Assembly (NCBI GenBank): GCA_937891465.1
Contig: CALAHF010000045.1
Coordinates: 1-37,643 of the forward strand
Reading direction: 5' to 3'
From: an uncultured Verrucomicrobiales bacterium
GTDB taxonomy: Bacteria > Verrucomicrobiota > Verrucomicrobiia > Verrucomicrobiales > DEV007
DNA length: 37,643 nucleotides
The translations under genes were made by a program, and so were the position numbers. Below are positions 1 through 37,643 of the stretch, in pieces (position 1 is the stretch's first letter; each line of letters begins with the position of its first letter). Under the pieces are notes generated by a model that was not told the DNA's origin, searched no databases, and saw only the letters and a list, made by a program, of their open reading frames with translations.

Positions 1-1214
1 AGAGGAGTTTCGACACCGGCTAGATCACAGAAAGTCGGGAGCAAATCAGTGACGTCGACTGGCAGATCATATTCCGAACCCGCCTGGATTTTGCATGGCC
101 AGCGCATGATCGTTGGAACGCGAATGCCGCCTTCGTAAATCATCCCTTTGTTGCCACGGAGGCCGCCGTTCGCATCAAGTTGCTGATTATTTTTGCCCCC
201 GGGGCCGCCGTTGTCGGACATGAAAATGACGAGGGTATTGTCCACGACAGAATCATCTGTTTTGCCATCGCCATTCGGATCGGCGAGCGCTCCAAGAATG
301 TTTCCAAAATGCGCATCAATCCGAGTCACCATCGCAGCCCATTGCTGAGTTTGCTTTGCGAGTTTTGAAAAATGGGGATCATCCGCGTAGGCCGAATCCC
401 AACCGGGAAGCTTGGCAACTTCATCAAACGGACCATGCGGGATTTGCACGGCAAGTAGGCCAAAAAATGGCTGTTTCGTTGCGTTGTAATTTTCTGACTG
501 GGAGCGAACAAATTCGAGCGCTGCAAAGGCATAAGCGTCGTCGCAGTAACTGATTGTCGGGTATTTCGGGTGCGCGTGATTCGACGGTTGCGCGGGAAAT
601 TTTGCGTCACCAAGGTATTTCAACATCGTATTCGGAGCGAGTTCCAGTCCACCTTTTGCATTTCCTTTTGCCGGAGCACTCCACAGCGTGGGTTGAAAAA
701 ATGTGTGCGCCCGAACGTGATGCAGCTCCGTCAAAACATGCGTGTAGCCATGCGAAGTTGGCAGGGTTTGCACGTTTTGGATGACGGGATTTTTTTGCTC
801 TTTCGATCCGCCGTATCCCCATTTCCCCCAATATCCAGTAGCGTAAGAGGCAGCCGAAAGCGCATCACCCATGGTCACATCATCGGTGCGAATCGCTTTC
901 TTGGCGTTGTCTGGATCATTTCGATCCGCAAACGTGTGCCCCTGATGAAATCCGGTTTGCTGCGACGAACGAGCCGGCGAACAAACCGTGCATCCATAAG
1001 CATGGGTGAAATTCATGCCTTCGGCGGCGAGTTTATCGAGGTTCGGAGTTTTCACTGACGGCAGACCTTTGGCGCGACGCTCGGCCTGGCCATTCGGCCC
1101 AATCGATCCCCATCCCATGTCGTCGACGTAAAAATAAAGAATATTGGGACGAGGGGCGTCAGCAGCGAAAGTGAACGTGCTGAGACAAAGAAGGGCGGCG
1201 AGTGGGAGTTTCAT
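1..1214 (-). CDS. Sulfatase, secreted, C-terminus beyond window edge
   Basis: Reading leftward from an ATG at 1214 the frame stays open to position 1, giving about 404 residues with no stop, so the C-terminus lies outside the window. Residues 1-18 form a signal peptide (MKLPLAALL..., ending near FAADA). The metal-binding Asp pair (VDDMGWG) is at 31-32. The formylglycine motif is C78-S-P-A-R82, which implies Cys conversion by a maturation enzyme encoded elsewhere. Further along are MSDNGGPGG and an EGGIRVP-type segment, both typical of the alkaline-phosphatase-like sulfatase fold. Two oddities: the usual GKWHLG motif reads GKWGYGG, so the family's His is absent, and a DPNGDGKTDD stretch resembles a calcium-binding EF-hand loop inserted before the second metal site. 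It is divergent from the next gene, with 67 bp between the two start codons. The family is certain; the substrate is unknown. Confidence 0.93.
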   Translation of the reverse strand, partial: MKLPLAALLCLSTFTFAADAPRPNILYFYVDDMGWGSIGPNGQAERRAKGLPSVKTPNLDKLAAEGMNFTHAYGCTVCSPARSSQQTGFHQGHTFADRNDPDNAKKAIRTDDVTMGDALSAASYATGYWGKWGYGGSKEQKNPVIQNVQTLPTSHGYTHVLTELHHVRAHTFFQPTLWSAPAKGNAKGGLELAPNTMLKYLGDAKFPAQPSNHAHPKYPTISYCDDAYAFAALEFVRSQSENYNATKQPFFGLLAVQIPHGPFDEVAKLPGWDSAYADDPHFSKLAKQTQQWAAMVTRIDAHFGNILGALADPNGDGKTDDSVVDNTLVIFMSDNGGPGGKNNQQLDANGGLRGNKGMIYEGGIRVPTIMRWPCKIQAGSEYDLPVDVTDLLPTFCDLAGVETP

Positions 1215-1281
1215 TGCGATGGGATTCTATGACACACCAAGGGTCCTGCAATCGCATGTTCAGCGTGGTAGTCTGCGGCAT

Positions 1282-3294
1282 ATGACTTTTGTGAACCGAT
1301 TTTTGATAATCGCATTTATCCTGGTTGGTCAGGTCATTTCGGCCGGCGAAAAACCAAATATTGTTGTTATCATGGGGGATGATTGGTCGTGGCCGCACGC
1401 AGGAATTCTGGGAGATCCTGTTGTGAAAACGCCGACGTTTGATCGAATTGCCCGTGAGGGTGTGCTTTTCGAAAATGCGTATGTTTCGGCTCCATCGTGC
1501 ACGCCGTCGCGTTTTGCCATCGTATCCGGGCAGTATCATTGGCGGTTGGAGAGCGGAGCGAATTTGGGAGGTTCCCTCAAGTCAGACGTTCCGGTGTATC
1601 CAGATTTGTTTGCGAGCGTTGGTTACCGGACGGGATTTTGTCGCAAAGGGGCGAGCCCGAGCAAATATGAATTTCGGGGGAATGATCCGTTTGGCGCAAG
1701 GTTCAAAAACTTTCCCGAATTCTTCACTGCTCACGATAAAAAGATGCCCTTTTGTTTTTGGTATGGCGCGGGTGAGCCGCATCGGGCCTACGATTGGCAA
1801 GCCAGCTTGAAGAGTGATCTCGATTTGAAGGCTATTCAGGTTCCACCTTATCTTCCTGACAACGAAACGACTCGCACCGACCTGGGCGACTATTATTTGA
1901 AAGTCGAACAACTGGACCGCTTTGCTCGCGAGATCATCGAAACCCTCGAAACTGCGGGTGAATTGGAAAATACGATTGTGGTGATGGCAGGGGATAACGG
2001 GATGCCTTTTCCGCGCGCCAAAGCAACGCTTTATGATTCCGGGACGCGAGTTCCCCTGGCAATTCGCTGGGGAAAAAATGTGAAAGGTGGTCGCACGATT
2101 TCTGATTTCGTGAGCCTGACTGACTTGGCCCCAACCTTTCTCGAAGCATGTGGATTGGACGTTCCCGGTACGATGACGGGACAGTCGCTGATTCCGGTTC
2201 TTTCCGGCGAAACGACTGAGTTTCGAAAATCGGTGCTCACCGGAATGGAGAGGCATGTTTACCCCAATTCGTCGCGCGCCATTCGCACTGCTGATTTTCT
2301 TTACGTTCGAAATTTTGCTCCGGCTGCCTGGCCGACTGGGAAAACAAAGGGCGAGCCGCTTCATTTCGATTTTAAGAAAACTCCGTGGCCGACTGTTCCC
2401 GGAGCCTTTTCTTACAATGTCGATCCCGGTCCGACAAAACAATGGATGCGGGAAAACGCGACGACGGGCGAACACGCCGAGCTGCATCGCCTCGCTTTCG
2501 GGCAGCGAGCCAATGAGGAATTATATGATTTGAAAAGCGATCCGGACCAGCTCAACAATGTGGCTGATGACAAAGCGTTTCGTGACACGCGGAACCAACT
2601 TTTGAATCAATTGACCGCCGAGCTGCGAGCCGGCGGCGACCCGCGATTTGCTCTGCCCCATCATGCGAGTTTCGACGTGAGAGGCTGGACCGTTCATCTC
2701 AGCGACAAATTGTGGCAAACGGAGCCGGTCTTCACCTCAACGATGCTGGACTTGCTCGCGGTTCAATTGGAGCGGGTCGTTAAAGTGGTTTCTAAAAAGG
2801 CGTTGGGGCGGCTTCGTGAAGTTCCCATTTGGATCAATCCGGTTTACGAAGGCGTTCGGCCGACAGCTGAATATCATGGCGGAGTTGGCTGGCTAAAGAA
2901 GAACGGTCGCAATCCCGCGATGGGGAAAGCGATCGAAATTACCAACGTCATGAAGTTTGCACTCGAGGACCGTCGCATGCCCTATTTGCTCTTGCATGAA
3001 TTATCGCATGCGTATCACGATCGCATTTTGGGATTTGATCAAAAGGAAATCACTACAGCCTTCAAAAAGGCAGCGGCTTCTGGAAGCTACGACAACGTAA
3101 AGCGCTTCACCGGAAACAAAATCATAACGGACAAAGCGTATGCAATGTCGAACCACAAAGAATACTTCGCTGAACTGACGGAAGCATATTTTGGGAAAAA
3201 CGACTTTTTTCCTTTCACCAACGCAGAACTGAAGGTGCATGATCCGGCTGGATTCGCTGCGATTGAAAAAGCCTGGGGAGTTTCAAAAAAGTAA
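1282..3294 (+). CDS. Sulfatase fused to a C-terminal gluzincin-like metallopeptidase domain
   Basis: 670 residues from the ATG at 1282. This start is chosen because it begins a clean signal peptide (residues 1-20, ending VISA); upstream ATG codons lie inside the divergent sulfatase gene. Residues 24 to about 450 are a sulfatase: MGDDW near 31, formylglycine motif C73-T-P-S-R77, AGDNG metal-site motif, and DSGTRVP. The helix normally carrying GKWHLG is altered (GFCRKGASPSK). After a linker around 470, residues about 480-670 form a different domain with HELSH at 572-576 and a downstream EYFAELTEAYFG at 627-638. HExxH followed by E about 55 residues later resembles the anthrax lethal factor catalytic domain (HEFGH, then EFFAE about 49 residues later). 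A zinc peptidase or an inactive relative is inferred; the fold was not computed. The gene converges with selA, 18 bp apart. Confidence 0.88.
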   Translation: MTFVNRFLIIAFILVGQVISAGEKPNIVVIMGDDWSWPHAGILGDPVVKTPTFDRIAREGVLFENAYVSAPSCTPSRFAIVSGQYHWRLESGANLGGSLKSDVPVYPDLFASVGYRTGFCRKGASPSKYEFRGNDPFGARFKNFPEFFTAHDKKMPFCFWYGAGEPHRAYDWQASLKSDLDLKAIQVPPYLPDNETTRTDLGDYYLKVEQLDRFAREIIETLETAGELENTIVVMAGDNGMPFPRAKATLYDSGTRVPLAIRWGKNVKGGRTISDFVSLTDLAPTFLEACGLDVPGTMTGQSLIPVLSGETTEFRKSVLTGMERHVYPNSSRAIRTADFLYVRNFAPAAWPTGKTKGEPLHFDFKKTPWPTVPGAFSYNVDPGPTKQWMRENATTGEHAELHRLAFGQRANEELYDLKSDPDQLNNVADDKAFRDTRNQLLNQLTAELRAGGDPRFALPHHASFDVRGWTVHLSDKLWQTEPVFTSTMLDLLAVQLERVVKVVSKKALGRLREVPIWINPVYEGVRPTAEYHGGVGWLKKNGRNPAMGKAIEITNVMKFALEDRRMPYLLLHELSHAYHDRILGFDQKEITTAFKKAAASGSYDNVKRFTGNKIITDKAYAMSNHKEYFAELTEAYFGKNDFFPFTNAELKVHDPAGFAAIEKAWGVSKK

Positions 3295-3312
3295 CGCCTA
3301 TCGGAACTGAAC

Positions 3313-4698
3313 TCAGGCAAACGCGGCTTTCAAATTTTCGATCAAATCCGCGTCTTGCTCTGGAAAAATGGTTCGCAAATCGATTCGATAAGCGTCGTCA
3401 GATTTGTAGCCCATCACCGGCGTGTTGCCTTCGCGGAGTCGTTTAGCGAGTTTATCGAGACTCATATTTTCGGGCCGAAAATCGAGAGTGAGCGATGGGA
3501 TTTCCGCTTTTGGCATCGTGCCGCCTCCGCACCGTGCGATCCCTTCGCCGATCCAAACCGGGATGTCGGATCCCAGTTCTGCGATGATTTTTTCAGCACG
3601 GGGTTGTAAATCTTCCGGCTTTAAAGAAAGCATCGTCGGCAAGGGGAGGTTTGGTTTGTCTGTCGCAGCCAGGTATTCCGAAACGACCGTCTGCATGGCC
3701 GTGAGAATCATTTTATCGCATCGCAGCGCCCTGAAAAACGGCTCTTTTTTCAGCCCGGCAACCAAGTCCGCGCGACCGGCAATGATTCCTGCCTGCGCGC
3801 CGCCGAACAGCTTGTCGCCACTAACACACACCAAATCGACGCCTCGCTTGAGAACTTCCGCGGCCGTTGGTTCATGAGGAATTGGGGCCAGTGAATCGGT
3901 CTGAATCATCGCGCCACTTCCCAAATCTTCGACCACGGGGATGCCGTGCTTTTTGCCCAACTCGACGAGCTCTTCAGTGGTTGGTTCGCCAATAAATCCA
4001 TCCATCCAGAAATTGGAGCGATGCACTTTCAGTAACATTCCCGTATTCGGAGTGATCGCTTTTTCGTAATCTGCCAGCGAGGTTTTATTCGTCGCGCCGA
4101 CCTCGCGCAGCTTCGCGCCGCTCGTTTCCATGATTTCAGGAACGCGAAATCCGCCACCGATTTCAACCAGTTCGCCGCGCGAAATAATCACTTCGTTTTT
4201 TTCACCATTTGCCAAATAGCGGAGAATCAGAATCAGGGCTGCTGCGCAATTATTAACGATCGTGGCAGACTCGGCTTCACACAAAAGCCGCAGACTGCGC
4301 TCGAGATACCCGCCCCGTGGCCCGCGCTCACCGGTTTCTAAATCAAGCTCGATGTTATTGTAATAACGAGCGGATGCCGAGATTAGCTCTACTGTTTCGG
4401 CGCTCATCGGTGACCGCCCGAGATTGGTGTGAATGATGATTCCGGTTCCGTTGATGACGGTATGAATCCGTGAGCGATGCAGTGACACCAGCGTCTTTCG
4501 AATTCCTTCGACGATGATTTCGAAGTCTGCCACGTCAGTCTTTCCGCCTTTGACCTCGGCCCGGAGCGAATCCACTTCCTCGCGAACGGTTTCCGCAATC
4601 AATGGGCGCGGGATCGGGGGCAGGGGATCAGTTCCCGTTTCGAGGGCGTGGAGAACTTTTTCGACCGCAGGGATTTTGGCAAAAGGATTGTCGGACAT
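3313..4698 (-). CDS. selA: L-seryl-tRNA(Sec) selenium transferase
   Basis: 461 residues from the ATG at 4698; an in-frame TTG at 4734 would add 12 residues, but the ATG start matches the usual SelA length. SelA is a cytoplasmic PLP enzyme that converts Ser-tRNA(Sec) to selenocysteinyl-tRNA using selenophosphate. Diagnostic features are INGTGIIIHTNLGRSP near residue 83, a GERGxRG loop near 124, NNCAAAL near 149, and the PLP-binding lysine K296 in VSGDKLFGGAQAG, close to K295 of the E. coli enzyme. All core motifs look intact, so it should be active. It implies selenocysteine use, which also needs selB, selC and selD; none is in this window. It is transcribed away from a senB-like gene with 94 bp between starts, and that gap holds a palindromic repeat. 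Confidence 0.95.
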   Translation of the reverse strand: MSDNPFAKIPAVEKVLHALETGTDPLPPIPRPLIAETVREEVDSLRAEVKGGKTDVADFEIIVEGIRKTLVSLHRSRIHTVINGTGIIIHTNLGRSPMSAETVELISASARYYNNIELDLETGERGPRGGYLERSLRLLCEAESATIVNNCAAALILILRYLANGEKNEVIISRGELVEIGGGFRVPEIMETSGAKLREVGATNKTSLADYEKAITPNTGMLLKVHRSNFWMDGFIGEPTTEELVELGKKHGIPVVEDLGSGAMIQTDSLAPIPHEPTAAEVLKRGVDLVCVSGDKLFGGAQAGIIAGRADLVAGLKKEPFFRALRCDKMILTAMQTVVSEYLAATDKPNLPLPTMLSLKPEDLQPRAEKIIAELGSDIPVWIGEGIARCGGGTMPKAEIPSLTLDFRPENMSLDKLAKRLREGNTPVMGYKSDDAYRIDLRTIFPEQDADLIENLKAAFA

Positions 4699-4726
4699 CA
4701 GTGAAAAGTTACGCGGAGGGCGAAAA

Positions 4727-4769
4727 CGAATCAACAGGGTTTGTTCATCGAACAGATACTGTTGGATCG
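4727..4769. repeat. 43-bp intergenic palindrome, copy A
   Basis: The element lies between the divergent starts of selA and the senB-like gene. The left arm contains CAACAGGGT (4732-4740), the centre is GTTC-atc-GAAC, and the right arm is ACTGTTGGATCG, so the arms can fold on each other. It is the most diverged of four copies (the right arm has ATACTGTTG instead of ACCCTGTTG). It ends 23 nt before the GTG start at 4793. Confidence 0.75.
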
Positions 4770-4792
4770 AAAAATCGTGGTAAAGTTTTCAC

Positions 4793-5764
4793 GTGATTGA
4801 TCAGATTAAAATTCACCTCGTGACGCCGGATGCCAGCGTGCTTCGGACCGGAAATCGGTGCACCGCGCAGCAGTGGGCTGATTTGCTGGGTGAAATTGGC
4901 TGCAAGGTTTCCATTTGTGGACCGGACCAACCCATTGATTCTGAAATCCTGATCGCCCTTCACGGCGAGCGAAGTCATGATTCAATCGTTCGATTTCGGA
5001 ACGAGCGACGGGGTGGAAAAATTGTCCTGGCGATGACGGGGACGGATATTTACCCGGAACCCTCTGAAAAAGTCATAAAATCGATGGAGCTTTCCGATCG
5101 AATTGTGGTTCTGCAGGTAAAGGCGCTTGAGAAAATTCCCGTCGAATTTCAAAAAAAATGCAGGGTGATTGTCCAGTCGGCAGCAGTCCGGTTTGAAAAC
5201 TCCAAGTTTGACCCCGATTTTTTTGACATCTGTGTGGTCGGGCATTTTCGGGATGTGAAAGACCCGTTGCGGGCTGCCGCGGCTTCCCAGTTATTGCCTG
5301 AAACGTCACGCATTCGGATTCGTCATGCCGGGGGAATTCTCGACGTAAAATTTGAGCGCCTCATCGAAGCTGAAATGGCCGGAAACCCACGGTATGAATG
5401 GCTTGGAGAACTCGACGAAACGGCGGTCGCCGAACTGTTGTCGAACTCACGTGCGATGGTTTTGTCCTCTTTTGCGGAGGGGGGAGCGAGGGTGATCGGT
5501 GAAGCGATTGTTCATCGGTCCATTGTCATCTCGACGGAAATCGATGCTGCGGTTGGACTATTGGGGGCTGATTATCCTGCTTTTTTCAAGCCGGGAGAAT
5601 CTCATGAATTGAGTTCCCTTATGGTCCGGCTGGAGGGCGGTCCGGAATTTTATCAACAATTGAAAACGAGGAGCGAACTCCTAAAGCCGCTGTTCCACCC
5701 CAAATTTGAAAAGGAGGCATGGCGCGCTTTGATTTCTGAAATTGGAGGTGTTTCGCAGGATTAA
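4793..5764 (+). CDS. senB: Selenosugar synthase SenB-type glycosyltransferase (TIGR04348-like)
   Basis: 323 residues from a GTG start. The sequence follows the TIGR04348/SenB pattern closely: RTGNRCTAQQWADLL at 18-32, ALHGERS at 55-61, TGTDIY at 82-87, VVLQ at 105-108, QSA at 128-130, VVGHFRDVKDP at 148-158, NPRYEWLGE at 198-206, EGGARVIGEA at 229-238 and LLGADYP at 256-262. In characterised selenoneine producers SenB is a GT-B glycosyltransferase that joins selenophosphate to a UDP-sugar to make a selenosugar, which SenA attaches to a hercynine-type acceptor. Here there is no senA and no selD-like senC beside it; the neighbour is selA, another selenophosphate user. No signal peptide, so it is cytosolic. 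Family assignment is by memory of the motif series, not by search. The final product may be selenoneine or another selenium metabolite. Confidence 0.85.
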   Translation: MIDQIKIHLVTPDASVLRTGNRCTAQQWADLLGEIGCKVSICGPDQPIDSEILIALHGERSHDSIVRFRNERRGGKIVLAMTGTDIYPEPSEKVIKSMELSDRIVVLQVKALEKIPVEFQKKCRVIVQSAAVRFENSKFDPDFFDICVVGHFRDVKDPLRAAAASQLLPETSRIRIRHAGGILDVKFERLIEAEMAGNPRYEWLGELDETAVAELLSNSRAMVLSSFAEGGARVIGEAIVHRSIVISTEIDAAVGLLGADYPAFFKPGESHELSSLMVRLEGGPEFYQQLKTRSELLKPLFHPKFEKEAWRALISEIGGVSQD

Positions 5765-5804
5765 AAGTTGCAGGCGGGCAAAACTTCGGTGGATCTCTTT
5801 TTTC

Positions 5805-5828
5805 GAAGCGAAAAAGCTGTAACGCTTC
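5805..5828 (+). terminator. Weak hairpin downstream of senB-like gene
   Basis: GAAGCG (5805-5810) can pair with CGCTTC (5823-5828) across a 12-nt loop, 40 nt after the senB stop. There is no U-tract after the stem, so this is a poor intrinsic terminator. The rest of the 5765-6011 gap is AT-rich and shows nothing else firm, only a possible worn copy of the palindrome's right half at 5886-5900. Confidence 0.2.
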
Positions 5829-6011
5829 CGCTCTAATTGGTAAAAGCTATGAAGGTTTTTGCCTTTTCGACTTTCCTATAAAGTTGAACTGATTGGTTCG
5901 ACTATTTTTCGGTTTTCCTGTCTTCGGTCCATGTTGAAGTTGGAAAAGGCGCTTCTCGACGGGCGGGCGAACCATTAAAAATTTACTGCAAGACTTCCCC
6001 TCAATTTGACG

Positions 6012-7379
6012 ATGAATAAAACGACATTTACTTCCATTCTGTTGCTGTCTTTAGCGGCATTAGCCCCAACTCATGCTGAAGAGAAGGCAACTCCCAACTT
6101 TGTGATTTTCGTCGCTGACGACATGGGGTGGGGAGATTCCGGCACTTACGGTCATCCGCTTATCAAGACGCCCAATCTGGACAAGCTGGCTTCACAGGGT
6201 GTAAAATTCACTCAATGTTATTCGGCCTGTGGAGTGTGTTCGCCGTCACGCTCGGCGATTTTGACGGGACGCACCCCTTATCGTAATGGAGTCTGGCGCC
6301 ATCTTTCGGGAAATCACGAAGCTCATTTGCGGGCGAGTGAAATAACCTATCCGGAACTTCTCAAGGAGATTGGTTATGAAAATTGTCACGTTGGAAAATG
6401 GCATCTCAACTCGAAACAACAATTTAACACGCCGGAGTTTCCACAGCCTGGAGATCATGGTTTCGACTATTGGATGTACTCGCACAACAACGCCGAACCA
6501 AGCCACAAAAATCCCAAAAATTTCGTGCGCAACGGAGTCCCTGTTGGAAAAATGGAGGGTTACTCGGCTCAGTTGGTTGCTGCCGAAGCCGCTCATTGGC
6601 TGGAAGAAGTTCGTGATACGGAGAAGCCGTTTTCCATGTCAGTTTGGGTTCACGAACCGCACTCGCCGATTGCGACGGACCGTCAATTTTCAGAGCTCTA
6701 TGGTGGCCATGAGAACAGCAAGTATATGGGAAACATTACGCAATTGGATCACGCTCTCGGTCAGGTGATGGAGGCACTTGATAAAGCTGGCGTCAGCGAC
6801 GACACCCTTTTGTTTTTTACCTCAGACAACGGTCCAGTCCCAAATTACGGCGGCACAGCGGGAGGCTTGCGAGGCGTCAAGCGAAGCAGCCACGAAGGCG
6901 GCATTCGAGTGCCGGGAGTTGCTCGCTGGCCAGGACACATCGAGGCCGGAACCGTGAGTGATATTCCGGTGATCGGCTCCGATATCTTTTCCACAATCCT
7001 GGATATCGTTGGGATACCACTTCCGGGTGATCGCACGATTGACGGAACCAGCATGCTGCCGGCTTTCAATGGGAAAGCTGTTACCCGAAGCGTCCCGCTC
7101 TACTGGCGAACCCACGTGTCTCCTGTCGGCGATCGATCCGCTCTTCGCATCGGGGACTGGAAAATCGTGAGCAATGACGAGATGACCAAATTCCTGCTTT
7201 TCAATATTCAGGAAGACTGGAAAGAGGAAAATGATCTTGCTGCTGCGATGCCTGAAAAGACTGAAGAAATGAAGAAGGAATTGTTTAAGGTATGGGAAGG
7301 GATCGTAGCTGAAGGTCCCAAAGAATGGTGGCTCGAAGAGCGAAACAAGCCGATGAAAGGTGCAAAATTGAGCTACTGA
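6012..7379 (+). CDS. Secreted sulfatase
   Basis: 455 residues from the ATG at 6012. Residues 1-22 are a signal peptide (hydrophobic [12 protein letters not shown], then THAEE). Sulfatase landmarks are complete: VADDMGWGD at 35-42, formylglycine motif C76-S-P-S-R80, VGKWHL with the catalytic Lys and His, EPHSP, TSDNGP for the second metal site, and EGGIRVPG. Cys must be converted to formylglycine by an FGE or anaerobic maturase that is not in the window. It hydrolyses sulfate esters, probably on a carbohydrate outside the cytoplasm. It starts the long same-strand run after a 247-bp gap and is followed 56 bp later by an esterase, which suggests joint deprotection of a sulfated and acylated glycan. 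No obvious Shine-Dalgarno site precedes it. Confidence 0.93.
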
Positions 7380-7435
7380 TTTTCGATCCAATCCGTTTCA
7401 ACTCCACGTCCCAACTTTTCAACTTCCCTCAGCCA

Positions 7436-8386
7436 ATGAAAATATTATTCATTACCATTTTCACGTTGATCTGTACGCTTGCTACAGTTGTCGCACAACG
7501 GCCGAAGAGAATTCTGAAGGCGCTCGAAACCGGCTACCCGAGGAAACTGGAAGTTGTCTACAAAACCGTGGGAAAGAGGGAACTCCCGTTTGATATGTAT
7601 TATCCCGCTGAAGAAACGGCGAAACCGTGCTCGGTGATCGTTTATACGCACGGCGGCGGATGGGCTGCAGGGAGCCGGTTTGGAGCTTCAAGTGGTGGTT
7701 TTGCTCCTCTCTTCAAGGACCTGACCGCACGTGGGTTCTGCGTTGTTTCGGTGGACTATCGTCTGTATAAAAAGGATGGAGCCATTCGGATGCGTGACTG
7801 TGTGATCGACTGCAAAGACGCGGTTCGTTATTTGGTCAAAAACAGTGCAGAGTTGGCGGTTGATCCCGAAAGGCTTTTTGTTTTTGGCGATTCTGCGGGT
7901 GGGCAAATTGCTCAAATGCTTCTCCTTTCTCCGCCCCGGTCACTGCCCGGTGATCCGGATCTTGCCGATGTCGATTACAAGGTCGTCGCGGGACTTTCCT
8001 GGTATGGGCCGTGCGATTTCGAGAAGGTGGACCTTTTTAATCATGATGATAGACCTGATTTTCGTGATCGATTTGGTTCTCGAATCGTGGACGCGGACGA
8101 TTCATCGGAGGAAAAGCTCCGCCTCTATCGTGAGATGAGTCCGGTCACTTATCTAAAAAAGGACAGTCCCCCGTTGTTCATGATTCAAGGCGACAGTGAC
8201 ACCACCATTCCGGTGAAACACGCCTACTACTTGGAGAAAAAAGCGAAGGAGTTGGATGCTTCGGTGCAAATTTTGATTGTTAAAAACTCAGGTCATAACT
8301 GGCGGAAAGTAGGTGCCGATATCAGTCCCACACGTGACGAGATCGTAGCGGCGAGTGCCAAATTTTTTGTTGATCAATTGAAGTAG
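7436..8386 (+). CDS. Secreted alpha/beta-hydrolase esterase (BD-FAE/acetyl esterase type)
   Basis: 316 residues from the ATG at 7436, chosen because it begins a signal peptide ([13 protein letters not shown]..., cleavage near VVAQ). An oxyanion-hole HGGG is at 72-75, the nucleophile Ser153 lies in GDSAGG (151-156), an acid is likely in GDSDTTIP, and the catalytic His is in NSGHNW near the C-terminus. This is the layout of the hormone-sensitive-lipase/BD-FAE branch, many of whose members remove acetyl or other acyl groups from polysaccharides. The stop codon is TAG. The next gene starts 12 nt later behind a good ribosome-binding site, so the two are very likely cotranscribed. The substrate is inferred from context only. 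Confidence 0.88.
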
Positions 8387-8390
8387 GAGA
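8385..8390 (+). promoter_or_regulatory. Shine-Dalgarno site for the PQQ-propeller gene
   Basis: AGGAGA overlaps the TAG stop of the esterase gene and sits 8 nt before the ATG at 8399. It is notable because most genes in this window have no recognisable Shine-Dalgarno sequence. Confidence 0.65.
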
Positions 8391-8398
8391 AAAACATC

Positions 8399-11300
8399 AT
8401 GAAAAAAAAATTATTTTCATGCTCATTTCTTGGAGCATTCGCATTTGTTTTTGCACTCTTCGGAGAAGAATCAAATCCGGTAAAAGATGCCGCATTGTTG
8501 AATGGCGGCATCATTGTCACTCTCGATTTAAATGATGCGGCGCAGCTTAAGAAATTGGCGTCGAAGCCGTCCTTGCAAGTTCAGGCGCTGCTGGAGCGAG
8601 AAGAAGCAATTGAACCCATTCGGAAATCGATTCATGAGGCTGGGAATTATGGTCAAGTCTCAGTCAACCTTCACAACGGCTCGGATCTGCCTTACATCGA
8701 TAATTTGGTAAATCTCGTGATTTGCAATGAGAGCACAAAAGTTCCCAGAGATGAAATCATGCGTGTCCTGGCTCCGCAAGGCGTGCTGTATGCGAAAACT
8801 AAAGACGGGTATGATCGGATTGTGAAACCTGTGCCCAAGGGCATGGATGAGTGGAACCAGTATCTCCACAATGCGGCCAACAACGGTGTGTCTCGCGATG
8901 ACGTTGGCCCACCTCAACGGATGCGCTGGCACAATACGCCTGAGACCGGTCGGGCAAAAGCCCTGATGCCTTCGGTCACTTGTATGGTTACCGCCAACGG
9001 AGTGCTTTTTACCGTCGAGGACCGCGCAACGCCGGAGGATGTCCATGCTCCTTTTGATTATCACCTGGTCGCGCGTGATGCCTTCAACGGAATCGAACTT
9101 TGGAAACGTCCGGTCAAGGAATGGGCAATTGGAAGTGGCACCACAAGTATCAAGAGTGTCTCATCGCAACTGCAACGCCGCCTCGTGGCGATTGAAGATC
9201 ATGTCTATTTCACCATGGGATTCGATGAACCGATTTCCAAATTTGATGGCAGAAGCGGAGAGGAGATCGAACTTTTGGCGGGTACCGAGTCGACTCGCGA
9301 AGTCGCAGTAGAAGGCGGCATTTTGTATGGAATTCAAGGCCCCGGATATGGCCTGGTCACTGAAGAAGCTGCACGGGAAAAACGCCGCACTGGAACTGAA
9401 CCTGCGGTCGAAAAAGAAATCTCGCTGTATGCCTACGATTTGAATGCCAACAAAATGCAGTGGACCGTTCCTCTCAAGAGCGGCTACATCGGTGCCAGTG
9501 TTTGTGCGAACAAAGCTGTCGTTGCCTATCTTGCGAAAAATGAATTGGTCTGTCTGGATAAGGAGACGGGGGCGATTGCGTGGGAATCTGCGGTTGAACT
9601 TTCCGGAGGTGAACCCAAAAAAGCCAAAAAGAAGAAGGGGAAAACGAACGAGAAAAAATCGAAAGCCGCACCAAGTCCCAAAGGTGAGCCGGGCGAAGAT
9701 TACAATATTCACCCAACTCTGGTCCTGGCCCCAAACAAAGCCTTTTGTGCCTACGGCAACGAGATTGCTGCTTATGCGCTCACGAATGGGGAGAAGCTGT
9801 GGACTTGTCCGAACGGAGAAAATTACATGAAAAGTCCTGAGCTTTTCATTGCTCAAGGTTTGCTCTGGAGCAAGCAACTCAAAGGGATCAATCCCAAAAC
9901 CGGGGAAGTTGTGAAGGGGCTGAATCAGGAAATGCTCGGGCCGATGTCGCACGATCGCTGCTACCGAAATCGGGTCACCTACCAATATTACCTCAACAGT
10001 GGGTCTGGCGGCGTTGATTTCGTCGGGCTTGATGGAAATTCGGAATATCCGAACCCCTGGGTGCGTTCGACCTGTGGACTTTCAGCAATGCCCGCCAACG
10101 GGATGATCTACAACGGTCCCTTTGTCTGCCAATGCGCCATCGGATCGATGCTGACTGGGTTCAACGGACTCTATAACGAAACGTCCGGTCGCTTTAAAAT
10201 ATCGCACACGCCCAGACTCGTGAAAGGGCCTGCTTTCACTCGTCCGCTTGGTGAAGCGGCTGCGGATTTCGATTGGCCTACGTATCGACAGTCCGGTGCA
10301 CGATCTGGCATCGGCAAGGCGAGCCTCCCTGCGAAGCTGGCGACAAAGTGGCAGGTGAATGTCGGGCCAAATCCAACTGCGCCGGTAGCGGTTGGTGAAC
10401 ACATCTTTGTCGCCGCGAGAGATCGGCACACGTTATATTGCCTCGAAAAAAAGACGGGGGAAACCGCGTGGAAATTCACCGCCGGTGGTCCTATTGATTC
10501 GCCTCCAACCTACTACAAAGGGCTGCTTCTGACTGGCTGCCGCGATGGCTGGGTTTACTGCCTTGATGCAAGCGACGGATCACTTCGCTGGCGATTCAAT
10601 GCCCTCCCGGTTCAGAGCTTGATCGTCGACCGCGGACAATTGGAATCGGCTTGGCCCGTGAACGGCAGTGTGCTGGTTGAGCAAGGCATCGCCTACTTTG
10701 CCGCCGGACGCAGCAGCTACCTCGACGGTGGCGTCTCGGTGTTCGGATTGAATCCGGAAACCGGTGAAATGATTCACAATAAAGTCGTGGCAGGGCCTTA
10801 CGAGGAGGATAACGAAAATTTCCCCACTCGGGGCGAGAGAACCTTTCGCCTCGGTGGATTCAAGTCCGGCATCTTTTCGGTATCTGACGGCAAACTGTTT
10901 CTCAGGCAACAGGCTTTTCAACCGGATCTCACACCGGTGAGTATGGACAAAATCACTGAGCCACACTTGATCCCGTCCCATGGCTTTTTGGACTCGGTTC
11001 CGCAGCACCGAACCTACTGGACCGTCGACATAGACTTGTGTTATGGAGGTCCTACGTCCATCACCGGCTATGGACCGTTGGGCGATACGACAGCCTTTGC
11101 TGATGGAGAGTTTTTTGAAGTTCGGGGTTACTCTCCCGGTCGAAATCTTCCCAAGCGTGGCGCCGACCTGACGCCCTTCAATACGCATTCCGTTTTCGCA
11201 GGCAAATTGACGGCAGCCAAAAAAGGCGACGTCTGGATCAGTCGAAAAGGCAAAACAATTCCCGAGGTTGGAACTTGGGAAAAGAACTGGTCGGTCTCGA

Positions 11301-11572
11301 CTCCCTTTGCCGGACATGCGATTTCGGTCTGCGAAAATGCGGTCGTGGTGGCCGGCGTTCCTATGACGGAGGGCTTTTCTCAGGAGGATACGAATGACGC
11401 GTTCCAGGGGAAAAAAGGCGGCGTTCTGTGGATGATTGACAAGGCGTCCGGGGACCGACTGCAGGAATTTAACCTTCCCGCAGCACCGGGTTGGGACAGC
11501 ATCGCCATAGCCTCTGAAATGTGCGTCTTGAGCCTAAAGGATGGCACTATAATGGGACTCGCGGCAGAGTGA
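8399..11572 (+). CDS. Exported PQQ-like beta-propeller protein with N-terminal methyltransferase-like domain
   Basis: 1057 residues. A signal peptide (residues 1-22, Lys-rich start, hydrophobic core FLGAFAFVFAL) is followed by a region at about 30-145 that resembles a class I SAM methyltransferase fold (NLHNGSDLPYID, LVNLVICNE, EIMRVLAPQGVLYAK) but lacks a clear glycine-rich SAM loop. From about 150 onward are many PQQ/BamB-like propeller blades, recognisable by repeated 'G-x-x-x-W' endings such as TGAIAWES, NGEKLWTC, TGETAWKF and DGSLRWRF. A Lys-rich linker (KKAKKKKGK, about 404-432) interrupts the propeller. It probably acts outside the cytoplasm as a quinoprotein dehydrogenase or a scaffold. 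PQQ ligands were not assigned, and many PQQ-like propellers bind no cofactor. Confidence 0.85.
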   Translation: MKKKLFSCSFLGAFAFVFALFGEESNPVKDAALLNGGIIVTLDLNDAAQLKKLASKPSLQVQALLEREEAIEPIRKSIHEAGNYGQVSVNLHNGSDLPYIDNLVNLVICNESTKVPRDEIMRVLAPQGVLYAKTKDGYDRIVKPVPKGMDEWNQYLHNAANNGVSRDDVGPPQRMRWHNTPETGRAKALMPSVTCMVTANGVLFTVEDRATPEDVHAPFDYHLVARDAFNGIELWKRPVKEWAIGSGTTSIKSVSSQLQRRLVAIEDHVYFTMGFDEPISKFDGRSGEEIELLAGTESTREVAVEGGILYGIQGPGYGLVTEEAAREKRRTGTEPAVEKEISLYAYDLNANKMQWTVPLKSGYIGASVCANKAVVAYLAKNELVCLDKETGAIAWESAVELSGGEPKKAKKKKGKTNEKKSKAAPSPKGEPGEDYNIHPTLVLAPNKAFCAYGNEIAAYALTNGEKLWTCPNGENYMKSPELFIAQGLLWSKQLKGINPKTGEVVKGLNQEMLGPMSHDRCYRNRVTYQYYLNSGSGGVDFVGLDGNSEYPNPWVRSTCGLSAMPANGMIYNGPFVCQCAIGSMLTGFNGLYNETSGRFKISHTPRLVKGPAFTRPLGEAAADFDWPTYRQSGARSGIGKASLPAKLATKWQVNVGPNPTAPVAVGEHIFVAARDRHTLYCLEKKTGETAWKFTAGGPIDSPPTYYKGLLLTGCRDGWVYCLDASDGSLRWRFNALPVQSLIVDRGQLESAWPVNGSVLVEQGIAYFAAGRSSYLDGGVSVFGLNPETGEMIHNKVVAGPYEEDNENFPTRGERTFRLGGFKSGIFSVSDGKLFLRQQAFQPDLTPVSMDKITEPHLIPSHGFLDSVPQHRTYWTVDIDLCYGGPTSITGYGPLGDTTAFADGEFFEVRGYSPGRNLPKRGADLTPFNTHSVFAGKLTAAKKGDVWISRKGKTIPEVGTWEKNWSVSTPFAGHAISVCENAVVVAGVPMTEGFSQEDTNDAFQGKKGGVLWMIDKASGDRLQEFNLPAAPGWDSIAIASEMCVLSLKDGTIMGLAAE

Positions 11573-11613
11573 GATGACTCCCAAGTGAGCATACGAAGAA
11601 TTTTACCGACAAA

Positions 11614-13092
11614 ATGAAACTGAATTACCTTCTTCTTTCGATCGCATCGTGCCTCCTAACGAGCGTCGGAATTGCAAAACCGCTCGCTGGCAGTCGTCCC
11701 AATATTATTGTGGTGATGACCGACGATCAGGGAATGGGCGATCTCTCCTGCATGGGCAATGAAGTCGTGAAGACGCCTCATATCGATGCATTCTACGAGA
11801 AATCGACTCGCTTCACCGACTTCCACGTCAGCCCGACCTGCGCTCCGACTCGTGCTGCCATCATGAGCGGTCGGCCGCCTTTCAAAGTCGGGGTAACCCA
11901 TACGATCATGCAACGAGAGCGTATGGCGCTCGATGTCTTCACCTTGCCGCAGGCGTTGCAAAGCGCCGGATACAAAACCGGATTGTTCGGTAAATGGCAC
12001 CTGGGAGATGAGGAAGAATATCTACCCCAAAATCGCGGCTTCGATGAAGTGCTGATGCATGGCGCGGGCGGGATTGGACAGGTCAGCCTCGGAGACTTTC
12101 CACCAAACGGAGAGAATCCTTATTTTGATAATGTGCTGCTGCACAACGACACGATCGTTCAGACGAAAGGTTACTGCACGGACCTGTTCTTCGAGTCTGC
12201 CACTGCGTGGATCGCGGAACAGAGGAAAGCTGAGGTGCCTTATTTTTCCTACATCTCGCTGAATGCTCCTCATGCCCCAATGTTTGTGGCTGAGTCTTAC
12301 AAAAAGCGATTTCTCGACTTGGGATACGATCAGGGAACTGCCGGCCGCTGCGGCATGATTGCAAACATTGATGACAATTTTGGGAAGCTGCTTAGTCAGC
12401 TCAATGATTGGGAAGCTTTGGAAAACACCCTCGTCATTTTCATGACTGACAACGGAGCCACCCATCTTAGTGGAAAGTTGAATGGCAAAAAGGTCCGTCA
12501 CTTCAATGCGAATCTCAAAGGTGGAAAAAACAGTCCTTTCGAGGGCGGAACTCACGTCCCGATGTTCTGGCAGTGGAAAGGTGTTCTCGGTGAAAGCGTG
12601 GATATTAATCAGCTGACGGCGCACCTCGATCTGTTCCCGACCTTCGCCGAATTGGCTGGCGCCAAGCTTCCTGAGGACATGCAGAAACTCGATGGACGTT
12701 CGCTCCTGCCGCTCGTGGAAAATCCCGACGCAGAATGGGATCATCGAGAACTCTTCGTTCATTGCGGTCGCTGGGATGCAGGGAAATGGGAGGACCACAA
12801 ATTCAAAAAGTGTGCCGTTCGAACCCCCAATTGGCGATTTGTGAACAACAAAGAACTCTATAACATCCCGAAAGATCCTTCGGAAATTACGGATGTCGCA
12901 GCCGAAAACCCCAAGGACGTAGCCCGCTTGAGAAAAGCCTATGACGCCTGGTGGGATTCAGCCGTTCCGCTGATGGTGAATGAAGGCTTGCCCCGGGTTG
13001 GACCTGAGGAACAGCCACTGGCGTTGCGTTATGAGAAGCAGTTGAAAGAAAAAGGCATCCCGGAATGGGCCCCTGCAAAAGTGGGCGACTGA
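11614..13092 (+). CDS. Secreted sulfatase
   Basis: 492 residues. A signal peptide covers residues 1-21. MTDDQGMGD is at 35-43, the formylglycine motif is C76-A-P-T-R80, FGKWHLGD gives the catalytic Lys/His, LNAPHAP follows, and MTDNGATH is the second metal site. The C-terminal sequence (from about 395, HRELFVHCGRWDAGKWEDHKF) is of the arylsulfatase A-like type common in PVC genomes. All expected catalytic residues appear present. It lies 41 bp after the PQQ-propeller gene and 57 bp before another propeller gene, so sulfatase and propeller genes alternate here. Needs formylglycine maturation from elsewhere in the genome; substrate unknown. Confidence 0.93.
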   Translation: MKLNYLLLSIASCLLTSVGIAKPLAGSRPNIIVVMTDDQGMGDLSCMGNEVVKTPHIDAFYEKSTRFTDFHVSPTCAPTRAAIMSGRPPFKVGVTHTIMQRERMALDVFTLPQALQSAGYKTGLFGKWHLGDEEEYLPQNRGFDEVLMHGAGGIGQVSLGDFPPNGENPYFDNVLLHNDTIVQTKGYCTDLFFESATAWIAEQRKAEVPYFSYISLNAPHAPMFVAESYKKRFLDLGYDQGTAGRCGMIANIDDNFGKLLSQLNDWEALENTLVIFMTDNGATHLSGKLNGKKVRHFNANLKGGKNSPFEGGTHVPMFWQWKGVLGESVDINQLTAHLDLFPTFAELAGAKLPEDMQKLDGRSLLPLVENPDAEWDHRELFVHCGRWDAGKWEDHKFKKCAVRTPNWRFVNNKELYNIPKDPSEITDVAAENPKDVARLRKAYDAWWDSAVPLMVNEGLPRVGPEEQPLALRYEKQLKEKGIPEWAPAKVGD

Positions 13093-13149
13093 TTCAGATT
13101 TTTGTAACGAACCCGGAGAGCGAAGGTAATTACTCCTATTTAGGAAACC

Positions 13150-14820
13150 ATGCAGCGACGTTGTTCCCCAGAGAATGAACCGCGTGATTTCACAAACCCC
13201 TTTCCCCCAAAAAAAACAGTGAACTCCTATCTCCAATCTTTTTTAGGCGCTGTTCTTTGCCTGTATAGTATCCATGTGGGGGCGCAGGATAACTGGCATC
13301 AGGCAGCGGGACCGAATAGCAATTGGCAGGTCGAGGGGAAGCCGCCAATCGAGTGGAGTGTGACCCGTGATGAAAACATCCGTTGGCGCACACCGATGCC
13401 GGAGGCAGGAATGAGCAATGTCACAATTTGGGGTGACCGGGTTTTCGTGACAACTCATGTCCCGATCAAAACGCTTAAAGAGAAAGAGGCAGTGAAGGAT
13501 ATCATTGGGTTTTGCCTTGATTCCAACACAGGCGATATACTCTGGCAGGTGACGTTGCCGGGTAGTTTATACATTTCCCTGGCGGGTGGGTTTACTGATG
13601 GAACGGTTTTTGCACCGATCACGGACGGGGAACATGTTTGGTTTTTCAATCGCTGCGGTTCGATGGCTTGTTACGATTATGACGGCAACGAAGTCTGGAT
13701 ACGGGAGTGGACGCCGCGATTTAAGCATAACAACCGGCAAGCGGAACCTTTTCTCGTCGGTGATTCGATTCTCTATGTCGAAGTAGCCAATAAAGAGCTT
13801 GGAGCGAAGATCCAAAAGTGGGCTTCGCCCGGAAAGAAGTCGAAGGACGGGACGAAGGTGCCGGAGGATATCGACCCGAAGGAAGTATGGACGTATATCC
13901 ATGGGATCGACAAGCGAACAGGCGAAGTGCTTTGGCGTGAGGAGTTGGGGACTTCGGTGCACAACACTCCTGTTGTTGGAATGACTGCATCCGGGAAAAT
14001 GGCCGTTTCGCACGCGCGTGGTGGTCCACACGGAGCGCTCGAGAAACCATACGGTCAGAGCCTCACGAGCCTGGCCCCAGGCGAAGAGGGAAAGACGCTT
14101 TGGCAGCAGGATTTGAAGGGATACGACCCCTCATTCAGTTGTCATTGGAACGAGAAATATGTCTTTGGTTTTCAAGCGGGAAATCATCTCGTGCTTGATG
14201 CTGCGTCAGGAAAATTACTGCGTGAGCAACCACTTTATCAGAGCGCAACGCTGTGGAAGTTTGAGCCCGGAAAAAAAGATTGGGAGAAGCAAACCGGGGT
14301 TGCAATCAAAGCAGGAAAGGGCCATCCGAACACGAATCAAGCCAACCTTGCGACCGGTGATTGGCATTGGTTTTTATCTCACAATGTACATTATTTGGGA
14401 CGAGTGAACGTCGAAACGGGAGCAGTGGAATACCTTGAGTTACCTGCGCAGCTGATGGCGAGCACGGAAAATCGGGAAGCAGATCTTCGGCTTTGGAAGA
14501 AAGGGAATCCAAAGAATTTACCTCTCAATGCAGGCGGGTTTGCCGTGGGAAATAAGGGGCACAATAAAACAGGCTGGGGGCATATTTCGGCGGCTAGCCC
14601 AACCTTGGTTGGACGATATCTCTTTCTGCCTGTGGTTACGGGTACGGTCTATGTGATCGACACGAAGGTTGAGCAATTATCGCCTGAGTCGCTTGTTGCG
14701 GTGAATGATCTCGGCCTTGGTGGAGAAACCTGGACGCTTGCATCACTGACATACGCTAAGGGCCGCCTCTACGCGCACACCATGAAAGAGATCGTTTGCA
14801 TCGAAATACCTTCGGAATGA
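13150..14820 (+). CDS. Exported PQQ-like beta-propeller protein
   Basis: 556 residues from the ATG at 13150, which has AGGAA a few bases upstream. A GTG at 13219 (residue 24) is an alternative start, but it would lose the Lys pair that gives the signal sequence its positive end. The hydrophobic export segment is at about 27-45 ([15 protein letters not shown]). The mature part opens with the family-typical [12 protein letters not shown] and [12 protein letters not shown], followed by propeller blades ending in phrases like [16 protein letters not shown] and TGEVLWRE. Planctomycete and verrucomicrobial genomes carry many such proteins, annotated as PQQ-binding or BamB-like. An enzymatic role is not established by the sequence. 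It is followed 50 bp later by a ThuA-like gene. Confidence 0.85.
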
Positions 14821-14870
14821 ACTCGACAACGCATTGCAGAATTTTGAGGGAGACTAACAATTTCACAAAA

Positions 14871-15749
14871 ATGAAGAAATTATTCACCATTCTAACTGGA
14901 TTCCTTTTTTGCGCAGCCTCGCTGACGGCTCAGGAAAATAAAAAGCCACACGCGGTCATTGTTGTGGGAACACTCCATTATTCACCGGAGCTAACCATGC
15001 CGGTATTTGCGGAGGAATTGGAGCGATTCGGCTTTCGCACGACCGTCGTGATGGGCGAAGGAGATCCTGAAAAGAAAACAGAAAACGTTCTTCCCGGCCT
15101 TGAAGTGCTGGGGGATGCCGACGTCGTAATCTTCTTCACGCGGTTTCTGAAATTGCCGGATGTTGAGTGGCAGCCGATTGAGGATTATTTGAAATCGGGT
15201 AAACCGGTCATGGGAATGCGAACCGCGAATCACGCTTTCAAATACCCCAAAGGCCATCCGCGATTCAATTGGAATGATGACTTCGGTCGTCGTGCTCTCG
15301 GAACGCCTTACATCGTGCATCAAAGCAGCGCAACGGAGATCAAAGTCGATGAAAAGAACGCGACCCATCCGATCATGACACACGTGACCAAACGCGAATG
15401 GACTTCGCCGGGAACGCTCTATTTGGCGAAACTCGAACTGGGATGCGAAGTTCTCATCACAGGAAGCGGAACGGGTAGGGAACGACTTTTAAAGAAAGCG
15501 TTTGGTGAGATTCAAGTGAAGAAATTTGAAACGGCACCGGTTGCCTGGGCTTGGAAAAACGAGTGGGGCGGCAAGTCCTTTTTCACTTCGTTGGGACACC
15601 CGGGAGATTTCGCTGAAGAAGCGTTTGTGCGCATGTCGATCAATGCAGCGTGCTGGGCAGTCGACAAGCCTGTGCCTGGAGCTGATGAAGAAGTCACGAC
15701 CTGGCAGATCGAGCGTGTCGATAAAAAGCCGAAGAAACCAAAGAAGTAA
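14871..15749 (+). CDS. Secreted ThuA-like protein with Lys/Pro-rich tail
   Basis: 292 residues from the ATG at 14871, which begins a signal peptide (hydrophobic FTILTGFLFCAASL, cleavage near TAQ). The mature domain has the flavodoxin/glutamine-amidotransferase-like ThuA fold: HAVIVVGT at about 28, DADVVIFFTRFLKLP in the middle, GKPVMGMRTANHAF, then HPIMT, WTSPGTLYL and GHPGDF, which are typical of ThuA-like proteins. ThuA was named for trehalose utilisation, and some ThuA-like proteins take part in oxidation of sugar derivatives; the reaction here is unknown. The last ten residues are a cationic tail (KKPKKPKK). The same domain, with the same phrases, forms the N-terminus of the giant protein at 22113. 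Confidence 0.87.
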   Translation: MKKLFTILTGFLFCAASLTAQENKKPHAVIVVGTLHYSPELTMPVFAEELERFGFRTTVVMGEGDPEKKTENVLPGLEVLGDADVVIFFTRFLKLPDVEWQPIEDYLKSGKPVMGMRTANHAFKYPKGHPRFNWNDDFGRRALGTPYIVHQSSATEIKVDEKNATHPIMTHVTKREWTSPGTLYLAKLELGCEVLITGSGTGRERLLKKAFGEIQVKKFETAPVAWAWKNEWGGKSFFTSLGHPGDFAEEAFVRMSINAACWAVDKPVPGADEEVTTWQIERVDKKPKKPKK

Positions 15750-15756
15750 AAATTTT

Positions 15757-15799
15757 CGATGCAATAGGGTACGTTCGATGAACAGACCCTGTTGGTTCG
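15757..15799. repeat. 43-bp intergenic palindrome, copy B
   Basis: This copy lies between the ThuA-like and SGNH-like genes. CAATAGGGT (15762-15770) pairs with ACCCTGTTG (15786-15794), enclosing a smaller palindrome GTTC-gat-GAAC, with CGA/TCG at the outer ends. It ends 21 nt before the ATG at 15821 and is the best-formed copy of the four. Confidence 0.8.
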
Positions 15800-15820
15800 T
15801 AAACCCCTCTTTTGATACCA

Positions 15821-17050
15821 ATGAAAATTTACCGTCTTATCGCTTTTGCCTCGTTTCTCTTTGTGGGTATTAAGGCTTCAGCCGAGTCGCCCATTCGTCC
15901 CGGAGATCGTGTTGCAATTGTGGGTAATACTTTTGCTGACCAGCTTAGGGTTCATGGCTATTTGGAAAAGTTGCTGTTGCAGAATTCCGGAGCAAAACCC
16001 GTTTCAATCCGCAATCTCGGCTGGGGAGGGGACATGTTAACGGCACGGGATCGCCCGACCAATTTTCCGAGTGAGGCATCGACACTTATCGATCACCGAA
16101 CGGATGTGATTGTCGCCTGCTTTGGTTTTGGAGAATCGTTTGCAGGAACTGAGGGGCTGACTGATTTTAAAAGTGATCTCGAAGCTCTTATTGCTTCTCA
16201 CGCAGGAAAGAAATACAACGGGAAATCCGAGGTTCGCCTCATTCTGGTTTCCCCAATCGGCTACGAGGATTTGGGTGAGCTCACTCCGAACACGGAAAAG
16301 CGAAACGGTGAATTACAGGCGTATTCCCAGGCGATCGGCGATGTTGCAAAGGCAGCGAACCTTCCGTTCGTCGATCTTTTTGAACAATCACGCTACCTGA
16401 TGAGCGAGCCCGGCCCCGACTTGACCACCAACGGCGTCCATCTAAACACCTACGGCTATTGGGCGATCAGCAACGCATTTGCGAACCAACTTCTAAAAGC
16501 TGAGTCAAAGGAGCCTTGGCAAGTCACGCTGGATGCGAAAACGGCGAGCGGGGAAGCGAGCGGGGTTGAGCTTGCGAAAATCGAATCGAAAGATGGTTCA
16601 TTGAATCTGAAAGTGAAGGAGCTCTCCGCGCCGTCACTGCGTCCGCCAACGGATGAAACGTTGCCGCCTCAGCTCTCAATTCGGCGCGATACCCTGGCTG
16701 TGAAAAATCTGAAAGCAGGTTCCTATACCCTGACAGTCGACGGCAAAGAAGTCGTGTCTGCGAGCCACGCTGAGTGGGAGGTTGGCGTGCCGATTGATTC
16801 GTCGCCGGCTCATCTGGAAGCCGAAGCTTATCGAGAATTGGTAAATGATAAAAACCTCCAGTTTGTATACAGCTGGAAAGCTCTCAATCAGGTTCACATC
16901 GTGGGCGAGCGAAAGAGTTCGGCAAGCGGAAAGGCGCTACCTGCCGAAGTGATCAAGTTCAACGAAATCACGAAAGAGCGCGATAAAGCCCTGCAAAAAG
17001 GGATCGAGCTAAAGACGCGGGAATGGAAGCTGACTCCAACTGCCAGGTAA
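15821..17050 (+). CDS. Secreted SGNH/GDSL-like protein with altered active site
   Basis: 409 residues from the ATG at 15821; residues 1-21 are a signal peptide. Residues 28-230 have the SGNH-hydrolase layout: strand RVAIVGNTF where GDSL enzymes have GDSx, then RNLGWGGD, a FGFGESFAG block in place of GxND, and NGVHLNTYGY at 204-213 where DxxH is normal. Thus the nucleophile position reads Thr37 and the usual acid is Asn204, while His207 remains. It may be a non-hydrolytic binding module or use unusual chemistry. The region from about 240 to 409 is a beta-rich/helical extension ending in a Lys-rich helix. A palindromic repeat precedes it, and the dehydrogenase gene follows after 23 bp. A homologous module sits inside the 1600-residue protein, which kept a Ser at this position. 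Confidence 0.78.
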   Translation: MKIYRLIAFASFLFVGIKASAESPIRPGDRVAIVGNTFADQLRVHGYLEKLLLQNSGAKPVSIRNLGWGGDMLTARDRPTNFPSEASTLIDHRTDVIVACFGFGESFAGTEGLTDFKSDLEALIASHAGKKYNGKSEVRLILVSPIGYEDLGELTPNTEKRNGELQAYSQAIGDVAKAANLPFVDLFEQSRYLMSEPGPDLTTNGVHLNTYGYWAISNAFANQLLKAESKEPWQVTLDAKTASGEASGVELAKIESKDGSLNLKVKELSAPSLRPPTDETLPPQLSIRRDTLAVKNLKAGSYTLTVDGKEVVSASHAEWEVGVPIDSSPAHLEAEAYRELVNDKNLQFVYSWKALNQVHIVGERKSSASGKALPAEVIKFNEITKERDKALQKGIELKTREWKLTPTAR

Positions 17051-17073
17051 CCACTTTTACAATACAGACTGAT

Positions 17074-20000
17074 ATGAAATCTATTCTTCTTGTTGCCGCT
17101 GTGATCATGACTGGCAGTGCGATGGCAGCCGATGTCACCGGAATCAAAACCGCCAATCTAAAAGGCGCGGATATTGATTTGATGAACAATCATGATCCGG
17201 CTGCTGAACTCGAAAACTTCGAGTTTCTTCCCGGATATCAGGCCAATCTTTTTGCCTCGGACCCAATGCTGGCAAATCCGGTCCACATGCACTGGGATGC
17301 GAGAGGACGCCTGTGGGTTGCGTGTTCGTGGAGCTATCCGCAGCTAAAGCCCGGTGACGTTGCGAATGACAAAATCATCATTCTCGAAGATACCGACAAC
17401 GACGGGAAAGCTGATAAATCCACAGTGTTCGCTGACGGACTCTATTTACCAACCGGGATCGAACTCGCCAATGGAGGCTGCTATGTTGGCCAATCTCCGG
17501 ACGTGTTTTTCCTGAAAGATACAGACGGTGACGATGTTGCTGATGTAAAACAATTGGCTTTAACCGGATTCGGTATCGAAGACAGTCACCACTCGATTAG
17601 CGCGTGGCGTCGGGGGCCTGGCGGATGGATCTATTTCCAGGAGGGCATCTTTTTACACGCTCAGGTTGAGACGCAATATGGTGTTGTTAGGAATTTCGAC
17701 GGCGGCGTTTTCCAATTCAATCCGCGAACTCAGGAGTTGCGGGTTTTCTGCACAGGAACCGGCGGAAATCCCTGGGGCCACGTCTTCAATCGGTGGGGGC
17801 AATCCTTCATGGTGAACAATCCGAGAATTATGTATCTCTCTCCGGCCAGCGGAAACAGCGGCGAGAAGTTGCAGGTCAAATCTCTCATCAGCACCGAAAA
17901 GCAATGCGGAGGTGACTTGGCGACCGGGACCCATGTGGGTGATGACTTGCGCGGACAATTGATGAGCGGACGCTTTAAAAGCCGAGCCGTGATTCGCTAC
18001 GAGTTCATCGAGGATGGGGCGGGCTACAAGGCAAAGGTGCTCGCTCCGCTTATGACCTCTAAGCATCCAAACTTTCGTCCCGTTGATGTCAAAATGGGGC
18101 CGGACGGAGCGGTCTACGTTGCTGATTGGTATAACTCGATCATCAATCACGCCCAGCACGATTTCCGTGATCAGCGCCGCGATCACGACCATGGTCGGAT
18201 TTGGAGGATCACTCATAAAGAGCGTCCGCTGATCGAAAAACCCAAACTCCACGGCACCGAAATTCCGGAGTTGGTCGATCAGCTCAAAAGCCCGCAGGAC
18301 TGGACACGTCACCAGGCCAAAAATGTGCTGAGCGAGCGCGATCCTGATGAAGTTGTCTCGGCTTTGGAAGCGTGGGTTGAAAAACTTGATCCAGCTCTTC
18401 CTGATTACGACCATCATCTGGTGGAGGCAATGTGGGCGTGTCAGAATGTGGAGCGCTCCAGCGAAAAAATCCTCACAAAAGTTCTCGACGCGAAAGATGG
18501 AAATGCTCGATCGGCTGGTGCGCGCATCTTGCGATATTGGCATCAGGATATGTCCGACCCGATTGGGATGGTTGCCAAAGCTGCTGGCGATTCATTTCCC
18601 CGCACCCGGATGGAAGCTGTCTTGTCCGCCGGATTTATCCCGAAGGCTGAGGCTTTCGCCGCAGCGCTTCATGTGACCGATCATCCGAGTGATCTCGTGC
18701 TTGATCAGGCCCTGCCGCAAACCACTGCTGCGCTCGAAAAATATTGGCGTCCGGCAATGGAAGCCGGGACGCTGAAATTCGCTAAAGACTCACACCGGGA
18801 ATACATCGAAGCGAAAGCGGGAATTGGCTTTGAAAAACGCTTTGCTGATTTCCTCAAAAATTCGTCGCCTTATAGCAATGAGATCGCTGATGTGATGAAA
18901 CAATTTTCGACGGTTGCCACCAAACGTGAGCTTCGGATGGCCGTCGGTGCACTGGGCAATAAGAAAGGCCCGCCGGCAGACGAGATTTCGATTGCTCTCC
19001 TTGATGCACTAAAAAATAAGGCCAGTGCTAAACCTTCTAGAGGAATGAATCGCGCTATAGGTGGCTTGAAGCGACTCCTCAATCACAAGAATGAGGCCGT
19101 CGCGAGTCTCGCTGTAGAAAACCTCGGTGCATGGAAGGCACCCGAAGTGAGTCCGCAGTTACTGGGGCTTTTGAAGTCTGATACCAAGCCAATTTCAGTG
19201 AGACAATCTGCCGGAATTGCGCTGGCCAAATTGGGAGGAAATGTCGACGCGCTGAATGCTCTCGTTAACGGAACTGACATCCCAAGTCGCTATGCTGCGA
19301 TGCCCGGCTTCATTCTCGGCGATCTGGATGAAGGGATGACTTCCACTGTAAAATTGTTGAGTGAAGATCCCGGTGAAATGAATCCGGTTCCGCTGCTTCA
19401 AGCAATTCTAAAAAACCGGAGGGCGGACCGGAAACTTTCTGCCGTGCTCAAGGGCGCAGCGATTCATCCTGAGGTTGCTTCCCGCGTAAGTGAATTTCAC
19501 CGAACCACAGGGCAGTTTCCGAAATCTCTGGTGCCGTTTTTCGCATCCAGCGATGCGAGCGCTGGCTCTCTCTCCGCAAAACTCATCGCCGAAGATCAGG
19601 ACAAACTTACTGCGGATGTCGAAAAGCTTGGCGACCCACATCGCGGAGAAATGATCTATCGTCGCAAAGCGCTTGCCTGCACCGCTTGTCATGCGGTCGG
19701 GCTTGCAGGCCCAGCCATCGGCCCGAACCTTGTTGCCGTTGGTGCTGCGGCGTCAGCCGAATATATGGTCGAATCGATTCTGAAACCAAACGCGGCCATT
19801 GCCGAACACTATGAGAACCGACTCTTCACCTTGGCAGATGGCACGGTTCAGATGGGCGTCATCACGTTCAAGAGCGAGAAAGAAATCGTAGTTCGCGATT
19901 CAGCTCAGGGTGGCAAGGAAGTGAGAATTCCAGCCGCAGACATTGCGCGCGAGCAGGTCGTTCCTTCGCTCATGCCTGCAGGCCTTGCTGATCAACTAAA

Positions 20001-20469
20001 GAGCCGTCAGGAGTTTCTCGATTTGTCGAAGTTTCTATCCGTGTTAGGTCGTCCCGGTGATTTCGCGAATGATGAAAGTCCAGTTCTTCGCAAATGGCGA
20101 ATCGCGGGCGGAGCTGTCGACGCGGACGTAAAAGAGATCGCCACGTGGATGCCAGCCTATAGCAAAGTGGACGGAAGTTTGCCTGACGTCGAACTGAACC
20201 CTCTTGGCGATCATGTCTTTGTTCGCAGCGTGGTCGATATTCTCGTCGCAGGTCCAGTTACTTTAGATATCGAAAGCACGACTGGGATTCGTGTTTGGAA
20301 CAACGATACCGAGATCAAAGATCTTAGCGCACCGATTGATTTTGCCAAAGGAAAGGCGACGCTGACCTTTGCAATTGATCGGACCAGTCGCGGTGAAAAA
20401 GGACTTCGCGTCGAACTTAAATCAACGGCAGGTTCTCCTGCAAAGTATCAGCCAGAAGGCGGAATGTGA
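17074..20469 (+). CDS. PVC-type dehydrogenase propeller with HEAT repeats and cytochrome c domain
   Basis: 1131 residues from the ATG at 17074 (signal peptide ILLVAAVIMTGSAMA). Residues about 48-390 form the 'membrane-bound dehydrogenase' propeller of the TIGR02604 type: FLPGYQANLFASDP, DARGRLWVACSW, LEDTDNDGKADK and LKDTDGDDVAD (Asp-rich, calcium-loop-like), DSHHS and DHDHGRIWRI. About 400-800 is a helical HEAT-like array. A cytochrome c of the TIGR02603 type follows, with the heme site C869-T-A-C872-H873, continuing to about 995. A final beta-rich domain covers about 1006-1131. It probably oxidises a sugar or alcohol outside the cytoplasm and passes electrons to its heme. It forms a likely operon with the two preceding genes. 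The substrate is unknown. Confidence 0.88.
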   Translation: MKSILLVAAVIMTGSAMAADVTGIKTANLKGADIDLMNNHDPAAELENFEFLPGYQANLFASDPMLANPVHMHWDARGRLWVACSWSYPQLKPGDVANDKIIILEDTDNDGKADKSTVFADGLYLPTGIELANGGCYVGQSPDVFFLKDTDGDDVADVKQLALTGFGIEDSHHSISAWRRGPGGWIYFQEGIFLHAQVETQYGVVRNFDGGVFQFNPRTQELRVFCTGTGGNPWGHVFNRWGQSFMVNNPRIMYLSPASGNSGEKLQVKSLISTEKQCGGDLATGTHVGDDLRGQLMSGRFKSRAVIRYEFIEDGAGYKAKVLAPLMTSKHPNFRPVDVKMGPDGAVYVADWYNSIINHAQHDFRDQRRDHDHGRIWRITHKERPLIEKPKLHGTEIPELVDQLKSPQDWTRHQAKNVLSERDPDEVVSALEAWVEKLDPALPDYDHHLVEAMWACQNVERSSEKILTKVLDAKDGNARSAGARILRYWHQDMSDPIGMVAKAAGDSFPRTRMEAVLSAGFIPKAEAFAAALHVTDHPSDLVLDQALPQTTAALEKYWRPAMEAGTLKFAKDSHREYIEAKAGIGFEKRFADFLKNSSPYSNEIADVMKQFSTVATKRELRMAVGALGNKKGPPADEISIALLDALKNKASAKPSRGMNRAIGGLKRLLNHKNEAVASLAVENLGAWKAPEVSPQLLGLLKSDTKPISVRQSAGIALAKLGGNVDALNALVNGTDIPSRYAAMPGFILGDLDEGMTSTVKLLSEDPGEMNPVPLLQAILKNRRADRKLSAVLKGAAIHPEVASRVSEFHRTTGQFPKSLVPFFASSDASAGSLSAKLIAEDQDKLTADVEKLGDPHRGEMIYRRKALACTACHAVGLAGPAIGPNLVAVGAAASAEYMVESILKPNAAIAEHYENRLFTLADGTVQMGVITFKSEKEIVVRDSAQGGKEVRIPAADIAREQVVPSLMPAGLADQLKSRQEFLDLSKFLSVLGRPGDFANDESPVLRKWRIAGGAVDADVKEIATWMPAYSKVDGSLPDVELNPLGDHVFVRSVVDILVAGPVTLDIESTTGIRVWNNDTEIKDLSAPIDFAKGKATLTFAIDRTSRGEKGLRVELKSTAGSPAKYQPEGGM

Positions 20470-20526
20470 TCCGAAATCGATTCTGCAATCCTCTCAGTTA
20501 ATCCTACAATCAATTCGAATTAGAAA

Positions 20527-21975
20527 ATGGAAAACCACCTTGTGAAGCTCATTCTGGCTGTAATCTTCGCGTTTAGCGCAGGATTGAAGGCAAAAACTCC
20601 AAATGTCGTTGTCCTTTTGGGCGATGACCTCGGCTACATGGACATCGGAGCGAATAATCCAGATTGCTTTTACGATACTCCGAATATTGATCGGCTCGCC
20701 AAGTCGGGAATGCGATTCACCGATGGCTATGCGGCCAATCCGGTTTGTTCACCAACTCGATACAGCTTGCTCACGGGAAAATATCCAACTCGTGCCCGGG
20801 CGACCAATTTCTTTTCAGGTAAGCGGTCCGGAACATTTAATCCGGCTCCTTTGAATGATGTGATGCCGTTGGATGAAATCACCATCGCTCAGGCTCTCAA
20901 AGGAAAGGGGTATCATACCTTTTTCGCCGGGAAATGGCACCTTGGTCACAGTGAAGAATACTTCCCTCAGAATCGTGGCTTTGATGTCAATATCGGAGGT
21001 TGGACCAGAGGAGGTCCCTATACCGGGAAGAAATATTTTGCGCCGTTCAAAAATCCGCAAATGAAGGAAGAAAGCCCCGAGGGCGACCATTTGCCTGCAC
21101 GGCTCGCACGCGATACCGCCTCATTTATTGAGGAGCATAAAGCAGAACCGTTTCTCAATTACCTTTCGTTTTACTCAGTCCACACTCCATTGATGGGGCG
21201 TCCCGACTTGGTCAAAAAGTATAAAGAAAAGGCGGCCTCAATTGCTGGAAAAGAATTCGCTCAGGAAGAACAAGTATTTGGGAACAAACCCCGTGAAGCT
21301 AGAGTCCTCCAAAAACACGCCGTCTACGCCGCGATGGTTGAAGCCATGGATGAGGCCGTTGGCACCGTTCTTGATCAGCTCGAACAATCAGGAGTCGCCG
21401 ATAACACGGTCGTGATTTTCACTTCCGATAACGGAGGGCTTTCGACTTCCGAAGGCTCCCCGACAAGCAACCTCCCGCTGCGTGGCGGAAAAGGCTGGGT
21501 ATATGAAGGCGGCATTCGCGAGCCATGGATTATCCGCTATCCCGGAGTGACTAAGGCCGGTTCCCTTAGTGATGAATTGATTTGTTCAATCGATCTGTAT
21601 CCGACTGTGGCTGCGGCGGCAGGCATTTCGGTCGATCACCCTATCGACGGGATTAATCTGATGCCGGCGCTAAAGGGCGAAAAGCTGGATCGTCAGTCTT
21701 TGTTTTGGCACTATCCCCACTACAGCAATTAGGGCGGAATCCCCGGAGGGGCGATCCGTGAAGGGAATTTCAAGCTTTTCGAAAGATACGAGGATGGCCG
21801 GGTTCATCTCTATGATTTGAAAGCCGATATCGGAGAGCAGAACGACCTCGCTAGCAAACACCCGGAGCGTGTTCAAGAAATGCACAAACGTCTCTATGAT
21901 TGGTATAAAGAAGTCGACGCACAATTCCACCAGGAAAAAGACGGCAAAAAACCGTGGGCTCCGTTCGCCGAATAA
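20527..21975 (+). pseudogene. Secreted sulfatase interrupted by an in-frame amber codon
   Basis: A sulfatase frame of 483 codons with a TAG at codon 402 (21730-21732). Before it: signal peptide 1-22, LLGDDLGYMD at 30-39, formylglycine motif C74-S-P-T-R78, AGKWHLGH, SVHTPL, TSDNGG and EGGIREP, so the catalytic core is complete. After the TAG the same frame continues for 80 codons of normal sulfatase C-terminus (GGIPGGAIREGNFKLFERYEDGR..., then HLYDLKAD) to a TAA at 21973. In relatives the residue between HYSN and GGIPGGAIR is usually Gln, so a single CAG-to-TAG change explains it. The product is either a 401-residue protein without its C-terminal subdomain, or full-length through suppression. 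A sequencing error is possible. TAG is an ordinary stop at 8384-8386. Confidence 0.85.
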
Positions 21976-22112
21976 CGGCGAACGAAGTGAGTGATTACAA
22001 ATATAGCGAAAGAACTCGATTCATAGAATGAATTCCAGGTCCGATCGATGAGAGCACATTTCGCAATTGCATTTTTCCTTCTCGATATAGTCCAAATTCA
22101 AATCCATTCCCG

Positions 22113-25100
22113 ATGAAAACATTTTCTGTCCTAACTATTATTTTCCTCGTTCTGTTCACCGGCAACTTCGTTCGGGCGGACGACAAACCTCATGCCGTCA
22201 TCGTCGTGGGAACGCATCACTATTCGCCGGAGAAATCGATGCCGGAGTTTGCGGCTGAGTTGGAGCGGCTTGGTTTTCAAACAACTGTTATTAATCCTGA
22301 TTGGGATCCCGAGAAGGACAAGCGCGGTTTGCCGGGGCTGGAAGCTTTGGAGAAAGCGGATGTGGGAATTTTCTTCGTTCGATTTTTGAAACTGGAAGAC
22401 GATCAGCTCAAGCACATCACGAAATTCCTTGAATCGGGAAAACCCGTCGTGTGTTTCCGAACGAGCACGCATGCGTTTAATTATCCGGAAGACCATCCGA
22501 ATGTTGGGCTTAATATGTCGTTCGGGCGCGAAGCTTTCGGTACGCCGTATCTGATTCATCTGGCTGGTAAGACACAGGTCAAGCCAGCTGAGAAAGCCGG
22601 CGAACATCCCGTTTTGACCGGTGTGAAAACGACCAATTGGGCGTCGCCGGGAACGCTTTACCTCACAAAATTGGAAGACGGAGCCAAACCGCTTCTGATG
22701 GGCACTGGAAAATCGGGCAAAGCCGGAGTTCGGACAAATCAGTTCGGCACGCACGATCTGAAAGCGGAAATGACGGACACGATTGCGTGGACGTGGGAAA
22801 ATCAGTGGGGTGGTCGAGTTTTTGGCACTTCATTGGGACACACGGGAGATTTTGCGGTCCCTGAATCGATGCGGGTGATGGTGAATGGCGTTTTCTGGGC
22901 AGCGGGAGAAAAAGTTCCTGATTCGAAAATCGAGGTGCGGACTTTCGGTTCTCAAGCAGCCGCAAAGCCGAAGCGAAAAGCTGCTCCTGCAAAAAAAGCG
23001 AGCGTTGAACCGAAGGCTGAGCTGGCAGAAAAGGTTACGCTGTTCTACGGAAACTCGATGGTGGAACGTCTGTTGGAAGACGGGGAAATGGAAGCGCGGC
23101 TTCAAATCGCCCACCCTGATGAGCGACTGAAAATTCGCAGTCTTGCCTGGACCGGAGACGAGGTGGGTAATCGCCTGCGCCTCGAGGGCTATGCCCAGCA
23201 CATGAAAAATCTGCTCGCAAAGTGGCCGGCTGAAACGGTCGTGCTAGGCTACGGGTTGAACGAATCTTTTGCTGGAAAAGAGGGGCTCGCGGATTTTGAA
23301 CAGCAATACCGTCAGCATCTGAAACAGCTTTCTTTGACGCACCCGGGCTCACGGGTTGCCTTCCTTTCGCCAATCGCAATCGAAGGCGGCACCGATGAGC
23401 AGAATGAAAACGTAAAGCGTTATAGCGATGTGGTCGCGAAGCTGGCGGCCGAGAATAAAGCTGATTTTGTGGATTTATTTTCACCAACGCTGGAGGCCTA
23501 TGAGAAATCTGATGCGAAACTGACCGCGCAGGGAATTCATCTGAACGACGCGGGAAATGAAATCATCGCGAAGATCGTCGCAGTGGCTCTCGGCGGCACT
23601 TCCGAACCGGACGCCGCGCACCTCCGGGAAGTCAAGCTCGCCTCTGCCGCGAAACACCAACGAGTCGCCGAAGTGGTTCGGCCAAAAAACGGCGTCGTCT
23701 ATTTCGGTGTGCGCGCTCGTCCTGAGGAATACGCCGATGAAATGCCGCGCTACCACGAAATGATTCGTCTGGCTGAAGCTATCGTTCATGATCTCGCCAA
23801 AAACCCTCAGTCAAAATTTGCGGCACAGGAAAAACCTTCACTTCCGCCGATGGCAGAAAAACCAGGCCGGGATGACGGGGACCGGACAGGCATTATCAAA
23901 AGTGTTGCTGAGCAGCAAGCCGAGTTCAAAGTGGCTGACGGATACGAAGTGAATCTTTTCGCATCCGAAGAGCAATTTCCCGAGTTGAGAAATCCGGTTC
24001 AGATTGCTTTTGATGGGCGCGGGCGATTGTGGGTTGTGACCATGCCGTCGTTTCCGCACACCGTTCCCGGCCTGACGCCGCCGGATAAAATTCTAATTCT
24101 CGAAGATACGGATCACGATGGGAAAGCCGACAAAGTGACGACTTACATGGAAGGCCTCGACGCGCTCGACGGCATCGCGTTTCACCACAAGGGCGTGATC
24201 ATTTCGGAGCAGCCTCGGCTCTGGATGACGCATGATTCGGACGGCGACGATCGCACTGACGCCAAAGAAGAATTGCTTCGCGGCATTGATGTGACCGATT
24301 CCCATCACGGCGGAATGATTGCGACCAATCCGTTCGGTGACGTAATTTTTTGCGACGGCGTGTTTCATCGATCACAACTGGAAACGCCCTTCGGAGTCCA
24401 TCGCGGCATCGATGCTACGACCTATCGCCTCGATCCGAACACGGGACGAATCAATACCGAGTGGCAACACAACACGCCGAATCCCTGGAACGTCACTTTT
24501 GATCGTTGGGGGAATATTTTCCAAATGTATGGCGACGGCGGTAGTCACGATGGTGCCGCTCTGATCTGGACGCCGTTTGGGAGTTACCATCCTTACAACT
24601 ACGCGGAGATCGGCAAGTATGGAAAAGGCTCCGGTTTTGCCGCGATCTCCAGCCCGAATTTCCCCGATGAATATCAAGCGGGAATCGCGTCAGCGTCGCT
24701 TCTAGGTCGCTACGCGGTAAATCTCACGAAGTTCGATTACAGCCACGGATTGATCAAACACGAAGGCCCGCTGACAATTCTCTCATCGCCGAATGCAGCG
24801 TTTCGCCCAGCGGATGTTGAATTCGGATTGGACGGAGCGCTCTACGTTTCTGATTTCTGCAGCCCAATCATCGGCCACGCTCAGCATCCGATGCGTTCGC
24901 CGCACTGGGATCATGACTACGGTCGAATTTGGCGAGTTGTTCACACCGAAAAACCTCTTGTAAAAGATTGGCCAACGATTGAAGGCGCTGAAACGACCAA
25001 ACTTTGCGAGCTCCTGACGCATTCCCAAGACCTCGTTCGGAAGCATGCGAGGATCGAGCTTCGCAAAAAAGGCGAAGAAGGAATCAAGGCGGTCGATCGG

Positions 25101-26915
25101 TGGATCGCTGATTTCGACCAAAGCGACGAAAGTTTTGATCAAGCTGTTCTTGAAGCGATTTTCGTAAACGGTGGGCTTGGGGAAGCTCGACCTGAGCTTA
25201 TCGATACACTCCTCAAATCTGACGATCCCATGTTTCGCGGAGCTGCTGTCGATGCCATTCGATTGCTCGCCGACAAACTCGAGAACGTGAAAGAGAAGCT
25301 CACGACGATGGCGGCCGATCCTCACCCACGAGTTCAGCTGAAAGTCATCGGAGCTATCGCCCATCTTCGTCAGACCGACGCGTCGATGGAGTCTGTGCTC
25401 GCAGCAATTACTTCCGAGGAAAAATCAATTCAGGATTCTCTCGCCACAATGACTTTAGGAACGGAGCCGAAAAAAGGCCGTAGCGTTCCCGTTCTCGAAG
25501 TCGCTCCCGATTCCGAAGTCACGCACTGGATGCGCTACGATTCGAACGGTGGCGGGAATCCTGTGATTCACACCACGAAGAAACCCTCCGGCGGCACGTT
25601 GCATACGTTTCGGACATTTGTCACTTCGGAAACCGCCCGGCCAGCGACGCTCGCGCTCAATCACAAATGTCTCGACGTCAAAGTGAACGACATTTTGAAG
25701 TTCAGTCAGAACTCGAATTGGAGTAGCGATCAGCAAATTCACATCGATCTCGAAGCCGGACAAAACGTTATCGAAATCGAATTGATGAAGCCAAAACTCG
25801 GGCGGGGATCAGGCTCGCTCCCTAGGGTGTATCTCTACGATTCCGTCGGCCAACCGCTCACTGGAGTCGACTACCTCGCCGACAGCGATCGGCTTCAAAA
25901 TTTCGCGACTGCTCACGAAAAAAGGCTCAAAGAACGCGGGCTTGTCTTGCGAGTTCAAGCAGCTCCGGGACTTCAGTTTGCACCAAAAGAATTGAGAGTC
26001 AGCCCCGGCGTCAAAGTCCGTCTCGTTTTTAGGAATCCCGACATCATGCAGCACAACTTTCTTCTGTTGAAGCCGGGCAGCGTGGATGAAATCGGAGTCC
26101 TCGCTGATCAAATGGCAGGTGATCCAGACGCGATCAAAAAAGCTTACGTCCCGGAGTCAGACAAAATCCTCGTCGCTTCAAAATTGCTCGGCCCAAATGA
26201 CAGTGAAGAACTCGTTTTCACTGCGCCGGAAGATCCCGGTGATTACCCTTACATTTGCACATTTCCCGGTCACTGGCGCATCATGCAGGGTGTGCTGGTT
26301 GTGAAAAAACAAGCGGCAAAGGTGATGGACGAACCTAAGCGGAAAGCGAAACCTAAGAACGTCGCCAAAGCGGTGACGGTGAAGATCGGAGACGGCGTAG
26401 TTTTTGAAACAGCTTCGTCGGCAGATGGCTTTAACAAGCTTTTGCCAGCCACGAAGAATCCTCGAAAGAGCACGGCTAACACAAAGACCAATAACGATCC
26501 AATTGCGACGCTCACTGATGGAAAATTGGTCGAGGGGTTTGGGCCTATTTTTGGCAACGGTGTCACTAACGGAAGTTATAAAATGGATCTTGGAAAATCA
26601 CAGTCCGTGAAATCGATCACGAGTTGGGCTTTCAATAAATCCGGCAAACGCGGCGGGCAGAAAATCAGCCTATTCGGAAGCAGCGTTGAAAGTGATCCAG
26701 GTTGGGACGTAACCGACGCCTCGAAATTCAAGCCGCTCGGCGTTATCGGGACTGACGGTCAAAAGCTCGGTGAATTCACGGCTTTATCACGGCGTTCGGC
26801 AGATGGAAAAACGCTCGGAAAATTCCGTTGGATCGTGTGGCAGGTTTCACCGGTAACAAAGCTTGGCGAGAATACGGCGTTTCAGGAACTGTCAGTTGAA
26901 ACAGTTGGTCAGTGA
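22113..26915 (+). CDS. Giant fusion: ThuA - SGNH - PVC dehydrogenase - HEAT - azurin-like cupredoxin - C-terminal beta domain
   Basis: 1600 residues from the ATG at 22113. The signal peptide is 1-22. A ThuA-like domain spans about 25-282 (HAVIVVGTHHYSPE, FFVRFLKLEDD, GHTGDF). A Lys/Ala/Pro-rich linker is at 283-306. An SGNH-like domain spans about 307-505, with G313-N-S315 as possible nucleophile and His476 in QGIHLN. The dehydrogenase propeller is at about 600-948 (YEVNLFASEE, LEDTDHDGKADK, DSHHGG, DHDYGRIWRV). HEAT repeats follow to about 1110, then a beta domain at about 1130-1232. A cupredoxin covers about 1278-1400 with His1314, Cys1382, His1387 and Met1391, the azurin ligand set and spacing. 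A second Lys/Pro linker precedes a C-terminal discoidin-like domain (about 1420-1600). The modules repeat the preceding operon's gene order. It has no cytochrome c domain. Confidence 0.9.
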   Translation: MKTFSVLTIIFLVLFTGNFVRADDKPHAVIVVGTHHYSPEKSMPEFAAELERLGFQTTVINPDWDPEKDKRGLPGLEALEKADVGIFFVRFLKLEDDQLKHITKFLESGKPVVCFRTSTHAFNYPEDHPNVGLNMSFGREAFGTPYLIHLAGKTQVKPAEKAGEHPVLTGVKTTNWASPGTLYLTKLEDGAKPLLMGTGKSGKAGVRTNQFGTHDLKAEMTDTIAWTWENQWGGRVFGTSLGHTGDFAVPESMRVMVNGVFWAAGEKVPDSKIEVRTFGSQAAAKPKRKAAPAKKASVEPKAELAEKVTLFYGNSMVERLLEDGEMEARLQIAHPDERLKIRSLAWTGDEVGNRLRLEGYAQHMKNLLAKWPAETVVLGYGLNESFAGKEGLADFEQQYRQHLKQLSLTHPGSRVAFLSPIAIEGGTDEQNENVKRYSDVVAKLAAENKADFVDLFSPTLEAYEKSDAKLTAQGIHLNDAGNEIIAKIVAVALGGTSEPDAAHLREVKLASAAKHQRVAEVVRPKNGVVYFGVRARPEEYADEMPRYHEMIRLAEAIVHDLAKNPQSKFAAQEKPSLPPMAEKPGRDDGDRTGIIKSVAEQQAEFKVADGYEVNLFASEEQFPELRNPVQIAFDGRGRLWVVTMPSFPHTVPGLTPPDKILILEDTDHDGKADKVTTYMEGLDALDGIAFHHKGVIISEQPRLWMTHDSDGDDRTDAKEELLRGIDVTDSHHGGMIATNPFGDVIFCDGVFHRSQLETPFGVHRGIDATTYRLDPNTGRINTEWQHNTPNPWNVTFDRWGNIFQMYGDGGSHDGAALIWTPFGSYHPYNYAEIGKYGKGSGFAAISSPNFPDEYQAGIASASLLGRYAVNLTKFDYSHGLIKHEGPLTILSSPNAAFRPADVEFGLDGALYVSDFCSPIIGHAQHPMRSPHWDHDYGRIWRVVHTEKPLVKDWPTIEGAETTKLCELLTHSQDLVRKHARIELRKKGEEGIKAVDRWIADFDQSDESFDQAVLEAIFVNGGLGEARPELIDTLLKSDDPMFRGAAVDAIRLLADKLENVKEKLTTMAADPHPRVQLKVIGAIAHLRQTDASMESVLAAITSEEKSIQDSLATMTLGTEPKKGRSVPVLEVAPDSEVTHWMRYDSNGGGNPVIHTTKKPSGGTLHTFRTFVTSETARPATLALNHKCLDVKVNDILKFSQNSNWSSDQQIHIDLEAGQNVIEIELMKPKLGRGSGSLPRVYLYDSVGQPLTGVDYLADSDRLQNFATAHEKRLKERGLVLRVQAAPGLQFAPKELRVSPGVKVRLVFRNPDIMQHNFLLLKPGSVDEIGVLADQMAGDPDAIKKAYVPESDKILVASKLLGPNDSEELVFTAPEDPGDYPYICTFPGHWRIMQGVLVVKKQAAKVMDEPKRKAKPKNVAKAVTVKIGDGVVFETASSADGFNKLLPATKNPRKSTANTKTNNDPIATLTDGKLVEGFGPIFGNGVTNGSYKMDLGKSQSVKSITSWAFNKSGKRGGQKISLFGSSVESDPGWDVTDASKFKPLGVIGTDGQKLGEFTALSRRSADGKTLGKFRWIVWQVSPVTKLGENTAFQELSVETVGQ

Positions 26916-27029
26916 ATGAGTTTCATATTTTTGCCGACAAACGCAGATGTGGATTCGTGATATTTTCTAGTGCGTTCCGGCGATGCAGAAAAGGTTGCAG
27001 AAATCGATTCGGCCAGCTTCAATGCACGC

Positions 27030-27896
27030 ATGCCGAATCCATGGACTGGGGTGGGAAACCCTTACACGAGAACTGAAGTCATTGAGCGCCTCCGCGATAC
27101 GCTGGCAAAAGGGGAGCCCATCATCGCTGCCGGAGCGGGCACTGGAATCAGTGCCAAGTTTATTGAAAAAGGCGGCGCGGATCTGATCATTATTTATAAC
27201 TCAGGTCGCTACCGCATGATGGGCCATGGCTCGATTGCTGGCATGATGGGCTATGGAGATGCGAACGCTGTTGCGATGGAAATCGGCGAATTCGAAGTGC
27301 TTCCAGTCGTGAAAGAAATTCCTGTGATTTGCGGTGTTCATTGTACCGACCCGCGACGTCGCATGTGGCACTGGCTACAGAAGGTGAAAGACATGGGTTT
27401 TTCAGGAATGAACAATTTCCCGACTCACTCGATTATTGATGGCGATTTCCGCCAGCAGCTCGAAGAGACCGGAATGGGAACCGACAAAGAAGTCGAGACC
27501 GTCGCGCTTTCTCGGAAGATGGATATTTTCTCGATTGTTTACGTGGCCTCTCCAGCGGAAGCCAAAGCGATGGCTGAAGCCGGAGCCGATGTGATCATAG
27601 CGCATGTGGGCTGCACAGTCGGCGGTTCGATCGGAGTCACGGATGCTGCGATGTCATTGGATGATGCAGCAGTTGCAACTCAGGCGATCATTGATGCCGG
27701 AAATTCGGTGAGAAAAGATGTCATTTATCTTTCTCACGGCGGACCAATTTTGACACCTGCGAATGCGGCTTTTATCAATGAGAAAACCGATGCGTCAGGT
27801 TTCGTTGGCGCTTCCAGCCTTGAGCGGATGGCTGTTGAAGAGTCCCTCACAAATCTAACGAAGGAATTCAAATCAATTCCTGTTAAGCGCTCTTAA
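27030..27896 (+). CDS. TIM-barrel PEP-hydrolase-like (Tm-1 C-terminal type) protein
   Basis: 288 residues from the ATG at 27030, chosen because relatives begin with MPNPWTGxGNPYTR; a GTG at 26970 would add 20 unusual residues. The sequence fits the phosphoenolpyruvate-hydrolase-like TIM-barrel family (PF09370 type): GEPIIAAGAGTGISAKF, DLIIIYNSGRYRM, GYGDANAVAME, GVHCTDPRR, FSGMNNFPT, LEETGMGTDKEVE, and SHGGPILTP plus GFVGASSLER for phosphate binding near the C-terminus. It is cytosolic, unlike most genes around it. It is 12 bp upstream of the Tm-1-like gene. In plant Tm-1 proteins an equivalent barrel is fused behind the ATP-binding part. The reaction in bacteria is not settled as far as I know. 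Confidence 0.88.
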   Translation: MPNPWTGVGNPYTRTEVIERLRDTLAKGEPIIAAGAGTGISAKFIEKGGADLIIIYNSGRYRMMGHGSIAGMMGYGDANAVAMEIGEFEVLPVVKEIPVICGVHCTDPRRRMWHWLQKVKDMGFSGMNNFPTHSIIDGDFRQQLEETGMGTDKEVETVALSRKMDIFSIVYVASPAEAKAMAEAGADVIIAHVGCTVGGSIGVTDAAMSLDDAAVATQAIIDAGNSVRKDVIYLSHGGPILTPANAAFINEKTDASGFVGASSLERMAVEESLTNLTKEFKSIPVKRS

Positions 27897-27908
27897 AATA
27901 TTTCTACT

Positions 27909-29105
27909 ATGGCAACCATTGCAGTCATCGGAACGCTCGACTCCAAAGGTCACGAGCATCAATTTGTAGCAGACCAAATCCGCTCGGCAGGGCATTCTGC
28001 CCTTTTGGTTGATGTGGGAACATTGGGCGAAACTCAGGTCGCACCAGACATCAAGCGTGACGAAATTCTTGAAGTGGCCGGATTGAAATTCGGTGAAGCG
28101 GAGGACCGTGGAGAGCGAGTCGGAGTTATGGCGAAGGCCTTGCCGATCTATCTCAATAAGCTAGTCGAAGATGGAAAGATCGACGGAGTGATTTCGCTCG
28201 GTGGCGGAGGCGGAACGGCCATTTCTACAGCAGGAATGCGGGCGCTTCCGATCGGTTTTCCGAAGCTGATGGTCAGCACACTGGCGAGTGGAAACACAGC
28301 TCATTACGTTGGCACGAATGACATCGTCATGTTTCCAAGCATCGTGGACGTGGCCGGTCTGAATCAGATTTCAAAAACGATTTTTGCGCGCGCAGCGGGT
28401 GCCATTTGCGGCATGGCGAAGGCAAAGACATCGATTGTCGAAGAAAAGCCGATCATTGTCGCCAGCATGTTCGGGAACACGACCGAGTGTGTCGATCACG
28501 CTCGCAAGATTCTCGAAGAGAAAGGCTACGAAGTGCTCGTTTTTCCCGCGACCGGAACTGGCGGCAAGACGATGGAATCGCTCATCGAAAGCGGTATGGT
28601 CAAAGGCGTTCTTGATATCACGACAACGGAGTGGGCTGATGAATTAACCGGCGCAACGTTGAGCGCAGGGCCAGCTCGACTGGAAGCGACTGGGAAAGCT
28701 GGGATTCCCGCGATCGTTACACCGGGTTGTCTCGACATGGCGAATTTTGGCGAGCCGGATACCGTTCCTGAAAAATACGAAGGGCGGAATTTTTATCACC
28801 ACAATCCGCAGGTCACCCTGATGCGGACGAATGCAGAAGAATGTTCTCAGCTCGGGAAGATTCTGGCAGAAAAAGTGAATGCCTACACCGCGCCGGTCAC
28901 GGTTCTCTTGCCGGCAAAGGCGATCAGTATCATTAGCGCCGAAGGTCAACCGTTTTACGATGCAGAAGCAGATGCGGCGTTATTTTCCGCGATCAAAGAA
29001 AACCTGTTCGATTCGGTCGAACTCATCGAAGTCGATGCAGAAATCAACGCGCCAGAATTTTCAAACGCCTGCGCCGAAGCGCTTCTTAAAAATCTCGCTG
29101 GCTGA
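27909..29105 (+). CDS. Tm-1-like ATP-binding domain protein (UPF0261)
   Basis: 398 residues, start ATG 12 bp after the preceding stop. It begins MATIAVIGTLDSKGHE, the signature opening of UPF0261/Tm-1-like proteins. Other family phrases are VDVGTLG, GDGVISLGGGGG-like glycine run at about 98-104 (ISLGGGGGTA), KLMVSTLASGNTAHYVGTNDI, PSIVDVAGLNQ, SMFGNTTECVDHAR, VFPATGTGGKTME and VTPGCLDMANFG. The N-terminal half of the tomato Tm-1 resistance protein is homologous and binds ATP. No signal peptide, so cytosolic. Together with the barrel gene it gives a two-gene equivalent of the Tm-1 polypeptide. Its place in a sulfatase region suggests processing of a small carboxylic or sugar acid, but this is inference. 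Confidence 0.92.
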   Translation: MATIAVIGTLDSKGHEHQFVADQIRSAGHSALLVDVGTLGETQVAPDIKRDEILEVAGLKFGEAEDRGERVGVMAKALPIYLNKLVEDGKIDGVISLGGGGGTAISTAGMRALPIGFPKLMVSTLASGNTAHYVGTNDIVMFPSIVDVAGLNQISKTIFARAAGAICGMAKAKTSIVEEKPIIVASMFGNTTECVDHARKILEEKGYEVLVFPATGTGGKTMESLIESGMVKGVLDITTTEWADELTGATLSAGPARLEATGKAGIPAIVTPGCLDMANFGEPDTVPEKYEGRNFYHHNPQVTLMRTNAEECSQLGKILAEKVNAYTAPVTVLLPAKAISIISAEGQPFYDAEADAALFSAIKENLFDSVELIEVDAEINAPEFSNACAEALLKNLAG

Positions 29106-29118
29106 AAAATCAGTTTTA

Positions 29119-29215
29119 CGATCCAACAGGGTAAGTTGGACGAACCAACCCTATTGGTTCGAAAATGCTTTTCGAACAGACCCTATTGATTCGTTAAGCA
29201 GACCCTATTGGATCG
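29119..29215. repeat. Intergenic palindrome, copy C, plus two extra right half-units
   Basis: A full 43-bp unit lies at 29119-29161 (CAACAGGGT pairing with ACCCTATTG, CGA/TCG ends). Two additional right-hand half-units follow at about 29174-29193 and 29194-29215, each with CAGACCCTATTG followed by ATTCG or GATCG. The cluster fills most of the gap between the Tm-1-like and Dabb genes and ends 22 nt before the ATG at 29238. Confidence 0.8.
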
Positions 29216-29237
29216 AAAATTTTAAAACCTAACAATT

Positions 29238-29546
29238 ATGCCACAAGTCAAACACTACGGATGTTTTCAGTTCAATGAAGGCACTACTGAAGAAACAATC
29301 ACCGAATGCTTTTCGGCAATGGAAGGAATGGTCGGATCAATTCCCGGCTTGCTCGATTTTAATTACGGCCCCTACGATTCTGCTGAGGGATTGAACGAGG
29401 GATACACGCATGGATTTATCATGACGTTCGACAGCCCTCAATCGCGCGACGAATACCTGCCGCTTCCGCATCACGAAAAAGTGAAAGAAATCGTGGTTCC
29501 GAATTTGGAGCGCGTTGTTGTGTTCGACTTCAACATGCCTGAGTGA
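29238..29546 (+). CDS. Dabb (stress-responsive alpha/beta-barrel) domain protein
   Basis: 102 residues, the usual length of a single dimeric alpha/beta-barrel (Dabb) domain. It opens VKHYGCFQFNEGTTEE, has GMVGSIPGLLDFNYG in the middle and THGFIMTFDSPQSRDEYLPLPHHEKVKE near the C-terminus; this 'LPHPxH' segment is the family's most recognisable part. Dabb proteins bind small aromatic or polyketide-like ligands or act as small oxygenases or cyclases; the role here is unknown. It is cytosolic. It is preceded by the repeat cluster and followed after 25 bp by a sulfatase gene, so it may open that transcription unit. Confidence 0.85.
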   Translation: MPQVKHYGCFQFNEGTTEETITECFSAMEGMVGSIPGLLDFNYGPYDSAEGLNEGYTHGFIMTFDSPQSRDEYLPLPHHEKVKEIVVPNLERVVVFDFNMPE

Positions 29547-29571
29547 GCAGCGAACCCATACAAGCCCAGCT

Positions 29572-31062
29572 ATGAAAATTTTTAGATACCTAGCGTTTCT
29601 TGTTACAGTGTTTTTTTTATCGCAGGCATCCGATGCCGAAGATCGGCAGCCGAATGTGATTTTTGTTCTGACGGACGATCTCGGATATTCCGATATCGGC
29701 TGTTACGGAGCGAAGAAAGTTAAGACGCCGAATATGGATCGGCTTGCTGCCGAAGGGCTTCGATTTACCCACTTTCATACGGCGGCTTCGATTTGTTCGC
29801 CGTCGCGCGCGGCATTTCTGACGGGTGCCTATCCCCAGCGGGCGGGGCTCTATATGGGAATCAATCCCAAGCGCACCGCCCATTGGTATCTTGGTCTGAA
29901 TCCGGATGAGGTGACTATCGCGGAGCAGTTCAAATCAAAAGGTTACGAAACCTGCATGGTTGGGAAATGGCATCTCGGCACGGAGCCGGAATTCAGTATG
30001 TTGAAGCAGGGGTTTGATCAGTATTTTGGGATGCCGTGTAATTTCGATCATGATCCGCGTTTCCTCGATGGGGAAACAGTGACGTTTGAAAAGACACCGC
30101 TGGACCAATTGACGGAGCTTTATACGGATCGAGTTACGAAGTTTATCCGAGAGCAGGGCGAGAAGCCGTTTTTTCTCTATTACGCGCACAACTATCCGCA
30201 TACGCCCTATAAAGCGGGCGAAAAATTTCGTGGTTCGTCGAAGGACGGCGTGCGAGGTGATATCATGCAGGAAATGGACTGGGGCATTGGGGAAATGATG
30301 AAGGTGTTGGAAGAAACTGGCGTGGCGGAAAATACGCTGGTGGTTTTCACCTCGGACAATGGCCCTACGAAAAATGAATACGCCTTGCCTTACCGCGGGA
30401 CGAAATACGTGACACTTGAGGGCGGGCATCGCGTTCCGTTCATTCTGCATTGGCCAGCAAAAATCAAAGAAGCGCACGTCATCGATACGCCGATTCAGGC
30501 GATGGATTTGTTCCCGACGCTTTCGGAAGTTATTGGCGCGCCAATGCCAGAAAGTCGGGTTTATGATGGGGTTAGCTTGTTGCCGCTGCTGAACGGCGAA
30601 ACTTTGGCGCGTGCGTCGGAAGAGCCGTTTTTCTACTACAACTGCGAAAACTTCCAGGCCGTTCGCATGGGAGACTGGAAACTGCATTTACCTCGTAGTG
30701 CGGAACAGCTTCCGTTTTGGGAAAAGAACAAAGCGTTTCTAAAACTGACATCGCCCGTGCTCTTTGATTTGAAAACGGATCCGTCGGAGAGCAATGATGT
30801 TGCAAATGAGAATCCTGAAATGGTTTCCAAACTGAAGGCACTCGCCGATGAGACGCGTGGTGAGTTAGGTGAATATTCACAACGCGGAAGTGGACAACGC
30901 CCGACCGGGAGCGCGATTGCGGACGCACCGATCATTCCAACTGCGAAGGATTGGGGGACTGTAGATCCTGACATGGCGAAACGGATTTCCGACGAACGTC
31001 AGAAACGATACCCGGACATGAAGTTTGGAAAGAAAGCAAAAAGACCGAAGAAGAAAAAATGA
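29572..31062 (+). CDS. Secreted sulfatase with Lys-rich C-terminal tail
   Basis: 496 residues from the ATG at 29572, which begins the signal peptide (YLAFLVTVFFLSQASDAE). LTDDLGYSD is at 33-41, the formylglycine motif is C75-S-P-S-R79, VGKWHLGT is present, NYPHTP follows and TSDNGPTK is the second metal site, then EGGHRVPF and the C-terminal CENFQAVRMGDWKLHL. The final residues are strongly basic (KKAKRPKKKK). Its TGA stop overlaps the next gene's ATG (ATGA), a sign of translational coupling to the esterase. It looks catalytically complete. Substrate unknown; the coupling to an esterase suggests it works on a glycan carrying both sulfate and acyl groups. Confidence 0.93.
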   Translation: MKIFRYLAFLVTVFFLSQASDAEDRQPNVIFVLTDDLGYSDIGCYGAKKVKTPNMDRLAAEGLRFTHFHTAASICSPSRAAFLTGAYPQRAGLYMGINPKRTAHWYLGLNPDEVTIAEQFKSKGYETCMVGKWHLGTEPEFSMLKQGFDQYFGMPCNFDHDPRFLDGETVTFEKTPLDQLTELYTDRVTKFIREQGEKPFFLYYAHNYPHTPYKAGEKFRGSSKDGVRGDIMQEMDWGIGEMMKVLEETGVAENTLVVFTSDNGPTKNEYALPYRGTKYVTLEGGHRVPFILHWPAKIKEAHVIDTPIQAMDLFPTLSEVIGAPMPESRVYDGVSLLPLLNGETLARASEEPFFYYNCENFQAVRMGDWKLHLPRSAEQLPFWEKNKAFLKLTSPVLFDLKTDPSESNDVANENPEMVSKLKALADETRGELGEYSQRGSGQRPTGSAIADAPIIPTAKDWGTVDPDMAKRISDERQKRYPDMKFGKKAKRPKKKK

Positions 31063-32957
31063 TCGATCCATTCAAGTTGATTCGCATGCCTCGTATCTGT
31101 CTGGTTTTTTCTATTATCGTTTTGTCAGGAGGTGTTGGTTTTGCTCAACTCAAAGAGACGTTGCCTCCGTTGACTGATGGAAAAGCACCCCAAACTCTTG
31201 ACGGATTGTGGGCTGGATTCGATCCACGAGCCGAGCCGCTGGACATCGAAGTGCTCAAGGCGTGGGAAGAGGATGATGTTGTGCTGATGGTTTTGCGCTA
31301 TCGCGTGGGAATTTTCAAAGGGCAGAAATCGATGGTCGCTGCGGTTTTTGGCTATCCGAAAGGAGGGGAGAGTTTACCGGGGTTAGTTCAGATTCATGGT
31401 GGCGGTCAGTATGCGGACCACAAGGCGGTGTTGACCAATGCAAAGCGGGGATACGCCACGATTTCGATTTCGTGGGCAGGCCGAATCAGCGCGCTGGGCT
31501 ATTCGGTTTCGCCCAATGTGGTGCAGCTTTTCTGGGATGGAAAAACGGATGACCCCAATTACAAAATCACAACGGATTGGGGAGCACTCGACGGCTATCA
31601 CGCGCCGTCGCGAAACAAAGGGAATGTTTTCCCGGCAATCAAGGTAGGTGATTGGACATTGGATCAAGTTCCGTCTCCGCGAAACAACAGTTGGTTTCTT
31701 GCTGCGATGGCAGCTCGCCGAGCGCTGACGTTGCTGGAACAAAATCCGAAGGTGGACCCTGAAAAGCTGGGGGTGTATGGGCATTCGATGGGTGGCAAGC
31801 TGACCGTGATGACAACGGGTTCCGATGATCGCGTCAAGGCAGCAGCGCCCTCTTGTGGCGGAATTAGCGACCGATCCAATGAGGATCCTTTGTTCCGGGC
31901 AACCATCGGCGACGATCCTTATTTGAAGCGCATCGATTGCCCGATCATGTTTCTCAGCCCCGCCAATGATTTTCACGGACGGATCAACGATTTACAAATT
32001 GCCGTCACCGAAATTGATACCAGGGAATGGCGCGCGACTTGTTCGCCCCATCACAACCATCAGGACACGGCGGAGTATGAAGTCGCGACGCAGCTATGGT
32101 TTGATCAACATTTGAAGGGAGCGTTCACGACGCCTCAGACTCCGGGCGCGGAATTGAAATTGAAAACTGCCCACGGAATTCCCAGCTTTACGGTTCGTCC
32201 GGATTCAGCAAAGCCGATTGTGTCAGTCGATGTCTTCTATACGCAACAGGGCCAAATGGATGGGGCCAAAGATGACATGAATAATACAAAAGCTCGCTTC
32301 TGGCATCATGCGCCGGCAACGAAGCAAAATGGCAAGTGGAATGCCGAAGTTCCCATCTTCAGCACTGACGAGCCGCTCTGGGTTTATGCGAATGTGACAT
32401 ACGATCTCGAAACGCCGATCACTGGTGCCGGTTATTACTACGGCGTTTACACTGCTGAAGAGTTCACTCTCTCATCTCTGATGCCGATGGCATCCCCCGC
32501 CGATCTCAAAGCCGCTGGCGTCAAAGCGACCCGCCAACCTTCGACCGTAATTGAAAGCTTCGAGGGAGATTGGGAAAAGGAATGGTTCACTTACAAACCG
32601 GATCAGTGGGGGCGAAAAACTCACAAGGTCTACGATCCGCAATGGGCCGCGCCTGCAGGAGCGAAACTGGCGATCGAAGTTCAATCGGAGAAGCCGAATA
32701 AAATGGTGATCGGAATTGATCAGTTTGTTGCGGAAGTTGAGGTGAAAGGTGGCGTCGAATGGCAGTCGATCGTTCTTTCACCATCCGACTTTCAGGACTC
32801 TGCACGGGAAGCATTGACAAGTCTGGAGGGCATCAAAGAACTACGGTTCGCTGACCAAGAAAACTTACGAGATAAGCAGACTAAGAAGAATCGGAAGATA
32901 GGAGCGACTTGGAATGGAAAGGCTCCCGCTTTTCGAAACCTTCACTGGAAGAACTAA
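31059..32957 (+). CDS. Exported alpha/beta-hydrolase (acetylxylan-esterase/dienelactone-hydrolase-like) with C-terminal beta domain
   Basis: 632 residues; the ATG at 31059 overlaps the previous stop by four bases. An in-frame ATG at 31086 would give a shorter signal peptide (ICLVFSIIVLSGGVGFA). The catalytic domain has an HGGG at 113-116, nucleophile Ser243 in GVYGHSMGG (241-246), a likely acid Asp304 in SPANDF, and His at 331-334 (SPHHNHQD). Residues about 360-490 are a beta-rich module. The last part, from about 510, contains a jelly-roll-like segment (IESFEGDWEKEWFTYKPDQW ends at 20 residues). It is probably a periplasmic carbohydrate esterase acting with the coupled sulfatase. A 46-codon cytochrome c remnant starts immediately after its stop. 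Confidence 0.83.
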   Translation: MIDPFKLIRMPRICLVFSIIVLSGGVGFAQLKETLPPLTDGKAPQTLDGLWAGFDPRAEPLDIEVLKAWEEDDVVLMVLRYRVGIFKGQKSMVAAVFGYPKGGESLPGLVQIHGGGQYADHKAVLTNAKRGYATISISWAGRISALGYSVSPNVVQLFWDGKTDDPNYKITTDWGALDGYHAPSRNKGNVFPAIKVGDWTLDQVPSPRNNSWFLAAMAARRALTLLEQNPKVDPEKLGVYGHSMGGKLTVMTTGSDDRVKAAAPSCGGISDRSNEDPLFRATIGDDPYLKRIDCPIMFLSPANDFHGRINDLQIAVTEIDTREWRATCSPHHNHQDTAEYEVATQLWFDQHLKGAFTTPQTPGAELKLKTAHGIPSFTVRPDSAKPIVSVDVFYTQQGQMDGAKDDMNNTKARFWHHAPATKQNGKWNAEVPIFSTDEPLWVYANVTYDLETPITGAGYYYGVYTAEEFTLSSLMPMASPADLKAAGVKATRQPSTVIESFEGDWEKEWFTYKPDQWGRKTHKVYDPQWAAPAGAKLAIEVQSEKPNKMVIGIDQFVAEVEVKGGVEWQSIVLSPSDFQDSAREALTSLEGIKELRFADQENLRDKQTKKNRKIGATWNGKAPAFRNLHWKN

Positions 32958-33098
32958 ATGATATCCACGAAACGACTCTCCAAAAAAATACTCGCCGGTT
33001 GCTTTCTGGCGATTTCGTCCGCCCTGGCAGATCTGACTGGAGGAATGTCCGCTGAACAGGTGGCTTCAATCGTTGCTTATCTGAAAACGGTGAAGTGA
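32958..33098 (+). pseudogene. Cytochrome c remnant: signal peptide joined to a C-terminal helix
   Basis: A 46-codon frame starting directly after the esterase stop (TAAATG). Residues 1-24 form a plausible signal peptide (Lys-rich start, then ILAGCFLAISSALA). The remainder, LTGGMSAEQVASIVAYLKTVK-like in its last 17 residues (MSAEQVASIVAYLKTVK), matches the typical C-terminal helix of small class I cytochromes c. There is no CxxCH heme site and no room for one. The simplest reading is that an in-frame internal deletion removed the heme-binding middle of a gene of about 100-130 codons. It could still be translated as a small exported peptide. Confidence 0.6.
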
Positions 33099-33195
33099 CC
33101 GATTTGAATCATTCCCCTCCGCTGGAATACAAATGTGGATTTGAACCATTGCGATTTAACGGGTCGTTCCTTACCCTAATCGAAATTTCAAATTC

Positions 33196-34341
33196 ATGAG
33201 CGACGCGATCAATCCTAAATACCCTTCTATCGAGCATCTCCGGGAACGTGCGCGGCAGCGCATGCCGCGATTTGCGTTCGAATATCTCGAAGGTGGCTGC
33301 AATTCTGAGATCAACCTCAAGCGGAACACCAGCGAGATTCGCGACGTCCAGCTGAAGCCATGGTATCTCCGGGATTATCCCGGCTCCGATCAGTCGACTG
33401 AGATTTTCGGGAAAACCTATGACGCTCCCTTTGGTATTTCACCGATCGGACTTCAAGGCTTGATGTGGCCGGGGGCGACGGAGATTCTGGCCGCAGCAGC
33501 TCACAAACATAATGTCCCTTTCATTCTCAGCACCGTGGGAACGGCTAGTATCGAAACCGTTGCGGAGCTGACCGAAGGCAATGCGTGGTTTCAGCTGTAT
33601 CATCCCGCCGAAGACGACCTTCGCGACAAATTGCTGGACCGCGTCGCTGATGCCGGGCTACCCGTTTTGGTGATCCTCGCCGACACACCGACCTTTGCTT
33701 ATCGGCCCAAAGAAATCAAAAACGGCCTCTCGATTCCACCGCAGATGTCGCTCAGCAACGTCATCCAAATGATGACCCATCCGACATGGTCTTTCAGTCA
33801 GTTGTTTGCTGGAGCTCCCGAATTCAAGACGATGACGCCATACCTCCCGAAAGGGCTCAGCATGAAACACCTCGGGTTGTTCATGAACAAAACGTTTTCC
33901 GGTCGGCTTAATCCTGACAAGATCGGTGCGCTTCGCGATCGGTGGAAAGGCAAGCTGGTCATCAAAGGAATCGTGAATCCTGAAGATGCGGAGAAAGCAA
34001 TCAGTCTCGGAGTTGATGGAATGATCGTTTCCAATCACGGCGGTCGGCAGCTCGACGCCGGTCAATCAACCATCAAGCCCATGACCGAGCTGGCCAAAGA
34101 GTTCGGCGACAAGACCACCATGATGATCGATAGCGGACTCCGTGGTGGTCCTGACATTGCAAATGCCCTCGCCAGCGGAGCGAAATTCACCTTTATGGGC
34201 CGTTCCTTTATGTATGGCGTCGGTGCCCTTGGGAAAAGCGGCGGCGATCACACGATTTCGATGCTGAAAAAACAAATCCAGCAAGTCATGGAACAGATTG
34301 GGTGCGAAAAAGTCGCCGATTTCCCGAGGCATTTGATCTAA
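33196..34341 (+). CDS. FMN-dependent alpha-hydroxy-acid oxidase/dehydrogenase
   Basis: 381 residues, a normal length for the L-lactate dehydrogenase/glycolate oxidase family. It is a cytosolic TIM barrel. Motifs: FEYLEGG at 28-34, FGISPIGLQGLMWPGAT around 79-95, STVGTASIE at 112-120, FQLY at 132-135, ADTPTFAYRPKEIKNGL at 162-178, the flavin lysine in LVIKGIV (K257), the active-site SNHGGRQLD with His281 and Arg284, and DSGLRGGPDIANALASGA for FMN phosphate binding. It oxidises a 2-hydroxy acid to a 2-keto acid with FMN. The exact acid is unknown; in this context a sugar-derived acid is plausible. It is preceded by a 97-bp gap with no clear ribosome site and followed by two half-copies of the intergenic repeat. 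Confidence 0.92.
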   Translation: MSDAINPKYPSIEHLRERARQRMPRFAFEYLEGGCNSEINLKRNTSEIRDVQLKPWYLRDYPGSDQSTEIFGKTYDAPFGISPIGLQGLMWPGATEILAAAAHKHNVPFILSTVGTASIETVAELTEGNAWFQLYHPAEDDLRDKLLDRVADAGLPVLVILADTPTFAYRPKEIKNGLSIPPQMSLSNVIQMMTHPTWSFSQLFAGAPEFKTMTPYLPKGLSMKHLGLFMNKTFSGRLNPDKIGALRDRWKGKLVIKGIVNPEDAEKAISLGVDGMIVSNHGGRQLDAGQSTIKPMTELAKEFGDKTTMMIDSGLRGGPDIANALASGAKFTFMGRSFMYGVGALGKSGGDHTISMLKKQIQQVMEQIGCEKVADFPRHLI

Positions 34342-34351
34342 TAGCGTTTCA

Positions 34352-34394
34352 CGAACCAACAGGGTATGTTCGACGAACCAACAGGGTATGTTCG
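34352..34394. repeat. Two direct half-units of the intergenic palindrome, copy D
   Basis: Two identical 21-bp left half-units (each CGAACCAACAGGGT followed by ATGTTCG) stand head to tail with one base between them, at 34352-34372 and 34374-34394. Unlike copies A-C there is no right arm. The block lies 10 bp after the oxidase stop and 129 bp before the next sulfatase start. Confidence 0.8.
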
Positions 34395-34523
34395 TGAAAG
34401 CATTTCTAAATCCCGATGTGGATTTCAACGATGGAAATTTCCCGTCTCATCTGGCAAGATGTGAGTGTGTTCGAAGGATTTTGAATCGATTCGTCCGGCC
34501 ACACTTCCTCTGAAAATATTCTT

Positions 34524-36674
34524 ATGAAATCAGTTTGTCTCAATCTGTTCCTCAGCCTTTCTCTGGTTTTTGGCACCAGTGCCGCCGCAGAAGAAAAGCT
34601 GCCCAATGTCGTTCTTATCTTCGCAGATGATCTCGGCTACGGAGATCTTGGTTGCTATGGAGCGACTAAATTGAAGACGCCGCATATCGACAAGTTGGCG
34701 GCGGAGGGCCGGAAGTTCACTGATGCGCATTCAGCTTCTGCGGTTTGCACGCCCTCCCGCTATGGTTTGTTGACGGGGGAATATCCTTTTAAAGCAAATG
34801 GAGGAAAGGGGCTGTGGGGGCCGGCTCCGGTTTCGTCTCCGTTGTTGATCGATACCGAAACCGAAACGATTGCTGATGTGTTTAAATCCAGCGGCTACGA
34901 CACGGCTGTTTTTGGGAAATGGCATTTGGGCTTCGGAGAAGACAGAAACGAGTGGAAGGAACCGTTGCGCCCCGGGCCGCAGGATCTTGGTTTTGATTAT
35001 TACTTCGGGATGCCGGTGGTAAACAGCGCGCCGCCTTATGTCTATGTAGAGGATGATCGAATTGTTGGGAGTGATCCCGATGATCCGATTGTGCATTTAT
35101 CGAAAGGATCGAAGCAAAAGCCGACGGCCATCACGCCAATTCCGCCGGAAGCAGCGCAACGCAGCCTGAACCAGTTTGGCGGGGCGGTCGAGGCGCATAA
35201 GTTATTCAATGATTTTGAAGTTGGAACGACTCTGGCAGGGAAGGCGACGGACTGGATCAAGGAACGCGGAGAGAATCCGTTCTTTCTCTATTTCTCGACG
35301 ACGAATGTTCATCACCCATTTACCCCGGCGAAGCAATTTCAGGGAACAAGCGAGTGTGGCCCCTACGGAGACTTTGTCCACGAGCTCGATTGGATTGTCG
35401 GCGAGGTGATGAAGAGCCTCGAAGAAAGTGGTGTCGATGACAATACGCTGGTCATTTTCACCAGCGACAACGGTGGTATGTTCAATCATGGAGGTCGGCG
35501 GGCTGCCGAGCTGGGCCATAAGATCAACGGTGATTTGCTCGGTTCAAAATTCGGTATTTGGGAAGGCGGACATCGTGTGCCGTTCATCGCCTGGTGGCCA
35601 GGGAAGATTGAGGCCGGAACGGTTTCAGATCAGTTGATCAACAGTGTCGATTTGAAGGCTTCTTTCGCCGCGCTCACGGATCAGGAATTGAGCGCGGACC
35701 AGCAAAAAGACAGTATCAATATGCTTCCAGCGCTCACTGGAGATCTGGACAAGCCACTGCGCACGGAGATGTTCATGACTCCCAATAAGCAATCTCACAT
35801 GTCGCTGCGTCGCGGAAAGTGGATGTACATCCCGGCAAAAAGTGATGGCGGATTTGGAGGTTCGAAACCGGGCCAACACGCCTGGGGTGGTGCCGCGGTC
35901 GCAAATTTGGTGAACACTCCCAACAACGAAATCGAAGACGGTAAGCTCAAACCGGGAGCAGCACCGGCGCAACTCTACGATCTCGAAGCTGATCGGAATC
36001 AGACCCAAAACCTCTACTACGAACATCCTGAGGTGACTCAGGAAATGGATGCTGCGATCAAAGCGGCGAGAAAAGAAGCGGGTGCCGGTCAGCAAAAGCC
36101 TGGAGAGCAGGCGGCTGCGCCAGGCAGAGCAAAAGGTAAAGGACCTGGACTCGCGACATACGACGACTTCGAGCCTGTTGGAGATATTCGCTATAGCTTC
36201 GAAACAGGCACACTCGATGAATGGAAGATCACTGAAGGCAAATTTGGTGAAGCGGTAACCGCAGTTCCTTCGCTGACTCGTCGGAAGAGCGAGCCATTTG
36301 CGCGGCATGGCGGACACCACCTTTCCACTTTGGTTCCAGGTGATGGAGGACCTCTTTCTGACCTGCAGACCGGTGTTCTGCAATCGCCGTCATTCAAATT
36401 AGTCGGTGGAAAAGCATCGTTTCTTGTTTCCGGCGGCTTCAATGAGAGGGGTCTCTACGTCGCGTTGGTTGAGGCGGAATCGGGAGGTGTCTTGATCAAG
36501 GAAGGTGGAGCGCGAGATCACAAAATGCGGCGGATCGAGTGGGATGTCTCGAAATGGAAAGGGCAAACGGTTCGCTTCGAAATTGTCGACCGCTTGGAAG
36601 GTGGCTGGGGACATCTCAACGTCGATGATATTTCCGTGGAGGGTGAGCTAGTCTCAGCTCCTGAAGAAAAGTGA
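34524..36674 (+). CDS. Secreted sulfatase with C-terminal jelly-roll domain
   Basis: 716 residues. The signal peptide covers residues 1-22. FADDLGYGD is at 33-41, the formylglycine motif is C75-T-P-S-R79, FGKWHLGF follows, then STTNVHHPF, TSDNGGMF and EGGHRVPF; the catalytic set looks complete. The sulfatase part ends near 520 and is followed by a Gln/Pro/Gly/Ala/Lys linker. Residues about 545-710 are a separate beta domain: FETGTLDEWKITEGKF, LQSPSFKLVGGKASFLVSGG, VEWDVSKWKGQTVRFEIVD-like strands and GGWGHLNVDDI. This matches the jelly-roll seen at the C-terminus of GH32 enzymes and many PVC proteins, and is probably carbohydrate-binding. It is followed 47 bp later by a HAD gene. Confidence 0.92.
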   Translation: MKSVCLNLFLSLSLVFGTSAAAEEKLPNVVLIFADDLGYGDLGCYGATKLKTPHIDKLAAEGRKFTDAHSASAVCTPSRYGLLTGEYPFKANGGKGLWGPAPVSSPLLIDTETETIADVFKSSGYDTAVFGKWHLGFGEDRNEWKEPLRPGPQDLGFDYYFGMPVVNSAPPYVYVEDDRIVGSDPDDPIVHLSKGSKQKPTAITPIPPEAAQRSLNQFGGAVEAHKLFNDFEVGTTLAGKATDWIKERGENPFFLYFSTTNVHHPFTPAKQFQGTSECGPYGDFVHELDWIVGEVMKSLEESGVDDNTLVIFTSDNGGMFNHGGRRAAELGHKINGDLLGSKFGIWEGGHRVPFIAWWPGKIEAGTVSDQLINSVDLKASFAALTDQELSADQQKDSINMLPALTGDLDKPLRTEMFMTPNKQSHMSLRRGKWMYIPAKSDGGFGGSKPGQHAWGGAAVANLVNTPNNEIEDGKLKPGAAPAQLYDLEADRNQTQNLYYEHPEVTQEMDAAIKAARKEAGAGQQKPGEQAAAPGRAKGKGPGLATYDDFEPVGDIRYSFETGTLDEWKITEGKFGEAVTAVPSLTRRKSEPFARHGGHHLSTLVPGDGGPLSDLQTGVLQSPSFKLVGGKASFLVSGGFNERGLYVALVEAESGGVLIKEGGARDHKMRRIEWDVSKWKGQTVRFEIVDRLEGGWGHLNVDDISVEGELVSAPEEK

Positions 36675-36721
36675 TCGATGAATGTCGGCCCTCCTTGCTT
36701 TAACGAGTAGACTCAATTGCA

Positions 36722-37384
36722 ATGGACAGAACCAAGATCAAAAATATATTCTGGGATGTGGATGGGGTATTAGCGGATCTCAACTATGCGTATTTCCATT
36801 TTTTAACGGGGCATCCCAATTATCGGGATCGATACCAAAACCTAAAATGGGGGCAGCTCCCCGACGTCTTGCCGGTCATTCCGGAGTATGGTGCGATAGA
36901 GTTAAAAACTCACCCGGAACTGGGGGCCGAAATGGATCGAGATTTTTGTGCGGACCAAAGCTATTTCACAAATCGGCCGCTTTATCCCAATGTGATCGAA
37001 GTTCTCAAAGAGCTCGATGAGTTGGGTTACCGTCAGTTCACCATGTCAGCGACTTTCGATGTCGAAGCTAAGATGGCCTACCTCAATGACATACTCGCAC
37101 CGGTCACCGACTTTTTGACGATCGAATGCGTGAAGCATGGCGAGTTCATGCATGATACCGCCAAGATTGATCGGCTGAGAGATTGCTATGAGAAATATCA
37201 GCTCAAGCCGAAGGAAACCATCCTTGTCGATGATCGAATCTACAATCAACACGCTGCAATCGACTCCGGAGCTCACCCCGTGCGCTTGCGCTGCGAATTC
37301 ACGACCGATCCACCTCAAGAGCTTGCCTGGATTCCCGAATTCGAAAACGTCGAAGCCGTGAGAGACTGGTTGCTGAGCAAGTGA
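36722..37384 (+). CDS. HAD-superfamily hydrolase
   Basis: 220 residues, cytosolic. The HAD nucleophile motif is WDVDGVLAD with Asp12 and Asp14. Motif II is likely TMSAT near 107-111 (Ser109). The motif III lysine may be in the KHGEFMHDTAK region near 138-148, and motif IV is VDDR at 169-172. The length and layout suit a small phosphatase of the phosphoglycolate phosphatase or beta-phosphoglucomutase kind, but the cap (about 18-85, with RYQNLKWGQLPDVLP) is not one I can assign to a specific enzyme. It may dephosphorylate a catabolic intermediate. It is the last intact gene before the mobile-element debris. Confidence 0.8.
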   Translation: MDRTKIKNIFWDVDGVLADLNYAYFHFLTGHPNYRDRYQNLKWGQLPDVLPVIPEYGAIELKTHPELGAEMDRDFCADQSYFTNRPLYPNVIEVLKELDELGYRQFTMSATFDVEAKMAYLNDILAPVTDFLTIECVKHGEFMHDTAKIDRLRDCYEKYQLKPKETILVDDRIYNQHAAIDSGAHPVRLRCEFTTDPPQELAWIPEFENVEAVRDWLLSK

Positions 37385-37433
37385 TAGAAGTAAAAAAAGT
37401 TCAAACGAGCCAAAATTTGGGTAGCGATTTTAT

Positions 37434-37570
37434 AGGTGGGGCGAGTCGTCCCTGACGAGCCGCGTTGTCCGATAAGACACTGAATTCACCGTGTAGCTTC
37501 GCGGCGAAGCGTTTGGGTTAGACATTATTTCCTCGGACCACGCGGCTCATCGGGACGATTCGCCCCGCCT
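37434..37570. mobile_element. 137-bp palindromic MITE-like element
   Basis: Imperfect terminal inverted repeats of about 30 bp: the left arm at 37434-37464 (AGGTGGGGCGAGTCGTCC...) and the right arm at 37541-37570 (...GACGATTCGCCCCGCCT) match at about 27 of 31 positions when one is reversed. A second, internal hairpin, GCTTC-gcggc-GAAGC, is at 37496-37510. It contains no coding sequence. The GC-rich arms contrast with the AT-rich flank at 37385-37433, which holds nothing else recognisable. Confidence 0.7.
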
Positions 37571-37643
37571 TTAAGAAGGGTGCCGCCAAGCATTTCCCCA
37601 ATGCAGTGAAAGTCTTTGATCGGTTTCATGTCATGATGCTGGT
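37564..37643 (+). pseudogene. ISL3-type transposase fragment, 5'-truncated and cut by the window edge
   Basis: The frame from 37564 reads PAFKKGAAKHFPNAVKVF followed by DRFHVMMLV, which matches the conserved core of ISL3-family transposases (typically 'PAFxKGxxxxFPNAxxxFDxFHVxxL'). This block is internal in the family, so the start of the gene is missing: upstream the frame runs into the palindromic element and meets a TAG at 37519. Whether the rest of the gene is intact beyond 37643 cannot be seen. Confidence 0.72.

Follow-up and report, generated by a model that had tools for sequence, protein, structure and literature searches.

Among described enzymes, close counterparts of the proteins considered here include the PQQ-dependent pyranose dehydrogenase of Coprinopsis cinerea (CcPDH), which is reported to oxidize L-fucose (PMC4332668), and Lac161_ORF7 (AGW45552), a TIGR02604-HEAT-cytochrome c protein encoded on a Chthoniobacter cosmid and reported as a beta-galactosidase. 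When made in E. coli, the latter is described as releasing glucose from lactose with a Km of 1.8 mM (PMC5342196). We found no other purified protein with this set of domains, and as reported it counts against a dehydrogenase reading. In the open-licence PMC literature, with preprints outside the scope, we found neither a settled function for the TIGR02604 family nor, in full text, any paper on ThuA/SGNH/TIGR02604 fusions. The window analyzed here, a stretch of 37,643 nucleotides from an uncultured Verrucomicrobiales bacterium, carries two systems built from these modules, one as three genes and the other as a single protein (Table 1). On balance, we lean toward interpreting both as periplasmic redox machines for sugars from sulfated glycans that were assembled in parallel. 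The periplasmic location is suggested by signal-peptide-like N-termini, judged by eye.

Table 1. Features of the split and fused systems and of the gene between them, in window coordinates
Feature	Coordinates	Strand	Content and basis
Split ThuA-like gene	14871..15749	+	PF06283 57.7 bits (cut-off 33.4); signal-peptide-like N-terminus
Split SGNH-fold gene	15821..17050	+	PF13472 42.1 bits (cut-off 32.9)
Split TIGR02604 dehydrogenase gene	17074..20469	+	Six-bladed propeller, HEAT repeats (HEAT_2), c-type cytochrome domain
Split propeller	about 17182-18270	+	Within the 17074..20469 dehydrogenase
Heme c domain of split dehydrogenase	19630..20040	+	TIGR02603, residues 853-989; one CxxCH
Sulfatase gene between the two systems	20527..21975	+	PF00884 194.7 bits upstream of the in-frame TAG
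Fused gene	22113..26915	+	1600 aa: ThuA, linker, SGNH, propeller, HEAT, sandwich, cupredoxin, C-terminal domain
Fusion ThuA module	22188..22931	+	Residues 26-273; PF06283 43.5 bits (cut-off 33.4) and own HMM
Fusion SGNH module	22980..23804	+	Residues 290-564; PF13472 48.3 bits (cut-off 32.9)
Fusion propeller module	23907..24977	+	Residues 599-955; TIGR02604 162.4 bits (cut-off 122.2); AF2 model
Fusion beta-sandwich between HEAT and cupredoxin	25473..25895	+	Residues 1121-1261; no family assigned; own HMM; strands in model
Fusion azurin/auracyanin-like cupredoxin	25947..26306	+	Residues 1279-1398; PF00127 35.7 bits; His, Cys, His, Met ligands kept
Fusion C-terminal domain	26364..26903	+	Residues 1418-1597; no family assigned; own HMM

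The sequence-only reading had located the three separate genes and the 1600-residue protein correctly and had proposed that both hold the same modules in the same order. This is borne out by Pfam and NCBIfam, in which ThuA, GDSL_2, and DUF7133/TIGR02604 exceed their cut-offs in both systems (261 bits against 122.2 for TIGR02604 in the split dehydrogenase). Pairwise BLASTP alignment places all three modules far beyond chance, with 136 of 278 positions identical for ThuA (49%, E 5e-82), 56 of 195 for SGNH (29%, E 5e-17), and 153 of 497 for the dehydrogenase (31%, E 8e-72), the homology of the last fading past about residue 527 of the split protein. The split ThuA frame has a second possible start, an in-frame TTG at 14796; the signal-peptide-like stretch begins at the ATG at 14871. 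In the model of the ThuA, SGNH, and propeller part of the fusion (pTM 0.65), the linker between ThuA and SGNH (protein residues 282-303, model residues 262-283) is disordered, with pLDDT below 50; the ThuA-like structure 4e5v is among the fold matches, and the SGNH module adopts an Axe2-like fold. The C-terminal domain of the fusion recurs in a sulfatase of one relative, L034 (identified by Pfam).

The side-by-side placement might further suggest a simple split and fused pair descending from one ancestor, and here the trees point elsewhere. The ThuA modules are indeed close kin; the SGNH and propeller modules fall on separate, well-supported branches. In the rooted propeller tree, the split protein groups with operons of the form SGNH followed by a propeller-heme protein (97/92), and the fusion falls in another group (98/90, 95/90); the SGNH tree separates the split and fused modules likewise. 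Thus, the fusion probably did not arise from the operon next to it, because its SGNH-propeller-copper core belongs to another branch, and the two systems are better viewed, as far as their sequences indicate, as parallel assemblies from shared parts, neither made from the other. Simple gene joining, whether of the operon into the fusion or the reverse, could account for the shared module order, the distance of only 12 kb, and the presence of both ThuA modules in one clade of 10; moreover, on an 80-row quick tree, the AU test did not reject a constraint uniting the two propeller groups (p 0.185). We nevertheless consider it very improbable in view of the separation of the cores in both trees, and because the closest relatives of the fusion include SGNH-propeller-copper proteins without ThuA, one of them (L002) from the same genus. 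The SGNH-propeller-copper core is also present in a cultured relative, Roseibacillus persicicus (L037). In addition, the split operon is missing from L034, where the upstream cluster is present, and the side-by-side placement recurs in none of the nine fusion relatives with long flanks. These comparisons cover a defined sample: the 80-row propeller tree includes 80 of 113 propellers, a 51-row tree has 50 of the 113 plus L226, remote members may be missed by domain calls from HMMs built on the window modules, and three members of the clade of the fusion (L004, L038, L039), being truncated at the N-terminus, are uninformative on ThuA.

The ThuA modules have a more mobile history. Within their clade of 10 (support 100/100), the nearest kin of the split ThuA are L154/L155 (86/91), and those of the fused ThuA are L031/L032/L158 (100/98), so that a recent exchange of ThuA between the neighbors is rejected and the split between the two groups appears, from the sequences, to predate these genera. 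A clade limited to the split ThuAs and the window-type fused ones, with the stand-alone proteins outside it, was not found and was not rejected (p 0.112). Exchange of the module is evident in L034 and L035, fusions orthologous to that of the window, in which ThuA is of a different kind, about 30% identical to the window module as against about 80% for the propeller (AU p 2.7e-6). On the propeller tree, we count 10 ThuA changes, with short-flank loci treated as lacking ThuA.

The sequence-only reading had also supposed that the modules belong together, and this is upheld by the recurrence of ThuA and SGNH joined to TIGR02604 propellers, as operon or as fusion, on separate branches. Split operons of ThuA, SGNH, and dehydrogenase occur in the window, in L154 and L155, and independently in another family in L226, their union with L226 as one clade being disfavored (AU p 0.0026); seven proteins are ThuA-SGNH-propeller-heme fusions and five are ThuA-SGNH-propeller-copper fusions. 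ThuA stands in front in every operon or fusion case examined. The genome of the window has 24 ThuA matches; 6 of them are in one open frame together with a TIGR02604 match, and for 2 more such a match belongs to the same apparent operon. TIGR02604 itself matches at about 50 places. Among 20 loci from the branch of operons with SGNH followed by a propeller-heme protein, SGNH was detected in 12, and a search upstream gave no ThuA in 19 (the flank of L222 being too short to tell). It may be argued that the modules were merely co-inherited in sulfatase-rich clusters without common substrates and that the fusion is a by-product of frequent rearrangement. Such rearrangement, along with domain swapping and sulfatase fusions, is described for Planctomycetes (PMC4807772), and both the ease with which ThuA is gained, lost, or exchanged and its disordered linker would fit. 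We regard this as improbable, since the same order and the same partners come back on separate branches, in operons as well as in fusions; this recurrent assembly supports the modules working jointly, whereas the fixed three-protein complex proposed in the sequence-only reading is only putative.

SGNH is unlikely to contribute as an esterase, at least in the split system. In the split protein, the nucleophile Ser is replaced by Thr (GNTF), the triad Asp by Asn, and the block III Asn by Gly (T/N/H), so that an active esterase is rejected here; the fusion keeps Ser and His, with Gln in place of Asp (S/Q/H), and might yet be active. None of the 67 SGNH modules with a filled Ser column has a Ser-Asp-His triad, although the HMMs used to collect these rows had the window modules as seeds, a choice that favors degenerate ones. 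Across the 68 rows, this column holds Ser in 16, Thr in 33, Gly in 17, Ala in 1, and a gap in 1. The gap row is L085, where the full neighboring SGNH protein keeps GDS, GMND, and DGVH and the linked propeller lies on a distant branch; GDS is also kept by the SGNH protein next to L055, another distant-branch dehydrogenase. As a control, we considered 30 of the 41 SGNH matches in the same genome, in which the triad pattern occurs in 13 of 20 proteins unlinked to such a dehydrogenase and in 2 of 10 linked ones. The linked group includes L196, which is the gene also present in L085, and L202, which lies 149 bases from the L055 dehydrogenase. Of the two linked proteins with the pattern, L196 is genuine; the other, L195, is the fusion itself, where the pattern uses a DAAH outside the domain. 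Judging from these sequences, triad loss is a trait of the branch of the window rather than of every linked SGNH.

The sequence-only reading had expected different substrates or electron acceptors. As far as domains show, the acceptors do differ, the split system having heme c and the fusion type-1 copper; a difference in substrates is only putative. Both carriers, the C-terminal c-type cytochrome of the split dehydrogenase and the copper domain of the fusion, had been overlooked from sequence alone. The split C-terminus exceeds the TIGR02603 cut-off (87.3 bits against 68.15). The fusion has no CxxCH and no TIGR02603 match at E 0.01, and a cupredoxin takes the place of the heme domain; its His-Cys-His-Met ligands are invariant in 27 of 27 rows, the ligand set of type-1 copper, which is predicted to be bound. 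The domain superposes on auracyanin 6kol (TM 0.86 by target length) and scores 35.7 bits against a cut-off of 105.1 for azurin proper (TIGR02695). Among 117 distinct relatives with the stop codon in view, 39 have copper, 74 heme, none both, and 4 neither (39, 74, 0, and 6 of 119 before the stop-codon filter and duplicate removal). In L058, one of the four with neither, a heme domain sits on the neighboring ThuA gene. The carriers have been exchanged between close proteins: the propellers of the sister proteins L043, with copper, and L072, with heme, are 76% identical. A single clade of all copper propellers is rejected for the 33 copper rows of the 80-row tree, one of which, L022, owes its copper label to a weak match (19 bits).

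The propeller bears on what these carriers might serve. The model of the fusion propeller matches AA12, Asd, and sGDH structures with Z scores of 23.6-27.3 (VIA-align), identifying it as six-bladed; the individual values are 27.3 for AA12 6i1q (rmsd 2.5 over 282), 26.7 for the Coprinopsis pyranose dehydrogenase 6jt5, and 24.2 for sGDH 1qbi. On this modeled fold, the propeller resembles PQQ pyranose dehydrogenases, cofactor and substrate being putative. When aligned with the glucose/sorbosone dehydrogenases by hhalign, at a probability of only 57, DSHH places its second His on their invariant His, and an Asn-Pro is matched as well; this His is taken to be the equivalent of the catalytic His144/His363 given for sGDH/CcPDH (PMC6881789). 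At the position of Arg430 of CcPDH, just before the conserved Asn, the fusion has Pro and the split protein has Gly. Neither window propeller protein matches PF07995 at E 0.01, and two other TIGR02604 proteins encoded in the same genome do contain a match above the cut-off of this family. A search of the genome for PqqC gave no match, but neither did its control.

From these features, we infer a division of labor in which the propeller, as kin of the PQQ sugar dehydrogenases, would oxidize a sugar or glycoside and hand the electrons to its own C-terminal carrier, heme c in the split system and type-1 copper in the fusion. ThuA would act on the oxidized (keto-) sugar or present it, and SGNH, devoid of the esterase triad, may sit between ThuA and the propeller as a module for binding or docking. 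Alternatively, the propeller could be a glycoside-cleaving hydrolase or lyase with no net dehydrogenase activity, the carrier being regulatory or serving transient oxidation during cleavage. The reported release of glucose from lactose by Lac161_ORF7 (PMC5342196) speaks for such an enzyme, and saccharification would suit the sulfatases and the fucosidase-like domain to which relatives are fused. Yet 113 of the 117 complete relatives have exactly one redox carrier, heme being swapped for copper rather than both being lost, and the best-matching solved folds are sugar dehydrogenases; we consider cleavage of this kind rather unlikely. More speculative still is a respiratory glycan-cleaving system in which the propeller would oxidize the glycoside in place (e.g., at C3), electrons would leave via heme or copper, and ThuA, with the dead esterase as a sugar-holding module, would finish cleavage of the keto-glycoside. 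If true, it would reconcile the dehydrogenase fold with the reported activity of Lac161_ORF7 and couple glycan breakdown straight to respiration; the supply of iron or copper would decide which carrier is used, and sulfatases or glycosidases would be further added domains.

The choice of sulfated glycans draws on the surroundings. Sulfatases lie around both systems and, like a fucosidase-like domain, occur as fused parts of relatives; they are plentiful in such genomes, so that their neighborhood is weak evidence of substrate. The sulfatase gene between the two systems has an in-frame TAG at 21730-21732, after which three-frame translations show the frame open and sulfatase-like to 21975. A scan of 20400-22300 gave 4 promoter-like sites against 1.7 (sd 1.4) in shuffles and 4 terminator-like sites against 2.6 (sd 1.6). 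If the sugar-oxidation reading is right, breakdown of sulfated glycans by Verrucomicrobia would be tied to periplasmic respiration. More generally, the heme/copper exchange in close proteins, the repeated recruitment of ThuA, and the conserved triad-less SGNH provide testable handles on the function of the family.

The AA12 pyranose dehydrogenase, among the best-matching propeller folds, is described as a sugar dehydrogenase with an electron carrier of its own in the same protein (PMC6881789); however, its carrier is a heme b at the N-terminus (a cytochrome b domain, AA8, before AA12), and the window proteins, in which PQQ binding is only putative, have other residues in place of the PQQ-site Arg430. 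The soluble glucose dehydrogenase/Asd family (PF07995) shares the fold and, in the low-probability alignment given above, the His position and the Asn-Pro motif, whereas the window proteins fall outside the family model at E 0.01 and have added HEAT and carrier domains. Lac161_ORF7 has the same domain layout as the split dehydrogenase, a likeness by layout and not by tree placement, and differs in its reported beta-galactosidase activity (PMC5342196). Auracyanin and azurin share the fold and the His-Cys-His-Met ligands of the fusion cupredoxin, which in contrast is a domain of a large enzyme and misses the NCBIfam azurin cut-off. Finally, both window dehydrogenases exceed the TIGR02604 cut-off, as do the PVC-type heme-binding CxxCH proteins (TIGR02604, HEAT, and TIGR02603). 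The split protein has their full set, including CxxCH, whereas in the fusion a cupredoxin replaces the heme domain and ThuA and SGNH are placed in front.

The order of the modules ThuA, SGNH and dehydrogenase is identical in the three split genes and in the fusion, as the sequence-only reading had it, and alignment of split with fused modules gave 49% identity for ThuA, 29% for SGNH and 31% for the dehydrogenase. All four proteins begin with an N-terminus that resembles a signal peptide, as judged by eye. They differ in their tails: the split dehydrogenase ends in HEAT and heme c (one CxxCH), the fusion in HEAT, sandwich, cupredoxin and C-terminal domains.

Coordinates of the split and fused systems in the window
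Feature	Position	Remarks
ThuA gene, split system	14871-15749	co-directed with SGNH and dehydrogenase genes
SGNH gene, split system	15821-17050	co-directed with ThuA and dehydrogenase genes
TIGR02604 dehydrogenase gene, split system	17074-20469	co-directed with ThuA and SGNH genes; sulfatase gene next
Fusion gene	22113-26915	1600 residues; after sulfatase gene

As contig 45, the window belongs to a genome of 5.97 Mb in 229 contigs, and the fusion has its closest named relative in the record of an uncultured Verrucomicrobiales member. An in-frame TAG (21730-21732) interrupts the sulfatase gene that begins at 20527, with the frame open and sulfatase-like up to 21975; a nonsense mutation, an assembly error and readthrough are three explanations. 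Directly 3' of the fusion (26970-29105) are PEP_hydrolase-like and UPF0261 genes.

The ThuA tree (48 rows) places both window ThuAs, 51% identical over the module, in a single clade of 10 (100/100), the next best relatives of which are distant. The ThuAs of the related loci L034 and L035 fall in a different clade, and a single group of all six ThuAs of the ThuA-SGNH-propeller-copper fusion type is rejected (p 2.7e-6). Between the window fusion and that of L034, identity is only 31% for ThuA as against 63% for SGNH, 80% for the propeller (the TIGR02604 module), 71% for the cupredoxin and 68% for the C-terminal domain, so that ThuA, at the front, has been swapped while the core stayed conserved. 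The SGNH tree (68 rows) and the propeller trees (113 rows, quick; 51 rows, careful) set the two systems apart: in the careful propeller tree the split system groups with other operons of separate SGNH and propeller-heme genes (97/92) and the fusion falls in another group (98/90, then 95/90). On a quick tree of 80 rows, the AU test does not reject a single group of split and fused propellers (p 0.185). The fusion's 19-row propeller clade has ThuA in six members, a complete N-terminus lacking ThuA in 10 (among them L002, from the genus of the window) and a cut N-terminus in three. An independent three-gene operon of ThuA, SGNH and dehydrogenase, with overlapping genes, in another family (f6; L226:6701-11032) has a propeller that is not kin to that of the window operon (p 0.0026); its SGNH is very degenerate, and its CxxCH tail was missed by the cytochrome HMM. 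The proposed Rosetta-stone pair is real and informative, but not a simple pair. The case is strengthened in that the same parts were assembled several times, and weakened in that the two neighbors are probably not the split and fused copy of one thing.

TIGR02604 matches number 66 at about 50 places in the window's genome, weak matches counted. With HMMs built in this analysis, we read architectures in 40 regions around such matches and in relatives of the fusion, of the split dehydrogenase and of ThuA. Separate SGNH and propeller-heme genes, and single SGNH-propeller-copper genes, are common layouts. Single-gene ThuA-SGNH-propeller-heme occurs in seven proteins, including L072 from the window's genome; the copper equivalent in the window, L031, L032, L034, L035 and, with a broken frame, L158; the three-gene heme operon in the window, L154, L155 and L226; and ThuA-propeller-copper in Bacteroidota (eight loci of L045-L053). 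Wherever ThuA accompanies a propeller in these loci, it stands in front. Of the 24 ThuA matches in the window's genome, six are in one open frame with a TIGR02604 match and two are in one apparent operon with such a match. In the L158 gene (sulfatase-ThuA-SGNH-propeller-copper, 7469-13227), stops or a frameshift interrupt the SGNH part, and L164:7461-12248 has about 490 residues ahead of SGNH that lack a Pfam match at E 0.001.

Among 117 distinct propeller proteins with the stop codon in view, the propeller is followed by a copper motif in 39 and by CxxCH in 74, four have neither and none has both; the totals reflect the search queries used, and the finding is the mutual exclusion. A single clade of copper-bearing propellers is rejected (p 4e-75), at least three carrier changes are needed on the 80-row tree (77 labeled rows), and the sister proteins L043 (copper) and L072 (heme) have propellers 76% identical. 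None of the four copper ligands varies in any of the 27 rows aligned. At L058:122-4517 the heme domain is on the ThuA gene, beside a carrier-less propeller gene, indicating that the carrier can move between parts.

The SGNH nucleophile position, read in 67 of the 68 modules, is Ser in 16, Thr in 33, Gly in 17 and Ala in one, and none of the 67 combines Ser, Asp and His; heme fusions with ThuA have lost both Ser and His and, for the most part, Asp. The remaining module, L085, is linked to a distant-branch propeller, and its full-length protein retains GDS, GMND and DGVH; GDS is also present in the SGNH adjacent to L055. As a control, in the window's genome the pattern Ser..GxN..DxxH is found in 13 of 20 SGNH proteins not linked to a dehydrogenase and in two of 10 linked ones (that of L085 and a match outside the domain). 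Judged by these motifs, triad loss is a trait of the window's branch that not all linked SGNH proteins share. Binding or docking is the most likely role of a module retained after loss of the triad; another possibility is that the ancestral SGNH was an active esterase, part of the kit, that later decayed.

Six sulfatase genes are present in the window, and sulfatases also follow the split operons of L154 and L155. Upstream of the fusion the window and L034 share a sulfatase and a PQQ-repeat protein (87% each) and an esterase (80%). The L034 cluster is without the split operon, so the region at about 13150-20469 looks like an insertion into such a cluster, or a loss from it elsewhere. Between L034:1173-14833 and window 6006-26915, upstream neighbors are 80-87% identical and the fusions only 58%, so that parts of the cluster seem to differ in history. 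Relatives of the fusion have added a sulfatase in front (L158:10375-13227) or behind (L035:9818-16549), a sulfatase and a sialate-esterase-like domain (L038:2-9112; 3037 residues) or a fucosidase-like domain (L036:2005-7467). The L031 fusion has, two genes ahead of it, a sulfatase fused to the planctomycete cytochrome domains PSCyt1, PSD3, PSD5, PSD4, PSCyt3 and PSD2 (L031:3304-7275). Other cytochrome families are reported to adjoin sulfatases in freshwater Verrucomicrobia (PMC5615132, excerpt).

The fused core, modeled from 27 rows (pLDDT 84, pTM 0.75), has a propeller matching Trichoderma reesei AA12 (Z 27.3), Coprinopsis pyranose dehydrogenase (Z 26.7) and sGDH (Z 24.2), with auracyanin as the match for the cupredoxin and Axe2 for SGNH. 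CcPDH oxidizes L-fucose (PMC4332668, excerpt), and Lac161_ORF7, the sole relative found with measured activity, is reported as a beta-galactosidase (PMC5342196, excerpt). The two results agree in pointing to sugars and disagree on the reaction. As the mechanism, we lean modestly toward oxidation of sugars in the periplasm by an enzyme with its own carrier; a glycosidase in its place, as the Lac161_ORF7 report would have it, appears less likely. Limiting triad loss to the window's branch leaves this weighting as it was. PF07995 proteins encoded elsewhere in the genome have a His and an Asn-Pro that line up with the DSHH and NPW motifs (probability 57). In CcPDH, His363 and Asn431 lie at PQQ, with Arg430 adjoining (PMC6881789, excerpt); the window propellers do not keep this Arg, and their DSHH and NPW residues would correspond to His363 and Asn431.
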